From a virus: 64,000 bases of DNA. Every line of letters starts with the position of its first letter. The stretch's first letter is position 1. This document shows positions 1 through 64,000 of this stretch, piece after piece. The notes under the pieces are model-generated. The model was not told where the DNA came from. It did no database searches and saw only the letters and a program-made list of their open reading frames with translations. Where the stretch lies: IMG/VR virus record IMGVR_UViG_3300009594_000003, positions 21,652-85,651 of that record. The stretch is one strand, 5' to 3'. The translations under genes were made by a program, and so were the position numbers.

Positions 1-133
1 TGTCGGGAAAAAGGTTGTTTAACAAATTACCAATTACAATTGCAGAGGGATCACCGCCAAGGGATTCGGCGGGATCATTGTTTGCCGTACCCCCAGAGTA
101 AACGAAAACTATGTCATTCGCACCTATAGCCAT
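1..133 (-). CDS. Virion structural protein, N-terminal part (runs off the window)
   Basis: Only the first 44 codons are present; the gene continues beyond base 1. The start reads MAIGANDIVFVYSGG, followed by a Pro/Gly/Asn-rich stretch and NNLFPD. This resembles, from memory, the start of a common family of phage virion proteins with an 'SGG..N.dP..SLGG' pattern. Its ATG overlaps the stop of the upstream HTH gene (TAATG), so the two are translationally coupled. No function can be given beyond probable structural protein. Confidence 0.6.
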   Translation of the reverse strand, partial: MAIGANDIVFVYSGGTANNDPAESLGGDPSAIVIGNLLNNLFPD

Positions 134-432
134 TATTTCCCTCGTTTCAAAATGTACCGGACATTTCTAGGTGTGTAGCCCGTCATCTGTGCTATAGTAG
201 AGACGTTAAAAAATGGATTTTCCGCCAGAGCTAAGACATTGTGGTGGTTTGTCACCTGCCGGTTCGGTCTTCCGTGTTTGTGCAGGATTCGATAGACTTC
301 CGCAACGGATTTCCCTGTCTTTAGTGCGATGTCTCGCACCTTCATCCCTGGGTCGCCAAAATACATGTTGGCAACCTCGAACTCCGAATATTGCTTTAGT
401 TCTGTCAAGAAGTCCTTAAAAGAGAAGTCCAT
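133..432 (-). CDS. Small helix-turn-helix protein with capsid-targeting-like N-terminus
   Basis: The 99-residue protein has a probable DNA-binding helix-turn-helix near residues 33-53 (VRDIALKTGKSVAEVYRILH) and a second, similar segment near 77-95 (VSTIAQMTGYTPRNVRYILK), so it may be a tandem HTH protein. Residues 1-14 (MDFSFKDFLTELKQ) match the N-terminal motif shared by at least eight other proteins in this window. There is no Shine-Dalgarno sequence; a TATAAATA-like box (complement of 436-444) lies 3-4 bases before the ATG. The stop overlaps the start of the downstream structural gene. The regulatory target is unknown. Confidence 0.6.
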   Translation of the reverse strand: MDFSFKDFLTELKQYSEFEVANMYFGDPGMKVRDIALKTGKSVAEVYRILHKHGRPNRQVTNHHNVLALAENPFFNVSTIAQMTGYTPRNVRYILKRGK

Positions 433-467
433 ACCCTATTTAGATAGACGGAACGTAATTCCTGTTA

Positions 468-496
468 TTGACGCTTTGTTCCATAGCAGGTAGAAT
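468..496 (+). promoter_or_regulatory. Sigma70-like promoter upstream of the carboxylate-amine ligase
   Basis: TTGACG, a 17-base spacer and TAGAAT lie 29 bases upstream of the ATG at 525. A strong GAGGAGG ribosome site follows. It matches the style of the other promoters in this window. Confidence 0.55.
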
Positions 497-524
497 CTAG
501 CTGGTTCAGAGGAGGAATTTCTAT

Positions 525-1475
525 ATGGCGGTCTTCAGCTTCGGGAGCGATCCCGAATTCATGCTTTGGAAAAATGGCATTTTCTACAGTGCCATTAACA
601 TCGTGCCGGGCAGCAAAAAGGCCTGTTACGTTATAGACGGCTGCAACTTTTACTACGACAATGTGTTGGCAGAATGCACGATTCAGCCAGCGAAAACCAA
701 AAAAGAAACAGTCAAGAATATCCGCAAGTCTCTCACGTTGTACGCCAACTTGGTCAGGCCCTATTACCTCGTTCCCAGGGCTTCACACCGCTACGATTGG
801 AACCAGTTGAAGAGCAAAGAAGCACTAGAAGCCGGGTGCGATCCAGAATGGTGTGCCTATAGTCTGGAAGTAAAAAAGCCTGACAAGGTGTTTTTCCGCA
901 AGAACAACCTGCGGAGTGGCGGCGGACATATTCACCTTGGCTCAAAGACAATTATCAAAAAGCAGCGTGGGCTGATCTTCACCACTAGGATGCTCGATCT
1001 CTTCCTGGGCATTCCTAGCATCCTCCTAGACCACGATACCTCCTCACCAGAGCGTCGGAAACTCTACGGCCTTGCCGGTAGATTCCGCAAGCCAGACTAC
1101 GGTGTAGAGTATCGATCTATCGGTAACTTCTGGCTCGCTAGCCCAAAGTTGGTTGAGTTGGTCTATGACATCTGCGATTTCACCCTGGGGTTCATAGACG
1201 CCGACAAGCATCTAGAATTCTGGACTATTGACGAAGAGCGTCTGGCTTCAGATGACGCTTGGAATGATGAGAGCTTCAACCCGGCAGACTGCCACAAATG
1301 CCACGGTTATGATGTGGCAGCGTTGAGAGACGCCATCGATAATTCCAATAAAGCCAAAGCCAGGAAATTCATGGACTTCCTGAAACAACAGATGCCTTCC
1401 AAGCTCTATGAAGACATTTGCAGCCTTGCAGATCATCCTGATTTCGAGATGTACAAAGAATGGAGACTCAAATGA
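525..1475 (+). CDS. Phage carboxylate-amine (COOH-NH2) ligase, phiEco32-like type
   Basis: The 316-residue protein starts with FGSDPEFML, the signature of phage COOH.NH2 ligases related to glutamate-cysteine ligase and glutamine synthetase. Further family features are GGGHIHLG (about residue 134) and EYRSIGNFWLASP (about residue 196), which fit a metal/ATP-binding ligase site. Family members are thought to form amide bonds between carboxylates and amines, possibly modifying peptides or the cell surface; the substrate here is unknown. The start is fixed by a strong GAGGAGG site 7 bases upstream. It overlaps the next gene, a hydrolase, by ATGA, so the two are co-translated. Confidence 0.75.
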   Translation: MAVFSFGSDPEFMLWKNGIFYSAINIVPGSKKACYVIDGCNFYYDNVLAECTIQPAKTKKETVKNIRKSLTLYANLVRPYYLVPRASHRYDWNQLKSKEALEAGCDPEWCAYSLEVKKPDKVFFRKNNLRSGGGHIHLGSKTIIKKQRGLIFTTRMLDLFLGIPSILLDHDTSSPERRKLYGLAGRFRKPDYGVEYRSIGNFWLASPKLVELVYDICDFTLGFIDADKHLEFWTIDEERLASDDAWNDESFNPADCHKCHGYDVAALRDAIDNSNKAKARKFMDFLKQQMPSKLYEDICSLADHPDFEMYKEWRLK

Positions 1476-2104
1476 TTGAAATCTACCCGACCCTCATCAA
1501 TCCCACTCTCGCCAAGAAATGTATCATCTTCATGGCTGGCCGAGGCGGTACGACAAGAGGGCGGCATTTTGAACTCTACAAAGAGCAGCTAGAGAAAATG
1601 AAGGCGGAGAATGTGTTACTTGTCGGGGCTGCTGCGATCAAGGAATACTACCAACAGCCCAGGGGTCCACACGACCAAGCTGAAGCTATTCGTGGTCAAG
1701 GCAAAGCAGTAGGCCAGATTATGAATCTGGTTCTATCTATGGAACATGATTACGAAGTGAAAAGAGAGAACATCTGGTTGGCTGGCTTTTCAGCCGGGGC
1801 TGTAATGGCTGTGATGACGGCGGTTCAGGCGACAAAACACTTTGGCGGCGTCATCGCACACAACGGTGCCATACTAGAACCGAACAACATTCCCGAAGCC
1901 AATGGCATGAAGACACCGTTTGCATTGTTCCACACAAAGGACGACAGTGTATTCAAGTGGGACGAACGATATCTGCCAATGAAGAAGGCACTAATCGACA
2001 AGAAGTACAATGTGACTTGTTTCGAGACTAAAGAAGGCGGGCACACTATTTCCCAAGAACAAATAGAACAAGCTTGTTCGTTTATCTCCCGGCTACACGC
2101 ATAA
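1472..2104 (+). CDS. Alpha/beta hydrolase (phospholipase/carboxylesterase-like)
   Basis: About 210 residues with an alpha/beta-hydrolase core. The nucleophile elbow is GFSAGAVMA (Ser near residue 104); the likely acid is in the FHTKDDSVFKW segment (about residue 155) and the His is in GGHTIS near the C-terminus. This layout is typical of the phospholipase/carboxylesterase family that cleaves ester or thioester bonds. The ATG at 1472 overlaps the ligase stop (ATGA); an in-frame ATG at 1460 is also possible. The pairing with an amide ligase suggests related substrates, but that is inference. Its 3' end overlaps the convergent gene by 23 bases. Confidence 0.7.
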   Translation: MIEIYPTLINPTLAKKCIIFMAGRGGTTRGRHFELYKEQLEKMKAENVLLVGAAAIKEYYQQPRGPHDQAEAIRGQGKAVGQIMNLVLSMEHDYEVKRENIWLAGFSAGAVMAVMTAVQATKHFGGVIAHNGAILEPNNIPEANGMKTPFALFHTKDDSVFKWDERYLPMKKALIDKKYNVTCFETKEGGHTISQEQIEQACSFISRLHA

Positions 2105-2957
2105 CAGTCATTCTGCCTGGAGGAACTTGAGCCTTCAATCCAGTCAAAGCTACTTCTTCGGGCGTAATAGGCTGGAGATGTACCTTCAACCCGGTTTGCT
2201 GCTTAGAAAGTTCCAAAGCAAGAACCGGGAATTCCTTTTTGAACTCCTCCCAATCGAAACCTGGGGCTAGTTTCAATTCCTTGCCAAGAAGTACAAAGTA
2301 TTTGTTGAGAGGCGAATCTGCGGCTAGTCTGCCAACATAGGCGTGATCGAAGTCGCTAAGAATGATCATCTTTTGGGGAGGGTAATCACCGTAGACGTAG
2401 TAGCAACTAGTTTGAGCCACTACTTCGGTGAACATGGCCTGGGCTGCCAAACATTTTCCAGCCTTAACCTGATCTGGGTTACAAAGGGTCTTCAAATGCC
2501 GGTTGTAGGCCCCATACTCGCCTCTGGCAGAGAAGGGGTGCTGTCCGGCGTAGTGTGAAATGATGTCATGAACGCCTCTGCCACGAACATTGGTCTCGTT
2601 ATCCCAAGCTGGATGATCCCTCTTATTTGAATCGGCGTCAGGGCCGGGTTTCTCGGCGTAGACATTTACCACTGGTTTTTTAATTCCGGCTGCTTTTTGG
2701 GTGTTGATGGCCTGAGTCATCTGCCTCATGCTCTTGTAAGGATCATCCATCGTCGGATTCATGACCCACCTACTCTTCAAAAAGTTATATTGCCTGCCGA
2801 TCTTCCTTTGCAGGTCTTCGTAAGCGGCCCTGGCCCCAGGCTCTTCTGAAGAGGCGATCATGTAAGATGCAGCCACAAGCCGCTGGAAAATGGAGCCTTT
2901 GTAGCTTCCCTTTAGAGCGAGTGCTTCTTGAAGTGATAACCAATTGACGAAATCCAT
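2082..2957 (-). CDS. Unknown protein with capsid-targeting-like N-terminus
   Basis: I do not recognise a family for this 291-residue protein. Residues 1-12 (MDFVNWLSLQEA) carry the recurrent N-terminal motif and contain L-Q-E, a possible prohead-protease site of the T4 (L/I)xE kind. A central segment, HDIISHYAGQHPF (about residues 127-139), has several histidines and could bind metal. It lies just downstream of the prim-pol gene on the same strand with a 3-base gap, so it is probably co-transcribed. A packaged virion protein is my best guess. Confidence 0.55.
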   Translation of the reverse strand: MDFVNWLSLQEALALKGSYKGSIFQRLVAASYMIASSEEPGARAAYEDLQRKIGRQYNFLKSRWVMNPTMDDPYKSMRQMTQAINTQKAAGIKKPVVNVYAEKPGPDADSNKRDHPAWDNETNVRGRGVHDIISHYAGQHPFSARGEYGAYNRHLKTLCNPDQVKAGKCLAAQAMFTEVVAQTSCYYVYGDYPPQKMIILSDFDHAYVGRLAADSPLNKYFVLLGKELKLAPGFDWEEFKKEFPVLALELSKQQTGLKVHLQPITPEEVALTGLKAQVPPGRMTVMRVAGR

Positions 2958-2960
2958 GTC

Positions 2961-3761
2961 TTATCTACTATGTCTGCGAAGTTTTCTGCATTCCTCCTTC
3001 ATCCACTCCTTGAACTCCGATGAACGGCACTCGTTGCACGTCCATTTCATGCCAATGTAGCGAAAAATGTCCAACTCAAGATACAAACGCTTCTTGTGAA
3101 TGAAACATATTTCGCCACACTGCCCGCACCATAACTTTTTACGCCCCGGCTTGGCATCCTCGTTAAAGCGATAATGTTTGGCAAGATAGGCTTCAACGGG
3201 GTCCACAGATGAACGGTGGTTCACCGAGAACTTCGGTACAACGGCTTCCCGTTTGGCTTTCTTTCGCTTTTTGGGGAGGTTGTCGTAGTAATCACGAAGA
3301 GGCCCTGGCATAGCAGGCACAGGAAACTTGGTGCCACGCAACCACTGATATGTTGCTCCTGTTTCGCAAACAAAGCTGGGAGGGACTACGGATTGGTGCC
3401 CATTGCCACGAAATTCTATGTTTTGATAGACAATTCTGGTTAGATCGGGGTCTGGAGAAAGAAAAAGATGGTGCTGGGACTTGGAACTACGCCACGTAGG
3501 ATGTGGGTAATCTCCGATGAGCTTCTGTAGCGTGGCATTTGCTTCCTCGTCGTCGCCCTCAACATCTACGACATCTCCCAGCAAAATGCCTATATTGGCA
3601 CCGGGATAGACGTAGAAACCCTCTCTACATCGCTCGACGGACCAGTCCTTATTCCAGCCCATACCAATCGGTCTTTTTGACGAGCGGTGTAATGGAATAG
3701 GCTTGAGTCCCTGACCAATGTATGCTTCGACAAAATCAGCAATGAAAGCTTCCTTTGGCAT
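2961..3761 (-). CDS. Prim-pol (bifunctional primase/polymerase N-terminal) domain protein
   Basis: The 266-residue protein matches the archaeo-eukaryotic primase-like prim-pol domain: PIPLHRSSKRPIGMGWN at about residue 22, NIGILLGDVVDVEGDD around 57 with the catalytic acidic pair, SSKSQHHLFL near 90, and FRGNGHQSVVPPS near 117. Such domains synthesise primers or extend DNA during replication. The C-terminal third has two CxxC pairs (WCGQCG, WTCNEC), probably a zinc ribbon. No helicase domain is fused. I chose the ATG at 3761 over an upstream TTG at 3767; a TATAATA box lies upstream and there is no clear Shine-Dalgarno. Confidence 0.75.
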   Translation of the reverse strand: MPKEAFIADFVEAYIGQGLKPIPLHRSSKRPIGMGWNKDWSVERCREGFYVYPGANIGILLGDVVDVEGDDEEANATLQKLIGDYPHPTWRSSKSQHHLFLSPDPDLTRIVYQNIEFRGNGHQSVVPPSFVCETGATYQWLRGTKFPVPAMPGPLRDYYDNLPKKRKKAKREAVVPKFSVNHRSSVDPVEAYLAKHYRFNEDAKPGRKKLWCGQCGEICFIHKKRLYLELDIFRYIGMKWTCNECRSSEFKEWMKEECRKLRRHSR

Positions 3762-3794
3762 AATCAAAGTATTATACCAGACTGTCGAAAACCA

Positions 3795-3935
3795 TCAAGC
3801 CTTGTATTTCACGGCCTCGATTATCTGCGATCTAGTCAGCGTCTCTACCTTGATACTGTGTTTGTGTGCCCAATCAGCAATTTTGGCGTATATAGCTAAC
3901 CGATCCCTTCTCAGCCAATAGTTGGTAAGTGCCAT
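3795..3935 (-). CDS. Small basic 46-residue protein
   Basis: The protein MALTNYWLRRDRLAIYAKIA... is 46 residues long, helical and rich in Arg/Lys. A good GGGGAG ribosome site lies 4 bases before the ATG, which is the main support. A different frame (start near 4012) reads an HTH-like segment ending in VNKNGEING that could have been the true N-terminus before a one-base frameshift. Function unknown. Confidence 0.5.
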   Translation of the reverse strand: MALTNYWLRRDRLAIYAKIADWAHKHSIKVETLTRSQIIEAVKYKA

Positions 3936-4061
3936 TGATCTCCCCGTTCTTATTAACGGTGGAGTTAGATATACCAGATTCTATAGATAACGCAATAGCT
4001 ACTCTAGACATTTTTGCCAAAATAGAATAAATTGTACCACGACCTAGAAAGGGAAACCTAC

Positions 4062-4982
4062 ATGAAAGTTTTCGTTACTGGCGGGACCGGCTTCATCGGC
4101 TCAAATCTAGTCAAAGAACTAGTAAAGAGAGGGCATAGAGTAGTGGCGACTGGTTGCAAAACCGAGGTCAAATTACATGGCGACGTGCAATTTCTCGGTC
4201 TGCATTTAATGGGCATCAACTGGCACGCCCTGGACGGTATAGATGCCGTGGTGCATCTTGCGGCCAATAACGACACGATGGACCGGGATAGGCAAGAGAT
4301 GTTCTTGGCTAATGTAGACTCTTCGGTAAAGTTGATGTATGAGGCAGGGTGCCGTGGTGCTAAGAGCTTTGTATACGCCTCTAGTTGTGCCGTGTACGGT
4401 TCCGCTCCTGCTCCTTATGTCGAAGATGAAACAGTTCCAGTTCCACTCAATGTATATGGTGAATCCAAGCTATACATAGAAAAGGAAGCCGAGGTCTATT
4501 GGAACAGGGTGGGCACAACTTCGCTTCAAAAGATGCCGATGATTGGGCTGAGATTCTCGAACGTGTACGGCCCAGGAGAGGATCACAAGGGAAAACGAGC
4601 CAGCATGGTGCATCAGATCATACAGAAAATGCTACGAGGGCAGTCGCCACGGCTATTCGAGTTCGGCGAACAACAAAGGGATTGGGTCTATGTAGACGAC
4701 GTGGTGCAGGCAATTGTACTCGCATTAGAGTACACAGGTCCACACGTAGTTCTCAATTGCGGCAGCGGTAAAGCTGAGTCTTTCAACAAAATCGTACAGA
4801 TAGCCAACAAGCTAATTCGTACAAACAACGGGCTAATTCCGCTCGACATCCTGTATGTGGCTAACCCTAGCCCAGAGACCTACCAGGATTTTACTCTCTG
4901 CGATATGAGCAAAGCCGAAAGAGTGCTTGGTCACAAACCTAAATACGACCTGGAGGCGGGCATAGCCGCCCTCTTGAAATAA
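4062..4982 (+). CDS. NAD-dependent epimerase/dehydratase (extended SDR)
   Basis: The 306-residue protein is a complete extended short-chain dehydrogenase. The Rossmann motif GGTGFIGSN is at residues 7-15, DAVVHLAA follows, YASSCAVYG carries the catalytic Ser/Thr region, and YGESK is the YxxxK catalytic pair. RDWVYVDDVVQAI is typical of sugar-nucleotide epimerases. It probably converts an NDP-sugar in the cytoplasm and may cooperate with the RmlA-like enzyme at 14.4 kb and the glycosyltransferases. An in-frame ATG at 4032 exists, but MKVFVTGG at 4062, preceded by AGGGA, is the conserved start. A strong terminator follows. Confidence 0.85.
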   Translation: MKVFVTGGTGFIGSNLVKELVKRGHRVVATGCKTEVKLHGDVQFLGLHLMGINWHALDGIDAVVHLAANNDTMDRDRQEMFLANVDSSVKLMYEAGCRGAKSFVYASSCAVYGSAPAPYVEDETVPVPLNVYGESKLYIEKEAEVYWNRVGTTSLQKMPMIGLRFSNVYGPGEDHKGKRASMVHQIIQKMLRGQSPRLFEFGEQQRDWVYVDDVVQAIVLALEYTGPHVVLNCGSGKAESFNKIVQIANKLIRTNNGLIPLDILYVANPSPETYQDFTLCDMSKAERVLGHKPKYDLEAGIAALLK

Positions 4983-4985
4983 AAA

Positions 4986-5017
4986 AATCAATGGGCCGGA
5001 AAACCGGCCCATTGATT
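4986..5017. terminator. Bidirectional hairpin terminator
   Basis: A perfect 14-base stem (AATCAATGGGCCGG and its complement) with an AAAA loop, flanked by A-rich and T-rich tracts. It sits between the convergent epimerase gene and the acidic-repeat gene and can serve both. Confidence 0.9.
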
Positions 5018-5037
5018 TTGGAGGTTATTGGAGTTAC

Positions 5038-5829
5038 TTATAGCTGACCGATTCTGGTTGCAGGCGAAAATCCAGGTTCTCCTGGTTTTGGCTGAGTCTC
5101 GCCTTGCGGCACTTGAGCCAAAGCTAAAGCGTTAGGGTCTATCTCTGGAAAAAGTGCATCCTCTCGCACGCTGATGCCATCCCAATTCTTCTGATTTGGG
5201 TCTGGACCAATCATGCCCATGACGGAGTTCCACCAATCGGTTTCCTCCTTCGTCATTTGCTTCTTGGCACCCTTCTTCATTGTCTTGCAGGAACATTTGG
5301 ACATCATCTTGTTGCAGCCCTTACACTTGCCGTCGTCCTTCTTCATGCCCTTCTTCATTATCTCACCCTTGGCAAACGGCGGCTTCTTACCCTTGCCCTT
5401 CTTCGGCGGTGGAGGCATATCCATGTCTTCTTCGTCACCCATGCCTTCTTCGTCACTCATGCCTTCTTCGTCGCCCAGGTCTAGTTCCTCATCGCCCAGG
5501 CCCTCTTCGTCGCCTAGTTCTTCGTCGCCCAGACCTTCCTCATCATCCAAACTGACTTTTTCCTCGTCGTCCAGGCCCTCTTCATCACCTAGTTCAAGGT
5601 CGGCATCGTCTAGCTTTGGATCAAGTTCTTCTTCGTCTTCAGGAACATCCTTGCCGAACATCTTTTTCTTCATCTTCTTGGCTTCTAATAGCTTCCACTT
5701 TGCAAGCCAATCAGAAGCTCCAGTTGACCCGACAATACCGCCAACAGTAGCGGGCCGAGCAACACCTAGAGTGAACGATGTTCCGGTTACGGACTCGTTT
5801 AAGTCTCTCCATTCCTTAAATGTCAGCAT
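5038..5829 (-). CDS. Hyper-acidic repeat protein with capsid-targeting-like N-terminus
   Basis: 263 residues in three parts. Residues 1-12 (MLTFKEWRDLNE) match the shared N-terminal motif, with L-N-E as a possible maturation cleavage site. Residues about 60-140 are a very acidic repeat tract built from GDEEG(L/M) and LGDEE units. Then come proline, a lysine-rich block, and a small Cys cluster (CKGCNKMMSKCSC) that may bind metal. The tract resembles DNA-mimic or counter-ion-rich internal head proteins. A GGAGA ribosome site supports the start. Function is unknown; a packaged internal protein is inferred. Confidence 0.6.
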   Translation of the reverse strand: MLTFKEWRDLNESVTGTSFTLGVARPATVGGIVGSTGASDWLAKWKLLEAKKMKKKMFGKDVPEDEEELDPKLDDADLELGDEEGLDDEEKVSLDDEEGLGDEELGDEEGLGDEELDLGDEEGMSDEEGMGDEEDMDMPPPPKKGKGKKPPFAKGEIMKKGMKKDDGKCKGCNKMMSKCSCKTMKKGAKKQMTKEETDWWNSVMGMIGPDPNQKNWDGISVREDALFPEIDPNALALAQVPQGETQPKPGEPGFSPATRIGQL

Positions 5830-5944
5830 GTGTTGTCTCCAAAAATCTTGTATCTAATACCAATTGCTGGTAAACTATATATGTAGGAGTGCCCGAATTC
5901 AACCAGGCACCGTCCATTTCTTATTATCTTATCTAGGAGGCAAT

Positions 5945-6238
5945 ATGAAGAAATTCATAGCTACAATCGGTCTGTTGGCCTTGGGACTTTTTGCATTTGG
6001 ATCAACGGCTCAAGCACAGCAAAGGCACAATCACCCAAACAACAACCATCACTACAACCAGTACAACAACCACAACAACTGTAACCCGTACCCGTATCCG
6101 CACCATCATCACTATCCAAGGCCGTACCCATATCCTTATCCATACGTGAACCCCTACTACCCGTATTACCCGTACCCGTATTACCCGTACCCGTATTATC
6201 CACACAGCTACTTCCAGTTTCAGCTTAGGATTCGTTAA
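5945..6238 (+). CDS. Secreted His/Asn- and Pro/Tyr-repeat protein
   Basis: 97 residues. Residues 1-25 form a clear signal peptide (MKKFIATIGLLALGLFAFG, then AQA as cleavage site). The mature part is low-complexity: a His/Asn-rich block (NHPNNNHHYNQYNNHNN) followed by PYPY/YPYY repeats. It has no catalytic look and could bind metal or coat a surface. The start is set by TAGGAGG 5 bases upstream; an upstream in-frame start near 5864 would spoil the signal peptide. It is coupled by TAATG to the LolA-like gene, suggesting a joint envelope role. Confidence 0.7.
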   Translation: MKKFIATIGLLALGLFAFGSTAQAQQRHNHPNNNHHYNQYNNHNNCNPYPYPHHHHYPRPYPYPYPYVNPYYPYYPYPYYPYPYYPHSYFQFQLRIR

Positions 6239-7092
6239 TGAAAAATCACCTACTCAGGGCGGCAGTCATCATCGTTGGCCTAGTTCTAGGTTGGAACGGG
6301 TTTAAGTGGTGGTACAGTCGCCAGTTTGCATTGGAGTACATCCAAGAAGACTTCCTACAAAACAGGAAGAATGAGATGACTCCTATAATTCCGCAGCAAC
6401 AAACCGAAGAAATGAAAATAATCGAGGCGATAAACACTAGAAACGCCTCGATCAATTCGGTAAGCTGTAATGTGGATATCCGGGCTACCCACCAATTCAC
6501 GGTGAAGCTCACCGCAGTCATTCGCCATGAAAAGAAGCTCCGGTTCCGAATGCAGACAAATTCAGTTCTAGGTAGGGAATCAGACATCGGTTCTAACGAT
6601 ACGCACTTCTGGTTCTGGTCTAAAAGGATGGACCCGCCCTACCTGTTTTTTGGGCGGCACGAGAACCTGATGAAGAGCAGATTGCGGACACCCTTTAACC
6701 CTGAGTGGCTTGTAGAACTGTTGGGCGTTGGGGATATAAACTACCAGAATGCTTTCGTCGTAAGAAACGGCAAGCTCGTAGCCATCCTGCAACCGAAAAC
6801 AAGTACGAACGGTGAACAAATCACCAAAGTCACATTGATCGATCCAGAGAGAATGGTGGTGGTGGGCCACTATCTCTATGATTCGGCGGATAAACTGATC
6901 GCCAGTGCTGAGGTAGAAAGTTTGTTGACTACCAACACCGGCCATATCGTTCCACGCAAGTTGAAAATGATCTGGCACGAAGAAGGTGTATTAGTAGAAT
7001 GGACTCTGCGGGACATCAGAATCAACGCCCCACAGAGTCCATCTAGCTGGCAAATGCCAGACGTAAGACAAAAAATGGAGTTAGGCAACTAA
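6238..7092 (+). CDS. Membrane-anchored LolA/RseB-like lipoprotein-sorting fold protein (tentative)
   Basis: 284 residues with an N-terminal membrane segment (about residues 7-24) and an exported domain. The pattern of beta-strands (SVSCNVDIRATHQF, KLRFRMQTNSVLG, THFWFWSKRMDPPYLFFG) followed by PERMVVVGHYLYD is like LolA/DUF4292-type proteins of bacterial envelopes. Such genes are not usual phage genes, so it was probably captured from a host. It may modify or sense the envelope during infection. Identification is from pattern memory; a profile search is needed to settle it. Confidence 0.5.
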   Translation: MKNHLLRAAVIIVGLVLGWNGFKWWYSRQFALEYIQEDFLQNRKNEMTPIIPQQQTEEMKIIEAINTRNASINSVSCNVDIRATHQFTVKLTAVIRHEKKLRFRMQTNSVLGRESDIGSNDTHFWFWSKRMDPPYLFFGRHENLMKSRLRTPFNPEWLVELLGVGDINYQNAFVVRNGKLVAILQPKTSTNGEQITKVTLIDPERMVVVGHYLYDSADKLIASAEVESLLTTNTGHIVPRKLKMIWHEEGVLVEWTLRDIRINAPQSPSSWQMPDVRQKMELGN

Positions 7093-7094
7093 CA

Positions 7095-7325
7095 TTACTT
7101 GCCGAACTTCTTGAGAATAGTTTCTCTCCTCTTCTTTTCAATGGCTAGCCGTTCCTTGTTCATGCCAGCGGGACTTTTTTGTTGTTGCACTGCCAAAGCC
7201 CTCAACTCGGTTGGAGACTTTGCGGCAGCCAAACCCCCCTGGATCGATCTTTGAGCAGGCGTGACCACCGGCCTTGCTCCCGCCACGTTTCTGATTGGCC
7301 TTCCACCACCGCAGCCACATCCCAT
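7095..7325 (-). CDS. Small protein with MGCGCGGG N-terminus
   Basis: 76 residues beginning MGCGCGGGRP, followed by a basic helical tail. The Cys-Gly cap is seen in small phage proteins of unknown function and could bind metal. The ATG at 7325 has a GGAGG site 8 bases upstream, much better than upstream alternatives. It follows another small GCGCG protein in the same direction, so the pair looks like a duplicated or related mini-module. Confidence 0.6.
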   Translation of the reverse strand: MGCGCGGGRPIRNVAGARPVVTPAQRSIQGGLAAAKSPTELRALAVQQQKSPAGMNKERLAIEKKRRETILKKFGK

Positions 7326-7338
7326 AGTGTACCTCCAA

Positions 7339-7479
7339 CTAAGCAAATATCTTTCTTCTGGGCTTCTGAACCTTGTCCACGGCTTCCTTTTTCTGTGTAG
7401 AGACAATGTTCGCACTCTTGTGACCGCACCCGCAGCCATTCTGTCTCGGTTGAACTTGTCGTCGCTGTGCTGGGTTCAT
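7339..7479 (-). CDS. 46-residue basic GCGCG protein
   Basis: The protein MNPAQRRQVQPRQNGCGCGH... has 46 residues, is rich in Arg/Lys/Gln, and carries the same GCGCG motif as the gene 13 bases downstream. A GGATATATACAGC stretch precedes the ATG, offering both AGGA and a TATA-like late box. Its stop (TAG) lies within the leader of the downstream gene. Function unknown; a small virion or nucleic-acid-binding protein is possible. Confidence 0.55.
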   Translation of the reverse strand: MNPAQRRQVQPRQNGCGCGHKSANIVSTQKKEAVDKVQKPRRKIFA

Positions 7480-7504
7480 GCTGTATATATCCTAGTAAGA
7501 AAAC

Positions 7505-7537
7505 AATAAGGCTGGCAGTTGAACTGCCAGCCTTATT
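7505..7537. terminator. Hairpin terminator
   Basis: A 14-base perfect stem (AATAAGGCTGGCAG and complement) with a 5-base loop. On the minus strand it follows the Lys-rich gene and precedes the GCGCG gene. Confidence 0.85.
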
Positions 7538-7558
7538 CGGAATCACCCAAGATGGACG

Positions 7559-7672
7559 TTAGCTTCTCTTGCTAGAGTTGCTCTTCTTGGCCTTCTTGCC
7601 CTTCGTTTCCTTCTTGATGGTCTTCTTTGCCTTCTTCGGAGTCTCCTTAGAGGCGGTAGTCTTCTTACTCAT
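7559..7672 (-). CDS. 37-residue lysine-rich histone-H1-like protein
   Basis: MSKKTTASKETPKKAKKTIK... is 37 residues with about 40 percent lysine plus Thr/Ser/Ala, like the tails of bacterial histone-H1-like (Hc1) proteins. It probably binds DNA non-specifically, perhaps as packaged DNA-condensing peptide. An AAGGAG site 8 bases before the ATG makes translation likely. A terminator follows its stop. Confidence 0.6.
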   Translation of the reverse strand: MSKKTTASKETPKKAKKTIKKETKGKKAKKSNSSKRS

Positions 7673-7714
7673 TACGATTATCTCCTTTGTTGAGGTAAGT
7701 GAACTAGTAGAGAA

Positions 7715-8398
7715 TCATTGTATCAAAAAATCACAGCACGAGAAAACTTTTGTATCCTCCATGTCAAAATTCTTATCGTGTTGTAGATTACCGACACATC
7801 CTCCTAACGTCGGTATCAACAACCTCTTGCCAGGAGGGCGGTATCTCTTGGTGTAGAACTTGATTATAGCCTCCTCGTATTTTTTGTAGAGCTTGTGCAT
7901 ACGCACCCCTGGAATGTGTTTTGAGAGATTGAAGCAAGCAAGGATGTTTGAGACGGTCTTGAGGGCGTAATGTATCTTGACCTTCTTCCGGCCACGACCA
8001 ACCTTGTTGAAGTCGATGAACCAAGTCAATGAATCTGGATCGTAACTGAAAACGGGATTGAGGAGGCCGACCTTCTCATGTGCGTCTATGTAGTCCTCGA
8101 TCTCCGAGAGGAACATAGACCTGCGGTGTCCAAGGTAGAAGACGTTGTAGAAGTAACCAGGGATGGTGCGGAAAGTCAGGGCCAAGATATTCTTGTTGAC
8201 CTTGGTGTTGAAGTTGTGACGCAAGCAAAAGGGGCAGAAGAACTCGCTACCGGAGAGTTTTTCGCAGATGCCCCTGATTTCCGGGTAGAGACCTACGGTT
8301 TTTTCGCAAAAGCTGCATGTGAAATGTATCTTCTCAGATAATTCGTTCTTAACTGCCTTCTTTGGCAACAGTCGCACATTTTTGACGCTTACGCTCAT
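7715..8398 (-). CDS. Zinc-finger protein of unknown function
   Basis: 227 residues. Two CxxC knuckles near residues 28-58 (CSFC and CPFC) suggest a zinc ribbon, followed by a mixed alpha/beta domain with basic helices (KVGRGRKKVKIHYALK). No catalytic signature was recognised. It resembles phage zinc-ribbon proteins that contact DNA or the virion, but no family name can be given. Confidence 0.55.
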   Translation of the reverse strand: MSVSVKNVRLLPKKAVKNELSEKIHFTCSFCEKTVGLYPEIRGICEKLSGSEFFCPFCLRHNFNTKVNKNILALTFRTIPGYFYNVFYLGHRRSMFLSEIEDYIDAHEKVGLLNPVFSYDPDSLTWFIDFNKVGRGRKKVKIHYALKTVSNILACFNLSKHIPGVRMHKLYKKYEEAIIKFYTKRYRPPGKRLLIPTLGGCVGNLQHDKNFDMEDTKVFSCCDFLIQ

Positions 8399-8512
8399 CT
8401 ATCCTACACCCAAGGGCCTAGATTCAGGAATGCTATCAGAACTTCCGAAAAAAATCAATTTTCGCCCTATATACCAAAGGAATTCCAACTCGAAATAAGC
8501 GAGGTATACCTT

Positions 8513-8734
8513 ATGAAGACATTCATGCAATGGGCTGAGACAAACAAGCACGACCTGAGTTTTCTAGTTACAGATGCCCCAGAGGGCAAGGATACTGTGG
8601 ACGAGAAGACCAAGCGTGCCGGTATCAGCGATAACTATCCTGATGCCTACGTGAAGAAGCAATATCCTCACAAGTATTTCAACCCGATTTCCGCCACGGC
8701 TGACAGCCAGCTAGGTGGGAAGATTGGCAGCTAA
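8513..8734 (+). CDS. 73-residue protein with capsid-targeting-like N-terminus
   Basis: The first residues, MKTFMQWAETNKHD, are strikingly like the capsid-targeting sequence of T4 internal proteins (MKTYQEF...). The rest is a small hydrophilic polypeptide with DAYVKKQYPHKYFNP. A GAGG site precedes the start and a strong terminator follows the stop, so it is a single-gene unit. A small packaged head protein is the most economical guess. Confidence 0.6.
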   Translation: MKTFMQWAETNKHDLSFLVTDAPEGKDTVDEKTKRAGISDNYPDAYVKKQYPHKYFNPISATADSQLGGKIGS

Positions 8735-8766
8735 ACAAAAAGCCCGGCGTAAGCCGGGCTTTTTGT
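8735..8766. terminator. Bidirectional terminator
   Basis: Stem ACAAAAAGCCCGGC with loop GTAA and perfect complement ending in TTTTTGT. It separates two convergent genes and serves both. Confidence 0.92.
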
Positions 8767-9402
8767 TTATAGATTGTGATTCCAAGCTCGCTCGTCCTCA
8801 GAATAAAGTTCATTCTGTTCTCTCAGACTCAGCACGTAGTCCAATGCACGCTCTACATCCATAGAGTCATGGATGTAGTTTTCCATGTTCCTAAGCCGTT
8901 CGTACTTAGCATATCGGTTCGGCGGATTCTTAGCCGTAGATAGGTCTACAAAATCGACCTTGGAAGGTACTGCCTTGGAACTGGACTTGCCGGATTTATT
9001 TGCAGTGGGTGCCGACTTGCTGCCGCAATTGCTAGCACCACCTGGGCCGCAGCAAGACCCACTAGTGGAAGGATTCAACACCTTCTGGATTCGTTTCTCG
9101 TGATCTTTCTGAACGACTGTCTTATCGTCATCGTCATCTGGCACATCTAGTCGCTCCCAATAACCCCACTGATCTTCATTCTGCGGGTTCTGAACGACCA
9201 TGCCCGACTTGTAATACTTTTGGATGATCTGTTCGACACGTTCTTTGGTCAGGTTGGCTTCTTTTGATATAGCAGACGTACTTCGCCACTTGTACTTCGG
9301 ATGACGTGCTAGTGCTATAAAGAAACGCTGTTCCTCATCACCTTCTTTGGTGCCTTGAGGATATACCTGCGTCCACTTCTTCAACTTCTTTTTATTCGCC
9401 AT
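8767..9402 (-). CDS. Winged-helix domain protein
   Basis: 211 residues. Residues about 20-80 look like a winged helix: RFFIALARHPKYKWRS, then SAISKEANLTKERVEQIIQK as helix-turn-helix, then MVVQNPQNEDQWGYWERL as the wing. A flexible middle includes SCCGPGGASNCG, and a helical tail follows. The ATG at 9402 (MANKKK) is preferred over the TTG 15 bases upstream, because GGAG is 10 bases away. Probably a DNA-binding or structural phage protein; its target is unknown. Confidence 0.55.
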   Translation of the reverse strand: MANKKKLKKWTQVYPQGTKEGDEEQRFFIALARHPKYKWRSTSAISKEANLTKERVEQIIQKYYKSGMVVQNPQNEDQWGYWERLDVPDDDDDKTVVQKDHEKRIQKVLNPSTSGSCCGPGGASNCGSKSAPTANKSGKSSSKAVPSKVDFVDLSTAKNPPNRYAKYERLRNMENYIHDSMDVERALDYVLSLREQNELYSEDERAWNHNL

Positions 9403-9497
9403 AGTATTTTTCTCCAAACTACTATAGATAGAGTGTAGCTAATTAGATCGGCTGGCACAATATCTAAGTAACAGCCGAAGAAAAAAGAAAGGTCAGT

Positions 9498-9977
9498 ATG
9501 GGCAAAATCAACCGTCTCAGTAAGAGAGTAACCAAGTACGAAGCTCTCGCACAACAGCGTGAGCGACTGGAGTATAAGACGAAAGGCGAAGGACTCTATC
9601 TATATAGAAACAAGTCCAAGGATGCAACATTAGAGTTGCCAAAGCCAACCACATCAGGCCAACGTGTCGTTCAACCGCTGGGAGAGTGGCAAGGCGACAA
9701 CTACTACATGCAGTTGGTGAGGACCAATCTAGCAACTCTCGTCCGTGAAATTATATCTCCAACAGAGGAAAAAGCCATGAACGAAAAGAAACTCATTCTA
9801 GATCAACCCGACCGTGTGACCGTCAAAGGCACTGTCGAGCAGGTTTTGGTCGAGCCAAACGACGCAGAAGCAACCCCGCCGACGTCAACCAGAAGGACCA
9901 AGAGAGAGCATTCCAAGAAGAAAGAAACGCTCTTGAACGAGGCCCCGGTAGATGGGGTTGAGATCGTTTTGAGCTAA
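9498..9977 (+). CDS. Unknown basic protein
   Basis: 159 residues, hydrophilic, with a basic N-terminus (MGKINRLSKRVTKYEALAQQ) and a Lys/Arg/Glu-rich C-terminal third. No motif is recognised. An AAAGG site precedes the ATG. A perfect terminator follows, so this gene ends the module before the promoter at 10.07 kb. Confidence 0.5.
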   Translation: MGKINRLSKRVTKYEALAQQRERLEYKTKGEGLYLYRNKSKDATLELPKPTTSGQRVVQPLGEWQGDNYYMQLVRTNLATLVREIISPTEEKAMNEKKLILDQPDRVTVKGTVEQVLVEPNDAEATPPTSTRRTKREHSKKKETLLNEAPVDGVEIVLS

Positions 9978-10000
9978 CCCGAAAAAGACAATTTTATTCT

Positions 10001-10030
10001 AGAGCCGTCGTGCTTCCGCACGACGGCTCT
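10001..10030 (+). terminator. Hairpin terminator
   Basis: Stem AGAGCCGTCGTGC, loop TTCC, perfect complement, then TTCT. It ends the transcript of the preceding gene. Confidence 0.88.
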
Positions 10031-10068
10031 TTCTACATCAGGCTTCTAGATTCCCCGAATTAGGCCAC

Positions 10069-10096
10069 TTGACATCGGCTTCCCGGTGACTATAAT
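10069..10096 (+). promoter_or_regulatory. Consensus sigma70-type promoter
   Basis: TTGACA, a 16-base spacer ending GTGAC, and TATAAT: both hexamers are perfect. It lies directly after a terminator and 46 bases before the AAA+ gene. Confidence 0.85.
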
Positions 10097-10142
10097 GCTC
10101 GTAGCGGTTTGTGGCAACAGTGTTCTCTGAGGAGACCAAGAA

Positions 10143-11381
10143 ATGGCGAACAGCATTCGTAGGCAAGTGATGCTGAAGCGAAAGTGCAGTCAGAAGACCA
10201 ACGACAAGACCACGAAGAAACAGGTTGAGTACATCGCCAAGCGTTCCACCACCGGCTCTCGTGGCAAAGGCTGGGAGTACAAGGTCAAGAAAGCCGCTGC
10301 CCCAGTGAAGGTCGGCGAGTCGTGGATTTTCACGTATCGCATCGAGTACCAGAAGTCGGGCGGGCGAGGCGAGGCGTGGAAGGGTCAGTGGGCCGAAATC
10401 CTGAAGTACGTCATCGAGGTCGGCAACGGCACCAAGTACGGCAAATTTCCGTGGCGGGTCACGCACCCCGATGAGAAGGAGATCAAGGCAATTCTGGCCG
10501 AGGAAGGCTACCTGGAGGAGTTGGATCATGTCTTCATGCCGGACAACGAGCGTCCGACCGTGCATGACGACAAGTTACTGCCGATGGACGAGGACCACCA
10601 GAAGAAGTACGCCGACATCAGCTTCGACCGCAAGGACCACTTCACGCACATCTACGACCGTGATGCTCAGATCGAGCGGGTCATCTCGGCGATCAAGGCG
10701 GCTCAGGCTTCCTTGATGGAGAACCGCTTCCACTGCGTTCTCTACGGTCCTCCTGGCTGCGGAAAAACCGAAATTCTGCTCGCCGTCTGTACGATGCTCG
10801 GTCGTGAGGGCGAAGCCTACATCAAGCTAGATGCGACTAGCACCACCAAGGCCGGTATCGAGTCGCATCTACTCGACCCCAACACACTCATTCCTCCGGT
10901 TATCATGATCGAGGAAATCGAGAAGACGAACGAGATGGACCTGCGGTGGATGCTGGGCGTTCTAGACAAGCGTGGTGAGATTCGCAAGCTGAACTACCGC
11001 ATCAACGCACGCCGCAACGTGCCGATGCTTTGCCTCGCCACGGTGAACAACATGGAGTTATTCAAGAACGTGCTGGCAGGTGCCCTTGCCAGCCGGTTCC
11101 CAAATAAGCTATACTGTCCTCGCCCTGGTCGGGAGATCATGAAGCGTATCCTCGAACGTGAGGTTGCCAAGTCCAAGGGCAAGACTGAGTGGATCGAACC
11201 CGCTCTCCAGTTTGCCGTGGACGACCTGGGTATCAACGACCCACGAGAGGTCACGCCAATCTGTCTCTGCGGTGGAGACGATCTCCTGAAGAAGACGTAC
11301 CAGCGGTGGTACATTCACACGATGGAGCCGGGCGACCAGGAGAAGGCCAAGGAAAAGGCTCCGCACTGGTTCAAGGACTAG
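10143..11381 (+). CDS. AAA+ ATPase
   Basis: 412 residues. The N-terminal half is a family-specific region of unknown role. The AAA+ core has Walker A GPPGCGKT near residue 204, Walker B VIMIEEIE near 258, sensor 1 LATVNN near 302 and a probable arginine finger in ASRFPNK near 320. The layout is closest to RuvB/clamp-loader or MoxR-like ATPases that remodel protein or DNA complexes. GGAG 10 bases upstream supports the ATG. It is first in the unit driven by the promoter at 10069, so it is likely expressed early. The specific substrate is unknown. Confidence 0.75.
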   Translation: MANSIRRQVMLKRKCSQKTNDKTTKKQVEYIAKRSTTGSRGKGWEYKVKKAAAPVKVGESWIFTYRIEYQKSGGRGEAWKGQWAEILKYVIEVGNGTKYGKFPWRVTHPDEKEIKAILAEEGYLEELDHVFMPDNERPTVHDDKLLPMDEDHQKKYADISFDRKDHFTHIYDRDAQIERVISAIKAAQASLMENRFHCVLYGPPGCGKTEILLAVCTMLGREGEAYIKLDATSTTKAGIESHLLDPNTLIPPVIMIEEIEKTNEMDLRWMLGVLDKRGEIRKLNYRINARRNVPMLCLATVNNMELFKNVLAGALASRFPNKLYCPRPGREIMKRILEREVAKSKGKTEWIEPALQFAVDDLGINDPREVTPICLCGGDDLLKKTYQRWYIHTMEPGDQEKAKEKAPHWFKD

Positions 11382-11411
11382 CGATCTAGCTGGTCCTAGA
11401 AAGGACTAGCA

Positions 11412-11834
11412 ATGTTCGCACTACTCAAAAATGGGCGTCTTGTGAACCTCACGGCTTGCAGCACAGAGGTCACGAACGCCCTGGCCGATGGAACGGCTGA
11501 CACAGTGAAGAAGGTCGAAACGCTTGACGAAGTGGCGGTACTGGTGAACAACCGGTGCAGCCACTTCGCCGTTGACCAAGACACGTCGGAAGACGCAGAC
11601 GGCGTTCTCTCCGCTCTCGGACAATTCTTCGACAACATGCGAACCTCCATCGAGGATGGAGCCTCAAGTCTATATGAACAGGCCCGGTCTCTGTCCGGCA
11701 AGGACATCCTTACCAGGGCCGAGGCTGCATTCAAACAAGCGAGGGACGCAGGTGCCCAGAAGCTCGATGAGCTTCGGAAAGTCGTACACAAGGCCACCGA
11801 AAAAGTCGTACACAAGGCCACCGAAAAGAAGTAA
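11412..11834 (+). CDS. Unknown 140-residue protein with duplicated C-terminal octapeptide
   Basis: No family recognised. The C-terminus is helical and charged and ends with a tandem KVVHKATE unit repeated twice; the DNA shows a 24-base direct repeat at 11778-11825. AAGGA precedes the ATG. It follows the AAA+ gene by 30 bases and probably shares its transcript. A decayed HNH gene lies immediately downstream, so the repeat could mark an insertion edge, but this is only suggestive. Confidence 0.5.
   Translation: MFALLKNGRLVNLTACSTEVTNALADGTADTVKKVETLDEVAVLVNNRCSHFAVDQDTSEDADGVLSALGQFFDNMRTSIEDGASSLYEQARSLSGKDILTRAEAAFKQARDAGAQKLDELRKVVHKATEKVVHKATEKK
11778..11825 (+). repeat. 24-base tandem repeat, two copies
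   Basis: Two identical 24-base units beginning AAAGTCGTACACAAGG encode the repeated octapeptide KVVHKATE at the end of the preceding gene. Confidence 0.9.
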
Positions 11835-11850
11835 CGGGACAGTTGAAAGA

Positions 11851-12097
11851 AAATCGAAGACGCATGGAGCCAGTTCCAGAACCAAAACGGCAGATGTGCT
11901 ATTAGTGGGGTCGAAATCAAGTTGGTCAGAAACTATAGCACTGCTCCTAGAAGGAAGCACCAAACAGCATCACTAGACAGGATTGACAGCACTAAAGGCT
12001 ATGTCAAAGAAATGTGGCCTGGGTGCATAAAGCGGTACAACAAATAAAGTGGAACTTCACGCTCTCAGAACTCGTAGACTGGTGTGGTTTGATTTAG
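11851..12097 (+). pseudogene. HNH homing endonuclease remnant
   Basis: One frame reads AWSQFQNQNGRCAISGVEI, then SLDRIDSTKGYV. After a frameshift near 12010 another frame reads NVAWVHKAVQQIKWNFTLSE and ends LVDWCGLI. Together these match the C-terminal half of the HNH-type gene at 63.3-63.9 kb (CALSGIDLSF, SLDRIDSTEGYV, NVQWIHKDLN). The N-terminal half is missing, so this is a truncated, frameshifted copy. Confidence 0.75.
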
Positions 12098-12107
12098 AGA
12101 CATCAAA

Positions 12108-13481
12108 ATGAGTAAGCTGGTTGTAGAAGTGTGTCGTGTTGAAAAGATCGAAGATCACCCAAACGCCAATCGTATGAAGTTGGCGACAATCAAGGGTTGG
12201 AAGACCTGTGTACGGCATGACCCAGAAACAGGCTGGACGCAATTCAAACCGGGTGATTTCTGTGTGTATTTTCCGCCCGACGCCATTCTGCCGCCTGCAC
12301 TCGCCAACGACAGACTTGGGATCATGAAGTATCTCAAGGAACTGCCGAAAAACGAGCTAGGTGAACGCACGCCTGGAGGCAGAGTTGCAGCCACGAACTT
12401 GCGGGGATACCCCAGCTACGGTGTCATCATGAAGATTGATCCCAAGTGGGGCGATGACCCGAACTGGCCGGTCGGCACCGATCTAGCTGAACACTTCGGT
12501 GTCACCAAGTACGAACCGCCGTTGGACTGCACCGATGGAGACGCTGAAAAGCAATGCCCTCGCTTCTACGATTACACTTCCATCGAACACTACGGCAACT
12601 TCCCCGCTGCGTTCGATGCCGGTGAAGAAATTATTCTGACCGAAAAGGTCCACGGCAAGAACTGCCGAATGGGTCTGTGTCTGGACACAGATGAGAACTG
12701 CGTTCCGGGCTGGGTCTACATGTGTGGGTCGCACGACGTTCGCCGAAAGGAATGGTCTCCACAGAACCGCCGCTTCCAGGCTGCGGAGTTGATGGAGAGC
12801 ATGATCGTCAGCGAAAAGGCACCGCCACTCGGCACCATCTTCCTATACAACGGAAGCTGGTGGAAAGTAGAAGAATGCTACGAGCGTCCCGTCAAGTCGA
12901 TTCTGCTCGACGCCGAGGGCAAGCGGTACTTTGGGCCTGAAGAGATTCGGGCATACATCAAGACCGCTCGCTGCACGCAGGAAGGTGAGACGATCCTGCG
13001 GAAATCTGAATTCTGGGAGTTTCTAAACGACGGCGTAAAGGGCCTGCTGGAGTACATGCGGGACGAATATCCCTGGGATGGGAACAAGTTCAGCATCATC
13101 CTCTACGGCGAACTATACGGCAGTGGCGTTCAGGATATGACCTACGGTATGAGGACCAAGGGTTTCAGGGCCTTCGACCTTGCCTTGAACAACCTCTATC
13201 TGGATTTCGCCGTCAAGGTAGACCTGTTCAAGCGGTTCGGCATCGAGATGGTGCCGATTCTGTACCAAGGACCGTTTTCCCAGGAAGTGGTCGAAAAGCA
13301 CACCAGCGGCCCGACTACCCTCTGTGAACCATCAGCGATCAAGAGTGGTTTCAAGGGGCGGGAAGGCGTGGTGATCTTGCCGACCAAGGAACGGCTCAGT
13401 CCTGTGATCGGAAAACGCTGCTGCCTGAAATCAGTGTCTACCGATTACCTCGCCCGGTCTGGCGGTACTGATTTCCACTAG
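12108..13481 (+). CDS. RNA ligase, Rnl5/DraRnl family
   Basis: 457 residues. An N-terminal OB-fold like that of DraRnl is marked by VEKIEDHPNANRMKLATIKG (residues 11-30). The nucleotidyltransferase core has motif I EKVHGKN with Lys180 as the AMP acceptor, motif IV REGVVI near residue 417, and motif V CCLKSVSTDYL. Enzymes of this type seal 3'-OH/5'-phosphate RNA ends using ATP, including nicks in duplexes. In phages RNA ligases often repair host tRNA cleavage. Upstream is a decayed HNH gene; downstream a terminator. Confidence 0.85.
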   Translation: MSKLVVEVCRVEKIEDHPNANRMKLATIKGWKTCVRHDPETGWTQFKPGDFCVYFPPDAILPPALANDRLGIMKYLKELPKNELGERTPGGRVAATNLRGYPSYGVIMKIDPKWGDDPNWPVGTDLAEHFGVTKYEPPLDCTDGDAEKQCPRFYDYTSIEHYGNFPAAFDAGEEIILTEKVHGKNCRMGLCLDTDENCVPGWVYMCGSHDVRRKEWSPQNRRFQAAELMESMIVSEKAPPLGTIFLYNGSWWKVEECYERPVKSILLDAEGKRYFGPEEIRAYIKTARCTQEGETILRKSEFWEFLNDGVKGLLEYMRDEYPWDGNKFSIILYGELYGSGVQDMTYGMRTKGFRAFDLALNNLYLDFAVKVDLFKRFGIEMVPILYQGPFSQEVVEKHTSGPTTLCEPSAIKSGFKGREGVVILPTKERLSPVIGKRCCLKSVSTDYLARSGGTDFH

Positions 13482-13497
13482 GATTTTCCCTGGTTTC

Positions 13498-13527
13498 GAG
13501 CGGGCCTGCCTCACGGCAGGCCCGCTC
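13498..13527 (+). terminator. Hairpin terminator
   Basis: Perfect 13-base stem GAGCGGGCCTGCC with loop TCAC, then TCTT. It ends the RNA ligase transcript just before the next promoter. Confidence 0.9.
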
Positions 13528-13529
13528 TC

Positions 13530-13558
13530 TTGACACCTGAATTCAGGATGTCTAGAAT
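13530..13558 (+). promoter_or_regulatory. Sigma70-like promoter for coaD
   Basis: TTGACA, 17-base spacer, TAGAAT, starting 3 bases after the terminator. Its -10 box overlaps the first possible ATG of coaD, which raises doubt about that start. Confidence 0.65.
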
Positions 13559-14210
13559 TGCGACGGAGGTTGGGCGAGGCGTTTATGCCGGGTCTTTCGA
13601 CCCTCCGACTCTGGGACACATATACGTCATCGACCAGACCGCACGGCTCTTTGACGAGTTGATCGTTGCCGTTGGCGACAACCCTGAAAAAAAGTTTTCT
13701 GAACGCAGCAGGATAGATATGCTGAAAGAGAGCATCCTGCTTTTGCAGCAACGTCTTCAAGGCGACCATCCCATCGAGAACATCCGAGTCGATCATTTCC
13801 GTAATCGGTTTCTCATTGACTACGCCAAAGAACAAAACGCAAAGTATATCATTCGAGGAATCCGCAACTCCCAGGATTTCGAGTTTGAGAAAGCAATGCG
13901 GTATCTCAATGCCGACCTCACGCCAGGGATAACAACCCTGTTCATTGTCCCTCCACGAGAGTTGGCTGAAATCAGTTCCAGTGTTGTGAAGGGGGTGTGT
14001 GGACCGGAGGGCTGGCAGCGTGTTGTCCAGTCTATGGTCCCACCCCCGGTCTGCTCAGCAAGTGCACCGTCAAAGACGTGGATGAGGAAGGCTAGCTCAC
14101 TTGTGAGCCGAAGCCCGATAACGAAGTTCTCGCCGTTCAGATCGGCGAGGACCACGCCGGGCCGGACGGTTTCACCCTCATCGGTCAGTGGGGTGATGAA
14201 CGAATCGTAG
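13548..14210 (+). CDS. coaD: Phosphopantetheine adenylyltransferase (CoaD)
   Basis: Residues from about 10 on match CoaD: GVYAGSFDPPTLGH is the nucleotidyltransferase TxGH site, YIIRGIRNSQDFEFE matches the bacterial (L/I)RGLR..xDFE signature, and EISSSVVKG is the ISSS motif. The enzyme makes dephospho-CoA from 4'-phosphopantetheine and ATP. Homology ends around residue 165 (near 14050); the following 60 residues look like out-of-frame reading through a decayed gene. The ATG at 13548 lies within the promoter, so a downstream non-standard start is possible. Given the NAD genes nearby, an NMN/NaMN-adenylating role cannot be excluded. Confidence 0.75.
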   Translation: MSRIATEVGRGVYAGSFDPPTLGHIYVIDQTARLFDELIVAVGDNPEKKFSERSRIDMLKESILLLQQRLQGDHPIENIRVDHFRNRFLIDYAKEQNAKYIIRGIRNSQDFEFEKAMRYLNADLTPGITTLFIVPPRELAEISSSVVKGVCGPEGWQRVVQSMVPPPVCSASAPSKTWMRKASSLVSRSPITKFSPFRSARTTPGRTVSPSSVSGVMNES

Positions 14211-14382
14211 ATGGAAAGCAGTGCTTCCTGCAATACGGTATTGCGGGGACTACGTACTGCAAAGCGTTACTAACCCCAACGACCGATGGATCGTGAAGCG
14301 TGGCCTCTACTTCTCCGACTATCTTCTTGGCAGAAACACTCAGAAAATCTGCTGCCTAGAAATACAACCTCCGCTACTCTAA
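14048..14382 (+). pseudogene. Decayed gene of unknown family
   Basis: Frame 2 relative to coaD reads GLLSKCTVKDVDEEG, an in-frame TAG at 14093-14095, then LTCEPKPDNEVLAVQIGEDH and GFTLIGQWGDERIVDGKQ. After a frameshift near 14280 the reading continues NDRWIVKRGLYFSDYLLG to a TAA at 14382. The protein-like composition over both segments supports a once-intact gene; the TAG sits where tryptophan would fit. Its start probably overlapped the coaD end. Family unknown. Confidence 0.45.
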
Positions 14383-14416
14383 TAAATGACGGCGTGGTTT
14401 CCACGCCGTCATTTAT
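14382..14416 (+). terminator. Hairpin terminator
   Basis: 16-base perfect stem ATAAATGACGGCGTGG with a TTT loop, followed by GTTTTT. It lies directly before the ribosome site of the RmlA-like gene. Confidence 0.88.
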
Positions 14417-14431
14417 GTTTTTGGAGGTTGA

Positions 14432-15169
14432 ATGAAAGGTATTATTCTTGCAGGAGGTCTCGGCACACGCCTGCACCCTTTGACAAGGGTTACGAACAAG
14501 TGTTTGTTGCCGATCTACAACAAGCCCATGATATACTACCCGATTCAGAATCTAATCGATTCGGGTATCAACGACATTCTGCTCGTGTGTGGCGGTAATG
14601 CTGCCGGTGAATTCCTGAGAATCCTTGGGAATGGCGAAGAATTCGGCATCAAGCATCTACACTACACATATCAGAAGGAAGCGAGCGGCATTGCCCACGC
14701 TCTGGGATTGGCGAGAGAATTCTGTAACGGTCAGCCAATGACCGTAATGCTAGCAGACAACATTCTAGAGAACCCCGTTCGGGAACAAGTGCAGGAATTT
14801 TCGGCCAACCCTGTCGGAGCGAAAATCTTCCTCACCAAAGTTGCAAACCCATCTGCCTACGGCGTAGTTGAAGCTGATACCGAGGGGAATATCCTCAGTA
14901 TAGAAGAAAAACCGAAGTATCCAAAGTCGGACGAGATTGCAATTGGACTCTACATGTACGATAATACCGTCTGGGAGTTCATTGACCAGCTAAAGCCATC
15001 TGCTCGTGGCGAGCTAGAGATCACCGACTTGAACAACCACTTCCTCCGAAATGGCAGACTCAAGGCACATCGAATCAACGGATGGTGGGCTGATTGCGGA
15101 GAGAACTTCGACATGTATTTAGACGCTTCTAACAAAGCGAGGGAATTATGGCATAAGAAGCGACGGTAA
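14432..15169 (+). CDS. Sugar-1-phosphate nucleotidyltransferase, RmlA-like
   Basis: 245 residues with the nucleotidyltransferase signature GGLGTRLHPLTRVTNKCLLP at residues 7-26, then YNKPMIYYPI, and a later VMLADNIL metal/nucleotide site. It resembles glucose-1-phosphate thymidylyltransferase and should form an NDP-sugar from NTP and a sugar-1-phosphate. The length fits short RmlA-like proteins (RmlA itself is about 290). GGAGG 5 bases upstream fixes the start. It may supply the epimerase at 4 kb and the glycosyltransferases. Confidence 0.82.
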   Translation: MKGIILAGGLGTRLHPLTRVTNKCLLPIYNKPMIYYPIQNLIDSGINDILLVCGGNAAGEFLRILGNGEEFGIKHLHYTYQKEASGIAHALGLAREFCNGQPMTVMLADNILENPVREQVQEFSANPVGAKIFLTKVANPSAYGVVEADTEGNILSIEEKPKYPKSDEIAIGLYMYDNTVWEFIDQLKPSARGELEITDLNNHFLRNGRLKAHRINGWWADCGENFDMYLDASNKARELWHKKRR

Positions 15170-15195
15170 AACCCAAAAAGGACTGGTAGGATTTA

Positions 15196-15255
15196 ATGTT
15201 TCTAGGCATAATAGGCGTGCAAGTAGTTGTACTAGCCTATTTGCTATGGGTGTGA
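15196..15255 (+). CDS. Possible 19-residue membrane peptide
   Basis: MFLGIIGVQVVVLAYLLWV is a single hydrophobic segment, preceded by TAGGA at a good distance. It lies between the RmlA-like gene and the broken glycosylase gene. It could be a leader or chance reading; the evidence is only the ribosome site and the membrane-like composition. Confidence 0.3.
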   Translation: MFLGIIGVQVVVLAYLLWV

Positions 15256-15256
15256 T

Positions 15257-15368
15257 ATGTTGAAATCCGAAGCCTTGCAGATGTTGAATGAAAAAGTGTG
15301 TTCTTGTACGAAGTGCAATGAGCTAGCTCGTACAAGAACAAACCGTTTTTAGGGAAGGCAACCCTCGC
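15257..15368 (+). pseudogene. Uracil-DNA glycosylase, N-terminal fragment
   Basis: Reads MLKSEALQMLNEKVCSCTKC, NELARTRTNRF, then after a one-base slip in a T run EGNPR. This is the start of a family 4/5 uracil-DNA glycosylase, with the CxxC half of the iron-sulphur ligand set. The gene resumes at 16734 with [11 protein letters not shown]. The serine-recombinase element lies exactly between the two parts. Confidence 0.75.
15299..15340. repeat. Inverted repeat within the glycosylase fragment
   Basis: Arms TGTTCTTGTACGA (15299-15311) and its perfect complement (15328-15340), 16 bases apart. It lies in coding sequence for the CxxC region and may be chance or an RNA structure. Confidence 0.5.
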
Positions 15369-16733
15369 TTCTCTAATTAACCGTCCTTCTTGGACGGTTT
15401 CTTCTTTTCTGGCTATACAACTCCCGCATTAGGCACTTCAAGCCATACCTCTCCCTCTCCGCACATCTTTTTCTCGGTCAAATAATGTAAGCAGTGTCGT
15501 TTACTAGAAGAAGGAAAACCGGAGAATATGACAACATGCGTTAAAATAATCAGGAAATCCAATGTTTCCGACCCGCTAGAACTGGTTAATCAAAACATGG
15601 TGATAGAAGATGGGTTGGAACATGGTAGGAGAAATAACCTTGAACGGCGTGCCTCGCTGGGATATGCTCGATGAGGCAAATAACCTGATTTCCAAATTAA
15701 AAACTACCAAGCCAAAATATGTTATTTACCGTGACCATGATAGAATAGGCTTCAAGAATCCCGCCGAAATCGGTTTCTTCATTACCTCCCTGAAACAACT
15801 GGATATGAAGATTATCACCGCCAACGACGAGCAGGTGGTCGATATGACCAACCTCGCTTCGACCATGCGGACGGTGCAAAACCAGTTAGCTTCATCAGCC
15901 GAGATTGAGAAGAAGGGATATAGGACACAAATTGCTCGCCGGAAGACTATCGAGAAGAAGTCTAGTCCTGGCAAGATGTGTGTCTATGACTATGACTGGA
16001 TAGTATATAACCGTGAAGGCACTTTCAAATATAAGGTCATCTACGAAGGTTACAAAAAATGCGAAGGACGGCACTGGACTGACCCACCGAAGAATACCAG
16101 AAGTCATGCCAATGCGGTGGAAAGAATATCCAGACGGCAAACGAGAAGCATATCACGACCAGTGGGTTCAAAATAGTCACAACTGGATATTGCTCACGTC
16201 CGTTCCCATGATGGAAAAGGGCGACCGGAAGACTGAGATTGTTAATGTTGAGCGTGCCAAAGTTGTGAAAGATATATTTGACTTGGCTGACACTCCTAGT
16301 TACAAAACTCCTCACGAAATTGCCTGCATCTTCAACAATAAGGGCATCAAGAGCATGAGTAGGAAGTGGGATGCCAAGACAATAAAGTGCATCTTGTCAA
16401 ACCCCATATACAAAGGGTATCCAGTCGATAATCAAACTTCAAAAGCAAAGACCGCTCGGTTGAATACTAATATAGTTACCGTGCCACCGACCAAGGAAGA
16501 ACGAGCAGCAATACGCATTGTAGATATTGCACAATGGGACCGAGTGAATAAATATCTGCGAGATAATCAGACAGGATATAAACATTTTCGCCGTGCTAAT
16601 CTCGGTGACTTTTGGGCAAAGTGCTTTTTGTTCTGCGGTAACTGCCAAGATATTTTTTACGTCGCCAATAGCACTAAATGGAAACCTTCCAAGAACTATC
16701 GCTGCGAGAAGTGTGGTGCCATAAAATCCCAAT
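15369..16733 (+). mobile_element. Serine-recombinase insertion element (about 1.37 kb)
   Basis: The element separates codons of a uracil-DNA glycosylase gene: the left side ends CCCTCGC and the right side begins GCTAACG. Joining CGC to GCT restores [16 protein letters not shown]. Inside are a terminator and one decayed large serine recombinase, whose stop codon is completed by the right flank (TGC TAA). Boundaries are inferred from the restored protein and could be off by a few bases. Confidence 0.65.
15379..15409 (+). terminator. Hairpin terminator at the element's left edge
   Basis: Stem AACCGTCC, loop TTCTT, stem GGACGGTT, then TCTTCTTTT. It would block transcription entering the element from the glycosylase side. 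Confidence 0.8.
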
Positions 16734-16738
16734 GCTAA
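15528..16738 (+). pseudogene. Large serine recombinase, two frameshifts
   Basis: Three consecutive frames make one protein of about 400 residues. Frame A, from the ATG at 15528 behind GGAG, reads MTTCVKIIRKSNVSDPLELV. Frame B reads YVIYRDHDRIGFKNPAEIGF of the resolvase catalytic domain. Frame C (from about 16090) reads HEIACIFNNKGIKSM and IKCILSNPIYKGYP of the recombinase domain and ends in a zinc ribbon ([17 protein letters not shown]). Each junction is explained by one extra base in a short run (GGG near 15612, AA near 16092). It is therefore inactive as read. Confidence 0.75.
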
Positions 16739-16820
16739 CGTCCTTTTTCTAGGTGAGGCTCCCGGTCAAAATGAAGACGGAACCGGAAGGCCCTTCGTCG
16801 GTAGGGCAGGTAGTTACTAG
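16734..16820 (+). pseudogene. Uracil-DNA glycosylase, central fragment
   Basis: Reads [19 protein letters not shown] then PFVGRAGSY before a TAG. GEAPGxxED and GRPFVGRAG are the two hallmark active-site motifs of family 4/5 glycosylases. The remainder of the gene is absent; a minus-strand TnpB remnant begins at once, so a second insertion probably cut it here. Confidence 0.8.
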
Positions 16821-16834
16821 ACGACATCATTTAA

Positions 16835-17600
16835 TCATCTGCTGGGGCGACCGAATCGAGGATGTAACCATACGCTGAAAACTCGTAGTGGATTGACCCG
16901 TACTGGCCTTGTGGCAAGGCTCTTATCAAGTCGGAGAATTATGTCCTCGTTCCTGATTACTTTTCTCCCGATGTTCGCTGACCCATTACAATCAGCATTG
17001 ATTACACGACCGTCACTGGAACGATAACGCCCACGACCCATGCGAGTACCAAAAAAACTCATGCTTCACACCAGCAACGTACTCTGGGAGCGGATTACGG
17101 TCAAAGAAACTGGCTTTGCTGGTGTAGAACTCCTCCGTGAAAATAACCTCAAGTTGCACGATAAACTTGGAAACATGGTGGAAGTAGTTTTCCAGTCGGA
17201 AGTACCATTTCTTACTTTCACGCTTGGTCTTGTGCCTGTTGAAATGCTTGTTGATGCTCTTGCAAATGCGACCGTATGGGAGAAGTCTGATCGGAAGTTA
17301 TCATAGCAAGGTTATTCAACCCAATGTCAATACAGTTGTTCGGGACAGCTTGTTCGTATTGTACGTCCACGATGAAGCCAAATCGCTTGGGTGTAATGAC
17401 CACTTATTTGTAGGCTCTGGTACTTTGGATACTGAAGCAGTCGTTGGTCGGCGTTATGGTGTTCGGTTTTTGCTTAACCTTGTTCTGTCCTCCTTTGATG
17501 GTTTCATTATAGAAGATGACCTGAGCCAGTTTGTCCTTGTAGTAGGGTGGCATGGGCATCTTGACGAACTTACTCTTGTCCTTTGACCACTTAAAGAAAG
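16835..17600 (-). pseudogene. TnpB (IS200/IS605-IS607 type) remnant
   Basis: Minus-strand fragments in several frames match TnpB: CIDIGLNNLAMITSDQT near 17310 is the RuvC-I region, FTEEFYTSKASFFD near 17110 is the conserved TE-YTSKAS block, and RSSDGRVINADCNGSANIGR near 16980 is the C-terminal RuvC-III region. A TAA and at least two frameshifts interrupt it. It ends the broken glycosylase gene and lies just upstream of the NAD block promoter. Confidence 0.8.
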
Positions 17601-17613
17601 TGGCAGAGCGAGC

Positions 17614-17641
17614 TTTACAACAGGTCGAGCGTGACTACAAT
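17614..17641 (+). promoter_or_regulatory. Promoter TTTACA-N16-TACAAT upstream of pncA
   Basis: The same two hexamers with the same 16-base spacer occur upstream of pncB and of the gene at 58434. It opens the NAD/triad block, 45 bases before the pncA ATG. Confidence 0.7.
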
Positions 17642-17685
17642 ACGGGTGTGGTCAGGACAACTCAACAAATAGGAGAGAATGAACC

Positions 17686-18561
17686 ATGCGAAAGGTCCAT
17701 CTGGTCATCATCGACCCGCAGAATAGTTTTTGCAAAGTCGTTCCCCAAACCGACCAGCAGAAACTCCACGACGGCGAACTGTGCGTCACCGGGGCCTGGG
17801 AGGATATGGAACGGGTCGGCGACATGATCCGACGCCTGGGCAAGAAGCTGACGCAGATTCACATCACCCTCGATTCCCACCACCAGTGGCACATCGCTCA
17901 CCCCTGCTGGTTCAAAGACAGCAAGGGTCAGCCTCCGGCCCCCTTCACCACCATGCGAGTAGAAAACGGGGTGATCATCGGTGCCCAATTCGATGCCAAG
18001 GGCGGTCTCCATGACGTGGGCGAGTATACGCCGACTCTCTTCGGCGAAACCTACAAGTGGACCTACAAGTATCTCACCGAACTGGCTTTGGGCGGTCGCT
18101 ACCCGCACGTCATCTGGCCGTATCACTGTTTAATCGGCACGCCCGGTCACAACATCGTCGCCCCGCTGGAAGACGCCATCCTCGAATGGGAGCGTGTCGC
18201 TCGGCAGACCTGCGACAAGATCACCAAGGGGTCATGTCGTTTCGTGGAACACTTCTCGGCAGTTCGTGCCGAAGTAACCTACGACCAAGACCCCAACACC
18301 CAACTCAACACCGACTTCGTACAAATGCTCGGCCACGAGGCCGACGAGGTTCTGATCTCCGGTGAGGCCCTATCTCACTGTGTCGCCAACACTTTCCGAG
18401 ACGTTGCCAACGAACTCGGCGACGACTTCGTGAAGAAGTGTGTGCTGCTCGAAGACGCCTCCAGCAACGTCGGCAACTTCGAGAGCTACGGCAAGAAATT
18501 CGTCACCGAGATGAAGGCTCGTGGAATGCGAGTCTCTACCACCAAGAAATACCTCAAGTAA
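17686..18561 (+). CDS. pncA: Nicotinamidase, isochorismatase-like fold
   Basis: 291 residues. IIDPQNSFC carries the catalytic Asp10; TLDSHHQWHIAHP near residue 61 matches the metal-binding Asp/His set of nicotinamidases; WPYHCLIGTPGHNI near 144 is the conserved WPxHC..G..G block; GEALSHCVANT near 226 carries the nucleophilic Cys. The enzyme deamidates nicotinamide to nicotinate, the first step of deamidating NAD salvage, in the cytoplasm. It is longer than E. coli PncA (213) because of an insert near residues 75-140. GGAGAG precedes the ATG. pncB, nadE and a broken nadD lie downstream. Confidence 0.85.
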   Translation: MRKVHLVIIDPQNSFCKVVPQTDQQKLHDGELCVTGAWEDMERVGDMIRRLGKKLTQIHITLDSHHQWHIAHPCWFKDSKGQPPAPFTTMRVENGVIIGAQFDAKGGLHDVGEYTPTLFGETYKWTYKYLTELALGGRYPHVIWPYHCLIGTPGHNIVAPLEDAILEWERVARQTCDKITKGSCRFVEHFSAVRAEVTYDQDPNTQLNTDFVQMLGHEADEVLISGEALSHCVANTFRDVANELGDDFVKKCVLLEDASSNVGNFESYGKKFVTEMKARGMRVSTTKKYLK

Positions 18562-18615
18562 CCGGACTGACTATTCGCCCCATAGTCTTTCCCATATACC
18601 AGAAAGGAACTAGTC

Positions 18616-19347
18616 ATGTCTGATGAACAGGCCCTTGAACAGCACAAGATCGGGCACTTCGGTTTCAGTGCCGTCCACATTGGCAATCTCGGTGCGGCGG
18701 AATACACGCTCGTCACCATCGTCTGCGATCGCAGCGGCAGTACCAACGGCTTCCAAGCCGATATGGAAGCTGCTCTGAAGGAAGTCATCAAGGCGTGTCA
18801 GTTCTCGCCACGAGCCAACAACCTTCTGATCCGTGTCCTAACGTTCGAGGACTCGCACAGCGAATTCCACGGCTTCAAGCTGCTGGAGCAGATCAACCTC
18901 GATGACTACAACGGGGCATTGGCACCGGACGGCTACACCGCCTGTTACGACGCCATGCTCGACGGCATCGAGGCAACCGACAACTTCGGCCAGCAGTTGG
19001 ATGCCCAGGATTTCAACGTCAACGCTATCCTGTTCTTCATTACAGATGGCGATGACAACCGTTCCACGAACGGTACGACACAAATCAAGCAGGCACTCAG
19101 TAAGGCGGTGAAATCCGAGGCCCTGGAGAGCATCGTCACCATCCTGATCGGCGTGAACGTCATCGATCCGCACTTCAAGGAGCGGCTGGAGCAGGCTCAC
19201 CAGCAGTGTGGTTTCACACAATTTATCGCTTTGGGCGATGCGAACAAGAAGACACTGGCAAAACTCGCTCAGTTCGTCAGCCAGTCGATCTCCTCGCAGT
19301 CTCAGGCGTTGGGAACAGGCGGTCCTTCCAAGAGCATCAACTTCTGA
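18616..19347 (+). CDS. von Willebrand factor A domain protein, TerY/YegL-like
   Basis: 243 residues, essentially one vWA domain. The metal-ion-dependent adhesion site is DRSGS at residues 38-42, with a conserved Thr in GYTACYDA and Asp in FFITDGDDN. TerY/YegL-type vWA proteins act with a PP2C phosphatase and a kinase; both partners are encoded 3-6 kb downstream. It probably binds a phosphorylated or metal-bridged partner in that circuit. GAAAGGA supports the start. A strong terminator follows, so its level is set separately from pncB. Confidence 0.8.
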   Translation: MSDEQALEQHKIGHFGFSAVHIGNLGAAEYTLVTIVCDRSGSTNGFQADMEAALKEVIKACQFSPRANNLLIRVLTFEDSHSEFHGFKLLEQINLDDYNGALAPDGYTACYDAMLDGIEATDNFGQQLDAQDFNVNAILFFITDGDDNRSTNGTTQIKQALSKAVKSEALESIVTILIGVNVIDPHFKERLEQAHQQCGFTQFIALGDANKKTLAKLAQFVSQSISSQSQALGTGGPSKSINF

Positions 19348-19395
19348 ACTCTGTCCGTTTCGGAGTTGATTCTGACCACGCTGTTCGGAGCAAGA

Positions 19396-19423
19396 CGCCC
19401 GGCCCGACATGTCGGGCCGGGCG
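19396..19423 (+). terminator. Hairpin terminator after the vWA gene
   Basis: Perfect 28-base palindrome built on CGCCCGGCCCGACA, followed by TTCTTGTATTT. Confidence 0.88.
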
Positions 19424-19431
19424 TTCTTGTA

Positions 19432-19459
19432 TTTACAGGCCAAAAACCAACACTACAAT
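19432..19459 (+). promoter_or_regulatory. Promoter TTTACA-N16-TACAAT upstream of pncB
   Basis: Identical hexamers and spacing to the pncA promoter. It lies right after the terminator and 21 bases before the pncB ATG. Confidence 0.7.
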
Positions 19460-19480
19460 GGTCGTGAAAGAAGGACCGCA

Positions 19481-20665
19481 ATGCTCAAATCGATTCTAGA
19501 TACCGACCTGTATAAGCTGACGATGCAGCAGGCGGTATTGGAAAAATATCCTGATGCCCACGCCGTCTATACTTTCACGAACCGAAGGAAGTCCGACAAG
19601 TTCCCTGATAAGTTCGAGGACTACTTGGTTTCCGGCCTCATGGCCTTAACTAAGGTGGCGTTGTCGCCCGGTGAGGCAACATGGCTCGCCACGGCTTGCC
19701 CCTGGCTCAAGTCCTCCTACATCGAGTACCTCCGCAACTACCGTTTCAACTCTTCGGAACTGTTTTTGAAAGTCAGGAATGACGATCTCACTATCACCAT
19801 CAACGGACCTTGGCACCGAACTATTCTGTGGGAAGTGCCGATGATGGCGATCATCAGTGAACTCTATTTTCAGCATGTAGTCACGGATTGGACGCACGAA
19901 GGGCAAGAAGAGAAGATCGCAAAGAAGGGTGAACTTTTTAAGGCAGAGCAGATACGTTGGTCGGACTTCGGTACTCGTCGCCGTCGCTCCTACAAATCAC
20001 AAGATCGTGTCGTCAACATCTTCAAAGGCAACCCATTCTTCAGCGGCACAAGCAACGTCCATCTAGCCCACAAGTACACTGTCCGGCCAATCGGAACTAT
20101 GGCCCACGAATGGATTATGGGCCACGCCGCTCTCTGCGGTCTGCGGTACGCCAACCGCTACGCCCTGCGTGCGTGGAACGATGTGTATCACGGCAACCTG
20201 GGGATTGCTCTTACCGACACCTACGGCACACCAGCTTTCTACAAGGACTTCGATGGCGTGTTAGCTCGTCTTTATGACGGCGTTCGGCATGACAGCGGTA
20301 GTCCCTTCGAGTTTGCCGATGCTGCGGTCGCTCATTACAAATCACTCAACATCAACCCAGCCCACAAGACCATCGTGTTCAGTGATAGTCTGGACCCTCC
20401 ATTGGCAGTTCAGCTTGCTCAGCGGTGCCGTCAACTAGGAATCAACGCTGTTTTTGGTATTGGCACGAACCTCACGAATGATTATGATAGTGGCAAGCCG
20501 CTGAATATAGTCATCAAACTGCGTTCACTGAACGGTGTCGAGGTCGTTAAACTGAGTGACGATCTCAACAAGGCGACCGGCGATAATGACGCCGTGCGTG
20601 TCGCCAAGTGGACGTTCTGCAATACACCGCTCGATAAGCCAGGAGTTCAGAGCTACAAGAGGTAA
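19481..20665 (+). CDS. pncB: Nicotinate phosphoribosyltransferase
   Basis: 394 residues, close to E. coli PncB (400). Collinear matches include LDTDLYKLTMQQAV at the N-terminus, GPWHRTILWEVPMMAIISE, WSDFGTRRRRS, FSGTSNVHLAHKY, GTMAHEW with the catalytic His region, LGIALTDTYGT, RHDSGSPFEF and FGIGTNLTND with PLNIVIKL. It makes nicotinate mononucleotide from nicotinate, PRPP and ATP. The match is to nicotinate, not nicotinamide, phosphoribosyltransferase, which fits the upstream nicotinamidase. AAGGA before the ATG at 19481 fixes the start. Five bases separate it from nadE. Confidence 0.9.
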   Translation: MLKSILDTDLYKLTMQQAVLEKYPDAHAVYTFTNRRKSDKFPDKFEDYLVSGLMALTKVALSPGEATWLATACPWLKSSYIEYLRNYRFNSSELFLKVRNDDLTITINGPWHRTILWEVPMMAIISELYFQHVVTDWTHEGQEEKIAKKGELFKAEQIRWSDFGTRRRRSYKSQDRVVNIFKGNPFFSGTSNVHLAHKYTVRPIGTMAHEWIMGHAALCGLRYANRYALRAWNDVYHGNLGIALTDTYGTPAFYKDFDGVLARLYDGVRHDSGSPFEFADAAVAHYKSLNINPAHKTIVFSDSLDPPLAVQLAQRCRQLGINAVFGIGTNLTNDYDSGKPLNIVIKLRSLNGVEVVKLSDDLNKATGDNDAVRVAKWTFCNTPLDKPGVQSYKR

Positions 20666-20670
20666 CTGAT

Positions 20671-22680
20671 ATGAACGACTTTGGCCTCGCACGCATCACC
20701 GTTGTCAGCCCGGAAGTCAAGGTTGGCAACCCAACATTCAATGCTTTCCAGGTTGCCGATGCGGTCAAGAAAAACCCTGGATCGCAAATTTATCTTTTCC
20801 CTGAGTTGGGGATTACCGGCTATACATGTGCCGATCTCTTCAACTCGGCTACACTTCTCGAACGGACTGTGGATAGTCTAGTCTGGCTCAGCGAGCAGAC
20901 GTATATGAATGACGCCTTCGTTGTGGTCGGTTTACCTGTCAAAGCAGACGGCAGCCTCTACAACTGTGCCGCCGTTATTCACGCCGGGAAAATCCAGGGT
21001 CTCATCCCCAAGCAACATCTCCCGACGTACAAAGAATTCTATGAACGTCGTTGGTTTGCCCCAGCTACCGGCATGGAATCCAGGGCCATCAAGTTCGGGA
21101 ATCTCTACATTCCTTTTGGTATCGATCTACTTTTCGAGGATGAAAACCACCCCAACATCCTCATTGGAATCGAGATTTGCGAGGATGTGTGGACTGTCAT
21201 CCCGCCCAGCAGCTATCAAGCCTTAGCCGGGGCAACGATCCTCCTCAACCTCTCTGCCAGCAATGAAACAGTCGGCAAGGCCTCATATCGCCGTGATCTG
21301 GTTCTTAACCAATCTGGCCGCTGCATCGCTGCATATGCTTATGCCAGTTCTGGCTGGACAGAATCTACCACCGATCTAGTTTTTGGTGGTCACTGCATGA
21401 TTGCCGAGAACGGTTTGATGCTTACGGAAACCCCCAAGTTTGAGCGGTCGGCAATGATTACTGCGGATGTTGATGTCGAAAAGCTGGTGCTGGAACGTGA
21501 ACGCACTTCGAGCTTTGCTGACAACAAACGTCGGCAGGCTGTTCCGTTCCGCATCTTCCGAATAGCTCTGGAACAGCGGGGCGACGATAGGCTTATGCGG
21601 AGCGTGAATCCTCACCCCTTCGTTCCGCATAACACCAAAGAACTAGACGAACGCTGCAAGGAGATTTTTGGCATCCAGACTCGTGGCCTTGCAAAGCGAA
21701 TCGAAACAGCCAATGTCAACCGCATGGTAATTGGTGTCTCCGGTGGTTTAGACTCTACGCTCGCTCTCTTGGTTGCAGCCAAAGCGTGTGATCTAGTTGG
21801 CAAGCCGCACAGTACCATCCTGGGGATTACCATGCCGGGTTTCGGCACAACAAGCCGGACCAAGAACAACGCCATCAAGTTGATGGAAGCATTGGGCGTC
21901 GAGCAGAAAACCATCGACATTCGCCCGGCTACCCTTCATGCCCTGTGTGATATACAACACAGGCCATTCGGGATTAAACTTGAAGCTCACTACCCGTATC
22001 CAGGCAGTGCGGTTGAAGCGTTGCAGGCACAACTTGCCAACCTGCCACACGACAATCGCCACGATCTGGTGTTCGAGAACGTCCAGGCTAGACTCAGGAC
22101 GTTCCTGTTGATGTCGCATGGTTTCGTCGTCGGCACAGGCGATCTATCGGAGCTTGCCCTGGGCTGGTGTACGTACAACGGCGATCACATGTCGATGTAC
22201 AATCCCAACTGTAGCATCCCAAAAACACTGGTGAAGTTCCTTGTGGAATATGTTGCAGAAAACGAAGTGAGAAACTTTGTTAACAGCGACAACACTCTGG
22301 TGGACATCTGCAAGACAACAATTTCTCCCGAACTGTTGCCAGCGGGTGCGGATGGCAACATTCTACAGTCCACCGAGGATGTTGTCGGCCCCTACGAACT
22401 GATTGACTTCTTCATGTTCTGTATGATCCGGTGCGGATACGGGCCGAAGAAGACTTTGTACCTCGCCGAACACGCTGAGTTCAATACAAAGTACACACGA
22501 GACCAACTGAAAAATTGGTTGAAGGCTTTCTATTTCCGGTTCTTCTCCTCGCAATTCAAGCGGTCTTGTGTGCCTGACGGCCCGAAGGTCGGGTCGGTTT
22601 CTCTGTCGCCGAGAGGCGACTGGCGTATGCCCAGCGATGCTGATGTATCAATTTGGGTCAGCGAGGTTGACGAAGCATGA
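20671..22680 (+). CDS. nadE: Glutamine-dependent NAD+ synthetase
   Basis: 669 residues, the usual length of two-domain NadE. The N-terminal amidase has the Glu-Lys-Cys triad: Glu in FPELGITGY (about residue 45), Lys in IPKQHLPTYKEF (about 112), Cys in GIEICEDVW (about 169). The C-terminal synthetase has the ATP loop VSGGLDST near residue 357 and the ELALGWCTYNGDHM block near 500. It converts nicotinate adenine dinucleotide to NAD+, using glutamine as amide donor. The stop overlaps the PP2C start (ATGA). It is the last step of the salvage route encoded here and is intact. Confidence 0.92.
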   Translation: MNDFGLARITVVSPEVKVGNPTFNAFQVADAVKKNPGSQIYLFPELGITGYTCADLFNSATLLERTVDSLVWLSEQTYMNDAFVVVGLPVKADGSLYNCAAVIHAGKIQGLIPKQHLPTYKEFYERRWFAPATGMESRAIKFGNLYIPFGIDLLFEDENHPNILIGIEICEDVWTVIPPSSYQALAGATILLNLSASNETVGKASYRRDLVLNQSGRCIAAYAYASSGWTESTTDLVFGGHCMIAENGLMLTETPKFERSAMITADVDVEKLVLERERTSSFADNKRRQAVPFRIFRIALEQRGDDRLMRSVNPHPFVPHNTKELDERCKEIFGIQTRGLAKRIETANVNRMVIGVSGGLDSTLALLVAAKACDLVGKPHSTILGITMPGFGTTSRTKNNAIKLMEALGVEQKTIDIRPATLHALCDIQHRPFGIKLEAHYPYPGSAVEALQAQLANLPHDNRHDLVFENVQARLRTFLLMSHGFVVGTGDLSELALGWCTYNGDHMSMYNPNCSIPKTLVKFLVEYVAENEVRNFVNSDNTLVDICKTTISPELLPAGADGNILQSTEDVVGPYELIDFFMFCMIRCGYGPKKTLYLAEHAEFNTKYTRDQLKNWLKAFYFRFFSSQFKRSCVPDGPKVGSVSLSPRGDWRMPSDADVSIWVSEVDEA

Positions 22681-23528
22681 ACACCGACTCATTCTATGCC
22701 AAAGGTTCTACCCACCGTGAGAACCAGGACTACGCCACTCACGGCGAGAGAGAGGGGCAACCATTCGCTATCATTTCAGATGGATGTTCGTCTGCTCCAC
22801 GCACTGATTTCGGGGCACGGATTCTGGTGCAAGCCGCCGTGCAATATCTCGGCGTGGCTGGATACAATGATGATTCATTTAGCCATAGTACGATCAATAC
22901 GGCCCGTATTTGGTCACATGCCCTGGGCCTGCCTGATGATTGCCTCTGTGCTACGCTGCTCATGGCTATAGTTGCAAACGTAGATGTAGGAATGCCGCAC
23001 GTTGACCAGCATATGTACAAGGTCTTCATCAGTGGCGATGGCTTTGTGGTTGCTCGGCACAAGGACCGCATGGAAATCCACGAATATAAATTTGCTCGTG
23101 GTGCCCCATGCTACCTTCGCTACAGCCTGGACCCCAAGATGTCCAAGGACTATTGGGCAAAGTTCGGCGATGAGGTCACACATCGCATCTACATGATCGA
23201 CAACAACGGAAAATCCGACTACCAAAAGGAGACGAAGAAATATCCTGCCGCTCCGTTCTTCTTTAAGTTGGAGTTTCCCGTCTCCGACTACCTTTGGGTC
23301 GCAGTGGTCAGCGACGGCGGCGACTCTTTCTTGGAAACGGTGGACCACGGCACCGGCCTAGAACCAACCGATGTTCCGGCCAGTACCGTACTATTTGAGC
23401 TATTCAACTTCAAGAATTATCAAGGCGAGTTCGTCCAGCAACGGTGCAGTAAGGCTTTCAAGGAGTTCGGCAAGAAACGCTGGCAGAACGCCGACGACAT
23501 TGCTGTTGGGGTGATTGCGAGGGACTGA
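22677..23528 (+). CDS. PP2C-type Ser/Thr phosphatase, YegK-like
   Basis: 283 residues with PP2C metal motifs in order: GSTHRENQDY near residue 10, AIISDGCSSAPRTDFGAR near 30 with the metal Asp, VSDGGDSF near 211 and NADDIAVGVIA near the C-terminus. It should remove phosphate from Ser/Thr targets, most simply those of the kinase encoded at 24955. It overlaps nadE by ATGA and the nadD reading frame follows at once, so it belongs to one polycistronic unit. The vWA gene upstream completes the triad. Confidence 0.82.
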   Translation: MNTDSFYAKGSTHRENQDYATHGEREGQPFAIISDGCSSAPRTDFGARILVQAAVQYLGVAGYNDDSFSHSTINTARIWSHALGLPDDCLCATLLMAIVANVDVGMPHVDQHMYKVFISGDGFVVARHKDRMEIHEYKFARGAPCYLRYSLDPKMSKDYWAKFGDEVTHRIYMIDNNGKSDYQKETKKYPAAPFFFKLEFPVSDYLWVAVVSDGGDSFLETVDHGTGLEPTDVPASTVLFELFNFKNYQGEFVQQRCSKAFKEFGKKRWQNADDIAVGVIARD

Positions 23529-23529
23529 T

Positions 23530-24147
23530 ATAAGAATCGGACTTCTAGGCGAGGCCTTTGACCCAATTACCTGTGCCCACATGGACATGGCTAGAGTTGG
23601 ACTAGAAGTGTTCGATGAAGTCTAGCTCATGCCATGTAATACACATCCTTGGGACAAAGAAATGGCCCACGGCTCAGACCGTCTTCATATGATTGAGTTG
23701 GCGACTCAACACACCCCCAAAATAAAACCGTGCCCCTACGAACTAGAAATGGCACCAAGTTCGTACACCTACGATGTGGTGTGGAGCATGAGACATAAGG
23801 TGCGGTTCATGCCGATTGAATTCAGCATCATCGTTGGCATGGACAATGCCAACAAAATCAAGGAGTGGCATCGCTGGCAAGAACTGATCGAAATGATCCC
23901 TTTCCTTGTAGTAAAGAGAAGGGGCATCGAACAACAAACTGATTAGTTCCTGAAAGCTCCTCATATGTTCAAGGACATCGGGACGGTGACGGGCACACTG
24001 CAAACCAACTGCCTAGCCGTACCAATTAGTTCAACACTGGTACGGCGAACCATCAGAGAGGGCGGCGATGCCCGCCCATTTCTGCACTTGGACGTGTGGA
24101 ACTACATCGACAAGAAGGGACTCTACAAGAAAGGTCCAGATGAATAA
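23530..24147 (+). pseudogene. nadD: Nicotinate-nucleotide adenylyltransferase with two in-frame TAG codons
   Basis: A single frame of about 206 codons matches NadD: GLLGEAFDPITCAHMDMA is the nucleotide-binding site, DEV-TAG-LMPCNTHPWDKEM, RLHMIELA, SSYTYDVV, IVGMDNANKIKEWHRWQEL, VVKRRG, and PISSTLVRRTIREG is the ISSTxxR motif; it ends YIDKKGLYKKG. TAG at 23623-23625 replaces the conserved Trp of DE(V/I)WLMP. A second TAG lies at 23944-23946 (TD-TAG-FLKAP). There is no frameshift. No standard start codon is seen; ATA or ATC near 23530 would be needed. It overlaps its neighbours like a normal operon gene. It is either newly inactivated or read by amber suppression. Confidence 0.8.
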
Positions 24148-24958
24148 ATGTTGCGTCTACATGGTGAATCAACATCCGCTGTACATGAACATGGCTTGTA
24201 ACAGCATAGCCATGTTAAGGAAACATTCGGCCATTCCAGTTCGTGTACTGCTGATTACCGATTTCGCACGCACCACCTTCTCTAATACACGGAACTACCC
24301 CGGCTTGGAACTTGATGTGTCCGATGATGCTGTGAAACGGATGTCGGACAGGTTGGTTGTTAAGTGCGAGGAAATGGGAGCGGAAGTAAAGGTACTGAGT
24401 CCACACGCCGCCGAAACAGACTACATTCATTGCAACCAATCCTACATGGCTACGGAATGCCCAGAGGAACTGGTCATGAAAATGGATGCCGACACCTTCC
24501 TCTTCGGCGACATCGAGCCTGTTTTCAACGCATACGATGGATACGATGTAGTCGCCCTGGAAGCGGACTGGTTCAAGAAAGAAAAAGAATGGAAGCCTGA
24601 ATGGTTCGGGAATCAGACGCCACTCTCTACAGCGGTGATTCTGTTCCGAAACGAAACGGCCAAACGCTGGGGAGAATTCTTGCCAGGGATGTGTCGGGCG
24701 TATGCCGAGGGCGACTCTGACGCCGCTATCTGGGCACGAAACAGAAAAATCTTGTATTTGCGGGACGAACTTTCCTTAACACCATTCGTCATCTGCAATA
24801 CACTGAAATGGAGGCTGTTCAGGGAAGAACACTGTTGCCAGATCAGTGCCCCGGAGTTTTGGAAAAACATCATTGCACACGCCTTCGGCTACAATTGGCT
24901 GAAGGCTTATCAGATGCTCACAGGGAGCAAAGACTTGCCGTTGAGGGCCGCTCAATGA
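24140..24958 (+). CDS. GT-A type glycosyltransferase-like protein
   Basis: 272 residues. MKMDADTFLFGDIEPVF near residue 117 carries a DxD metal/nucleotide-sugar motif typical of GT-A (family 8-like) enzymes. A Rossmann-like N-terminus (CCVYMVNQHPLYMNMACNSI) and a C-terminal acceptor region follow. It probably transfers a sugar to an unknown acceptor in the cytoplasm. The ATG at 24140, preceded by AAGG, overlaps the nadD end by 8 bases; the stop overlaps the kinase start (ATGA). Confidence 0.7.
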   Translation: MNKCCVYMVNQHPLYMNMACNSIAMLRKHSAIPVRVLLITDFARTTFSNTRNYPGLELDVSDDAVKRMSDRLVVKCEEMGAEVKVLSPHAAETDYIHCNQSYMATECPEELVMKMDADTFLFGDIEPVFNAYDGYDVVALEADWFKKEKEWKPEWFGNQTPLSTAVILFRNETAKRWGEFLPGMCRAYAEGDSDAAIWARNRKILYLRDELSLTPFVICNTLKWRLFREEHCCQISAPEFWKNIIAHAFGYNWLKAYQMLTGSKDLPLRAAQ

Positions 24959-26694
24959 AGCTCTACTTGAAGGGAAGTGGCACCGAAATCAACCTGGATC
25001 AGCGGGACTTCATTGCCAAAGGCGGCGAGGGCAGCATCTTCGGCAAGGGGGCGATTGCCTACAAAGTCTATGACGACCCGCACAAGATGATCCCCGTTGC
25101 CAAGATCGGCGAACTAGCCGTCCTCGATCATCCGAACATCATCAAGCCAGACGTTGTGTTGCTAGACGGCAAGAACAAGCCCATCGGCTACACAATGCGA
25201 TTGCTGAACAACACTCACGTCCTCGTCTCTTTGTTTACCAAAGCCTTCCGCTTGCGTAATGGTATTGACGACGCCATGATGCTCCATCTGGTCAGGGAAC
25301 TTCAAAAACTCGTGGCGTTCGTTCACAGCAAACGTATCCTCATCGTTGACCTGAACGAGATGAACTTCCTCACGGATGCCGGGTTCAAGGACATCTACGG
25401 CATAGATGTCAATTCATACCAAACGCCCGGCTTTCCAGCGACAGCAATTATGGATACGATTCGTGACCGCCACATGACGGGCCACAATTTCAACCAGAAC
25501 ACCGACTGGTTTAGCTGGGCCGTTGTTGCCTTTCAAATGCTGATTGGCATTCATCCGTATAAGGGATCGCATCCCGACTTTGAGACGATGCCCAAGGACG
25601 AGCGACTGAATGCTCGTATGACTAGAAACGTCTCGGTCTTTCACAAGAATGCTACATGGCCCAAGGTGTGTCAGCCATTCGATGTCATCCCGCCAACGCT
25701 CAAGGGCTGGTTCGTTGACGTGTTTGAGCGTGGACATCGTGGCAACCCGCCTCCCAATTACGCCGCCGTGGTTGTGGCGGTCGCTACTGCGATTCAAGAT
25801 ATTGTCGGCACCGACCTGTTCGACATTCAGGAACTACAAACCTTCGCCGAGGAAATCGTGCGGGTATGCTCTACGGCCAACACCACGGTAGTTTTCACCA
25901 AAGATAATTTAGTCATTGGCAAGAAGCTCTACCCGCTGCCGTCGCCAACGTGCAAGATCGCTTTTGCCCCGAAGACCGAGAACCCCATCGCCTTCTGGAT
26001 TGACAACGGCCTCAAGGCGTTAGATGTAGTTTCCAACAAGCCGTTGTCCGTCCCAGCAACCGGCACCGCCCTCCTAGAATGCGACGGTCGTGTGTATGTC
26101 CAGAATGGGACATACCTCATGGAGTTTATGATCGGCGAGTTCCCGACCGGCGTGAAGATTCTGCCAAAACAGGTCGGCAAAGTTATGGATGTGCTGGGTG
26201 CCACGCAAATCTACGACGGCGTGATCTTGCAAAACGTCCTGGGAACTTTCTACGCCACGATCTTCCCGGTGAGCGGCCAGAGCCATCAGGTCAAGCTCAC
26301 CGAGTTGTCCAAGTACCAGATCATCGACGTCAAGTACGAGAATGGTGTCCTGGTGGTAGTTGGCACAAAGCTAGTCTCGAAGCGGTCAATGGCAACCAAG
26401 AGCAAGTACGACCGTTTCGTGTTCCGCATGTCGCCGGACTACAAGAATTACGACTTCTGGACCGCCGAGGACGTAACCTATACCGGAATCAACTTCACCG
26501 TCGCCGATCACGGCGTAGCGGTACTGATGAACGAGGAGGAAAAACTGGAAGCCTTCTCGGAGACGAAAGGATCATCGACTACGCCCAAGAGATTCGATGA
26601 TGATGCCCTTGACACCGACATGAAGTTGTGTCACCGTGGCAGCAAGATTCTGTTCGCCAAGGGGAAGAAACTGTATTCCATTTCCATGAAGTAG
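24955..26694 (+). CDS. Protein kinase with beta-rich C-terminal region, YegI-like
   Basis: 579 residues. The N-terminal half is a divergent Ser/Thr kinase: glycine loop KGGEGSIF (residues 22-29), YKVYDD with the ATP-binding Lys, HPNI, catalytic loop VDLNEMNFL in place of HRDxxxxN, and DVNSYQT in place of DFG. The DLNxxN/DVxS pattern is that of YegI-type kinases paired with TerY-like vWA and PP2C partners. Residues about 300-579 are beta-rich repeats, perhaps a propeller-like sensor. It overlaps the glycosyltransferase by ATGA. Targets are unknown. Confidence 0.8.
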   Translation: MKLYLKGSGTEINLDQRDFIAKGGEGSIFGKGAIAYKVYDDPHKMIPVAKIGELAVLDHPNIIKPDVVLLDGKNKPIGYTMRLLNNTHVLVSLFTKAFRLRNGIDDAMMLHLVRELQKLVAFVHSKRILIVDLNEMNFLTDAGFKDIYGIDVNSYQTPGFPATAIMDTIRDRHMTGHNFNQNTDWFSWAVVAFQMLIGIHPYKGSHPDFETMPKDERLNARMTRNVSVFHKNATWPKVCQPFDVIPPTLKGWFVDVFERGHRGNPPPNYAAVVVAVATAIQDIVGTDLFDIQELQTFAEEIVRVCSTANTTVVFTKDNLVIGKKLYPLPSPTCKIAFAPKTENPIAFWIDNGLKALDVVSNKPLSVPATGTALLECDGRVYVQNGTYLMEFMIGEFPTGVKILPKQVGKVMDVLGATQIYDGVILQNVLGTFYATIFPVSGQSHQVKLTELSKYQIIDVKYENGVLVVVGTKLVSKRSMATKSKYDRFVFRMSPDYKNYDFWTAEDVTYTGINFTVADHGVAVLMNEEEKLEAFSETKGSSTTPKRFDDDALDTDMKLCHRGSKILFAKGKKLYSISMK

Positions 26695-26703
26695 GAGACT
26701 CAC

Positions 26704-27190
26704 ATGCACCCATCAGAGTACATCGAATTTCTCAAAACCGGCAATGGTGCCAAGGTTGACGGTCTGTGTGGCCGGATTATCCGGGGCAAGACGCCGTAGT
26801 GCTTCTCTCGCCTCTCCGATGATCCGAACCGCAAGGTAGTCATGCTCACCGATGCGGAGGACTTGCAATCGTTGCTGGGAAAGAATAGCTATCAGATGCT
26901 CATTACCATCGGTCATCATCCCGACCACATCAACCAGTGTCTCAGCGAAGGCAAGAGCTACAAGATCGTGGTGTTCCCGGCCAGCAGTGCCCTCGAAGGC
27001 ACTTGGGATAGTCGTGAAGCTCGGCTCCCAGGTTTACCCCGACGTGGCCCCAGAATTCGGACGGCTCCCATTCTCGGTCATCGAACAACTGGCCGGTTAT
27101 CACTTCAAGGATGTCGATGATCCGACACATCCGAAGTTCATGTCGCACGAGCGGTTCCAAGCCCTGATCGTTCAGCCTTCACACCCCTAA
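26704..27190 (+). pseudogene. Unknown gene with in-frame TAG and frameshift
   Basis: Follows the kinase by 9 bases behind AGGAG. It reads MHPSEYIEFLKTGNGAKVDG, then IIRGKTP, a TAG at 26797-26799, CFSRLSDDPNRKVVMLTDAE and IVVFPASSALEGTWD. A frameshift near 27011 leads to VVKLGSQVYPDVAPEFGRL and FQALIVQPSHP, ending TAA at 27190. Both parts read as protein. Family not recognised; a fourth partner of the kinase circuit is possible. Confidence 0.6.
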
Positions 27191-27213
27191 CGCCCCGGCC
27201 AAGGGCCGGGGCG
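27191..27213 (+). terminator. Hairpin terminator at the end of the NAD/triad block
   Basis: Stem CGCCCCGGCC, loop AAG, stem GGCCGGGGCG, then TTTCCGTTT. Confidence 0.88.
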
Positions 27214-27219
27214 TTTCCG

Positions 27220-27247
27220 TTTACATAAGCTGTTTCTGTACTAGAAT
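27220..27247 (+). promoter_or_regulatory. Promoter TTTACA-N16-TAGAAT
   Basis: Same -35 and 16-base spacer as the pncA and pncB promoters. The expected start site would leave only about 6 bases before the ATG at 27260. Confidence 0.65.
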
Positions 27248-27259
27248 GATAAATAGAGC

Positions 27260-27946
27260 ATGATCGATTTCGGCTTCAAGGAGTACCTTCAACTACAAGA
27301 GATGGCGGCGAGAAAAAGCCTCGCTAGAAGTCTTGAGAAGTGGATGGACAACATCGACAAGCCGGTTGCTGTTTTAACTGCGTTCCGAAGCGAACATGAC
27401 CTGGAAACGAATCGAAAGAGAAACGAGGAACTGGTCAAGGACTTGACGGCTGCCGGTTTGAGCCATTACCCTGTAACAGGACAAGGCCAGGAGATCAAGC
27501 GATGGGCATTCCTTTTCCGAGTAATCGAACCAACGAAAGAAGAGTCCTTTGTGGTCCAGCCACGAGGCGAAATGAGCGATACGGTATTCGTTAGCACTAT
27601 CCAGGGGTTGATGAACACCTACAACCAGGATTTCGTGGCAATGAAATTACCAAGCAGTCCTGATGCTTTTCTACTTGGGAGAAATGGGAATAGAGAACCA
27701 TTGGGTCGAAGTGCCCATCCAAGAAGAGAAGAAAACCCGTTTTACTCAGAATTGCTCAAAGGAGTAAGAACGCCGCCCGAACAAATGAGCGGATGGGAAA
27801 GAACGGGAGAAAGAAGTCTGGTACGTCGATTCATCAACTGGCTGAGGGGCAGGTCTCATATGAACCACCCAGTCCCAGCCGATGAAAGAGGCGGCAGAAG
27901 ATTCGTAGTGGGCGATGCACCCAAACACCCACAGGGAAATGCGTAA
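27260..27946 (+). CDS. Unknown protein with capsid-targeting-like N-terminus
   Basis: 228 residues. It begins MIDFGFKEYLQLQEM, matching the recurrent N-terminal motif with LQE as a possible cleavage site. The middle part (AVLTAFRSEHDLETNRKRNE, ELVKDLTAAGLSHYPVTGQG) looks like small phage DUF3293-type domains, from memory. The C-terminus is basic and disordered. No ribosome site is visible; ATAAATA ends 4 bases before the ATG. A 1-base overlap (TAATG) couples it to the next gene. Confidence 0.55.
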   Translation: MIDFGFKEYLQLQEMAARKSLARSLEKWMDNIDKPVAVLTAFRSEHDLETNRKRNEELVKDLTAAGLSHYPVTGQGQEIKRWAFLFRVIEPTKEESFVVQPRGEMSDTVFVSTIQGLMNTYNQDFVAMKLPSSPDAFLLGRNGNREPLGRSAHPRREENPFYSELLKGVRTPPEQMSGWERTGERSLVRRFINWLRGRSHMNHPVPADERGGRRFVVGDAPKHPQGNA

Positions 27947-28176
27947 TGTTGAACCTCCTGAAGATGCCCTACCTTTGGTTGTTGGAAGTCCGCCTCATGC
28001 ACTACGTAGGTCGCTGGAATCATTATCGCAATCGAGTCCTTGACGAACAAGCTGCGTCGGTGAATAACAAGATCAAGATCGCCAAAAAGGTTCTCAATGG
28101 TCCTCCGCTGGAATTGAGCCGACGCCACTACGAATACGCCCGCTTAAAAAACCGTGGCGAGGAACCAAAGCCATGA
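27946..28176 (+). CDS. Unknown 76-residue basic protein
   Basis: Starts MLNLLKMPYLWLLEVRLMHY, a hydrophobic helix, followed by a basic helical tail. It is coupled upstream by TAATG and downstream by ATGA. Nothing in it suggests a function. Confidence 0.5.
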   Translation: MLNLLKMPYLWLLEVRLMHYVGRWNHYRNRVLDEQAASVNNKIKIAKKVLNGPPLELSRRHYEYARLKNRGEEPKP

Positions 28177-28514
28177 ACTGGAGCGAAGTTCTAGAACTGG
28201 AACCGAAGCTCGCCGAGGTCGAAAAGTGGGCCAGAACCATTGACGATCCAGCCGATGAGTTCTTCGAGAAACACTATCTCGAACTCAAGCGGCGTCTTAA
28301 TCCCATCGTCGGGTGGAACCGAGAAATCCCAGATTTTGAACGAGTACCATATGCCAAGAACCCGGCCAACCTGGGAGAGATGCACCAGCACGACATCGAC
28401 ACCGGAAACACTCACAGAAAGCGTGTCTTCTTGCGAGTGCCCATTCACCTGCGGGTATTGTACACATCCGAAGCATGGGATGCAGCACTGCAACATCTAC
28501 TAGAGATTATATGA
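28173..28514 (+). CDS. Unknown 113-residue protein
   Basis: A soluble, mixed-charge protein beginning MNWSEVLELEPKLAEVEKWA. Overlaps the previous gene by ATGA and the next one by ATGA, so four genes here form one translationally coupled chain. No family recognised. Confidence 0.5.
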   Translation: MNWSEVLELEPKLAEVEKWARTIDDPADEFFEKHYLELKRRLNPIVGWNREIPDFERVPYAKNPANLGEMHQHDIDTGNTHRKRVFLRVPIHLRVLYTSEAWDAALQHLLEII

Positions 28515-28865
28515 CAAGCTTCGCACTGTCAACCGTGGCGGTGCCATTCTGTTCAAACCCGATCATAGCTCAGAAGGCCAGCAAGGTTGTCTATGAGGGC
28601 GATTGGGTCACGACCAATCGCAAACTCGACGGCACGATGAAGTGCGAGGTCTCGGACTTGGGAAACGGAAACTGGAAGGGCAAATTCTGGGGCGAGTGGC
28701 AGAGAGTTAAGTTCTCCTACGACGTGAAGTAGTCTGGCCCGCCCGATAAGCTGAAGGGTACGGCTAGGTGCCGACTATGAGTGGACCGGCTCGATCACTG
28801 ACAAGCGGTTCAAGGGCAAATTCGGAGGCACTCGCTACAAGGGCTACTTTGATTTGAAGCGATAG
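28511..28865 (+). pseudogene. Secreted host-like protein, interrupted by TAG and a deletion
   Basis: Begins MTSFALSTVAVPFCSNPIIA, a signal peptide, then KVVYEGDWVTTNRKLDGTMK and NWKGKFWGEWQRVKFSYDVK. A TAG at 28730-28732 is followed in frame by SGPPDKLKGTA; after a small deletion near 28770 another frame reads GADYEWTGSITDKRFKGKFG and ends GYFDLKR. From memory this whole pattern matches a secreted protein family common in planctomycetes. As read it would give a 73-residue truncated product. Confidence 0.6.
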
Positions 28866-28880
28866 GTACTCTGTTAGGGT

Positions 28881-29552
28881 ATGAAAGTTCTCACCAAAGA
28901 CCCTGGCAGATTCCTTGTTGTTGACGAAATTCTAGACAAGGAAACCTTCGAGATGTTCTGGAAGTGGTACGAGCAACAAGACTTCTCTTGCCCCCATATG
29001 GGCGGCTGGCAGAAAGTCTGGCGGCTCGCTGATGGCACACCTTACGGTAGCCATCCATACTACCACACCAAAGCCCCCTTCAACAACCCGCTGGATGCCG
29101 TCTACAAAAGCATCCTGTTTCTCGCCAAGGAGAACCCGGATGTCTGCGGAGTAGAAGGGACGGACTGGATCGAGATCATAGTCCGTCCCTACATCTATAC
29201 TGCTGGGTGCCGCCTCTCTTGGCACAACGACCCCGGCTATTCCGCCGCCTGCATCTTCTATCCGCACAAGCTCTGGCACGCTCATTGGGGCGGGGAACTA
29301 TTCATTGCCCTCACTCCCCCATCGATTACTCAAGGACAGGTCAAAAGTGATATAAACGAGATCACCAGGGAATGGTACTCCGACTTTCTCAACCTCTACG
29401 GAATTGGGACTTACGTTGCCCCGGTCCCGAACCGGGCAGTTTTCACCAAAGGCGACGTATGGCACGCCATCAACCGTGTGGATCAAACGGCTGGAGATAA
29501 CATTCGCTGTTCGGTTGTGGCGTTTTTTACAAAGAAGGAAGGTAACAAATGA
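28881..29552 (+). CDS. 2-oxoglutarate/Fe(II)-dependent oxygenase
   Basis: 223 residues of the double-stranded beta-helix fold. LSWHNDPG near residue 112 gives the HxD iron ligands, WGGELFI follows, and FTKGDVWHAINRV near 192 gives the distal His, with IRCSVVAFF carrying the 2-oxoglutarate Arg. Phage members resemble prolyl hydroxylases; substrates may be proteins or nucleic acid bases. A short, frameshifted gene overlaps its stop. Confidence 0.8.
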   Translation: MKVLTKDPGRFLVVDEILDKETFEMFWKWYEQQDFSCPHMGGWQKVWRLADGTPYGSHPYYHTKAPFNNPLDAVYKSILFLAKENPDVCGVEGTDWIEIIVRPYIYTAGCRLSWHNDPGYSAACIFYPHKLWHAHWGGELFIALTPPSITQGQVKSDINEITREWYSDFLNLYGIGTYVAPVPNRAVFTKGDVWHAINRVDQTAGDNIRCSVVAFFTKKEGNK

Positions 29553-29778
29553 ATGCAGAACTAGAAGCCCTAGCGAGCAGATTGGTAGAACTGTACGACG
29601 AGGGGTTATAACCCATTACGAGATATTTGCACGAGCGAGAGAGAAAGGTTGCTGGACCTACCTGCCGGACGCCCACAAAAGTGAATTTGACAGGTGGGAC
29701 AGGTCGGCAGCCATCCGATGTAGGTTCTCTATCGAGTACGGCAGGCAAATCAAGTGCCTTGCATCGTCGCAGAGATAG
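29549..29778 (+). pseudogene. Small unknown gene split by a frameshift
   Basis: From the ATG at 29549 (overlapping the oxygenase stop) the frame reads MNAELEALASRLVELYDEGL then TAA. A -1 shift at the GGGG run (29602-29605) continues VITHYEIFARAREKGCWTYL and PDAHKSEFDRWDRSAAIRCR to 29778. One missing G would restore a 75-residue protein. It could be real decay, a slippage site or a sequence error. Confidence 0.55.
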
Positions 29779-29779
29779 A

Positions 29780-30307
29780 TCATTTCTTCTTCGGGCCTCT
29801 CTTGAGTGGGACTGGTTTCATCTTCTCAACGTGTCGGTCCTTGGTGTGTTTCACTTGATGCATCATGTTACGAAGGTCTGCCACGATGTCTCCAGCGTTG
29901 TCGCCGGTCTTGTGGTTGGCCTGGATGCTGACCGTCTTGCGATCTTTGTTGTAGAATCCCTTCGACATAACGAACGATCCATGATCATGATTCGGATTAT
30001 AGCTTACTATACCGACCCATTCGCCGTCATCCCAATTTCTGGTAGAAACAAGAATTCGGATTGGTTTGTCATCGAACACCTGTTTGATATGGTAGCCATC
30101 TTGCTTTAAGGCAGCACTGACATAACCAAGGCAGATTTTGGCAAACGCTTCTTTGACTTCATCGATTTTGCTACGGAAGTTTACCTCGACACTATATCTG
30201 GTGGTCGTTACTGCCTCGTTCAGAGATGCAATATCTCCCAGCCACTCGTTTAGAGAGGTAGATTCCTTGATCGTTCTCTTCGCAAAATAGTCTATAAATG
30301 AAATCAT
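29780..30307 (-). CDS. Unknown protein with capsid-targeting-like N-terminus
   Basis: 175 residues beginning MISFIDYFAKRTIKES, then SLNEWLGDIASLNEA, which repeats the motif style; IKE and LNE could be maturation cleavage sites. The middle is an alpha/beta domain and the end is very basic (KMKPVPLKRGPKKK). Its ATG overlaps the stop region of the neck-like gene upstream, so expression is probably coupled and late. Confidence 0.55.
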   Translation of the reverse strand: MISFIDYFAKRTIKESTSLNEWLGDIASLNEAVTTTRYSVEVNFRSKIDEVKEAFAKICLGYVSAALKQDGYHIKQVFDDKPIRILVSTRNWDDGEWVGIVSYNPNHDHGSFVMSKGFYNKDRKTVSIQANHKTGDNAGDIVADLRNMMHQVKHTKDRHVEKMKPVPLKRGPKKK

Positions 30308-30308
30308 C

Positions 30309-31193
30309 TTAATCCATAGTTATTGGTAGTATATCGCCGAACTTATAAATCAAGTCCTCGAACCACTTCTGCCTGTCCTCTCTCGCCTCTTGGATCAACT
30401 GATCCCCGTCTAGCTGCACCCCGCCGTTTGGACCGGGCGGATTCTTGATTCTGCCTCTAATCCTTCCAAGTATCTCCTTAGCATAGGTCAAAGCTCCCTC
30501 GTTCATGGCCTGAGTAACCTCTGCCCAATCTTTGCATTTCTGTAGGTAGTGTACGATGACCTTCTGGGCTTTAGATGGCACAGGATAAAGTTTGATGTGC
30601 TTTAGACCACCAACCCACTCCCAACCGCCCAAGTTGGACGATATTCTAGAGAACATCTGCTCATACTGTTTGTATAGTACCCACTCGCCCATCCTTCCCC
30701 AAATCGGCTGTACCGGGTCTATCAGGCCCCCTTGAATCGAAGCGTAACTACCGCCTGGATAGAAATACTCGATAGGAATAGCTCCGTCTAAATCTGAAGC
30801 CTGGAAAGCAAAGTTGCCAGTTTCCTTGTAGTAGACGTTCCTAATCAACCCCACGTCTGGCGGCATTTCATAGATGCTTTTCCCCGGAGTGGTAATGAAC
30901 GTGTAGTAGGAATAGTATTCTTTCCCGGCGTAGTCTTCAAACACACGCAGAACTTCGTCTATGCAAAAGTCGAGGTTCTGTTCATCTAGTTCTAGTTTTA
31001 GGGTGGGGGCACCCAGCATATGAAGAATGTATTCTCTGATTTCCTGACGTACTTTTTCACGATTAGGGCGTGGGCCAACACCCTTGTATCTGGTGTTGCC
31101 ACTAGGAGAACAGGACGAAGCACAGGCACCAGAGGCCATTGCCTGAGCGGAAGGACGACCAATGACCAAAGTATTGTTGCCGCAATTACTCAT
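30309..31193 (-). CDS. Neck/head-completion-like structural protein (gp13-like, tentative)
   Basis: About 294 residues. The N-terminus is Ser/Cys-rich; then REKVRQEIREYILHMLGAPT and DEQNLDFCIDEVLRVFEDYA resemble the helical domain of T4-type neck proteins, followed by a beta domain. QKWFEDLIYKFGDILP ends it. I chose the ATG at 31193 rather than an upstream start at 31232, because it avoids overlapping the HNH gene and has TATATATT 5 bases before it. The gp13 assignment rests on pattern only. Confidence 0.5.
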   Translation of the reverse strand: MSNCGNNTLVIGRPSAQAMASGACASSCSPSGNTRYKGVGPRPNREKVRQEIREYILHMLGAPTLKLELDEQNLDFCIDEVLRVFEDYAGKEYYSYYTFITTPGKSIYEMPPDVGLIRNVYYKETGNFAFQASDLDGAIPIEYFYPGGSYASIQGGLIDPVQPIWGRMGEWVLYKQYEQMFSRISSNLGGWEWVGGLKHIKLYPVPSKAQKVIVHYLQKCKDWAEVTQAMNEGALTYAKEILGRIRGRIKNPPGPNGGVQLDGDQLIQEAREDRQKWFEDLIYKFGDILPITMD

Positions 31194-31209
31194 AGTGAAA
31201 TATATAGAA

Positions 31210-31725
31210 TCAAGACTTGTGATATTCGCCAAGCCTCGGAACGATATACCTGTTTGCTATGTCAAGCCATTGCGATTCGGTAAAAAAGTTACTCTTGAGG
31301 TTGTTACACCTGTGACATGCTAAGCAAATGTTGTCCATAGTATAACCACTGGCGTTATCTTTCCGGTCCACTGTCATTAGTGATTTTTTACGCTTCGTCG
31401 CTTTTAGAATCGCCTCAGATACACCACAGTAATAACAGACCTTGCTCTGCCCGTTGTACCAACTAGCAAACTCGTCTCTAGACATGTCTACCAACAAACC
31501 ACGCTGTTTTGCAGTCGTTTTAATAGACGAGTACCTAAGTTTCCCTTGATCGTATGCTTCTCGGTGTTGCTTATACCTCATCTTACGCCATCTGTCACGG
31601 TTTTTATTCAAGCATTTGTTGCATAGAACAGTTGACCGTGGGCTAATGGAATTTGGGCACTGCTTGCAAAGTCCTGCCAATCTTCTCTTCTTGGTTCTTT
31701 CTATTTGGCGTTCTTTATTTGCCAT
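31210..31725 (-). CDS. HNH endonuclease
   Basis: 171 residues. The N-terminal zinc knuckle is CKQCPNSISPRSTVLCNKC; the HNH core is CYYCGVS, MTVDRKDNASGYTMDNICLA and CHRCNNLKSN. This is the free-standing HNH homing endonuclease type common in phages. It is intact, unlike the other homing or insertion genes here. AGGAGG precedes the ATG. It sits immediately upstream of a structural gene, a usual place for homing genes. Confidence 0.82.
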   Translation of the reverse strand: MANKERQIERTKKRRLAGLCKQCPNSISPRSTVLCNKCLNKNRDRWRKMRYKQHREAYDQGKLRYSSIKTTAKQRGLLVDMSRDEFASWYNGQSKVCYYCGVSEAILKATKRKKSLMTVDRKDNASGYTMDNICLACHRCNNLKSNFFTESQWLDIANRYIVPRLGEYHKS

Positions 31726-31810
31726 GATAGCCTCCTATATATTGGTAGAATACAACTATGTTATCATAGTTAAAAACTGAAAACACTATGGTAATTTTTG
31801 GAAGTGAGAT

Positions 31811-34801
31811 ATGGGCCTAACTAGATTTCTTGAATTTGCTGAAAACCAGGAGAGAAACCAGTCGCAGGGAGTTGTTGCGTTCGGAGCCTACTGGCCTGGA
31901 ATCGAGAACGTTGGCTTGTTTCCACAGACGTTCACCGAGGCTGATAAAGTAGATGTTGTTACCACATCGAAGACACCGATCATGTTTGATATCGATGATG
32001 TCGAGTGGTTGTCGCAATTCCCTCCACAGTTCGCCACAGCAGCACTAGCAATGCGATACGGCTCGCTACTCGTATGGGCTGTAGAAAAAATGAAGAAAGG
32101 GGAACCGATCCCAGATCGTGCCCCCATTACATTCATTGACAGGAACACCAGTATAGAATTCAGCAAGAGTCTGGATGGGGAAGAGGACATCCCCCTTGGC
32201 ATGGACAAACTAATCAAGAGATTGACCAAATCAAGAGACCTTGAGGCATTCCACAGGATGAAGCCCGGCGAGCGTGACAAATACAAAGGCGGCACGCTCG
32301 GATATAACCTAGAGAACATCTTCACAAACCCGCAAACGGGAGAGAAGTTCGCCGACGCATATATCGCCATGACCCAGCTAACCGCACGACAGGTTATGGA
32401 GGCATGGAGACACGGTATGACTGCCGGGTTTTTGAAGAAGGGCGATCCTTTCTCTATGCACGCCCAATTCCAACAAGTGGGCTTTGGCGGTGGGGCACCA
32501 AAGGAAGAGCGAGCGGTCCTGCTAGATTGGGATGGTACACTGAGACAGCAATCTCCAGCGGGTTTGTGGCTACCAGTTAGAACCGGCGAGTTCCTTAGCG
32601 ATAAGATCAAGTCTCCGATCACCGACCGTGGCGAGGTTCTTTATCGCTTCGAGCGAGATGGCACCCCACAGGAAGTTAGAGCTTTCGTACCGGCTTGGCA
32701 ACCAGGACGCTTGGTAGACTTGGCCTCTGTTCACCAATACAACAACCTGATTGATGAAGTAAACAGGCTGATGCAGTTACATGGCGATCCCAACCATAAG
32801 TCCATCAGGGCGGTTGTGAACGATGCTCGTTCGGTTATTCAAGGAAGCCGAACCTATGACGAGTTCGATTACAACGTCCACCGTTTCAACAAGGAAACGG
32901 ATGAAAAAGGACACAGGCTCTATCCTCGTCTTTACACACACAATACGGCTGGCATAGGCATAGTTCAGCCACACGCCAATCAGCCAGAGACGATCCAGGG
33001 CACCAAAAAAGATGCAGACACAATCAGGAGCTTCTTCCATATCCACCAGGGTAGTTCCGCACAACCACTGACTATGGACCCAAGTGGCTCCTTGGCCCCA
33101 GCTAGTGCAGTTGGAAGTGGCATCAAAGACTTCATCTATGATCTACTAAAAAAGTACAACGACCCAGAGGGGGCTACTACGCTTAACTCAATGTACGATG
33201 ACATCTTCCAGGTAGCCTCTAGTTACCTAGAACGGTTGGCTGGAGAGCCTCTATGGGCCGACGCTGCCCGAATTCTGCGTGACAAAGAGGCTGACCCCGA
33301 TGACAAGGAGAGAATCTACAAGAAGACGGCCAAGGATATTCGCAGAACCATAAAGCACTGGACTAGTGCCCTATGGCAATTGGATTGGGGCCAAGGCACT
33401 CGCCGACAAAGACAAGCACGAGCAAAGAAAACCGCAAATGCTGTGGCAAGGCAAACACTTGAACTGCGAGACGAGATAGCTCAGGGCGGCAAGAGTCATG
33501 GCTTGTCCGATGAGGATTTGGCTAGACTGCGAAGCGGACGGCTCCCTGGAGAACGTAATACCGAGGTAAGGCCAGAGTCTCCTCGCATCGGAAAAGGCAA
33601 TTTGCCTGCAAGTATGTCGGAGATTGGAATCGGCCATCACATCGCAACTATCAGAAGGCGTGCCGCAGATATTGCCGCTAGATCGGCTGCATTACAACAA
33701 GAGAGACAGTCTGGAATGGGTAAGATAGACCTGAAAACCATGATGGACTCTCTAGCAAAAGATGCTCAGAACAGAAACTCTATTTTCAACCAACTAGTGC
33801 AAGCATACATCTTCACACAGATTCAAAGTAGTAATCTAGATTTTGACATGCGTGCTGCCTACGATTGGGCGGATATAGAGATGGATAAGATTCTCAAAGG
33901 TAGCGGCATCAAGGTAGAAAAGGGTATTGACCAACTAATAGCAGCAGACGATAAGGAACTCGATGCCGAAATGTCGGCTCTCAAGCAAGAGATTATCAAG
34001 TTGGTAGATGAAGTCAAGGATATGGTGGGCGATGAAACTATGTCTCCTGCTGTACGTGAATTCTTCAAACAGTACCCGATCTCCGAACTTATCGAAAACC
34101 CGGAAATGATAAAGAGGGCATACGAGGAACTAAACGAACTTGAAAGAGGCGAAGTGCTTGATGACGACGACTTCGGCCTAATCAAAGATTTCCTAGCGGA
34201 CGCCAAAAAGCACGCAGATGCCCTCAAGGGTAAGGATACCATGTCTATTGCTGACAAAGCTAGACACGCCAAACATCTCGGCGACGAAGGCAAGTCGGCA
34301 ACATCGGAACTAGAAGATTTTCAGGTTAAACTACAAAGTACAGAGTACCTAGAAGCTATAGCCAAGTCTCAGGAGAAATACAAAAGACTGAAGAAAATAG
34401 CATTAGCTCATCCAGAACTGCCTCTGCTAATGACGGCGATTCACAAAATAGAGGAGATGATGCAGGGCAAGGGTCAGACTGTGCCTACGGTACAGCCAAA
34501 GCTGGTGAGTCAACCTGCACCGTCTACGGCTTCTACAGAGAAGATCGATCCTGATTACTTCCTCGCTGATCTGCAAAGAATAGGAGCAATTGCCAGGAAC
34601 GAACAGTTCTTAGACAAAATCAGGAGACTAGCAATAACTTACCCAGAAGAACCTAGATGGCAACAGATCATCGATCAGGCCGAGCAGATGAAGAAAGGCA
34701 CCACGCCTATATCTCAACAGAAACCGGTTCGTCCGAGGATCGCAAAAAAGAAACCGGCTGAAAAGCCAGGAGGAAACCTATCACAAGGAACGCTATTCTA
34801 A
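31811..34801 (+). CDS. Large putative virion protein with capsid-targeting-like N-terminus
   Basis: 996 residues, the longest gene here. It begins MGLTRFLEFAENQERN, matching the recurrent motif. Most of the protein is charged, helical and without recognised catalytic motifs. Near the C-terminus two similar units occur (EYLEAIAKSQEKYKRLKKIA...HPELPLL and DYFLADLQRIGAIARNEQFL...YPEEPRW), a degenerate repeat. It may be a large packaged internal protein. AAGTGAG precedes the ATG. Its stop overlaps the likely ATT start of the next small gene. Confidence 0.6.
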   Translation: MGLTRFLEFAENQERNQSQGVVAFGAYWPGIENVGLFPQTFTEADKVDVVTTSKTPIMFDIDDVEWLSQFPPQFATAALAMRYGSLLVWAVEKMKKGEPIPDRAPITFIDRNTSIEFSKSLDGEEDIPLGMDKLIKRLTKSRDLEAFHRMKPGERDKYKGGTLGYNLENIFTNPQTGEKFADAYIAMTQLTARQVMEAWRHGMTAGFLKKGDPFSMHAQFQQVGFGGGAPKEERAVLLDWDGTLRQQSPAGLWLPVRTGEFLSDKIKSPITDRGEVLYRFERDGTPQEVRAFVPAWQPGRLVDLASVHQYNNLIDEVNRLMQLHGDPNHKSIRAVVNDARSVIQGSRTYDEFDYNVHRFNKETDEKGHRLYPRLYTHNTAGIGIVQPHANQPETIQGTKKDADTIRSFFHIHQGSSAQPLTMDPSGSLAPASAVGSGIKDFIYDLLKKYNDPEGATTLNSMYDDIFQVASSYLERLAGEPLWADAARILRDKEADPDDKERIYKKTAKDIRRTIKHWTSALWQLDWGQGTRRQRQARAKKTANAVARQTLELRDEIAQGGKSHGLSDEDLARLRSGRLPGERNTEVRPESPRIGKGNLPASMSEIGIGHHIATIRRRAADIAARSAALQQERQSGMGKIDLKTMMDSLAKDAQNRNSIFNQLVQAYIFTQIQSSNLDFDMRAAYDWADIEMDKILKGSGIKVEKGIDQLIAADDKELDAEMSALKQEIIKLVDEVKDMVGDETMSPAVREFFKQYPISELIENPEMIKRAYEELNELERGEVLDDDDFGLIKDFLADAKKHADALKGKDTMSIADKARHAKHLGDEGKSATSELEDFQVKLQSTEYLEAIAKSQEKYKRLKKIALAHPELPLLMTAIHKIEEMMQGKGQTVPTVQPKLVSQPAPSTASTEKIDPDYFLADLQRIGAIARNEQFLDKIRRLAITYPEEPRWQQIIDQAEQMKKGTTPISQQKPVRPRIAKKKPAEKPGGNLSQGTLF

Positions 34802-34971
34802 ACTTCAAAGACTGGCTGTTAAAACGTGAAATGGTTGGAACCGATACCATCTATGATCCCAAGGTAAAGCCCAGAACCTTCAACTGGTGGGGTGCGGTCG
34901 GCAATACTGGTATTTCTATAGAGGGCGACCCTATCAAATCCAAGAAATCAAGGAAAAAGAAGAATGGCTAA
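34795..34971 (+). CDS. 58-residue protein probably starting at ATT
   Basis: From ATT at 34795 the frame reads ILNFKDWLLKREMVGTDTI, a good copy of the recurrent N-terminal motif, and ends in a Lys-rich tail. AAGGAA lies 4 bases before the ATT. The first ATG is at 34831, after the motif, with a weaker site. It overlaps genes on both sides by a few bases. The non-standard start is inferred only from the motif and the ribosome site. Confidence 0.45.
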   Translation: MLNFKDWLLKREMVGTDTIYDPKVKPRTFNWWGAVGNTGISIEGDPIKSKKSRKKKNG

Positions 34972-35302
34972 TATAGTAGACTTCTTCAACGCCCTGTCTA
35001 ATCCCTATAAACTAGCTCTGAAAAAGAATGTGTACGAGATCATCAAAGATCGGTATGATAAGGATATAGATGAGGTTATAGATAGAATCACTTTCACCAT
35101 CAGTACAGAGGCGGATTACAAGAAACTAGGTAAGCTAATAGCCGCCATCTTTGAGAGTGGTTATTTTAGGTCTCTAGATCAGTACCAAGAACAGCTTAGA
35201 AAACTAGGCGTCAACATCACGGTCCAACCAGAACCACAAACGCAAGAACACAAATCCATATTTCCTAATCAGAAAAATCAGGCGTGTAGTCAGAAGGAAT
35301 AG
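34964..35302 (+). CDS. Unknown 112-residue protein
   Basis: Begins MANIVDFFNALSNPYKLALK, helical and charged, with a hydrophilic tail. It overlaps the end of the preceding small gene and, at its 3' end, the convergent gene by 38 bases. No family recognised. Confidence 0.5.
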   Translation: MANIVDFFNALSNPYKLALKKNVYEIIKDRYDKDIDEVIDRITFTISTEADYKKLGKLIAAIFESGYFRSLDQYQEQLRKLGVNITVQPEPQTQEHKSIFPNQKNQACSQKE

Positions 35303-35891
35303 TTTTGTAGAGTACGCCGTTCGCTTTGGGCTGACTATCTACAACTTTCCACCACCTGAATTCATTGTATTTCTTGCCAGTTCTATATCTGGCTGGGTAT
35401 ACCACAGAATCCTTTGGAATCTGAAGATTGGTCCAAAACGTCATGGCTATGTCGATATTATCGACTATGATCCCTTCAAATGTGAATTTCTTGCCACGTT
35501 CAACTCTCTTGTACTTGTCGCCGTACAGGTCATCTTTCGTCTCACGCAAGACAACCGGCTGACAGTGGAAAATCACGATGTTTTGGGTATTAACCCTGTA
35601 CTTTGGTTTCGGTTCTTCTGCCACAACAGGATTCGCCAATTCCGCCTCGACAGGAGCGGGTTCCTGTTGAATAATCACCGGTTCCTCTTTTGGCTTGATG
35701 ACCATCGGTTTTATCTTGATGGGCGTTTTGATAGGCACAACTGCCTCTTCTGGCTGAGTAGATTGTTCTACCCGCCAACGGCAATTGTGTAGAACCAGCT
35801 TGTCTTCAGGCCCCCAAACTACCTGATCTATGGTAAGTTTGTTCGGTCCTTTCAAGCGATAAGGTGTCCCGTCTTTATTGGTTATAGGCAT
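35265..35891 (-). CDS. Unknown two-domain protein with Pro/Glu linker
   Basis: 208 residues. The N-terminus MPITNKDGTPYRLKGPNKL shares the NxDGTPYxxxG pattern with the structural gene at 41015. A Pro/Glu/Lys-rich linker (about residues 52-95) separates it from a C-terminal beta domain. TAGATAG lies 4 bases before the ATG and there is no Shine-Dalgarno sequence. Likely a virion component; no specific role can be given. Confidence 0.5.
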   Translation of the reverse strand: MPITNKDGTPYRLKGPNKLTIDQVVWGPEDKLVLHNCRWRVEQSTQPEEAVVPIKTPIKIKPMVIKPKEEPVIIQQEPAPVEAELANPVVAEEPKPKYRVNTQNIVIFHCQPVVLRETKDDLYGDKYKRVERGKKFTFEGIIVDNIDIAMTFWTNLQIPKDSVVYPARYRTGKKYNEFRWWKVVDSQPKANGVLYKTIPSDYTPDFSD

Positions 35892-35949
35892 ACCACTATC
35901 TACGCTTTACACAAGGTAAATGATTTCGTACAATGCCTGAGCTTTTACT

Positions 35950-37892
35950 TTGGAAGAAGTAAGCACGAAACGTATTTTTGCGATATTGCTGGCTGTTGGG
36001 ATGGTAGCCTTTGCTGCCCACGGCCAAACCATCGATACACAATTCAAAGGCAGCGGAAGCTCGAAACCATCAGGTTCGAGTTCCTCGAAGCCATCTGGAA
36101 GTAGCTCAAAGCCCTCTACTAGAAGCAGTAGCTCGAAGCCTTCTACCGGCAGCAGCAGTTCCAAGTCCTCTACTGGAAGCAGTAGTTCAAAGCCCTCTAC
36201 TGGAAACAGTAGCTCGAAGCCTTCTACCGGCAGCAGTTCCAAGTCCTCTACCGGAAGTAACTCGAAGTCATCTACGCCTCCGGGTGGCAGTAGCTCGAAG
36301 CCATCTACTCCTCCAGGTAGTAGCAGTTCTAAGCCGTCTGTAACCCCGCCAAGCGGCAGTAGCACCAAACCTGGAAGTTCATCGCCTTCGGTGAAACCGG
36401 GCACCATGCCTCCGAGCAGCCCGTCTGTAAGGCCGGATGGCAAGACGCCGAGTGGCACGGTAAAGAAGGACGATACCAAGCCAGGGGCTTCCGTTCGTCC
36501 CAACACTGACGATGCGATTCCAACAGGCCCTTCGGGTAAGCCGGTAAATCCGAAGAGCGTCGGAGGCAAAACCTACGACGACGCTGCGGCTGCCGCCGCT
36601 GCAAGAGCCAAGTCAAAAGAGAATTTCCAGAAAGCCCAAACTGCGAAGGCTGAATACACCGACCCGAAAGGCAAGGTCGTAAAGATCGACAGTGCTGCCC
36701 CCAAACTGCAACTGTACGAAATAAACTTGATGCCGACAGCTATCGAACCAGATCAACTCGTGTCGAGCATCACTACCATCATCACTACGGCCCCCGATAC
36801 AGCTACTACTGTAGTCAACCCTACGTGTACATCGGCGGCGGCTACTTTCCCCTGTTCTGGTACGTCATGCTGGACTAGTCGCTCAAACGTCGAGCGGCGT
36901 GGTTCTACCACAATCAACATGTCATGGATCAGGCCCTATACCAAAAGTCTCTTGCCGAAAACACAACCCTGCGTCTTGAAATCGAGAAAATGAAAGCTCG
37001 CAATGTGGCAGTCAACGCTGCTTACATCGATCCTGAGTTTGCAGAAAATCCCAATTTGATGTACACTCAGGAACACATCGACGTCGTGTATAACCCGGTT
37101 CACGACGATGACCCCGTTGTCCACGTCGTTTACCACGGAGACGGTAGCGGTGGATGGATCGTGCTGTGGGTGCTACTCGGCATCCTGGTAGTCGTACTCA
37201 TCGTCTGCCTCATCTTCATCAAGAACTGGAAGGAGTACCAAATGCCGACTCTATGGGAAATGCTGACCAAAAAGAAAGAGAAGGCCATCTCACAAGATGA
37301 GGTCTTCTACAATCCGCTTAAATTGCGGATCGGCAATCACATCAAGGTCAACAACCTCGATCTGGGCAAGCTGTCCTTCAGTTTGACCAACATGAGGGTG
37401 GTCGAGCGAAACATCGACGGCCAGAGTTTCCGCTTCGCCGACTACGATCTGACTGCCCGACCGCTCGATGGTGAACCGGTACACCAACGTATCCGGGTGA
37501 CGCCTCATGACGACAGAACCTTCGGTGTATTGCTGCTCAAGCACTTCACCGGTTTTGGGTACGATGAAGGCTACCATAAGGGCCTCGCCTTTGAGAATAA
37601 CAAGGGTGAAGCTTACGAGCCGGAATGGGATGGCCGGTATTGGCGTGTCAACGACGTACAAACCGAGTGGAACGCCAAGACCGACACACTCACCGACGCC
37701 AACAGCGACGGTTTCATTTCCAAGAGCGAAGTCAAGCACGGCAAGCTCACGTATTGGGACTTCTGGCGTGAGACCAACATCGAAGGTCTCAAGGTGCTGG
37801 AGTTCTACATCGTGGAAATGAACGGCGAAGACGGCTGGTTCGATATCTGGGTGGGCCAGGAGATCGATCCAAACCGTGTCGAGGTCATCTAG
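35950..37892 (+). pseudogene. Host-like secreted/membrane protein, frameshifted and amber-interrupted
   Basis: The first frame has a signal peptide (KRIFAILLAVGMVAFAAHG), then a long Ser/Lys/Pro repeat (SSSKPSTGS units) and DPKGKVVKIDSAAPK. After a shift near 36715 the next frame reads EHHYHHHYGPRYSYYCSQPY, YIGGGYFPLFWYVMLD, TAG at 36876-36878, SLKRRAAWFYHNQHVMDQAL, a coiled segment, a membrane helix (VLWVLLGILVVVLIVCLIF) and a C-terminal domain ending at 37892. TAG sits where Trp is expected. No ATG precedes the signal peptide; TTG or a mutated ACG are the options. Confidence 0.65.
36054..36330 (+). repeat. Ser/Lys/Pro-encoding low-complexity repeat
   Basis: Degenerate tandem units encode SSSSKPST and SKPSTGS. 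They form the stalk-like part of the host-like membrane protein. Confidence 0.8.
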
Positions 37893-37912
37893 CAGCCCAA
37901 GGACGATATATT

Positions 37913-38102
37913 ATGATACCCAAAATGAACACGCAGACCCGAAAAGTGGTACGAGTTACGACCGAGGAGTTTGAGTTGGACGACGGGCAGATATTCCCGC
38001 ATGTCGTTGAACTTGCCCCCCGACGAAGTTCCCACTATGGAGGAGTTTCAGGCTACCTACGACCACTGGAGGACCGTGATTGCGAATGAATTGAAAGAAT
38101 AG
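37913..38102 (+). pseudogene. Small unknown gene with one-base insertion
   Basis: Reads MIPKMNTQTRKVVRVTTEEF then ELDDGQIFPHVVELAP. One base too many in a run of six C (38017-38022) shifts it; removing it gives DEVPTMEEFQATYDHW and a stop at 38102, about 62 residues in all. AAGGA precedes the ATG. Function unknown. Confidence 0.5.
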
Positions 38103-38107
38103 ACAAA

Positions 38108-38405
38108 ATGAACAAACTGGTGAACATCAGCCAGGCAGCCGAGATGCTTGGCGTCTCCACCAAAATACTATGCCTATGGGATGGTGAAGGTAAGGTAGAG
38201 GCAGTTAGAACGGCAGACTTCGGGGTATACGAGCAGTCACGGTGTTACAATAGAATGAATGGACAGTGGGCAGAGTAAGACCTACGAGCAAGAGTTAGTT
38301 AATGACATGATTTCGCCTATGTCGTCCTTCTCCAGCAAGATTTACGGCAAGCATTCAGCCGAGAACCGCAAATGCCGTAAATTGGAAAAGTTAGCAGCGT
38401 TGAGA
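38108..38405 (+). pseudogene. IS607-type TnpA (serine recombinase) remnant
   Basis: The first frame reads MNKLVNISQAAEMLGVSTKI then LCLWDGEGKVEAVRT, the MerR-like HTH start of IS607 TnpA. Another frame resumes near 38280 with TYEQELVNDMISPMSSFSSK and IYGKHSAEN, the C-terminal end of the resolvase domain. The catalytic middle is deleted. It is followed at once by a TnpB remnant. Confidence 0.7.
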
Positions 38406-38451
38406 CAGTTGCCGATGGGGGCGGCTGTGCCTGTAGATGTGGAAGAAATAC

Positions 38452-39182
38452 ATGAACCAACCGGCATACTGGAAACTGGACAGCAAGATCAAGGCGAGGC
38501 AGAAGAATGTGGCAACGTACCAGAAATTAACCAGGCGGAACTCATTACCTACTGACCGTGGCTACTGAACACTCTGCAACTACCAACCGCCCTACGAAAG
38601 CGGCACGAAGATTGTGCAACTTGAAGAACTTGGGCACTGGTTGGTGCTATGTATGCTCACCCTGACAAGTTCACTCATATTCCAATCGTGGATGAGTGGG
38701 TAGTGATTGCCGAAGAACTTGCTGCTAAGAGCGGTGGCGTTCTCCCTTACGCTCGCTGGTTGCAGGCAGAGAATGGATGAGGTTGCTAAAGAAGTAATAC
38801 AGCAACCAGATGTGAAAATGGTCGTAATGGAAGACTTGAAAAAGTTAAACCACAAGATCAAATTCAGACGCCGCCTGAGTAAAAATATGCGGCAGTCGCT
38901 CGGTACATGGGCGTATCGTTACTGGCTGAACCGGATACAAATGGCAACTGAGGATAACCGTGTTAGTCTTCGTCATGTTCCACCGGCATATACCAGTCAG
39001 CGATGCAGTGCATGTGGTCATATTGAGCGGAGAAACCGAAATGGTGAGAAGTTCTTGTGCAGGAAGTGTGCTACGCCTGCAATGCAGATGTGAATGCTGC
39101 CAAGAACATTGAGTTCCGGTGTACCAGCCGACCTTACGGTGCGGCTTCCAAACCGAGAAACAGGGATTTTTGTCTAAGGTAA
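38452..39182 (+). pseudogene. IS607-type TnpB remnant
   Basis: Fragments in different frames: MNQPAYWKLDSKIKARQKNV near the start, VKMVVMEDLKKLNHK near 38815, and the RuvC/zinc-ribbon end AYTSQRCSACGHIERRNRNG, FLCRKC and CNADVNAAKNIEFR near 39000-39120. Stops and frameshifts make it non-functional. With the TnpA remnant it forms a decayed IS607-like element of about 1.1 kb. Confidence 0.78.
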
Positions 39183-39220
39183 GATTTTCCAAGTTTTGAA
39201 GAACGATTGCGACGGTGTGA

Positions 39221-39268
39221 CTAGAAAACAAAAAGGCCCGGCTTTCGCCGGGCCTTTTTGTTTTCTAG
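39221..39268. terminator. Long bidirectional terminator
   Basis: A perfect 22-base stem (starting CTAGAAAACAAAAAGGCCCG) with a TTTC loop, with A and T tracts on both sides. It overlaps the stop of the minus-strand structural gene. Confidence 0.92.
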
Positions 39269-39663
39269 TCTAGCGTAATCTTTGGCGTTATCTCAATCGT
39301 TCCGCCGCCAACCGGCAGCACGAATGGACCGCCTGCAAACTTCTCTGCCCATAGCAAACTTCCTGCTGGGCCGGTTATGTAGTAACCATAACACGTCACA
39401 GGATCAAGCATATTGAATTGCTGGGCTGCGTATTGTGCGGTCGTCACATTTGACACGGTAGAAACGGTCCAGCTAGCACCCGTCAGGGTCAGCGGAGAAT
39501 AACCAGAGATACCAGAAACTTCGGTGAAACTGCTGGAAATCGAGTTATCCGTTGGATCGTGGTTGTTCGTGTAAAGGTGAATGACCAAGTTGGCTGGAGC
39601 CATCTTGTTGACGATCATCTCCAACATTTTCGCTTCGCCGACATCAGGTGCAACTAGTGCCAT
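39265..39663 (-). CDS. Phage structural protein of unknown role
   Basis: 132 residues, beta-rich. Recognisable pieces are GEAKMLEMIVNKMAPANLVI, HLYTNNHDPTDNS, TGASWTVSTVSN, and CYGYYITGPAGSLLWAEKF followed by ITPKITLD. This layout is that of a widespread small phage virion protein of unsettled function. GGAGGG precedes the ATG. It stands alone between a terminator and a divergent HTH gene. Confidence 0.6.
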   Translation of the reverse strand: MALVAPDVGEAKMLEMIVNKMAPANLVIHLYTNNHDPTDNSISSSFTEVSGISGYSPLTLTGASWTVSTVSNVTTAQYAAQQFNMLDPVTCYGYYITGPAGSLLWAEKFAGGPFVLPVGGGTIEITPKITLD

Positions 39664-39712
39664 TTTCCCTCCGTTTGTGTCCTAGATAATAGTGAATGAA
39701 GCTTAACTATAA

Positions 39713-40123
39713 ATGCCGCTGAGAGAAAAATACCGTGGGAAAAAATACATTGACATGAAACCATCTAGAGAAGAGTTGGAAAAGTACCAAAATAATCTGG
39801 CTGGAGGAGCCGGGGCGTTTGGGGTCAGTGAGCGGACCATCAGAAGATGGTTAGACGCCGAGGGTCTTTATCGACCTACGGAAGGGTATGGTCCTAACAA
39901 GCTGACTGAAAAACAGGTAGAAGAGATTAGACGCCTACATATACAGAAAAAGTACACGCAAGCTCAGCTAGGCAAGAGATTCGGCGTTACCCAAGCAACG
40001 ATAGGCAGAATACTTAATAACATCTATCACAAGAAAACCGACCTGAAACTTGGCGGGGCTGCCATCGTCAGTTTCCATGAAAAGTTTCCACCCACCGAAC
40101 TGTGCCACTCTCAGACCGCATGA
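39713..40123 (+). CDS. HTH DNA-binding protein (recombinase/transposase-like helix-turn-helix)
   Basis: 136 residues with two helix-turn-helix segments: AGAFGVSERTIRRWLDAEGL near residue 33 and LGKRFGVTQATIGRILNNIY near 87, preceded by KLTEKQVEEIRRLH. The second is typical of Hin/resolvase C-terminal HTH. TATAAATG overlaps the start codon and there is no ribosome site. Its last 56 bases overlap the convergent phosphatase gene. A regulator or homing-associated binder is possible. Confidence 0.55.
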   Translation: MPLREKYRGKKYIDMKPSREELEKYQNNLAGGAGAFGVSERTIRRWLDAEGLYRPTEGYGPNKLTEKQVEEIRRLHIQKKYTQAQLGKRFGVTQATIGRILNNIYHKKTDLKLGGAAIVSFHEKFPPTELCHSQTA

Positions 40124-40994
40124 AGACGCTGTGCGTCACCGGCCCAACGCTGGTGTAGCGAACTCCCTTCAACATACTACCATCGGTGATCCCTGTGGCT
40201 GCAAAAACACATTCGCCTTTGACTAATCCGTTGGTGTCATAAACCGGACCTTCTGGTTTCCAGGCATCGTCTTGCAAAGCTACTTGGGCCTGGAACTCAC
40301 CACCGAGGCACTTGATAGCCGCTGCCGCCAAGACTGCTTCGGGTGCTCCGCCGATGCCAAAATATATATCAACTCCACTATTGGGCAAACAAGTAGCAAT
40401 AGCTCCAGATACGTCACAGTCCTGAATCAGTTTGATGCGGACACCTAGCTGTCTCAGTTCCTTGATGAATTGCTCGTGACGTGGCCTATTCAAAACACAC
40501 ACCATCAGATCAACCAGCTTTTTATTGGCTGCTGTGGCTACGTGTTGCACAATGTCTAGTAGTGCCCACCAGAGTTTCACATCAGTCTTGAGGTTGGTTT
40601 TTATCTTCTTTCCGAAAGCCAGCTTCTTCATGTAGAAATGCGGTGTAGTAAACATGGCGTCTACAGGAGCCATCGCCAGGGTAGCAATGGCCTCTGGACC
40701 AGAAGTAACTGTGGGCGTGGTGCCCTCGATGGGATCAACGGCAATCTCATAATCAGCGGACATCCAAGATTGCTCTGTGCCCAACCGCTCTCCCTGGAAC
40801 AACCCATAGCTTTTATCCTTCTCCCCTTCACCGATGCGAATGATACCACTGAACTTTATCAAGTTCAGTCGGTTCCTCATTGCATCCGTTGCCGCTTTAT
40901 CTGCAAGTTCCTTGTTGCCGCTGCCGACCCAATGTGAAGCTGCTATAGCAGCCGCTTCGGTCACTCTAACTAGATCAAGGCTGATATTCTTCAT
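40068..40994 (-). CDS. glpX: Fructose-1,6-bisphosphatase class II
   Basis: 308 residues, slightly shorter than E. coli GlpX (336). Collinear matches are RVTEAAAIAASHWVG, ADKAATDAMRNRLN, IRIGEGEKDKS, EIAVDPIEGTTPTVTSG with the metal-binding DPIEG, LNRPRHEQFIKELRQLGVRI, IQDCDVSGAIATCLP, YFGIGGAPEAVLAAAAIKC and FAATGITDGSMLKGV. It hydrolyses fructose-1,6-bisphosphate to fructose-6-phosphate (and often sedoheptulose bisphosphate), feeding gluconeogenesis or the pentose pathway. It lies among structural genes, so it is probably expressed late. The gene appears intact. Confidence 0.9.
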   Translation of the reverse strand: MKNISLDLVRVTEAAAIAASHWVGSGNKELADKAATDAMRNRLNLIKFSGIIRIGEGEKDKSYGLFQGERLGTEQSWMSADYEIAVDPIEGTTPTVTSGPEAIATLAMAPVDAMFTTPHFYMKKLAFGKKIKTNLKTDVKLWWALLDIVQHVATAANKKLVDLMVCVLNRPRHEQFIKELRQLGVRIKLIQDCDVSGAIATCLPNSGVDIYFGIGGAPEAVLAAAAIKCLGGEFQAQVALQDDAWKPEGPVYDTNGLVKGECVFAATGITDGSMLKGVRYTSVGPVTHSVFMRSESGTVRWVETFHGN

Positions 40995-41014
40995 TGTTCT
41001 CTTCTATATAAAGC

Positions 41015-41560
41015 ATGGGACTACTGAACGAGGATGGCACCCCGTACAAGGCCATAGGAAGCATCCAGCAATTCAACCCGGAAAACAAACAACACTGCTT
41101 GTTTAGTTTTTGGGACGAAGAGGCTATTCGTCAAGGAGGCTCTCCAATATATTACTACGAAGTCTTCATCCAAATCAACAACACTTTCGATCCGATTTAT
41201 AGAGAGGACCGTGGCAAGTTGTGGTCTAACTTCCCAGTGGAACTATGGGCTATGTACGAACCTATTCCTTCTCAGAACTACCAAAATGCTTATGGCATAG
41301 ACTCCCCAGACGATATCATTTTCGAGATGAACTATGATGCCGTCATCAGAGATTTGGGGCATCTGCCGAAACCTGGGTCTAGAATCTTCACTCCCCACCT
41401 GCGGGAGAATTGGGAAGTAATATCTAATAAGACTGGAGAGTTTAAGACATGGGGCATCATCAGAATACAAACGCTTTGTAGGAGATGGCAAGAAACTGTT
41501 ACCACTGGTGAGGGTAAGGTATCTCAAGCCCAACCAGATTTCAAGATAGATGCAGTATGA
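41015..41560 (+). CDS. Neck-like structural protein (gp14-like, tentative)
   Basis: 181 residues. MGLLNEDGTPYKAIG is followed by NAYGIDSPDDIIFEMNYDAV, LPKPGSRIFTPHLRENWEVI and TWGIIRIQTLCRRWQET. The order 'YGIDSPD... F.. G..i..PhL...wEV....... L.C..w' is like T4 gp14-type neck proteins. TATATAAA ends 1 base before AGC-ATG spacing begins, and there is no Shine-Dalgarno. The N-terminal pattern is shared with the gene at 35265-35891. Confidence 0.5.
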   Translation: MGLLNEDGTPYKAIGSIQQFNPENKQHCLFSFWDEEAIRQGGSPIYYYEVFIQINNTFDPIYREDRGKLWSNFPVELWAMYEPIPSQNYQNAYGIDSPDDIIFEMNYDAVIRDLGHLPKPGSRIFTPHLRENWEVISNKTGEFKTWGIIRIQTLCRRWQETVTTGEGKVSQAQPDFKIDAV

Positions 41561-41568
41561 GGTAGACC

Positions 41569-42132
41569 ATGACACTAGAACAAGTACAGAAATTGAAGGC
41601 AGAGCTTCTTAGCAGGCTCATCAACGCAGAAGAGCAACTAGAGGCCAAGGTCTCAGAACTTACCATCCATGAGGGCAAGAAGAAAGAGAAATCCAAGGAA
41701 TGGAAGTTCGGTAAGGGGATCAAAGGCACGGTGCGTGCTGCTATAACCAAACACTCCGATAAGTTCGACAAGGACTGCAAAGACCCGGATCGTTTATGCC
41801 CATACGCCGTCTTCGCCGCCAAGAAGAAAAAGGGAATGACAGCCAAATACAAAGACCAACCAAGTACACTAAAAGGCAAACCAAAGAAAAGGAAACGATT
41901 CCAAAACGAATGCTTCATGACTTTCGAGGAATGGTTGCCTCTACGTGAAGACTGTGGCAAACCACACCCGATCACAAAGATGCAGAAGATAGATCATGAA
42001 GAAAAAAAAAGGTCGCCGAAGGTAAGAGACCTCAGAGACGACCTGAGTAGTGACTACAAAGGACACATCAAGCACAACGGAACCGTGGAGCCATTCAAGG
42101 TTTTCGATAAACGAACTCTACGAAGAAGTTAG
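41569..42132 (+). CDS. Unknown basic protein
   Basis: 187 residues, strongly basic, starting with a helix MTLEQVQKLKAELLSRLINA and followed by Lys-rich stretches (EGKKKEKSKEWKFGKGIKG). It could bind nucleic acid or act as a scaffold. GGTAG lies before the ATG. No family recognised. Its stop overlaps the convergent gene by 4 bases. Confidence 0.5.
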   Translation: MTLEQVQKLKAELLSRLINAEEQLEAKVSELTIHEGKKKEKSKEWKFGKGIKGTVRAAITKHSDKFDKDCKDPDRLCPYAVFAAKKKKGMTAKYKDQPSTLKGKPKKRKRFQNECFMTFEEWLPLREDCGKPHPITKMQKIDHEEKKRSPKVRDLRDDLSSDYKGHIKHNGTVEPFKVFDKRTLRRS

Positions 42133-43085
42133 GCTTGTGTATCTTCTTGAAGAACCACAGAGGGATTTTCGGTTTTCGCAGGGGCGTTCTGATGTCCAGT
42201 ATCTTCACCCTCAATGGCATCTGGGTCTGAGTTTTGAAAATGCGGTAGGTCTTCACGTCTCACCTTGAAATAAGCTGGCTTGATCCTCTTCATTGTCTTT
42301 GGGCGGTCGGAGCGACTACCCTTGTTGCACTCATTGAATAGATTTCTTATGCCTTCCTTGCCAGCTTTAGAATAAGCGGTAGACATTTGACGATAAACGT
42401 CAGTAAACAGTCGGCCCTTGTAGTCTTTCCAAGAATGGCTGGCAATCTTGCCGCCAAAACTAGATATTGCGGACGTGCAGCTTTCTCGCATCATCGCCTC
42501 TTCTATACTCATCTCCTTGATGTCGTAAGCTGGCTTCTTCGGCATCAACAAAATCTGACCGTATGGCTCGCCGTATCGGAAGATGTGAGTTTGTCCAAGT
42601 AGCGGCGACTTGAAAACAATGAAGAATATCTTCGGCCAAAACCTCTGAATGTGTCCAGGCACAGGAATCGGAACTGTGCCTGTAGTGTCGGTATAAAACC
42701 TTGGGTGAGGCTCTATACGAACAGCATACCCTTCAGGCGGCAACAGATCAAGCGATGAAGTGAAGCCATAATGACCCGGAGCAAAAGTTTGAAAAGGTGG
42801 ACCCTCCCTGGTCCAATCTGGTTCATTCTTGAAGTCGCCCTCGAAGATGACGGCTTCCCCGTCTTTGTCTTCAACCGATGTCACTTTTATTTCTGTCTGG
42901 AAGGGGTAGATGAGTTCTAGTCCGTAGGTTGAACCATCAACAAAAGGCTGACAATGCCACGGTTGCGGGCGGGCACCATCACCATGTTCGTGATTCTCCC
43001 CTGCCCAACCAGGAATCTCTAGTTTGATTGGTCGAGGCGGCAGGCCGCAAAACCAAGTTCTGAACTTCAATTCTAGCACTGACAT
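42129..43085 (-). CDS. DUF6065-like protein (tentative)
   Basis: About 318 residues. KLEIPGWAGENHEHGDGARP, QPWHCQPFVDGSTYGLELIY and PFQTEIKV form an N-terminal beta domain that resembles, from memory, the DUF6065 family; the remaining half is helical and basic. The ATG at 43085 (MSVLELKF) has GGAGC 8 bases upstream and is preferred to an upstream TTG. Function unknown. Confidence 0.5.
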   Translation of the reverse strand: MSVLELKFRTWFCGLPPRPIKLEIPGWAGENHEHGDGARPQPWHCQPFVDGSTYGLELIYPFQTEIKVTSVEDKDGEAVIFEGDFKNEPDWTREGPPFQTFAPGHYGFTSSLDLLPPEGYAVRIEPHPRFYTDTTGTVPIPVPGHIQRFWPKIFFIVFKSPLLGQTHIFRYGEPYGQILLMPKKPAYDIKEMSIEEAMMRESCTSAISSFGGKIASHSWKDYKGRLFTDVYRQMSTAYSKAGKEGIRNLFNECNKGSRSDRPKTMKRIKPAYFKVRREDLPHFQNSDPDAIEGEDTGHQNAPAKTENPSVVLQEDTQA

Positions 43086-43155
43086 CGAACTGCTCCAATT
43101 CAATGTTAATAAACGTAACTACTCTATCATAGAAAGGCCCTCTTAGGAAAGTGTA

Positions 43156-44169
43156 ATGGCTGAAAAGATTGTTAATCCGGGTATTCATCCTGACCAGTCG
43201 CTAGTGGCGTGCAATGATATTAGTCCATTGCAAGAGCCACTCGACATTGACAAGCCCGAATCATATTGCCCTGACGATCCAACCGCCGATCCTTCTCAGA
43301 AGCATGTATCACCACCTGCCGAAAGTTGGCTAGAGGATGTCAGCAACAAGAAAACCGGCCTGGGTCAACACGCACAGTGCGACCCAATGCAGACGGGTCA
43401 AATTCTAAACGACCTTCAGCAACCAAACAGAAACACTATCTATAGATACTCGAAAGCCCTCCGTGGGTGTGACGAGGCCATACTTGATTTGTTTCGTGAC
43501 CTAGTTGTGATCGATGAAGATGGCAAGGCACATCCGGTTCCCATTGTCTGGGCAACGCAGGAGAGGGCTGTGGCTCACATCCTTCAAGACAATGTTCGGA
43601 AGGATAACAGTGGGGTCGTAGACAGAATCAGACTGCCCATCTTGGCATGTCATAACTCCTCGATCACCTTCGCTCAGGACAGATACATCTACCACAAAGC
43701 CCTGGATTACATGAGAAGGTACAGAGACGATCTGAAACCGGGCTTTACTATTAAGGAAAATACACACGACCGAGACACAGTTTTTGGTGTCGCCAGAGGC
43801 ATTCCAATCGATGTTGGCTACCAGATTTTTGCCTGGACGTTCTACTTGGAGGACATGAACCAGATATTGGAACAAATGCTTCTGAAATTTAGCCCTATTG
43901 CATATATACGAGTACGGGGGGTCGCTTGGGAAACTATTGTCAAGCTAGACTCGATAGCTAATAATCTCAATGTGGAACCGGGAGATCAAGACGTAAGAGT
44001 TATCAAATTCGAGTTTAATTTGACGGCACAGACATATATACCTCAACCAATAGTTCGCAAGAAGACTGTGCTGAAAATGAATGTAGACATTCACAACAGC
44101 GTAAAACCCAACGAGGTAACAGAGACGCTTGCGAGACTAGAAGAGGCAATCGAGGAACTGAAAGAATGA
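43156..44169 (+). CDS. Tail terminator / sheath stabiliser, gp15-like
   Basis: 337 residues. After a variable N-terminus come KAHPVPIVWATQERAVAHIL, RIRLPILACHNSSITFAQDR and RGIPIDVGYQIFAWTFYLED followed by MNQILEQMLLKFSPIAYIRV. This pattern (interface pressed through 'P...A...R', then 'PIdv.Y.i.i.t...ed.nqIleQil..F.P') is that of T4 gp15-type tail completion proteins. It lies directly upstream of the sheath gene, as expected for a tail module. AGGAAAG precedes the ATG; the stop overlaps the next gene (ATGA). Confidence 0.62.
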   Translation: MAEKIVNPGIHPDQSLVACNDISPLQEPLDIDKPESYCPDDPTADPSQKHVSPPAESWLEDVSNKKTGLGQHAQCDPMQTGQILNDLQQPNRNTIYRYSKALRGCDEAILDLFRDLVVIDEDGKAHPVPIVWATQERAVAHILQDNVRKDNSGVVDRIRLPILACHNSSITFAQDRYIYHKALDYMRRYRDDLKPGFTIKENTHDRDTVFGVARGIPIDVGYQIFAWTFYLEDMNQILEQMLLKFSPIAYIRVRGVAWETIVKLDSIANNLNVEPGDQDVRVIKFEFNLTAQTYIPQPIVRKKTVLKMNVDIHNSVKPNEVTETLARLEEAIEELKE

Positions 44170-44369
44170 TCGAGATCACAAACAAGAAGAGGCATCCGGT
44201 GCAGTTGGTTGTTAGATCGAGGAAAGCCCCTCGTGCCTTTACGACCAAGAATGTCCCTGGTGTGGGTGCCGGTAAAAACGTCATCCGACTAGAAGACGAG
44301 TTGCATACAGAATATATAGACCGGCTCCAGAAGATGGGTCTAATTTCAGTACGGCATATACAAAATTAA
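44166..44369 (+). CDS. Small protein between tail terminator and sheath
   Basis: 67 residues, MIEITNKKRHPVQLVVRSRK..., basic and probably beta-rich. ATGA overlap with the preceding tail gene and position just before the sheath suggest a minor tail role. No family recognised. Confidence 0.5.
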   Translation: MIEITNKKRHPVQLVVRSRKAPRAFTTKNVPGVGAGKNVIRLEDELHTEYIDRLQKMGLISVRHIQN

Positions 44370-44396
44370 GTGAACTGAAAAATGGAGAAATAAGCT

Positions 44397-46754
44397 ATGG
44401 CGATTATACAGGGATTTCCGCCTTCTAACACGATCAGTCCTAGCGTGAGAATCACGGAGAAAGACCTTAGCTTCGTTCCGCCAGAACCTAGCTTCCACCG
44501 TGCGGCTATCGTAGGCTTTGCGTCCAAGGGACCGATCAACGTGCCTACCGTTATTAGGACGACCAGACAGCTACACACGGTATTTGGTTATCCGCATCCT
44601 GACGTGGGTGATCCGTACCTAATCTACGCAGGTGAGATTTATCTGCTAGTGTCCAACGAACTATATGTTCTGCGTGTTGGCGATGAAGACGAAGTAAGCG
44701 ACGAGCGTGCCGCAACCGCCGAGGTTGCCGTGCCGTCTGCTGGTGGTCAGATCATTATTCAGGGTAGTGCCACTCAAGGTGCTGGTTTCGTATTTCCTAC
44801 AGACCAGTTCTTCAGATGGAGACTAAACGGTGTACTTGCCTCCAAGACTCTCTTGGTAGACTCTGGCACTTACACCGCACTACAGTTGGTTGAGAATTTG
44901 AATGACCAACTAGCTCCTGGCATCGACGGTATCGAGTTCTTCGTATCCGGTACTGGTGCTGCCAGCAAGGTCGGCGTCAGAACCACTTTCGCCTTCGGCC
45001 CAACCGCCGAGCTAGAGTTGGTATCCATCATCGACGCCCTCTATGGACCAACCAGTGTTATCGGCATGGGTCTAGGTATGACCAAAGCTGTAAGCACTGG
45101 CACCGAGAACTGCTATCCAGATAACGGTTCGGGCTGCACCCCAGACACTTGGGACTTCACCGGCCTAACCTCACTAACTCTGAAGATAGTGGTTGACGGA
45201 ACCGACAACGTATTGATTGACAACGTGGTACAAACGGTTGATCTAACCTCTTTAGTTGGTAACGTTCGTAACTCCAACGACATTGTGACTGCTTTGAACG
45301 ACGCCGTAACTGCTGGCGATGTTCCTGGTGGTTGGACCGCTACCGAAGTTGCGAACGCCGTTCGCATCAGCACCAACCATTCTGGTCGTGACGCCCGCTT
45401 ACTAGTCAAGACCGGCACCAACGGTGCTACGATCCTTGGCTTCGACGGCACAACTGCAACTGGTGCATCTCTAGTGAGAACCACTGGTGCGGTTGACATC
45501 GATCAGGCTGCACGAGTCAACGGTGCCGCTAACTCGACCGGCGAAGTTACCTTCACCATCAAGGCCGACAGCCCTGGTATCGAAGGCAACCAGACCGACA
45601 TAACAATTGTCAATGACGTAAGAGAAAACGTATTCACCGTTGAAGTCTTGAACAACAACGTACAGGTAGAGGTCTGGGGTAACTTGACCAAGGACCAGAC
45701 CAATAGGTTCTATGTAGAAACCTTCCTGTCTCTAGTATCCGACTTCGTGCGTTGCACAGACGTTACAACCAACCCAGCACCGCCAGCCGATGGCACGTAT
45801 GCCCTAGCAGGTGGTAGCGACGGTATTCCTGCCGACCCAGACAAGCAGGACGAGCTAATCATCGGAAGCGACATCGCCTTCACCGGTATGTACGCCTTCT
45901 CCGAGCCTGAGCAGATTGACATCGATCTAATCGCTGTCCCAGGTCACTCGTCTACTTCGATTGTGGTCGAGCTACTTAGACTATGCCAGCACTTCAGACA
46001 GGACGCTATGGCGATCATCGACGCACCGTTCGGCCTGACCGTGAAAGAGATTGTCCACTGGCAGAACGGCTCGCACCCATTGAACACCACTAGATTCGAC
46101 TCCGATTTCGGTGCCCTCTACTGGCCGTGGTGCAAGTACCGTGACAATCACAACAGAGTCGATGTCTGGATTCCACCATCGGGTCCAGTCATGGCGGTAT
46201 ACGCAAGAAGCGATAGCTTCGCTGCACCGTGGTTCGCACCAGCCGGTGTCAACCGTGGTCTAGTTCCAGCCATCAGTGACGTATTTACTCGTCCAACTCT
46301 CGCCGAGAGAGACCTGATGTATGGCAACAGAAACGCAGTGAACCCAATCGTACAGTTCGCAGACTTCGAGGGCTTCGTGGTCTGGGGTCAAAAGACTCTA
46401 CAAAGAAGACCAACAGCACTGGATAGAGTGAACGTCAGAAGATTGATGTTCGTCATCGAGAAGAGAATCAGAACCGCTTCTAGACAGCTATTGTTCGATC
46501 CACACGACGAGCAGTTCCGTCAGAAGTTCATCTCCATCGCTGACACGATCTTGAGAGAGATTTCCGTAGGTCGTGGTATCAACGCCTACATCATCCAGGC
46601 TGACGAGGAACTCAATACGCCGGATGTCATCGATAGGAACGAGTTCCGTGCAAGAATCGGTATCCAGCCGATTAGAGCGGTCGAGTTCATCTTCGTTGAG
46701 TTTAGCATCCACCGCACAGGTAGCTTCACTCAGACTACTGAGGCGGGAACGTAA
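44397..46754 (+). CDS. Tail sheath protein, gp18-like
   Basis: 785 residues. The N-terminus PPSNTISPSVRITEKDLSFV and AAIVGFASKGPINVPTVIRT, TRQLHTVFGYP is the contractile sheath signature. The C-terminal domain has YPWCKYRDNHN-like 'YWPWCKYRD', FAAPWFAPAGVNRG, and RTASRQLLFDPHDEQFRQKF, all typical of T4 gp18-type sheaths. A large variable insertion (about residues 100-480) is likely surface exposed. The protein forms the contractile outer tail. GGAGA precedes the ATG; a hairpin follows the stop. Confidence 0.92.
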   Translation: MAIIQGFPPSNTISPSVRITEKDLSFVPPEPSFHRAAIVGFASKGPINVPTVIRTTRQLHTVFGYPHPDVGDPYLIYAGEIYLLVSNELYVLRVGDEDEVSDERAATAEVAVPSAGGQIIIQGSATQGAGFVFPTDQFFRWRLNGVLASKTLLVDSGTYTALQLVENLNDQLAPGIDGIEFFVSGTGAASKVGVRTTFAFGPTAELELVSIIDALYGPTSVIGMGLGMTKAVSTGTENCYPDNGSGCTPDTWDFTGLTSLTLKIVVDGTDNVLIDNVVQTVDLTSLVGNVRNSNDIVTALNDAVTAGDVPGGWTATEVANAVRISTNHSGRDARLLVKTGTNGATILGFDGTTATGASLVRTTGAVDIDQAARVNGAANSTGEVTFTIKADSPGIEGNQTDITIVNDVRENVFTVEVLNNNVQVEVWGNLTKDQTNRFYVETFLSLVSDFVRCTDVTTNPAPPADGTYALAGGSDGIPADPDKQDELIIGSDIAFTGMYAFSEPEQIDIDLIAVPGHSSTSIVVELLRLCQHFRQDAMAIIDAPFGLTVKEIVHWQNGSHPLNTTRFDSDFGALYWPWCKYRDNHNRVDVWIPPSGPVMAVYARSDSFAAPWFAPAGVNRGLVPAISDVFTRPTLAERDLMYGNRNAVNPIVQFADFEGFVVWGQKTLQRRPTALDRVNVRRLMFVIEKRIRTASRQLLFDPHDEQFRQKFISIADTILREISVGRGINAYIIQADEELNTPDVIDRNEFRARIGIQPIRAVEFIFVEFSIHRTGSFTQTTEAGT

Positions 46755-46765
46755 AGTAACTTAGT

Positions 46766-46793
46766 TCATCCCGCCCCGCAAGGGGCGGGATGA
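46766..46793 (+). terminator. Hairpin after the sheath gene
   Basis: 12-base perfect stem TCATCCCGCCCC with a GCAA loop. No T run follows, so it may protect or attenuate the mRNA rather than stop transcription fully. Confidence 0.7.
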
Positions 46794-46835
46794 CCATAAA
46801 CATCCGAATCTGATCTGAACAAATAGGAGAATAAT

Positions 46836-47393
46836 ATGGCTGATATGGGACTAGGAAGACTTGGCGATCAAAGGCTAGTCTTCAAGCGAAAGTTCAGATG
46901 GACGTTTGAAGTCCAGAAGGTCTGCGGTGGGCGAACCATTCCGAAGTTCTTCGTCAAGTTGGCTTCCCGTCCGAATCTGACTATCGAGGAAACAGAAATC
47001 AACTTCCTACATGCCAAAACCTGGATTCCGGGTAAGGCATCCTGGGAAACTATCACAGTCACGTACTATGACATTTCTACCACCGACCTTGGCCCACTAT
47101 GGGACTGGTTGGCTACCGTCTATGACTTCACTGACCCACAGGGCTTGAAAATGGGTTCCAACCGTGAATCCTATGCTGCCCAGGGCATCCTGTTGATGTA
47201 CGACGGTTGCGGTAAAGAAATGGAACAGTGGACTCTCAACGATATGTGGCCGCAGGCCGCTAACTTCGGCGAGCTTGATTATTCTAGCTCTGAAGAGGCA
47301 ACCATCGAACTTACGTTGAGATATTCTCAAGTCAAGTACGAACCAAAGAACGGCTGCTCGCCAGCACCGAATCCTTGCTGCAAGGGCTGCTAG
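46836..47393 (+). CDS. Tail tube protein, gp19-like (copy 1)
   Basis: 185 residues. FKRKFRWTFEVQKVCGGRTI, RPNLTIEETEINFLHAKTWI, PGKASWETITVTYYD and NFGELDYSSSEEATIELTLR are the tube fold pattern of T4 gp19-type proteins. It polymerises into the inner tail tube. AGGAG precedes the ATG. It is about 65 percent similar by eye to the next gene. The C-terminus is Cys-rich (CSPAPNPCCKGC). Confidence 0.85.
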   Translation: MADMGLGRLGDQRLVFKRKFRWTFEVQKVCGGRTIPKFFVKLASRPNLTIEETEINFLHAKTWIPGKASWETITVTYYDISTTDLGPLWDWLATVYDFTDPQGLKMGSNRESYAAQGILLMYDGCGKEMEQWTLNDMWPQAANFGELDYSSSEEATIELTLRYSQVKYEPKNGCSPAPNPCCKGC

Positions 47394-47415
47394 TCGCAAT
47401 AAGGCTATCCTATCG

Positions 47416-47443
47416 AACCCAGGCCGACTAATCGGCCTGGGTT
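47416..47443 (+). terminator. Hairpin between tube genes 1 and 2
   Basis: 12-base perfect stem AACCCAGGCCGA with loop CTAA, extended by TATC/GATA outside. Weak T tract; may attenuate between tube copies. Confidence 0.7.
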
Positions 47444-47471
47444 TGATAAGGCTTTCAAGCAAGGAGATACT

Positions 47472-48095
47472 ATGCCTATCAATATGGGTATTGGACGTTT
47501 GGGGTTCAATAACCTGATCTTCAAGCGTAAATTCCGATGGACATTTGAGCTATACGACATCTGCGGAGGTAGAAGAATTCCTCCTCACTATGTCAAACTA
47601 GCTGCTCGTCCAAACCTGACCATTGAAGAAACTGAAATCAACTATCTTCACGCTAAAACATGGCTTCCGGGGAAGGCGTCCTGGGAGACTATGACTGTTA
47701 CCTACTACGACATTGCTACCATAGATGTGAAGCCGCTATACGATTGGTTGGCGAGCGTCTATGAATTCACGAACCCCGTTACTCTAAGAATGGGGTCCAC
47801 TCGTAGAGATTATGCCGCTAAGTCGCTTCTCTTCCTTTACGACGGATGCGGACAAGAATTGGAGCGGTGGAGAATGTCTGATGTGTGGCCTCAAGCCATC
47901 AATTTCGGAGAGCTAGATTATTCTTCGTCCGAAGAAGCTACTATAGAACTGACTCTGCGGTATTCTGAAGTGGAATATACTCCTCTCTGTCCACAGTTCG
48001 CTATCCAGCCTTGTTGTTCACCGTGCAATCAGTCATCTTCTGGGGCTACTGGTGGAAAGCTTCCGAACACTGGTAGTAACGTAGGATTGCCGTAA
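47472..48095 (+). CDS. Tail tube protein, gp19-like (copy 2)
   Basis: 207 residues, closely related to copy 1: FKRKFRWTFELYDICGGRRI, RPNLTIEETEINYLHAKTWL, PGKASWETMTVTYYD and NFGELDYSSSEEATIELTLR. It has a longer C-terminal tail (QPCCSPCNQSSSGATGGKLP). It arose by duplication and may occupy a special position such as the tube end. AAGGAG precedes the ATG. Confidence 0.83.
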   Translation: MPINMGIGRLGFNNLIFKRKFRWTFELYDICGGRRIPPHYVKLAARPNLTIEETEINYLHAKTWLPGKASWETMTVTYYDIATIDVKPLYDWLASVYEFTNPVTLRMGSTRRDYAAKSLLFLYDGCGQELERWRMSDVWPQAINFGELDYSSSEEATIELTLRYSEVEYTPLCPQFAIQPCCSPCNQSSSGATGGKLPNTGSNVGLP

Positions 48096-48097
48096 CG

Positions 48098-48123
48098 AAA
48101 AGAGGGCCTTACGGCCCTCTTTT
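48098..48123 (+). terminator. Terminator after tube gene 2
   Basis: Stem AAAAGAGGGCC, loop TTAC, stem GGCCCTCTTTT, then TATTT. Confidence 0.9.
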
Positions 48124-48146
48124 TATTTCAACTTGAGGATCATCCT

Positions 48147-48659
48147 ATGGCAAGAAACATGGGTCTTGATTTTGGTCTAGAAGGCCAGCAGACCTGTATC
48201 AAGAGAAGATTCCGTTGGCTGTTCAAGATACCAGATGTATCCGCCAGCGGCACGAATTCTCTTCCTCCAGACAAAGGTGCGAGGCCCTCAATGAGCTACA
48301 AAGAGCTTCAGGTCGAGCATCTAAATGAGACCATCTTCTACCCTGGCAAGCCAGATTGGAAGCCGGTCAACCTTGTGCTGTTTGATCTGAAGAAGAACCA
48401 ACACCCTGTCTTCAAGTGGCTCAAAGAAGTATACAACCCATGCGACGGCAAATACAAGCCGTCAGGTACTCCACAATTCAAAAAGACAGCCACCCTTGAA
48501 CTCTATGACGGCTGCGGCAACCTTCTCGAAGAATGGAGATTCGAGAACGTATGGCCTCAGAACGTAGAGTTCGGAGAACTGGACATGGGCAATGCAGAGT
48601 ATGTGACTTGTGACATCACATTGCGATACGACAGAGCTTTCCTCTCGGACGCCTGTTAG
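48147..48659 (+). CDS. Tail tube-like protein (copy 3, divergent)
   Basis: 170 residues sharing the tube pattern with copies 1 and 2: IKRRFRWLFKIPDVSASGTN, ARPSMSYKELQVEHLNETIF, YPGKPDWKPVNLVLFDLK and FGELDMGNAEYVTCDITLRY. The divergence suggests a specialised tube or tube-cap role. GAGGA precedes the ATG. It overlaps the convergent small gene by 4 bases. Confidence 0.78.
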   Translation: MARNMGLDFGLEGQQTCIKRRFRWLFKIPDVSASGTNSLPPDKGARPSMSYKELQVEHLNETIFYPGKPDWKPVNLVLFDLKKNQHPVFKWLKEVYNPCDGKYKPSGTPQFKKTATLELYDGCGNLLEEWRFENVWPQNVEFGELDMGNAEYVTCDITLRYDRAFLSDAC

Positions 48660-48898
48660 TCTTCCAGGTCAAAATCATTCTTGACCAGTTCTTTGGCCTC
48701 TCGTAGAATTGCTTCCAAATGACTAGTCTTCCAATCTAATACACGGCAGGCCCCACTTTTGTTGAGTCTGCCTTTTTTCGTATAGACTTTTGACTCGTTG
48801 CCCAAGAAGGCTTCTACTAGCTCGCCAAACCCATTATCAATTAGCTTTTGGATAATCTCCTGTTGCTCTATTACGTCTGTAAAATTCCTCTTAGCCAT
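48656..48898 (-). CDS. Small protein downstream of late sigma factor
   Basis: 80 residues: MAKRNFTDVIEQQEIIQKLI, helical, with KKGRLNKSGACRVLDWK as a basic patch. It lies 12 bases after the gp55-like gene on the same strand. In T4 late transcription gp55 works with the co-activator gp33, so a gp33-like role is conceivable, but no sequence match was recognised. AAGG precedes the ATG. Confidence 0.5.
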   Translation of the reverse strand: MAKRNFTDVIEQQEIIQKLIDNGFGELVEAFLGNESKVYTKKGRLNKSGACRVLDWKTSHLEAILREAKELVKNDFDLED

Positions 48899-48910
48899 GA
48901 CAAACCCTTC

Positions 48911-49462
48911 CTATAGCATTTCTCTCTTCTGCAACTCACTGCCGTAGATCGGCGTCTCCTTGCCGTTTTTTATCATGGTTCTTTCAGTTTGTCTTTGTAG
49001 ATGGACTTGATATTTGCGTTTGAGTTCGTTATAGTTTCTGGATGTACGATACATCTGACGGAAGTGGTTTAGTATGCAGGTTGTCATGTAGTTGAAGGCT
49101 TTACCCTTCTTTGGATCGAATCGGTCAATCTTTTCAAAGCATATCATTACGCCCTCTTGAATCTGATCGTCGGAATCGATCAGTCCAAATTTAGCGTATC
49201 GGACAATGTTCTCAGACAGCGTGTAGAAAGCCAAGGCCAACTCACGCTGGGCTTCTGTGAACTCTTTGGCTACATTATCACATTTGTTGCTATGTAGTTC
49301 AAGTAGATTCAGGTCTTCCTCTGTAGCCCGTTGACCTTTTCTGAAGATCGTGTCCTCTAAATCCTCCAAGATCATCTGACATCTACACTTCATTCGGTTA
49401 GCCCGCTGGAAGCGGTCGATGATCTTCTCGAAAACCCTGTTGTTGAGATACTCTGTAGACAT
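48911..49462 (-). CDS. Late transcription sigma factor, gp55-like
   Basis: 183 residues. A sigma region 2 is clear: AFYTLSENIVRYAKFGLIDS, DDQIQEGVMICFEKIDRFDP and KKGKAFNYMTTCILNHFRQM, then a basic tail. This matches T4 gp55, the sigma that directs RNA polymerase to late TATAAATA promoters. There is no region 4, as in gp55. The ATG at 49462 has AAGGGG upstream and is preferred to a TTG 15 bases before. It sits beside the tail genes it probably switches on. Confidence 0.82.
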   Translation of the reverse strand: MSTEYLNNRVFEKIIDRFQRANRMKCRCQMILEDLEDTIFRKGQRATEEDLNLLELHSNKCDNVAKEFTEAQRELALAFYTLSENIVRYAKFGLIDSDDQIQEGVMICFEKIDRFDPKKGKAFNYMTTCILNHFRQMYRTSRNYNELKRKYQVHLQRQTERTMIKNGKETPIYGSELQKREML

Positions 49463-49575
49463 GAACGCCCCTTGCAAAAGAAGTAGGTGTATATCTGCTC
49501 GATGCGTTCAATTCTTTCCTTCATTCCCTAAGTTTTCGCAGGGTACTATCTAGTGACTGGACACTAAATTATTAC

Positions 49576-49761
49576 ATGCTCAAAGCCTTAGATGCGATTG
49601 CAGAGATATTAGAGAACCCCGACATCAAAAAAGGCTACCGGAGCCTGAAGAAATACTACGAGGAGACCGGTATGACCTACGAGGCCGAGAGCATCGCTAA
49701 GTTAATAGAAACTAAGTTCAAACATGAATCTCACGGCCAACATCCTGGTAAAGAACAATGA
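49576..49761 (+). CDS. Small 61-residue helical protein
   Basis: MLKALDAIAEILENPDIKKG... is charged and helical. CTAAATTA lies 4 bases before the ATG with no ribosome site. It overlaps the following glycosyltransferase start by 38 bases. Function unknown. Confidence 0.45.
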   Translation: MLKALDAIAEILENPDIKKGYRSLKKYYEETGMTYEAESIAKLIETKFKHESHGQHPGKEQ

Positions 49762-50668
49762 GCATACTATAAACGACACTTTGACCTCTCTAGGTTCACT
49801 GAATGCACGAATAATAGTAGGCGATATGGGTAGCTCTGATGGCACTATAGATATCTGTAAGCGGCATGGAGCCAAGATCATGCATATCAACCCCACCTAT
49901 GACTACTCCACCGCCAAGAACCAGTTATTAGAGACCAGCAGCGAGCTAGTTTTCTCTATAAACCCTTGGGAGGTACTGGTTTTAGGTCACGACGAACTAA
50001 TAAACGCTGAGGCCCCATACCACGTTTCAATAGCCCAGAATGACCTTATTACGAAGGAACTCCGGGTTTGGCCCAAGAAGACCGGCCTCCGTTTTCAGAA
50101 CCCGGTGTTCGAGACCGTCATCTGCAACGACGCCCCTGCAATCCCGGTCCTGATCTATTCTAAAGACAAACCTGAAGACCCACGAACCGGCGAATTGATT
50201 CAGAACTGGTTAAACACAGCACCGGCTCTTTCCTCGCCCTACTACTATCAAGCCTGCCACTTTTTAATCCAACGGAAGTATGAGGATTTCGTCAGAGTAG
50301 CCGATCACTTCCTGTTCCTGAGCGAAAAAGACATGCCTGTAACAATGACCAGATACTACTACGGTCAGGTCCAGCTATACCTCAAAAGGAACTACGACAT
50401 AGCCACTAAACAGGCCATGTTGTGCATCGCACACAGACCCTTGATGGCCGAATTCTGGTGCCTCTTGGCAGACGTATGTTACTTTCTGAAAAAGTACACG
50501 AGAGCCAAGTCACTCTATCAAAACGCCATGCTTCTAGGTGAACGCAGATTAGATTCAGACTTGTGGCCGATGCAGGTATCAAAGTACAAAGAATACCCAG
50601 AAAAAATGATAAGCAACTGTACCCAAATTCTAACCAATACCAGATTATACACTGCCAAGAACATATAA
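49724..50668 (+). CDS. Glycosyltransferase family 2-like protein with TPR-like C-terminus
   Basis: 314 residues. The N-terminus ANILVKNNEHTINDTLTSLG, IIVGDMGSSDGTIDICKRHG and TYDYSTAKNQLL follows the SunS-type GT2 pattern (viVKNEe..i...L.Sl...D.giv.D.gStDgT..ia...ga). The usual DxD is degenerate here (FSINPWEV). Residues about 190-300 are helical repeats resembling TPR units. It may glycosylate a phage or host protein, or be a non-catalytic relative. Confidence 0.65.
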   Translation: MNLTANILVKNNEHTINDTLTSLGSLNARIIVGDMGSSDGTIDICKRHGAKIMHINPTYDYSTAKNQLLETSSELVFSINPWEVLVLGHDELINAEAPYHVSIAQNDLITKELRVWPKKTGLRFQNPVFETVICNDAPAIPVLIYSKDKPEDPRTGELIQNWLNTAPALSSPYYYQACHFLIQRKYEDFVRVADHFLFLSEKDMPVTMTRYYYGQVQLYLKRNYDIATKQAMLCIAHRPLMAEFWCLLADVCYFLKKYTRAKSLYQNAMLLGERRLDSDLWPMQVSKYKEYPEKMISNCTQILTNTRLYTAKNI

Positions 50669-50671
50669 GAT

Positions 50672-52108
50672 ATGAAAGAAAAGGTTATTCTACCGTTGAT
50701 TGCGTTCGTCGGCGTATTCTCACTGCTATACGTCGCTGGGCCGGCCAACAAAACTATCCAACAACCGCCAGTACATCAACAACCGTTTTGGCCGATTCAA
50801 CCACCAGGACCGATAGACCCTCTACCTTTGACCCGACCGCAGACACCACAAATCTCGGTCAAAATTCCGCCCTACCTCGCCTACCTAAAGGTCGTAGATC
50901 AGATAAAGAAGTGGAATCAGGAGGCACCTGATCTGACTGAAGTAGGCACCTATGGTAAAAGCACCAGAGGGACAGACCTCTATTACATCAGGGTGACGAA
51001 CAAGCTCAACACACAGCCTAAACCCAAAGTGTTGATTCATGCCTGTATTCACGGCAATGAACCACTGTCTACATCAGTTATGATGGGCTACATAGGGACA
51101 ATCTTAGAGGAATATGGCAAAGATCAGGCCGTTACTGAGTTACTAGACACTCGTGACATCTACTTCGTGCCGATCATATCACCCGACAGCCACCCGAACA
51201 GCAGGCATGTGGATGGCGTGGACCCCAACAGGAACTATCCAACTGAAGCCGATCCCAGCAGGAAATCGGTTGCTCCAGTACAAGCAATCCGTGAGTTCTT
51301 CCTAAAGCATCAATTTAAGGCCGTAATATCAGCACACACCTGGGGTAGAGTCTTCCTCATCCCTTACGGCGACAGGGACGCCAAATGTCCAGATTGGGAC
51401 GCCTACCAGAAGATCGTCGGCGAGATGGGCAAGATGTGTAACTACAGGATGATTCGGGCCTTCGATATGTACAAAGCAAACGGAGGGTTGAACAATCCGC
51501 CGATCAGGGTCGCTGGTGAGGAGCCGCCGTACCCCTGCTGCTACAACATGCCAATCTTTGGAAGTGAAGTGGATTGGTACTATAAAAACGGTGCATTCTC
51601 CAGTAGCCAAAATGGGGAAATTCATCAAGGTGCTTTTAGCATAGTCATGGAGATGGGTACGCACCAACGTATTCCTTCCATGCAGGACATAAAGACGGAG
51701 TTTGATATGACGTTCCGTGCCGTCCTCCACTTCATCAAAGAAGCTCCCCTCGTGGAGATATGGTGGAAGAACGGCCAGCCAGTAAACCGAGACGGCACAC
51801 CAAAGAAAATCGCTTTGAGAACTGCGGCCACAGACTATGATACTATATGCAACGGAAATCATACGAACGAGTACATGATGACGGACATGGCATCATCCGT
51901 CTCGGCAATATATCCCTCAACGACGAGAGCGTATTACCAGAAGTGGCTACTGGAGTTCTCGATAGTGATGGAGATGGGTACTCACCAGCGAATACTATCT
52001 GATGCGGATACCAAAGCTGAATTCGACAAAACTTACCGAGCTATATTGTTGTTTATTCAAGAAGGAGCGATTGCCCGCAAAAGTTATCTTGACATTCTGC
52101 TGCGATAG
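50672..52108 (+). CDS. M14 zinc carboxypeptidase with duplicated C-terminal segment
   Basis: 478 residues. An N-terminal membrane or signal segment (about 4-22) and Pro-rich linker precede an M14 domain: HACIHGNEP gives the HxxE zinc ligands (about residue 124), DPNRNYP follows, SAHTWG gives the third ligand (about 220), and FSIVMEMGTHQR carries the catalytic Glu (about 324). It should trim C-terminal residues of peptides, possibly peptidoglycan stems. The segment FSIVMEMGTHQRI...FDMTFRAVLHFI recurs at about residue 429 as FSIVMEMGTHQRI...FDKTYRAILLFI. The export signal suggests envelope action. Confidence 0.78.
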   Translation: MKEKVILPLIAFVGVFSLLYVAGPANKTIQQPPVHQQPFWPIQPPGPIDPLPLTRPQTPQISVKIPPYLAYLKVVDQIKKWNQEAPDLTEVGTYGKSTRGTDLYYIRVTNKLNTQPKPKVLIHACIHGNEPLSTSVMMGYIGTILEEYGKDQAVTELLDTRDIYFVPIISPDSHPNSRHVDGVDPNRNYPTEADPSRKSVAPVQAIREFFLKHQFKAVISAHTWGRVFLIPYGDRDAKCPDWDAYQKIVGEMGKMCNYRMIRAFDMYKANGGLNNPPIRVAGEEPPYPCCYNMPIFGSEVDWYYKNGAFSSSQNGEIHQGAFSIVMEMGTHQRIPSMQDIKTEFDMTFRAVLHFIKEAPLVEIWWKNGQPVNRDGTPKKIALRTAATDYDTICNGNHTNEYMMTDMASSVSAIYPSTTRAYYQKWLLEFSIVMEMGTHQRILSDADTKAEFDKTYRAILLFIQEGAIARKSYLDILLR

Positions 52109-52529
52109 ATTCGGCCCTCGCCTTGGCCTTCAATGCTATGCGTTTGAGTTCCTTAGCCGTTTGTTCTTCGACTTTTTTCTGTAAATCCTTGCGTTCTGTG
52201 ATGTCGGTCAAGGAGCCTATAATCACCTGATCGCCGTTTGAAGCGGTAGCACTTAGCCATTTTGTTGTGCCATCTGGTCTAGTAATCATGACCTGAAAAT
52301 CACTCACCTTACCAGTAGCGTGCAACTCCTCAATGAGTCTGGCTCGTAAAGCGGGATCATAAAGCGAAGTAGACTTGACCTTGCCTACAACGTCTTCGGG
52401 ACTATCATAGCCCAGGAGCTTTGCCCCGTATGGATTGATGTAGATAAATGTACCATCACTTTGCAGGGTTTTATACAGAGCAACCGGTGCTTCGTCGCAG
52501 AATCGTTTGTAGTCCACTAGATTTTCCAC
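52053..52529 (-). CDS. Stand-alone PAS domain protein
   Basis: 158 residues. One PAS/PAC unit: APVALYKTLQSDGTFIYINP, YGAKLLGYDSPEDVVGK, FQVMITRPDGTTKWLSATAS and IIGSLTDITERKDLQKKVEE, then a coiled-coil tail. It has no kinase, GGDEF or DNA-binding domain. PAS units sense small molecules or redox and pair with other proteins, so it may tap into host signalling. A GTG start at 52529 fits best. It overlaps the convergent peptidase gene by 56 bases. Confidence 0.78.
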   Translation of the reverse strand: MENLVDYKRFCDEAPVALYKTLQSDGTFIYINPYGAKLLGYDSPEDVVGKVKSTSLYDPALRARLIEELHATGKVSDFQVMITRPDGTTKWLSATASNGDQVIIGSLTDITERKDLQKKVEEQTAKELKRIALKAKARAESIAAECQDNFCGQSLLLE

Positions 52530-52549
52530 AATATATTTACCATCCTGGG

Positions 52550-53077
52550 TTAGTAAATTATATCCAATTCGTTCACGATCACAGTGACTTCTTCACCATA
52601 TCTGGCAACTGCTATTTGTTTTCGGCCCGGTGCCAATCTCTTTAGTTTGACTTCCAGTTCGTTCACCGTGCAGTTAATGACCGTCCAGTAGTTATTCATC
52701 TCGCCCACCAATTCATTGATGACCACGGTGATTTGATCCTGCCAACGGGTTGCTGCGATTTGTTTACGGCCCTTGTCAAACCTGTGTAGCTTGATATCGA
52801 GTTCGTCTATGTGGCAATTGATGACATACCACCGATTCTCGGCGAGCTTCTTGACCTCTTCAGTTTCATCGGTGATATCTTTATCTGGGAAGTAGTCATG
52901 CAATTGCCTTCTCGCATCACGCAAGAGGCGGCGATAGAACTTCACATTACAGACGCAGCCAGGATTGTCTATAAACTTAGCTACGTCGTCCTTGAAATCA
53001 ATTGGCAGCGAGTCACGGAACCTAGCGTCTCTTAGGGCGGTTTTTACGTCCAGTAGAGACACCAACTTTCTTTTCAT
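52550..53077 (-). CDS. Unknown protein with internal repeat
   Basis: 175 residues. The N-terminal part (KTALRDARFRDSLPIDFKDD, then NPGCVCNVKFYRRLLRDARR) is helical and basic and resembles a common segment of T4-like phage proteins. The C-terminal part has two similar units: WYVINCHIDELDIKLHRFDK...TVVINEL and WTVINCTVNELEVKLKRLAP...TVIVNEL. Function unknown. It overlaps the zinc-ribbon gene upstream by 56 bases. Confidence 0.5.
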   Translation of the reverse strand: MKRKLVSLLDVKTALRDARFRDSLPIDFKDDVAKFIDNPGCVCNVKFYRRLLRDARRQLHDYFPDKDITDETEEVKKLAENRWYVINCHIDELDIKLHRFDKGRKQIAATRWQDQITVVINELVGEMNNYWTVINCTVNELEVKLKRLAPGRKQIAVARYGEEVTVIVNELDIIY

Positions 53078-53405
53078 TCCTCTCCCTTTCCTCCCTCTCG
53101 AACTCCTCTCGCAACTTGCGTTCCCTCTCTTCTCTCTCCAACTGAATCCTCTGTTGCTCTATTGCGTCCTGCGGGCTTGGTGCCTTTTTAGCACTCACCA
53201 GCCTGCCGCACTTGGGACAACGGAACTTCTTGGTTTGGTCCATGAACTTGGATTCAGCTAGCTTCTTCGTCTCAGGGTCGATGTGAGATATTTTGGTCTG
53301 TATTTTTGATCTTAGGTAAACATAGAGGCCATCTACGTCGGCGGCATTATCTGTCACCAATGTCCAATTACATATCTCGCAGTGTAGTTTATAGAAGTTA
53401 CTCAT
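53022..53405 (-). CDS. Zinc-ribbon protein with charged tail
   Basis: 127 residues. CEICNWT near residue 9 and CPKCGRL near 70 give two CxxC pairs for a zinc ribbon; the tail is an Arg/Glu-rich helix (QLEREERERKLREEFEREER). It overlaps genes on both sides in the same direction, so it belongs to a tightly coupled set. Possibly nucleic-acid binding; no family named. Confidence 0.5.
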   Translation of the reverse strand: MSNFYKLHCEICNWTLVTDNAADVDGLYVYLRSKIQTKISHIDPETKKLAESKFMDQTKKFRCPKCGRLVSAKKAPSPQDAIEQQRIQLEREERERKLREEFEREERERNEKKVGVSTGRKNRPKRR

Positions 53406-53727
53406 CACTTGCCTTTTCTGTAGGTTCGCCCACGCTGACCAATGCGTTGGCCTCCAAGTATGTAAGGTAGTTGGCCCCTAGAGTAGCCAGGAAGCTACCT
53501 GCACATCCAGCAGCAAAGATAACAAAGGGATTCCAACTCAACACGGTCAACCCCAGGAAGGCCCCGCACCAGAAACCGCAACATTGGTAACAGCCCACCA
53601 ACTTGCCCAGCCACGGTATACACCCTTGTAAGTAGGTGCGTACAGGCTCGAAAAGCGTGCTGTCCACAATGATATGTGTCATCCCTATAACGGCAAAACA
53701 GAAAAGCAGCAGCAATGTAATGTCCAT
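53398..53727 (-). CDS. DUF1360-like membrane protein
   Basis: 109 residues with three hydrophobic stretches. CYQCCGFWCGAFLG (about residue 46) matches the conserved cysteine signature of the DUF1360 membrane family, found in bacteria and some phages. Its role is unknown. The ATG overl aps the stop of the homing-endonuclease remnant (TAATG). Confidence 0.6.
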   Translation of the reverse strand: MDITLLLLFCFAVIGMTHIIVDSTLFEPVRTYLQGCIPWLGKLVGCYQCCGFWCGAFLGLTVLSWNPFVIFAAGCAGSFLATLGANYLTYLEANALVSVGEPTEKASDE

Positions 53728-54174
53728 TACGCAACTCCTTTTTCATTGAGCAATCTAGCTTTTTGGTAGTATGATTCTCTTAGCTCTAAGTCGGCTAGGG
53801 ACAAGCCTAATCGACCGGGCCATTTGCACTTACCTGTGTAATCCAATACTAGTTTGGCCTGTTGTTTTTACAGATCAGGCAGGGGATGATTTCTGATAGA
53901 AGGGCCTCAACTTGTTTGGCCTGTAGAGTCCATCTCCAAGCTGGCTTGTGCTTCTTACCTTTCTGGAAACACACCGAACCAAGACCGGTCATTGATAGAA
54001 GTGCCTCGACAAGAGGCTTGTGTGTGTGTGTGTGTGTTAACCACCACTACCACTGTTGTGTAGTAATATCCGCACCTCCAACTCTTGGCCTTCCTCTTCA
54101 AAACGCTGACGTAACCTTCGCCATCTATTACCCCCGGCTATGTACGTCGCCTGCTCTTTAGTAATTTTCTCCAA
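53727..54174 (-). pseudogene. LAGLIDADG homing endonuclease remnant
   Basis: From a TTG at 54174 behind GGAGG the frame reads KITKEQATYIAG. After one surplus G in a five-G run (54134-54138) it continues GVIDGEGYVSVLKRKAKSW, a LAGLIDADG motif, then VEALLSMTGLGSVCFQKGKK, PAWRWTLQAKQVEALLSEII and PCLICKN. A lost A near 53868 shifts to QAKLVLDYTGKCKWPGRLGL and ESYYQKARLLNEKGVA. A (TG)n tract encodes a Thr-His run in the middle. It is inactive as read. Confidence 0.75.
54019..54037. repeat. (TG)n dinucleotide microsatellite
   Basis: Nine consecutive TG units within the LAGLIDADG remnant. It encodes Thr-His repeats on the minus strand and is a likely slippage hotspot. Confidence 0.9.
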
Positions 54175-54178
54175 AAAA

Positions 54179-54547
54179 TTACCTCCACCACACTATATAG
54201 ATTCGTTCCCTATCCCTGTCTAAGCTGAAGTTAGGAAACCGCTCATCCCCATCATTTAGGTTTTCCTCAGCAAAATCTAGCGAGAATACTTGATTACTAA
54301 CGATGTTGTAGTTCATCCGATCTACGGTAACTTCATCACCAAAAAAACTAGCCAGGATTTTTTCGTGACTGCTTTCTACACTATTCAGAAAATCCAGTAC
54401 CGAACGACGACCCATGTTCTTCAAGGAAGGGAGCATTTGCGATAGCTTCCACTGGTCGAACATCGGACGGAACTCAGGTAGGAGTTTTCTTACCTCCTTG
54501 TTTCGGAATACGAGTTCCTCTACGTTGTCCAGATTTAACACAAGCAT
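54179..54547 (-). CDS. Unknown 122-residue protein
   Basis: MLVLNLDNVEELVFRNKEVR..., acidic, helical at the start and ending IYIVWWR. No family recognised. It is divergent from the baseplate gene, sharing a 51-base intergenic region with an inverted repeat. No Shine-Dalgarno is seen before its ATG. Confidence 0.5.
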   Translation of the reverse strand: MLVLNLDNVEELVFRNKEVRKLLPEFRPMFDQWKLSQMLPSLKNMGRRSVLDFLNSVESSHEKILASFFGDEVTVDRMNYNIVSNQVFSLDFAEENLNDGDERFPNFSLDRDRERIYIVWWR

Positions 54548-54552
54548 ACTAT

Positions 54553-54573
54553 GTTAGATTAGTCTGATCTAAC
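54553..54573. promoter_or_regulatory. Inverted repeat between divergent genes
   Basis: GTTAGAT and ATCTAAC separated by 7 bases, between a minus-strand gene and the baseplate gene. It could be an operator or an overlapping promoter element; no function is shown. Confidence 0.4.
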
Positions 54574-54598
54574 GAAATTCAAGAAAGAGGAGAATAAT

Positions 54599-55735
54599 AT
54601 GGCCGATGAGAAAACATTTCGTCCACAACGAAAGAGCATAGCACCTTCAGAGGTATCCAATGAAGGGCAAGAGGCATTGCAGGCCGCACAAAACATTCGT
54701 GAAGCCGCCGCTACCGAGGTAGGCGAAGCAGTAGATCACCCAGGCGGTGGATTCCAAATCCAGGGCAATATGCCTCCAGAGTTCCAGGCTGCTCTAGCCA
54801 AGAACAGAAACCCCCAGGCTCAGAATGCCGACTTCGGCACAACCCAGAAGGAATCCAAAATGTCTCCCACCAGGAGACCAACTCCTGTAGCACCACCAAA
54901 CACCACCATGCGTGTAACTGGTAGTGCTAGATTAGAAGAGTTGATTAACAACGCCAAGCAACATCACGTAACCTGGGAAGAACTCAAACTCCCGTCTAAG
55001 GGCGTGTTCTATAACGGCGATGACGGGCCTACTGACGGCATTATCCACGTTAGACCGATGACTGGAGAAGAAGAACAGATTTTGGCTACCCCCAGATTCG
55101 TGAAGAAGGGGCAGGCTGTGAACATGATCTTCAACCGTTGTATCAAGGAAGGGTTTGATTCATCCAACTTCTTGACGGCTGACAGAACCTACCTTCTCAT
55201 TTTCCTCCGTGGTATTTCGTATAGCCCGGATTACGATGTCGAGGTCAAGTGTCCGTTCACCGACAAACAGTTCACCACGACGATCAACCTAGCTACGTTG
55301 TTCCTCGAACAGTGTCCTTTGAACTTCGGCCCACAAAGCCTGCAAGGAACACTGCCGACCACCGGCTACAACTTCACCTACAGACTGCCGACTGGTGCTG
55401 ACGAGCAGAGGATTCAGGAGTACCGAGATCACAAGGCGAAGTTCGATGTCGGCAACAATTCCGACGACACCCTGATCTACAGGACCGCCTTGCTATTGAA
55501 CGACATCGAAGGTCTGACGGACAAGAGTGAAATACAAGAACTCTTGCGTCACCTACCTATCGGCGACGTAGCTCACTTGAGGAACTGTGTCAACGAGCCT
55601 CCGTTCGGTGTGGATACCAAGGTGAGTATCATCAGTCCGTTCAACATGGAAGAGTTCGAGCTAGAATTACCGCTCGAAGCAAATTTTTTCTTCCCAAGGG
55701 CAAGGAAGACGACCCAGAATACGACCCAAGCATAG
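54599..55735 (+). CDS. Baseplate protein, T4 gp26-like
   Basis: 378 residues. After an Ala/Pro/Gln-rich N-terminus (about 110 residues), ELKLPSKGVFYNGDDGPTDG, HVRPMTGEEEQILATPRFV, NMIFNRCIKEGFDSSNFL and LIFLRGISYSPDYDVEVKCP match the T4 baseplate family containing gp26. It should belong to the baseplate hub or its assembly. GAGGAG precedes the ATG. Near its 3' end an AAATTTTTTC slippery stretch may let ribosomes shift by -1 into a 78-codon extension. Confidence 0.72.
   Translation: MADEKTFRPQRKSIAPSEVSNEGQEALQAAQNIREAAATEVGEAVDHPGGGFQIQGNMPPEFQAALAKNRNPQAQNADFGTTQKESKMSPTRRPTPVAPPNTTMRVTGSARLEELINNAKQHHVTWEELKLPSKGVFYNGDDGPTDGIIHVRPMTGEEEQILATPRFVKKGQAVNMIFNRCIKEGFDSSNFLTADRTYLLIFLRGISYSPDYDVEVKCPFTDKQFTTTINLATLFLEQCPLNFGPQSLQGTLPTTGYNFTYRLPTGADEQRIQEYRDHKAKFDVGNNSDDTLIYRTALLLNDIEGLTDKSEIQELLRHLPIGDVAHLRNCVNEPPFGVDTKVSIISPFNMEEFELELPLEANFFFPRARKTTQNTTQA
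55681..55687 (+). promoter_or_regulatory. Putative -1 programmed frameshift site (A AAT TTT)
   Basis: The heptamer A-AAT-TTT is in the X-XXY-YYZ register of the baseplate gene. After slipping, the -1 frame stays open for 78 codons to 55923. In frame 0 the stop comes 15 codons later at 55733. The -1 frame has no convincing start site of its own. Confidence 0.6.
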
Positions 55736-55923
55736 AGCTTTGGCAGTCATTGATGGAGGAGATATTCTTCTTCCAGTATCATCTACACCTGAGCAGAGAC
55801 GACTGCATGGTGATGCCGATCAACGAACGCAAGTGGATGATCGAGCGTTTCATCAAGCAGAAGCAGCGTGAAAACGAGGCTATGGAAGCTGCTCGCAGAA
55901 AGGCTAAGTCGAAGGCAAGATAA
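55687..55923 (+). CDS. Frameshift extension of the baseplate protein (assembly-chaperone-like)
   Basis: The -1 frame reads FLPKGKEDDPEYDPSIELWQ, SLMEEIFFFQYHLHLSRDDC, MPINERKWMIERFIKQKQRE and a basic coiled tail. The composition and the short helical shape resemble the second half of gpG-GT or P2 E-E' tail assembly chaperones. An ATG at 55753 exists, but only a weak ribosome site precedes it. Expression as a fusion of about 441 residues is inferred. Confidence 0.6.
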   Translation, partial: FLPKGKEDDPEYDPSIELWQSLMEEIFFFQYHLHLSRDDCMVMPINERKWMIERFIKQKQRENEAMEAARRKAKSKAR

Positions 55924-55926
55924 GAC

Positions 55927-56661
55927 ATGGCAACCAAAGAGAGAAACCAAAATGCAGTTGCAGGAGACACGCTCACACTGAGACAGTTCTTCTACAACTC
56001 CAATAACTTCGCCGATGTGATCAAAGTCGAGAAAGTAGAAATCTACTTCTTCGACAAAGAAGAAATCACTGAGGAGAACCCAAAGGGACTTCGTTTGGTA
56101 GAGACTATCGATGGTTCTCTTGTAACTCATGATGAAACTGGCAAGTACAGTGCGGTTCTAACGCTGGACGGCAGGTACGGCATAGGCAAGTATACAGACG
56201 TATGGACGGTGAACGTCGAAGCAACTCACCCGAAGATCACCATCAACGCCGGTTTCAATGTCTACTCCAACCTGTGGTATTCATCTCCTTCGCCCATAGT
56301 ATATGACTTTAACTTCCGGTTCCGACCAAACAAACTCAAGATAGGTTCCAAGCGTCACCTAATCATTGAAGTAGAACCCAACGTACCGACTGGCTCCAAT
56401 CTGGCGAAGTATTATGAAAATCTCGCCATAGCATCTCCCTTGAGAATTTCAATAGAACAGGCGTGTGGACCCTGTTTGCCAGAGGAGCAAGATTTAAGAC
56501 TTATAGTTGACAGAGAATCTGTGGACTATAGAGATAAGGGCCGAGGGTTCTACTTCTTTGATACTTCGGAGCTAGACTGCGGAATCTATAATGTCTGGTT
56601 TGAAATGGAGTTCGGCGGAAATACATACATTTCCGACAAGCAGCAGTTGCAGATTTACTAG
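55927..56661 (+). CDS. Structural protein of the baseplate region
   Basis: 244 residues, beta-rich: TLTLRQFFYNSNNFADVIKV, GRYGIGKYTDVWTVNVEATH and YDFNFRFRPNKLKIGSKRHL suggest Ig-like or jelly-roll domains. It follows the frameshift extension by 3 bases and precedes two more tail genes. No specific homologue recognised; a baseplate or fibre-attachment role is likely. Confidence 0.55.
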   Translation: MATKERNQNAVAGDTLTLRQFFYNSNNFADVIKVEKVEIYFFDKEEITEENPKGLRLVETIDGSLVTHDETGKYSAVLTLDGRYGIGKYTDVWTVNVEATHPKITINAGFNVYSNLWYSSPSPIVYDFNFRFRPNKLKIGSKRHLIIEVEPNVPTGSNLAKYYENLAIASPLRISIEQACGPCLPEEQDLRLIVDRESVDYRDKGRGFYFFDTSELDCGIYNVWFEMEFGGNTYISDKQQLQIY

Positions 56662-56694
56662 TAACGTGCCACGATGACAGAGGAGGTTAGACCA

Positions 56695-57447
56695 ATGAGA
56701 AATTCCTGGCTAGGCGACTACTATTTCAACATCCTGCAAAGCCCAGAGGCTTTCAGAGCGGCACTCGATCAATACATAGAATGCCCAGATGAAACTGCAA
56801 TAGCCAAATTGGAAGGTGTGTTGCGATGTCTATTAGGCATCGTCCTAGAAAACCATAAGCCGCCGATTGAAATATGTTCTGGAGGGTGCAACGAATGCAT
56901 TGTCGATTGCCTCAATCGAGCTAGAAAATGTGATTGCTCACCGGCAAAGTATTTCACCGTAGTAATGCTGAGGCATCTACGTCAATACGTCCAGCCAACC
57001 GCCGCCCCGTCTGATAAGGATTTCAATTGGTTCGCTACGATCAACGACGGTCGTATTTGCTTCTCCATTCCTGTCCACCCATATAACTTACCTGAAAAAC
57101 TAGCTTCCCAAAGCGATGTCGAACTACTGATTATCAACGATGGCTCCCCCTTCTTCACGCCCTTCTCCCGCTGGCTATCAAGCTCCTACAAATACCCACA
57201 ACTAGCAGACATCACAATCACTTGTTACGACAAAGAAGGTAAAATCCGGAAGTCTGTCTTGCTACAAGACGCCAAGCACACCAAAGTTTCTATGCTAGAC
57301 CCAGAATACTTCTCTTCATCAACACTTGGAATGGAAATCATGTTCAACTACAGAAAGGCATTATATGACGATGAAAAATTACTGGCTAGACATGGACAAA
57401 GCCGAAAAAAGACGCAAGCTCAAATGGCAACAAGAGAGGGAGCATAG
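56695..57447 (+). CDS. Putative baseplate protein with Cys-rich segment
   Basis: 250 residues. The ATG at 56695 has GAGGAGG 8 bases upstream, better than the ATG at 56674. The middle has CSGGCNECIVDCLNRARKCDC, a Cys cluster. The C-terminal part (ITITCYDKEGKIRKSVLLQD, LDPEYFSSSTLGMEIMFNYR) resembles the end of the tube fold seen in the three tube genes. The 3' end overlaps the next gene by 83 bases. Confidence 0.5.
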   Translation: MRNSWLGDYYFNILQSPEAFRAALDQYIECPDETAIAKLEGVLRCLLGIVLENHKPPIEICSGGCNECIVDCLNRARKCDCSPAKYFTVVMLRHLRQYVQPTAAPSDKDFNWFATINDGRICFSIPVHPYNLPEKLASQSDVELLIINDGSPFFTPFSRWLSSSYKYPQLADITITCYDKEGKIRKSVLLQDAKHTKVSMLDPEYFSSSTLGMEIMFNYRKALYDDEKLLARHGQSRKKTQAQMATREGA

Positions 57448-57991
57448 AGACGCCGAACAAATAAAAAAGGCCAACCTCAAAGAAGTCCATATAGAGCCGC
57501 CGAAAAAAGGAGAGAACACAGTAAAGACAAATCTGAATGAAGAGAAACGCATCTCAATAGGGATGCAGGATCACCCAGGATTCAAAGCCAACTATGTCTG
57601 GCCCCGCTCGTTCCGGTTCTTGCTGACTCCGAAATCCCGTCCTGAACTCCAATACTTCTTCAGGAATGTAGAAATCAACTACGCCTGGAAGTCTCTAGAA
57701 CTACAAATCTACGATACCACTGACGGCACCGCCCACGATTGGGTTCAGTACCTACTCGAAGAAAATGCCAAGAAACACGAGGAACTGAAATTGATCATTG
57801 TAAATAGTCTGGGAACGCCGTTGTACCGTTACAGATTCTCCGGTCTCCAGGTTGTGGCCCACGACCTGAAATTCGATTACGAATCGAGCGACGTGGCTAC
57901 ACACACCATTTTACTTGAGTTCAAGAACATGCGGAGATCAACGGTCGTGCATCCAAAGAAAGCCAGTGATCTAGATTTTCTGATCCACTAG
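57365..57991 (+). CDS. Baseplate tube-like protein (gp54/gp48-type fold, tentative)
   Basis: 208 residues. A basic coiled N-terminus (DKAEKRRKLKWQQEREHRDA) precedes a beta domain: WPRSFRFLLTPKSRPELQYF, NVEINYAWKSLELQIYDTTD, LYRYRFSGLQVVAHDLKFDY and ATHTILLEFKNMRR. This is the tube-fold pattern and may represent a tube-initiating baseplate protein. AAAGG precedes the ATG at 57365; a second ATG follows at 57371. Confidence 0.5.
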   Translation: MTMKNYWLDMDKAEKRRKLKWQQEREHRDAEQIKKANLKEVHIEPPKKGENTVKTNLNEEKRISIGMQDHPGFKANYVWPRSFRFLLTPKSRPELQYFFRNVEINYAWKSLELQIYDTTDGTAHDWVQYLLEENAKKHEELKLIIVNSLGTPLYRYRFSGLQVVAHDLKFDYESSDVATHTILLEFKNMRRSTVVHPKKASDLDFLIH

Positions 57992-58019
57992 AAGGTACAG
58001 ATCGACAAAGAAGTGGCAA

Positions 58020-58215
58020 AACAACGTGAGTGAACTACCCCGACCCTAAAGGGTCGGGGCTTCTCGCTTCATCCCTGTCGCTCCTTTAGTTCCGAAGAAC
58101 TAAAGCGACGTGGTTTTACAGGTCTGCAATAACGCTCGCAATAGGTGATACCATCCTTGGTCCTGTCCTATGAGCGGTTTCATCCCCTACCCTAAAGGGC
58201 TACAATGTAGGGGCT
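58020..58215 (+). ncRNA. Orphan transposon-end / omega-RNA-like hairpin cluster
   Basis: Three stem-loops in a row: CCCCGACCC-TAAA-GGGTCGGGG (58038-58059); GTCGCT..TTTAGTTC-CGAA-GAACTAAA..GCGAC (58077-58109); and CCCCTACCC-TAAA-GGG...GTAGGGG (58184-58213). The first, in the context GTGAACTACCCCG, is typical of IS200/IS605-type ends next to tnpB genes. No tnpB is present here. It is probably a relic end or stand-alone guide-RNA-like element. Confidence 0.6.
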
Positions 58216-58242
58216 TTCACTGCCGAAGAACGATAAAAAAGA

Positions 58243-58277
58243 AGACCCCGGCAGAGCAACAAAGGATGCTGGGGTCT
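58243..58277 (+). terminator. Terminator-like hairpin
   Basis: Stem AGACCCCGGCA pairs with TGCTGGGGTCT (one G-T pair) around a 13-base loop, followed by CTCTT. It closes the transposon-end region. Confidence 0.6.
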
Positions 58278-58367
58278 CTTGCTACTTGTTTCCCGTCCGT
58301 GGCAAGTGCATTCCTTATCTATCTATAGACGGCAAATTTATTTCCGGTTTCGATTTTTTCCAAACAC

Positions 58368-58395
58368 TTTACACACAGTCCTTTTGCACTACAAT
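58368..58395 (+). promoter_or_regulatory. Promoter TTTACA-N16-TACAAT
   Basis: Third exact copy of the hexamer pair and spacing found upstream of pncA and pncB, 38 bases before the ATG at 58434. Confidence 0.7.
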
Positions 58396-58433
58396 GGAGG
58401 CGTGTCCTGTAACCCCGATGTCGAAGGCCAGAA

Positions 58434-58745
58434 ATGGAAGCCACTCACACCTACAAAGAGCGACCGTGCTTCATCAAAGAGTCAAAGAACGAACTCAAGA
58501 CCATCCGGCCAGGAGAAACGTACTGGAAGCCCATCTACATTATCCGCTACACCGATAACCTCGAACCCAAGGAGGAGAAGGTGTCGAAGAAGCACTTCGA
58601 CAATGAAGTCTTCACGAAGAGCGTCGAGATGAACAAGTCGCAGGCGTTACTCAACCGTCTACGCCGGGCTGGTCGAAAAAGAATGCGTCGTGCTTCTTCA
58701 GAAGAACCTCCAAAGGAAGAACCACCCACTCCCGATACCGCATGA
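58434..58745 (+). CDS. Unknown 103-residue protein
   Basis: MEATHTYKERPCFIKESKNE... with a basic helical second half (ALLNRLRRAGRKRMRRASSE) and Pro/Glu tail. A promoter and an AAGG site support it. Its last 95 bases overlap the convergent nuclease gene, unusually long. Function unknown. Confidence 0.55.
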   Translation: MEATHTYKERPCFIKESKNELKTIRPGETYWKPIYIIRYTDNLEPKEEKVSKKHFDNEVFTKSVEMNKSQALLNRLRRAGRKRMRRASSEEPPKEEPPTPDTA

Positions 58746-59244
58746 AATACGGGTAGTCAGCCTCCGTAACTGCCAACGGCAAATCCTCGCCTTTGATAAT
58801 CGCTAGATGAGACTTACGGTCCTTCTTCCAGACCACCATTGGCTTACGAGACGACCTCTCGGCGTCATCACTCACTTGTTTCAAGAAGCTGTTTATGGTG
58901 GTGTCGCCATCCTCAAAGGCACCACACAAATCCACGTCATTATAGCCGCCCTTTGACTCTATCACGAACTTGAAGCTCGTGGGACAAGTCAAATCGCCAG
59001 TGAAAGTATCCTTGGCGTGTTTAGGCAGGTGTACGCCCTGGCCCCAGCGGTTGCCGGAACCTACAGAGCGTGAGAACAGGCCCCACTCAGGGTGCTTGGC
59101 TAACAGATCGGCGAAACGACTATTCAACAACTTGACCAGCCCAAGCTCAGTACGGTTGCCTTTCTTCTTGGACTTCAGCTTCTTCTTTCGCTTGTCTCGT
59201 TTCTCGAAATCTTCTACTATATCATCTACTTCAAAGTCTTCCAT
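58651..59244 (-). CDS. PD-(D/E)XK-like nuclease (Holliday-junction-resolvase-like, tentative)
   Basis: 197 residues. A basic N-terminus (KRKKKLKSKKKGNRTELGLV) leads to a fold with GDLTCPTSFKFVIESKGGYN, giving the D...ExK catalytic set, after GSGNRWGQGVHLPKH. This resembles phage PD-(D/E)XK endonucleases or resolvases that act on DNA ends or junctions. The ATG overlaps the stop of the amidotransferase gene by 1 base (TAATG). Confidence 0.6.
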   Translation of the reverse strand: MEDFEVDDIVEDFEKRDKRKKKLKSKKKGNRTELGLVKLLNSRFADLLAKHPEWGLFSRSVGSGNRWGQGVHLPKHAKDTFTGDLTCPTSFKFVIESKGGYNDVDLCGAFEDGDTTINSFLKQVSDDAERSSRKPMVVWKKDRKSHLAIIKGEDLPLAVTEADYPYFMRYREWVVLPLEVLLKKHDAFFFDQPGVDG

Positions 59245-60431
59245 TATCTGCCTTCGAGGATGCTAAATGTGCCCATTAGATCACTCTTTGTTTGCTCCAA
59301 AGAGCAAACTAGTTCTTCAAAATCCTTTCCAGACATCGAGCCTTCTCGAACCTGATTCGATACCACTATGTCAAGATTCGACAACAACTGACGCATGTTC
59401 TGCATCAACATCTCGAAGTTCTCCTGGCAGGCTGCTATCGTGTTCTCTTCTTCGTAATTCACTTCCTGGCTGGGCCGAGTAGCTCTTAAGTGATCTAGCT
59501 CATCCTTGTCATTCAGCGAGGTAATAACCTCAATTGTTTTCCGTCGTTCTTTGACCTCGTTGCGGTCGTCTTCTGAATGTTCCCAGGTTACGCTTGAATC
59601 GCTAGTTTCGATCTCGAACTTCTGCACGTTCTCATCGATGACGATGGGAAACTTGGGAGATATATCCATCATCCATATCTCATTCTCTGGAAGTTCGATG
59701 AGCTTGATCTTCTGGTTGAATATGTTGCGAATGTTGAGCTTGTAAACAGAACGATACCATATGTCGGGGGTCGAAACAAAGAATATCTGCCCCAACTCCT
59801 GCCTCATGTCGGCAAACCACAAGGGGCGATGAGCGTTGCGGAAGAACCAAATTCGCCGATGCCCGGCATCTAGTATCTCGCCGATAGCCACAGCCATCGA
59901 CCCGTCGATGTAAGACCACACATCTTTCAGTCCAAACAACCTGGAAGCTATTGCCCGATCAACACCGGGAAACGTGGCCTCTACCTCTTCCTTTATATGA
60001 TCCTCGCCAGCCTCAAATATCCTTAGAATGACCTCCGAATCGCACTCCGAAGTCACCTGGAACTTCTTGGTTAGACACTCATACTGGCCCTGTGGGACTT
60101 TGCCATTGTGAACCATGCCCACACGGTAGTCGGTAGATGTAAATGGATGATTGTTTTTGTTGATCTGCGGCGGTCCTTGTGAAGCTCCCCTGGCGTGTGT
60201 AAGCAATATGTTAGGCTTGAACTCCTTGAGCTTACGCCACTCTTGCGAATGCACCATCTGCGAGGAGCGAATCGGTTGCTTCTGATAGATCACCCGTTGG
60301 TCTTCACCGCTACCCCAGAAACCGGCAGCATCACGGCCCCTAGACTCTAGCTCCTCGAAGACCTTAGACATGATCTTGTAAGAAGTGTCAGGGTTTGTAC
60401 TTGTGCCTATGTAGCCAGCGATTCCACACAT
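59244..60431 (-). CDS. Class II glutamine amidotransferase
   Basis: 395 residues. MCGIAGYIG gives the N-terminal nucleophile Cys2; then ELESRGRDAAGFW, ILLTHARGASQGPPQINKNN and MVHNGKV follow as in GlmS/PurF glutaminase domains. No SIS or phosphoribosyltransferase domain is fused; the C-terminal 170 residues are helical and unknown. It hydrolyses glutamine and passes ammonia to an unknown acceptor; such free-standing forms are common in phages. GAGGAC precedes the ATG. Confidence 0.82.
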   Translation of the reverse strand: MCGIAGYIGTSTNPDTSYKIMSKVFEELESRGRDAAGFWGSGEDQRVIYQKQPIRSSQMVHSQEWRKLKEFKPNILLTHARGASQGPPQINKNNHPFTSTDYRVGMVHNGKVPQGQYECLTKKFQVTSECDSEVILRIFEAGEDHIKEEVEATFPGVDRAIASRLFGLKDVWSYIDGSMAVAIGEILDAGHRRIWFFRNAHRPLWFADMRQELGQIFFVSTPDIWYRSVYKLNIRNIFNQKIKLIELPENEIWMMDISPKFPIVIDENVQKFEIETSDSSVTWEHSEDDRNEVKERRKTIEVITSLNDKDELDHLRATRPSQEVNYEEENTIAACQENFEMLMQNMRQLLSNLDIVVSNQVREGSMSGKDFEELVCSLEQTKSDLMGTFSILEGR

Positions 60432-60459
60432 GTTGTCCTCTTGTTACTATTATAGTGTA

Positions 60460-60488
60460 TTCTAGCAGATTTGGATTGATCGAGCAAC
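60460..60488 (-). promoter_or_regulatory. Sigma70-like promoter for the amidotransferase gene
   Basis: On the minus strand TTGCTC, a 17-base spacer and TAGAAT, about 28 bases before the ATG. A TATAAT also lies nearby (complement of 60449-60454). Confidence 0.5.
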
Positions 60489-60498
60489 CTGTGTATTT

Positions 60499-61065
60499 AT
60501 GGCGTTTTTACTAGATACTTCCATGATAAGACTAGATTTCGAGGAATACCTGTTCACCGAGAACAGAAACTACCTGGGCGAGAAGGTGGGAGACATCTTG
60601 ACATCCCTACAAGACCTTTCCCAGAACGGAAAGGCAATGGGTCAACGGCAAATGATGCGTCGTATGGAGGGAACTAGCGATCAGATTCGTAAGATTCTCC
60701 ACTCACGATGGCAGAAATCAAACGAGAAGTACCTACCTGTGCTTCAGAAAGTCGGGACTGCCCTGATGAATGTAGTTGACGGCGAAAGCCAATTCGAGCC
60801 GCTAGATGTGGTAAACGGGTCCATCTCGGAGCTAGAAGGCTTGCTTGGTAGAATGAAAGTACCAGTCAATACCCTTGCATCCGCCGAGCCGACGCCAGAA
60901 GAACCGCCAACCACCGCACCGCCAGAAGGCCAGCAAGATCAGGCCCAACAACCACAGCCCAATCCAAACACACAGCAACAACCACCGGCCCCCGATCCAA
61001 ATACTGCACCGCCAAACCCGAATGCGGCACCAGGACAACCGCCGTCCCAACCAGCACCAGCATAA
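60499..61065 (+). CDS. Protein with capsid-targeting-like N-terminus and Pro/Gln tail
   Basis: 188 residues from the ATG at 60499, or 180 from 60523. The second start gives MIRLDFEEYLFTENRNYLGE, a version of the recurrent motif. The middle is a helical domain (VGDILTSLQDLSQNGKAMGQ); residues about 128-188 are Pro/Gln/Asn-rich and disordered. It may be a packaged or scaffold-type virion protein. Neither start has a strong ribosome site. A terminator follows. Confidence 0.55.
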   Translation: MAFLLDTSMIRLDFEEYLFTENRNYLGEKVGDILTSLQDLSQNGKAMGQRQMMRRMEGTSDQIRKILHSRWQKSNEKYLPVLQKVGTALMNVVDGESQFEPLDVVNGSISELEGLLGRMKVPVNTLASAEPTPEEPPTTAPPEGQQDQAQQPQPNPNTQQQPPAPDPNTAPPNPNAAPGQPPSQPAPA

Positions 61066-61068
61066 ACA

Positions 61069-61095
61069 AGACGGCCCGCCTTCGGCGGGCCGTCT
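61069..61095. terminator. Bidirectional terminator
   Basis: 12-base stem AGACGGCCCGCC with a TTC loop and perfect complement, between convergent genes. Confidence 0.85.
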
Positions 61096-61671
61096 ATGCA
61101 ACCTTGTATAGATACTCTCGTATGCCTGCCTCGCAGGGCTTGATCGAATACAAGTCCATCGCCGCATAGAGGACGTGCTTTCTCTTCCTGCCGAATGCCT
61201 CAACAACGGCCTCCATCGTGACGCAATCAGCGGGGAGACTGAACATGATGCTCTGTAGACGGGCTATCCAGCGGTCCCTGCGTGCGAGGTAGTCCCTGGT
61301 AGCATCGCACTTGATGTTGTGTGCGACCATCTCTTTTGCTACACGTCGCCGATGGAACCAAACACGCTTATCGATCTCACGCTGTTGCTCCTTCGTGAGA
61401 GTGGCGTTGTTGTCGGCGTCGGGCTTCTTTGGTGCCGGTTCCCGCAACCGGTGCTTGATTGGCTCATCGATTTCGCTCTCGTAGCCAAACCGCCCGATTG
61501 TGTACGTGCCTTGACTGGCTACATAAGCTTTGGCTTGTGCAAAGCTGATCTGGCCGAACACCACCTTGAACGTGCCAATCGCTGGCCTATACAACAAGCT
61601 GCCAGGTAGACATCACCCTTCGTACCGATCCACCTGCATTGCTGCTCGATCTTCTCTATAATAACGCTCAT
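61094..61671 (-). pseudogene. Unknown gene with probable frameshift
   Basis: From the ATG at 61671 (behind GGAGAGG) the frame reads MSVIIEKIEQQCRWIGTKGD, VYLAA. Near 61600 the reading shifts to LYRPAIGTFKVVFGQISFAQ, AKAYVASQGTYTIGRFGYES and a basic helical end to 61094. Either one 190-residue gene is broken by one base, or the downstream part starts alone at a TTG (61597). Family unknown. Confidence 0.5.
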
Positions 61672-61726
61672 GTTCCTCTCCTCCTTGAGAAGAAACCCAG
61701 ATATCACTTTGAGCATTGTAACATTT

Positions 61727-63340
61727 TCAACAACTCTGGCAATTCTTTTTGGCAGCAGCAATTAGACCCTTGAAAAGAGGCGACGGCTGCAAGAGACGAC
61801 TGCGAAATTCAGGATGTGACTGTGTACCAATGAAGTAAGGGTGGGCATCCTGCCCCATCTCCATGATCTCAATCAACCCCGTCTGCGGATTGACACCTGT
61901 AGTTTTGAACCCTTTGGCTTCCAGCGTCTCCTGATATTCAGGATTTACCTCGTAGCGGTGACGATGCCGCTCCCTAGCCATCTTGCCTTCATATAGCTCA
62001 TGAGCCTGAGACCCCTTTGACAACTCGCAATCATAGCCACCAAGCCGCATGGTCCCACAGAGCTTGACTAGGTTCTCCTGACCTTCAATGTGATGCACGA
62101 CCGGATGCTTCGTGGTCTTATTGAATTCCGTACTGTTGGCGTCTTCTAGATTACAGACGTTGCGGGCGTACTCGATCACGGCACACTGGAGGCCCAAGCA
62201 GATTCCTAAAAACGGAATCTTGTTTTCTCGAACGTACTTGATTGCCCTGATCTTGCCCTCGATCCCACGAGAATCGAAACCGCCAGGAATGATGACGCCA
62301 TGCAGCCCCTCGAAAAACTTGGCGAGATGCTTGGAGGTTTCTACCTCTTGAGCCTTGACCCAGCGTATCTCGACCTTCACGCCATTGGCAATACCTGCAT
62401 GGTAGAGGGCTTCTTTCAGAGAGATATAGGCTTCGTCGCAGTTGTCGTACTTGCCGAAGATACCGATGTTGACCAGCAGCATTTCGCCGCTCATGTACGC
62501 CTCGACTAGCTCACGGTACTTCTTGATGCGGCAGCCGGTCCTCTTCAGCCTGAGTTTATCGGAAATGATGTCATCGACCTGTCGGTTGTAGAACTCAATC
62601 GGTACTTGGTAAACTGATTTCACGTCGGGGGCGTCGAAAACGAGCGAGCGAGGGACATAGGTGAGATCAGATACCTTCTGTAAAATTTTCTCTGGAACTT
62701 CCCGCTCGACACGGCAGAAGAGTAGATCGGGCACGACGCCGTAGGATTGTAGATCGATGACACTGCGTTGGAGGGGCTTGGTCTTCCATTCCTTGATGGT
62801 AGGCACCCAGAGGATCGGGGCGACCATGACTATCATGCAGTCGGCACCGTGCTTCACCTTGAACTGCGTCACGGCTTTGTAAAAAGCAGAACTTTCAATA
62901 TCGCCGACCGTGCCACCTATCTCGGCAATGACGACATCGGCCTTCTTCCCCAGATGTTCTAGACGCTCGATGATCTTGTTTGTAACGTGAGGGATGACCT
63001 GGATGGTCTGGCCTAGGTACTTGCCTTTCTCCTGCTCCTCATTGATTTCCTTGTTGATGATGCCTTGGGTTACGATATTATCCTTGCTTACTTGAATGTC
63101 GGCAATGCGTTCATAATGACCTAGATCGAGGTCACATTCAGTCCCGTCGTCGCAAAGGAAACATTCGCCGTGCTGAGAGGGAGCTAGAATTCCGGCGTTG
63201 ATGTTGAGATAGGGATCGAGCTTAATGATCTCGACGTTGAATCCACGAAGCCTGAGCAGAAGACCTATCGAGGCGGCAGTAACGCCTTTACCTGTTCCAG
63301 AAATGACGCCGCCCGCCACGATTATGTACTTGCTTGACAT
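61727..63340 (-). CDS. pyrG: CTP synthase
   Basis: 537 residues (E. coli 545). The N-terminal synthetase has VAGGVISGTGKGVTAASIGL (residues 8-27), DPYLNINAGILAPSQHGECF, HVTNKIIERL, EIGGTVGDIESSAF and QPLQRSV-like KPLQRSVIDL. The glutaminase has IPGGFDSRGIEGKI, FLGICLGLQCAVIEYARNV with the nucleophile Cys, and HPEF with the His-Glu pair. It makes CTP from UTP, ATP and glutamine, raising pyrimidine supply. AAGGGGG precedes the ATG and overlaps the upstream gene's end. It appears fully intact. Confidence 0.95.
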   Translation of the reverse strand: MSSKYIIVAGGVISGTGKGVTAASIGLLLRLRGFNVEIIKLDPYLNINAGILAPSQHGECFLCDDGTECDLDLGHYERIADIQVSKDNIVTQGIINKEINEEQEKGKYLGQTIQVIPHVTNKIIERLEHLGKKADVVIAEIGGTVGDIESSAFYKAVTQFKVKHGADCMIVMVAPILWVPTIKEWKTKPLQRSVIDLQSYGVVPDLLFCRVEREVPEKILQKVSDLTYVPRSLVFDAPDVKSVYQVPIEFYNRQVDDIISDKLRLKRTGCRIKKYRELVEAYMSGEMLLVNIGIFGKYDNCDEAYISLKEALYHAGIANGVKVEIRWVKAQEVETSKHLAKFFEGLHGVIIPGGFDSRGIEGKIRAIKYVRENKIPFLGICLGLQCAVIEYARNVCNLEDANSTEFNKTTKHPVVHHIEGQENLVKLCGTMRLGGYDCELSKGSQAHELYEGKMARERHRHRYEVNPEYQETLEAKGFKTTGVNPQTGLIEIMEMGQDAHPYFIGTQSHPEFRSRLLQPSPLFKGLIAAAKKNCQSC

Positions 63341-63907
63341 TTAGCCCCCTTGATGATTAGCAACCTTATGACACCATTCTATGAAAGTAGCCTGGGCTAA
63401 GGATTGCTTCATCAGGTTCAGGTCTTTATGAATCCACTGCACATTCGATAACACATATCCCTCCGTGCTGTCAATGCGATCCAAAGAGGCTGTTGGGTTT
63501 GCCCGCTCAAATGACAAATCTATTCCAGACAAGGCACACTTTCGTCCTTGCTTCAGGAATAGATTCCAAGCCTGCTTGATTGTCAAAGAGAAAGCTATGT
63601 TTTTTCTTCTGGCATATCCCTGCGTTCCGGCTTTTGCCTTGGCCTGGATATCAGCCCATCTTTCGCCACTAATCTCGCCATATCCGGTCCATTTAGGGTT
63701 CTTAGAGCCGATTCTTTTTCTCAGGCAACCACATGATCGGCATCGACCCTCTGAGACACTAGAGCCTAATACTTCCACCTGTCTGCCGCATTTGCATTTA
63801 GCTAGGTAGAATCAACGCATTTTCCCAGAAACAGAACGAGAGCCAGTGTACCTGAGTATCTTTAACTTGTCAAAGATTTTACCAGATAAGTCATTAGCTT
63901 TCGGCAT
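63341..63907 (-). pseudogene. HNH endonuclease-like gene with in-frame TGA
   Basis: From the ATG at 63907 the frame reads MPKANDLSGKIFDKLKILRY, SVSGKMR, TGA at 63812-63814, FYLAKCKCGRQVEVLGSSVS, CRSCGCLRKRIG, WADIQAKAKAGTQGYARRKN, KCALSGIDLSFERA and SLDRIDSTEGYVLSNVQWIH. This is the phage HNH type with an N-terminal 'GxxFxxLxxl...W.CkCgc' zinc module. TGA falls where that family has Trp. The part after 63778 could be translated alone. A decayed relative lies at 11.85-12.1 kb. Confidence 0.7.
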
Positions 63908-63909
63908 GT

Positions 63910-64000
63910 CTACACCACTGATAGACAGCCATTTTGCAAAGCATCCGAAATGGAGCGGAGTACCTCGTTGGCATCATATTCGTTGTCTCGGCACACATCC
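63910..64000 (-). CDS. Unknown gene, C-terminal part (runs off the window)
   Basis: The last 29 residues read DVCRDNEYDANEVLRSISDA and end LQNGCLSVV before a TAG. The reading frame continues beyond base 64000. Too little is present to name it. Confidence 0.45.
   Translation of the reverse strand, partial: DVCRDNEYDANEVLRSISDALQNGCLSVV

Follow-up and report, generated by a model that had tools for sequence, protein, structure and literature searches.

Results

Gene content and organisation of the locus

The window, a 64,000 nt stretch (positions 21,652 to 85,651) of the IMG/VR virus record IMGVR_UViG_3300009594_000003, carries genes for NAD+ salvage interleaved with genes for a phosphorylation module. 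All lie on the plus strand, in the order pncA (17686..18561), a gene for a YegL/TerY-like vWA protein (18616..19347), pncB (19481..20665), nadE (20671..22680), a PP2C phosphatase gene (22677..23528), a broken nadD frame (about 23515..24147), a putative glycosyltransferase gene (24140..24958) and a gene for a YegI-like protein kinase (24955..26694). This order, and the overlapping run from nadE to the kinase, agree with a preliminary description of the sequence. The overlaps comprise 4 bp (nadE/PP2C), 8 bp (nadD/glycosyltransferase) and 4 bp (glycosyltransferase/kinase), while gaps of 54 bp, 133 bp and 5 bp separate pncA from the vWA gene, the vWA gene from pncB, and pncB from nadE, respectively. 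The phosphoribosyltransferase is of the PncB type (NCBIfam PRK05321, 450 bits, cut-off 379), and nadE encodes a glutamine-dependent NAD+ synthase (PRK02628, 839 bits, cut-off 473).

As previously noted, nadD is interrupted by amber codons: read-through translation matches TIGR00482 (5.6e-35), and two in-frame TAG codons (23623 and 23944) fall where most relatives have Trp. Because of these two stops and the lack of a clear ATG start, the gene is probably an inactive pseudogene. In five relatives nadD has no internal stop (loci L006, L008, L009, L056 and L067). Recoding of TAG in the window phage was ruled out, since TAG is the ordinary stop of most of its genes; internal TAGs were seen only in nadD and a few damaged frames. 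The deamidating route of PncA, PncB, NadD and NadE is thus not intact in this phage, and host NadD may serve it.

The earlier assignment of a glycosyltransferase was not confirmed. A DxD-like motif is the only feature pointing to this function; for 24140..24958, Pfam and PHROG gave no match and the PDB no significant one. The gene is absent from the corresponding place in L008 and lies outside the conserved core described below.

The PncA-like protein has the features of a nicotinamidase

The PncA-like protein matched the isochorismatase fold in Pfam with 26.3 bits, just below the cut-off of 27, and scored far under the cut-off of the NCBIfam PncA model. With 264–291 aa, its family exceeds most solved nicotinamidases in length. 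The Asp-Lys-Cys triad (D10, K181, C232) is intact and invariant among 44 diverse relatives, as is the Asp-His-His metal site (D63, H65, H147), and all six residues align with those of yeast Pnc1. A PDB profile search retrieved Pnc1 (E 1.3e-18), and the top eleven PDB fold neighbours of an AlphaFold2 model (pLDDT 96.2) are nicotinamidases. By profile and predicted structure the protein is therefore a nicotinamidase, and its substrate in vivo would be nicotinamide. It shares fold, catalytic triad and metal ligands with Pnc1/PncA enzymes, but belongs to a longer, diverged subfamily that scores weakly against the Pfam and NCBIfam models, and is encoded alongside a kinase/phosphatase triad.

We also considered a different amide as the substrate of the protein, or a role in producing a signal molecule for the triad, the nearby NAD genes being secondary. 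The borderline Pfam score, the low NCBIfam score and the unusual length would fit this idea, which we nevertheless hold to be distinctly improbable, given the invariance of all six catalytic and metal residues, the nicotinamidases as top fold neighbours and the significant linkage to PncB and NadE (see below).

vWA protein, PP2C phosphatase and kinase

Pfam vWA matches of the vWA protein were weak, and hhalign against the single sequence of E. coli YegL gave a probability of 91%. Its MIDAS residues (D38, S42, T108, D144) are intact and invariant across 38 relatives. The phosphatase matched Pfam PP2C_2 (36.7 bits, cut-off 24), with metal-site aspartates that are intact and invariant across 34 relatives; its similarity to E. 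coli PphC was weak (hhalign against the single PphC sequence, 55%, E 1e-4).

The kinase consists of a kinase domain (residues 1–270) and, after a linker, an all-beta C-terminal domain (about 283–579) with about 29 strands in the AlphaFold2 model (pLDDT 91.2). The kinase domain matched Pfam Pkinase weakly and E. coli YegI with 98.4% probability over the domain (hhalign against the single YegI sequence), and its catalytic residues are conserved in distant relatives. No Pfam match was found in residues 283–579. When the whole model was searched with Foldseek against the PDB, matches were restricted to the kinase domain; against BFVD, one full-length phage kinase was retrieved (Myoviridae sp. ctNQV2, 5.9e-34), together with some propeller proteins.

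Four genes form a conserved unit

A kinase profile search matched about 80 viral contigs, many of them 200–618 kb long. In 73 of 81 kinase-anchored viral loci, pncA, vWA, PP2C and kinase genes lie within about 10 kb on the same strand, and 68 of these 73 have them in this order. Collapsing identical kinases left the four genes together in 66 of 71 viral loci, and the reciprocal search anchored on pncA found all four in 67 of 79 and the vWA gene in 75 of 79. Order and strand are kept across about 100 kinase clusters (70% identity threshold), and the catalytic residues do not vary even between distant members. The kinase- and pncA-anchored counts make the nicotinamidase a fixed member, so that the unit is a tetrad (pncA, vWA, PP2C, kinase), with pncB, nadE and nadD as frequent but optional partners. 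The preliminary description had seen an NAD operon interleaved with a triad: the interleaving is real and conserved, but the nicotinamidase belongs with the triad.

The arrangement with pncB, nadE and nadD also recurs in relatives, whose lack of it would have spoken for chance neighbours. L008, a 158 kb contig, has the order pncA-vWA-pncB-nadE-PP2C-nadD-kinase as in the window, most genes being 43–53% identical, and L067/L069 have the same order plus one extra gene. The closest relatives, L055/L068 (kinase 71–72% identical), carry the tetrad without pncB, nadE or nadD on their contigs. Their dN/dS values of about 0.05 for pncA and about 0.11 for the vWA gene indicate purifying selection.

Carriers include numerous giant bacteriophages and a small number of bacteria and archaea; related loci were found in MAGs, and a plasmid of Variovorax sp. 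SRS16, a cultured bacterium, has one as well. In several cellular loci (Thiotrichaceae) the kinase is present and the other three genes are not nearby. A sample of 297 Acidobacteriota genomes contained the kinase in one, a known carrier; it is therefore rare in cells. The tetrad is widespread among uncultured huge phages, but of about 50,000 INPHARED records only four have it, none of them an isolate. This scarcity would explain why surveys of isolates have overlooked it.

Linkage to NAD genes and NrtR-type regulators

NadE was found within 10 kb of the kinase on 18 contigs (3.3 expected, P 5e-11) and NAPRTase on 13 (3.0 expected, P 1e-6), both values assuming independent contigs and uniform placement. 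Nudix proteins, NAD-dependent DNA ligase, NAD synthase and NADAR are abundant among the neighbours of the tetrad. Large phages often carry NAD genes (PF04095 on 4 of 31 control contigs), so co-occurrence alone is modest evidence. About a third of the tetrad contigs show neither PncB nor NadE, although most of these are fragments. That the tetrad is a chance neighbourhood of unrelated genes, as large phages gather many auxiliary genes with NAD genes common among them, is refuted by the kinase- and pncA-anchored counts and these linkage statistics, and also conflicts so strongly with the conserved order and strand and the selection on pncA and vWA that we consider it practically dismissed.

Genes for NrtR-type, ADP-ribose-responsive repressors often adjoin tetrad loci: all 13 longer Nudix neighbours tested, cellular and phage, have the NrtR winged-helix domain. 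In three Acidobacteriota genomes two copies of the palindrome TTAGCGT-N7-ACGCTAA precede nrtR and one precedes pncA, and copies with 0–1 mismatch were found only at the tetrad locus. NrtR would bind these palindromes. By sequence, the cellular loci L146, L154 and L136 have an nrtR gene with predicted palindromic operators, as do, probably, L158–L160 and Variovorax, whose NrtR is E5P2_RS31260. No NrtR match was found in the window phage's own record, and nothing convincing in the way of palindromes at the phage NrtR loci L059, L105, L117 and L123. As in known NrtR regulation of NAD metabolism, the adjoining proteins combine Nudix and winged-helix domains, and palindromic sites precede nrtR itself and a neighbouring NAD gene; the differences are that here nrtR adjoins a kinase/phosphatase tetrad and that the best-scoring sites lie only at the tetrad locus in the genomes tested. 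The earlier suggestion that the triad may track NAD status is strengthened by these regulators in several lineages.

Comparison with known systems

TerY-P triads consist of a TerY vWA protein, a PP2C phosphatase and an STK (Anantharaman 2012 and Gao 2020, via PMC11090510 and PMC7699616). The TerY-P kinase ends in a C-terminal zinc ribbon or, in stand-alone defence modules, an OB-fold (PMC11090510). Both systems have a vWA protein, a PP2C phosphatase and a Ser/Thr-type kinase side by side as a unit, the vWA protein being of the TerY/YegL kind, and both are linked to conflict biology. The tetrad differs in its constant fourth gene, in the long all-beta C-terminus of its kinase (neither zinc ribbon nor OB-fold by AlphaFold2 and Pfam in the window kinase), in its partners (NAD genes and NrtR instead of nucleases and helicases) and in its occurrence mostly in huge phages. 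PADLOC did not name the tetrad as TerY-P and gave weak kinase matches alone; NCBIfam gave no useful match for naming the triad proteins. E. coli YegL-PphC-YegI is the same three-gene set, homologous to the triad (weakly for PP2C), but the K-12 kinase has a different C-terminus and no nicotinamidase or NAD genes lie beside yegL. The triad had been likened to both systems: homology to YegL/YegK/YegI held up, strict membership in TerY-P did not.

Phages are known to restore NAD+ from nicotinamide by other means: NARP1 uses Adps and Namat, and KVP40-type salvage uses NadV with NadM/NadR. The tetrad locus would share this outcome with NARP1/NARP2 and KVP40-type salvage, but it would do so by deamidation, through PncA-PncB-NadE, and it has a phosphorylation module in addition. 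The tetrad was not found described in the literature searched, including the Iyer 2021 and Iyer 2022 surveys and a 2026 jumbo-phage review, in agreement with the initial impression that the combined arrangement had not been reported.

Discussion

Our data make it fairly probable that the window phage carries its own version of a conserved module of four genes, which couples protein phosphorylation to NAD+ salvage. In the best reading, the tetrad would be a phosphorylation switch on this salvage, an NAD-dedicated relative of the YegL-PphC-YegI and TerY-P triads. Breakdown of NAD+ by host NADase defences or phage enzymes would release nicotinamide and ADP-ribose. PncA would convert nicotinamide to nicotinic acid and thereby open the deamidating route, which would continue with PncB, a host NadD in place of the broken phage one, and NadE. 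The kinase may use its all-beta C-terminus to sense NAD status or NAD breakdown. With the vWA protein as its scaffold and PP2C acting against it, it would turn either the enzymes of salvage or a target in the host on or off. For several of the cellular relatives, ADP-ribose probably induces expression by relieving repression by the NrtR-type protein.

Alternatively, the tetrad could be a TerY-P-like defence against competing phages, in which the nicotinamidase provides a signalling or effector step and the carrier is shielded from side effects by the NAD genes. The triad architecture resembles that of TerY-P, which acts against T7-like phages (PMC7699616; PMC11090510), and patchy occurrence with exchange between phages and cells would suit such a role. 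We regard it as unlikely: the tetrad lacks a constant partner gene for a nuclease, a membrane protein or any other effector, PADLOC did not recognise TerY-P, viruses are the main carriers, and both the constant fourth gene and the association with NrtR suggest NAD housekeeping.

Takeover of the host, in which kinase and phosphatase modify host proteins of transcription, translation or metabolism and the NAD genes are co-expressed early auxiliaries, appears quite unlikely. The T7 kinase modifies host proteins in this way, and early auxiliary genes are often clustered, but the tetrad also occurs in cellular MAGs, several times beside NrtR and operator-like palindromes, where takeover makes no sense, and the constant nicotinamidase is left unexplained.

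Depleting NAD+ is among the main ways in which bacteria defend themselves, and the phage countermeasures known so far consist of metabolic enzymes or sponges. If the switch on NAD+ salvage operates as proposed, the tetrad would counter this defence by regulation, combining nicotinamide salvage with reversible phosphorylation of proteins, and counter-defence would be the benefit to the phage. More tentatively, and with rather less confidence, nicotinamidase, vWA protein, PP2C and sensor kinase may form an undescribed NAD+-responsive phosphorylation system, common to huge phages and certain bacteria and archaea, which detects NAD+ breakdown and controls resynthesis and by which phages could outlast NADase immunity. 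To our knowledge, the signal of TerY-P/YegI-type triads is not known; NAD+ breakdown products would be a concrete candidate. The system is experimentally accessible now, since the cultured Variovorax carries its parts on an 801 kb plasmid, where about 45 kb hold all four tetrad genes together with those for PncB, NadE, NAD kinase, NADAR, macro and NrtR.

Gene Arrangement in the Window and in Related Viruses

On its plus strand the window (G000:C1:21652-85651, from a record of 85,651 bases in total) carries a pncA-like nicotinamidase gene (17686-18561), a vWA gene (18616-19347), pncB (19481-20665), a glutamine-dependent nadE (20671-22680), a PP2C gene (22677-23528), a nadD frame (about 23515-24147), a gene for a putative glycosyltransferase (24140-24958) and a YegI-like kinase gene (24955-26694). 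Overlaps of 4 bp (nadE/PP2C), 8 bp (nadD/glycosyltransferase) and 4 bp (glycosyltransferase/kinase) were seen. PncB scored 450 bits (cut-off 379) and NadE 839 bits (cut-off 473) with NCBIfam, and NadD, when read through, gave 5.6e-35 with TIGR00482; matches of the PncA-like, vWA and kinase proteins in Pfam were weak, and profile and structure work was needed. A 122,654-base UViG, 3300017388_000002, is identical to the window at 1-12000 and 9481-36691, the stretches compared, and thus cannot count as a clearly independent check on single bases.

When the window proteins were compared by tblastn with loci found with pncB, the order pncA-vWA-pncB-nadE-PP2C-nadD-kinase recurred on the viral contig L008 (157,792 bases), with 43-53% identity for pncA, vWA, pncB, nadE and kinase and about 30% for PP2C and nadD. 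The preliminary description is upheld in the arrangement that it reported and in the interest of that arrangement, and in part in its interpretation. The viral loci L012 and L040 have the order pncA-vWA-PP2C-pncB-(short nadE)-kinase.

A kinase profile built from six sequences (A1) matched 79 viral loci. Using one HMM per gene, pncA, vWA, PP2C and kinase (the tetrad) were found on one strand within about 10 kb at 73 of 81 kinase-anchored loci, 68 of these 73 in exactly the order pncA-vWA-PP2C-kinase; after collapsing identical kinases the tetrad was present at 66 of 71. The kinases form about 100 clusters at a 70% identity threshold. In the reciprocal search with pncA (A4), the full triad was present at 67/79 loci and vWA at 75/79; the median distance between pncA and vWA was 68 nt. 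Conservation of the triad with pncA in related phages, which had been left to a search of their genomes, is therefore confirmed from both anchors. L055 and L068 are closest to the window (71-72% identity in the kinase, 79-81% in pncA) and have the tetrad on contigs that lack pncB, nadE and nadD. Together with the gene-order counts, this identifies the tetrad including the nicotinamidase as the unit. The preliminary description was right that salvage genes are interleaved with the triad, but pncB, nadE and nadD are only partners. L055 and L009 come from one metagenome, as do L068 and L006, one contig of each pair carrying the tetrad and the other pncB-nadE-nadD; each pair may represent pieces of one phage genome.

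Association with NAD Metabolism

NAPRTase (PF04095) was found over cut-off in 28 of 44 tetrad contigs and NAD synthase (PF02540) in 32 of 44; NadV, not PncB, probably accounts for some of the weaker PF04095 matches. NadE lies within 10 kb of the kinase in 18 contigs (3.3 expected, P 5e-11) and NAPRTase in 13 (3.0 expected, P 1e-6), where the P values assume uniform placement and are too small, since some loci are related. Among 31 control contigs carrying the window protein of 61730-63340, many of them short, none had the tetrad kinase and four had PF04095. This control protein (minus strand, 537 aa, phrog_28378) has 64-69% identity in about 30 other viral contigs lacking the tetrad kinase. 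Clustering revealed further neighbours, with Nudix in front (31 loci), followed by Thg1 (11), NAD-dependent DNA ligase (10), a calcineurin-like phosphoesterase (9; assigned by inspection), divergent NAD synthase (9) and NADAR (8).

We consider it very probable that the tetrad is part of NAD metabolism. The best supported reading, which we favour with some reserve, is that it acts as a phosphorylation switch for NAD+ salvage; the odds are about even that its kinase regulates salvage when NAD is broken down. One rival is that large elements carry the tetrad as a defence of the TerY-P kind. TerY-P combines vWA and PP2C with a kinase whose C-terminal part is a zinc ribbon or, in stand-alone defence modules, an OB-fold (PMC11090510), and is active against T7-like phages (PMC7699616). 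Host takeover is a further rival to the salvage switch. A survey of viral NAD-ADPr genes lists NadV, NadM and NadR as principal phage NAD+ enzymes, and nicotinamidase and PncA are absent from its text (PMC9503650); PP2C and nicotinamidase are absent from a jumbo-phage survey (PMC7824862). An account of the tetrad was not found in the literature searched, most subscription papers being outside its scope, and its novelty is rated as "not found", short of proof.

Active Sites and Folds

Residues D10, D63, H65, H147, K181 and C232 of the PncA-like protein are invariant in 44 diverse proteins, and profile alignment pairs them with D8, D51, H53, H94, K122 and C167 of yeast Pnc1, whose roles are established. 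The top eleven PDB neighbours of its AlphaFold2 model (pLDDT 96.2) are nicotinamidases. The rival view that the protein acts on a different amide substrate has to be weighed against this likeness. D132, N134 and D151 of the kinase are kept in all 48 sequences, K37 and N137 in at least 90%; the MIDAS residues of vWA and the metal-binding aspartates of PP2C are also kept. Hhalign related the kinase (kinase domain only) to E. coli YegI (98.4%), vWA to YegL (91%) and PP2C to PphC (55%, E 1e-4). In the model of the kinase a flexible linker (271-280) is followed by about 29 beta strands, probably a beta-propeller, since propeller proteins are among the BFVD matches. Between L055 and L068 dN/dS was about 0.05 for pncA and 0.11 for vWA, and synonymous sites were saturated in the remaining genes.

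Probable Decay of nadD

The nadD frame has in-frame TAG codons at 23623 and 23944, where relatives have Trp (5/5 and 4/5, respectively), and ATA at the expected position of the missing ATG start. All three changes resemble G to A, and no frameshift is present. Internal stops are absent from nadD of L006, L008, L009, L056 and L067. Read-through of the TAGs is possible; TAG is an ordinary stop in the rest of this phage. From its sequence we take nadD as a pseudogene, possibly of recent decay. In that case conversion of NaMN to NaAD would be left to the host NadD.

NrtR and Distribution in Cellular Genomes

NrtR is known to respond to ADP-ribose. Three Acidobacteriota loci, L146, L154 and L136, have a Nudix gene 5′ of pncA whose product is of the NrtR type, with a NUDIX domain and an NrtR winged helix; the products from L146 and L154 match the NCBIfam model "ADPR responsive transcriptional repressor" (about 1e-50), under its strict bit-score cut-off. 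The winged-helix domain also occurs in L158, L159, L160, L153 and L150 and in the phage loci L059, L117, L123 and L105; it is absent from the shorter Nudix protein of L091, and no NrtR match was found in the record that contains the window. The palindrome TTAGCGT-N7-ACGCTAA is present in L146, L154 and L136 as two copies 23 bp apart 5′ of nrtR and one 5′ of pncA, and whole-genome scans found copies with 0-1 mismatch confined to the tetrad locus. Palindromes of the type TTAG...CTAA also occur in L158-L160 and in the Variovorax element, in the region where nrtR and pncA diverge. These palindromes are candidate NrtR sites.

Viral and cellular sequences are interleaved in kinase trees, with 11 label changes in a quick tree, at least 8 of them forced by supported branches; the cellular matches are on MAG contigs, and some of these contigs may be phage. 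Inspection showed housekeeping-type genes in L146 and L154, and the contig of L143 is 1.36 Mb long. Among 297 Acidobacteriota genomes, the kinase was found in the known carrier only. PncA was detected in 4 of 50,697 INPHARED records (three huge uncultured phages and one short faecal contig). The Thiotrichaceae-type MAGs L145, L147, L148 and L150 have a kinase homologue with no PP2C, vWA or pncA nearby; in L150 two Nudix genes follow, and an NrtR winged helix is present in the first.

The most tractable system is the isolate Variovorax sp. SRS16, whose plasmid 2 (801 kb; L294, L295) carries the tetrad in two pieces about 20 kb apart. In one, PP2C-kinase-pncB is followed by genes for NADAR and NAD synthase; the other has pncA-vWA together with genes for NAD kinase, a macro-domain protein and a divergently oriented NrtR. 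An AlkB gene is also on the plasmid.

Neighbouring Genes in the Window

Directly 3′ of the kinase, 26705-27190 has an internal TAG and an apparent frameshift close to the gene end. A match to the S-adenosylmethionine lyase family, which is of a phage counter-restriction type, lies shortly 3′ of the cluster at 27260-27946. By eye, a frameshift splits an apparent serine-recombinase/zinc-ribbon gene (15610-16738) into two frames, the first part having no Pfam match. A CoaD-like nucleotidyltransferase (CTP_transf_like) is encoded at 13530-14210, and near the C-terminus its frame seems to enter another frame.

Follow-up and report, generated by a model that had tools for sequence, protein, structure and literature searches.

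The gp26-like gene of the window, the 64,000-nucleotide stretch of DNA from a huge T4-like phage analysed here and part of a virus record of 85,651 bases, very probably gives rise to two forms of a tail assembly chaperone (TAC) by -1 programmed ribosomal frameshifting, a short form of 378 aa and a long form of 441 aa. The features involved are listed in Table 1. The site, its register, its conservation, the selection on the extension and the homology are established by sequence. That the shift is ribosomal, and how efficient it is, are points that we infer. Most ribosomes would stop at 55735 and produce the short form (TAC-N). A minority would shift back by one base at U UUU UUC (55684-55690), where tRNA-Phe would re-pair in both the P and A sites, and would produce the long form (TAC-NC), which ends at 55923. 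The predicted fusion consists of 364 + 77 residues, and its junction reads ...LPLEANFF followed by LPKGKEDDPEYD... A -1 frameshift at the 3' end of this gene had been proposed in a preliminary description of the window, and the proposal is supported by a frozen slip site and an open -1 frame.

Table 1. Positions of the proposed frameshift elements and of the neighbouring tail genes in the window
Feature	Position	Strand	Evidence or remark
gp26-like gene, putative short chaperone form (TAC-N), 378 aa	54599..55735	+	PF12322, phrog_150, predicted core fold
Slippery heptamer T_TTT_TTC (U UUU UUC), proposed -1 frameshift site	55684..55690	+	Conservation, synonymous freeze
Overlapping heptamer A_AAT_TTT, also in slippery register	55681..55687	+	Present in the window, not conserved
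-1 extension (putative TAC-C, gp51 C-terminus-like), 77 aa after the slip, and TAA	55690..55923	+	Conservation, selection, profiles
ATG inside the extension, rival internal start	55753..55755	+	Not conserved, without Shine-Dalgarno
Next gene, 244 aa	55927..56661	+	ATG begins 3 bases past the extension stop
Tail sheath gene, same tail module	44397..46754	+	phrog_23, E 1e-73
Three tandem gp19-like tail tube genes	46836-47393, 47472-48095, 48147-48659	+	phrog_4542, E 6e-30, 2e-26, 6e-25

Near the 3' end of the gp26-like gene, the 0-frame reads ...GCA AAT TTT TTC TTC CCA AGG... and terminates at TAA 55733-55735. The heptamer T_TTT_TTC lies in the X_XXY_YYZ register of this frame, 16 codons upstream of the stop and not 15 as originally counted. 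No stop interrupts the -1 frame until TAA 55921-55923, which lies, as had been described, 3 bases before the ATG of the next gene at 55927. Relatives of the locus were collected from viral contigs as 80 loci, the best 80 of 167 matches. In all 80 of them, TTTTTTC is present in register near the gene end, and the -1 frame is open for about 170-240 nt beyond the gp26-like stop. The preliminary description had made its proposal depend on the conservation of a slippery heptamer in relatives, and one is kept in every member of this set. Removal of identical extensions from these best 80 matches leaves 57 distinct sequences, the window's own included, in which the -1 extension is open and conserved. 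The slip motif itself was used in the selection of the 57 sequences, and no locus was lost thereby, the motif being present in all 80.

The heptamer named at first, A_AAT_TTT, is indeed in slippery register, but it is not the conserved element; T_TTT_TTC is. The bases 5' of the T run vary among the relatives, in which the codon at this position is AAT, GGT or AGT, and CAATTTT, AAGTTTT and GGGTTTT are all seen. A_AAT_TTT is absent from a good part of the 80 relatives, so it is not needed and was rejected as the functional heptamer. In the codon alignment of the 57 sequences, the two slip codons are always TTT and then TTC, whereas other invariant amino acids vary freely in codon use. The codon before them encodes Asn, Gly or Ser, yet it always ends in T, and TTC also serves as the third Phe codon in 55 of the 57 sequences. 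On the tree of these sequences, not a single synonymous change is counted at TTT, at TTC or at the third base of the preceding codon, as compared with 11-20 changes at each of 14 other invariant two-fold codons of the gp26-like gene. This arrangement is far beyond chance. An upstream stop codon in the -1 frame is located two sense codons before the slip in 35/57 sequences, and the -1 frame is therefore entered at or near the slip. Within the window, an A/T-type heptamer is found in register in the last 25 codons of 4 of the 34 plus-strand ORFs scanned; conservation in relatives was tested only at the gp26-like gene among these 4 ORFs.

The extension is under purifying selection. In the -1 frame beyond the 0-frame stop, pN/pS is about 0.3 (0.31), with synonymous sites near saturation, and it is 0.10/0.38 in the 31 least diverged pairs. 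The core of the extension reads LW..LAEEIFFFQYHLH...M.LPIN.RKWMIERFI.QK. The same arrangement, with its frozen heptamer and its extension under purifying selection, recurs in 57 distinct sequences from independent assemblies. A sequencing error, a decayed gene or a chance open frame is already refuted by this conservation, and the probability of such an origin is negligible. DUF6760 (PF20546) was rejected as the identity of the extension; the window extension scores 21 bits against a curated cut-off of 27, and weak matches to this family are found in 4 of 22 extensions. A search of 392 genomes of one phylum yielded a single doubtful match, with an internal stop, and thus no link to contractile injection systems. 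A match to PF11176 (Tma16) lies above its cut-off, but it is taken as compositional, as expected of a charged helix, because only 5 of the 22 extensions match.

The downstream frame might instead be a separate small gene, which starts at its own ATG at 55753 and is expressed by translational coupling. This ATG is present in the window, and a start codon is located at the gp26 stop in the distant relatives 121Q (TAATG), L122 and L126, in which re-initiation may serve. Against this explanation, no start codon is conserved in the extension. Neither ATG, GTG nor TTG precedes the core motif FFFxYH in 20 of the 57 sequences, and 16 others contain before it only TTG or GTG, at shifting positions. A start codon with a Shine-Dalgarno-like word 5-15 nt upstream precedes the core motif in 1/57 sequences, as compared with 37/57 for the ATG of the next gene. 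The conserved LW..LAEE segment is located upstream of any common start, and a separate gene leaves the frozen heptamer unexplained. Independent initiation is therefore excluded as a general mechanism by the lack of a conserved start and the single case with a Shine-Dalgarno-like word; internal initiation is refuted in this role. Expression only from the ATG at 55753, which the preliminary description had itself set against the frameshift, is likewise contradicted by the 20 startless sequences and this single case. A separate gene is thus most improbable as the explanation of the -1 frame.

Slippage of RNA polymerase on the T run, rather than of the ribosome, could also place the -1 frame in continuity with the gp26-like gene, at the level of the mRNA. 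Every one of the 57 sequences contains the six-T run that this explanation needs, but the run is exactly 6 in 57/57 and never longer. Polymerase slippage in bacteria usually requires a longer run. In addition, the C that follows the run never changes, even though TTT would encode the same amino acid, and this fits the decoding register U_UUU_UUC; homologous lineages with a +1 extension use sites that are not homopolymeric. Polymerase slippage is therefore very unlikely, and ribosomal frameshifting is the preferred explanation.

The region around the slip site was also searched for stimulators. Segments of 80 nt fold slightly better than their shuffles (mean z -1.3; 25 of 57 below -1.5). No conserved downstream RNA structure is found in the 57 sequences, in which two stems compete. 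A single conserved stimulatory stem was rejected as a candidate, since pairing of the RKK codons with the FFF codons is seen in 24/57 and an EE/FFF stem in others, with no consensus. Nor is an upstream Shine-Dalgarno stimulator conserved; SD-like GGAGG is present 4 nt 5' of the slip site in only 7/57.

The gp26-like protein belongs to a family that is named baseplate hub in databases. It matches PF12322 (T4_baseplate) with 43.8 bits against a curated cut-off of 24.5 (E 3.2e-11) and phrog_150 with E 4e-15, and an identical protein is encoded on a 122.7-kb IMG/VR contig (L001). An AlphaFold2 model of its core, built from a 56-sequence alignment, has a pLDDT of 91. Among the PDB chains re-examined by VIA-align, the best match of this model is the HK97 tail assembly chaperone (2ob9_B), with a middling Z of 6.0, 88/104 residues aligned and an rmsd of 3.2; the next row has a Z of 3.8. 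Plain Foldseek with the core model gives nothing significant, and the PDB sequence search with the gp26 profile gives only zinc-finger matches over about 20 residues. The model thus suggests, with moderate confidence, that the short form has a TAC-type fold, and the HK97 family is the one expected.

The genes are arranged in the order sheath, tube, gp26-like, extension and tape measure in phages SP-15, LIS04 and Flavobacterium immuto. In the window, about 6 kb separates the end of the tube genes from the gp26-like gene downstream, and no tape measure gene is identified. The next gene (55927..56661) has no Pfam match and only a sub-significant PHROG match. The gene order in relatives, the short/long design and the HK97 fold match support a chaperone function of the gp26-like locus. 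The suggestion that the frameshift product is the missing chaperone-type product gains support from this fold match and gene order, and from a profile link to T4 gp51. By analogy with lambda gpG/gpGT, the part common to both forms would bind the tape measure protein, the extension would recruit tube subunits, and both forms would leave before the virion is complete. In lambda, the short part acts on the tape measure, the extension recruits tube subunits and both leave (PMC5009743).

It might be argued that the frameshift is real, but that the protein is a structural part of the baseplate hub and the extension a minor capping domain. The database names agree with such a role, and older genetic work put T4 gp26 in the hub (PMC3004832). 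The HK97 chaperone fold match and the tube-TAC-TMP gene order in relatives argue against it, as do the requirement for T4 gp51, which is nevertheless not in the particle (PMC3004832), and the chaperone assignment of 2022 as cited in PMC10885494 and PMC12846349. A structural hub part is therefore quite unlikely, and a chaperone is the preferred identity. PMC3004832 lists T4 gp26 and gp51 among the hub assembly chaperones and describes gp51 as essential and missing from the particle.

T4 gp26 and gp51 are both full-length members of PF12322, and gp51 is longer by about 45 C-terminal residues. In profile comparisons, each E-value of which stands for one comparison, the T4-like small-ORF extension profile matches the gp51 C-terminus with E 8.8e-9, the profile of the wider extension set matches the gp51 C-terminus with E 1.1e-6, and the window-clade extension profile matches the wider extension set with E 1.1e-11. 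In controls, 0 of 50 column shuffles scored as high in each of the three comparisons. The window-clade extension compared directly with gp51 gives no significant profile match, and the link runs through intermediate families. Through these intermediates, the window extension appears to be homologous to the gp51-specific C-terminal segment. A model of T4-type gp51 gives no informative PDB match. T4 gp26 would then correspond to the short form and gp51 to the long form, with frameshifting replaced by duplication and in-frame fusion. T4 would thus obtain its two forms from two genes, gene 26 for the short form and, for the long form, gene 51, a paralogue that carries the extension as an in-frame fusion.

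T4 gp26/gp51 resembles the window gene in its membership of PF12322 and phrog_150 and in the pairing of a short form with a long form that carries an additional helical segment at its C-terminus, but it differs in the use of two genes instead of one gene and a proposed frameshift. Lambda gpG/gpGT is comparable to the proposed window chaperone in that -1 slippage close to the end of the short gene yields, at low frequency, a C-terminally extended long form. The lambda slip site, however, is G GGA AAG, and the tail is that of a siphovirus. P2 gpE/gpE+E' is a contractile-tail chaperone encoded between the tube and tape measure genes, and its -1 extension overlaps the short gene at the 3' end. The P2 order FI, FII, E/E+E' and T is the order in SP-15, LIS04 and immuto, and a similar short H...M...E...W pattern is seen by eye. 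P2 differs from the window in its families, PF10109 and PF06528, and in the length of gpE (91 aa), and direct profile comparison with P2 E' gives no significant match. The TAC of Vandenendeviridae and Andersonviridae (phage Adele) likewise belongs to myoviruses and has a conserved poly-T slip motif, which is GTTTTT, unlike T_TTT_TTC in the window, and its -1 extension is annotated as a separate hypothetical gene (PMC12846349).

Frameshifting of the G-T type was described in 2016 as widely conserved, with T4 excepted (PMC5009743). According to PMC10885494 (2024) and PMC12846349 (2025), gp26/gp51-type genes are identified as T4-like tail assembly chaperones by Vladimirov, Gautam and Davidson (2022, Virology 566:9-15). 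The former cites this work for T4-like phages in which a short chaperone gene is accompanied by a long, fused one, and the latter credits it with poly-T slippery sequences in T4-like TAC-N genes. On this account, the 2022 work probably noted frameshifting members already, and the statement of the preliminary description that no frameshift had been described at the gp26/gp51 locus is out of date. What may be new are the +1 members and the picture for the superfamily as a whole.

The design recurs in other PF12322 phages of the wider T4-like family, where a -1 extension is found behind T_TTT_TTT in Stenotrophomonas phage RAS14 and Xanthomonas phage XacN1, behind T_TTT_TTC in Agrobacterium phages Atu_ph07 and OLIVR6, E. 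coli phage 121Q, Vibrio phage 2.275, cyanophage S-RIM8 and Aeromonas phage 65.2, and behind T_TTT_TTG in Sinorhizobium phage phiM9. Viral contigs scanned with the RAS14 protein yielded no relatives. In S-RIM8, OLIVR6 and phiM9, the -1 ORF bears the annotation gp51, baseplate hub assembly catalyst; in Aeromonas phage 65.2 it has none. The gp51-annotated ORFs of phiM9 (L134, 3154), S-RIM8 (L135, 3232) and OLIVR6 (L136, 3220) are -1 frame fragments of the putative gp26 frameshift product, and their public annotations begin at internal start codons.

The extension lies in the +1 frame in Bacillus phage SP-15, Listeria phage LIS04, Streptococcus phage GXN1, Microcystis phage Mel-JY01, LR756508, Flavobacterium phage immuto, Rhodothermus phage RM378, an Erysipelotrichaceae MAG contig (L131), the IMG/VR loci examined among L111-L125 except L122, and L127. 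In many +1 members, YUU_UGG occupies the position near the gp26 3' end where a shift site would be expected. This sequence is seen in the +1 loci L111, L114-L117, L119, L120, L125, L127, L083, L138 and L139; the Bacillota-linked SP-15, LIS04, GXN1 and Erysipelotrichaceae MAG (L082, L086, L087 and L131) have a +1 extension without it. YUU_UGG, that is U UUU or CUU U before UGG, is a possible conserved +1 frameshift site, and it is plausible as such by analogy with RF2. L122, L126 and 121Q may re-initiate at the start codons on the junction.

The chances are about even that frameshifting is ancestral for the two-form chaperone in the whole T4 superfamily and that the decoding mechanism has changed at least twice. 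If so, huge phages, cyanophages, rhizobial phages and Rak2-like phages would have kept the -1 shift on U UUU UU[C/U/G], SP-15-like, Flavobacterium, Microcystis and Rhodothermus phages would use a +1 shift, often at YUU_UGG, and T4 would have exchanged frameshifting for gene duplication and in-frame fusion (gene 51). Reading the gp26-like gene as a single frameshifted chaperone would correct its annotation in many T4-like and huge phages, where it is named baseplate hub and its extension is a separate small gene or is not annotated. With this reading, T4 gp51, which is essential but obscure, would gain a clear counterpart in the long form, and the -1, +1 and duplicated versions would form a natural series in which the control of tail assembly by the short-to-long ratio could be studied.

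Some other genes of the window may be mentioned. Besides the three tube paralogues behind the sheath gene, a weak gp19-like match is located at 57326-57991. Adjoining nicotinamide phosphoribosyltransferase-like and NAD synthetase-like genes at 19409-22680 form an NAD salvage pair. An S-adenosylmethionine lyase-like protein (PF23780), possibly a counter-defence gene product, is encoded at 27260-27946. The zinc carboxypeptidase (PF00246) encoded at 50672-52108 repeats FSIVMEMGTHQRI at its C-terminus, which suggests a partial internal duplication.
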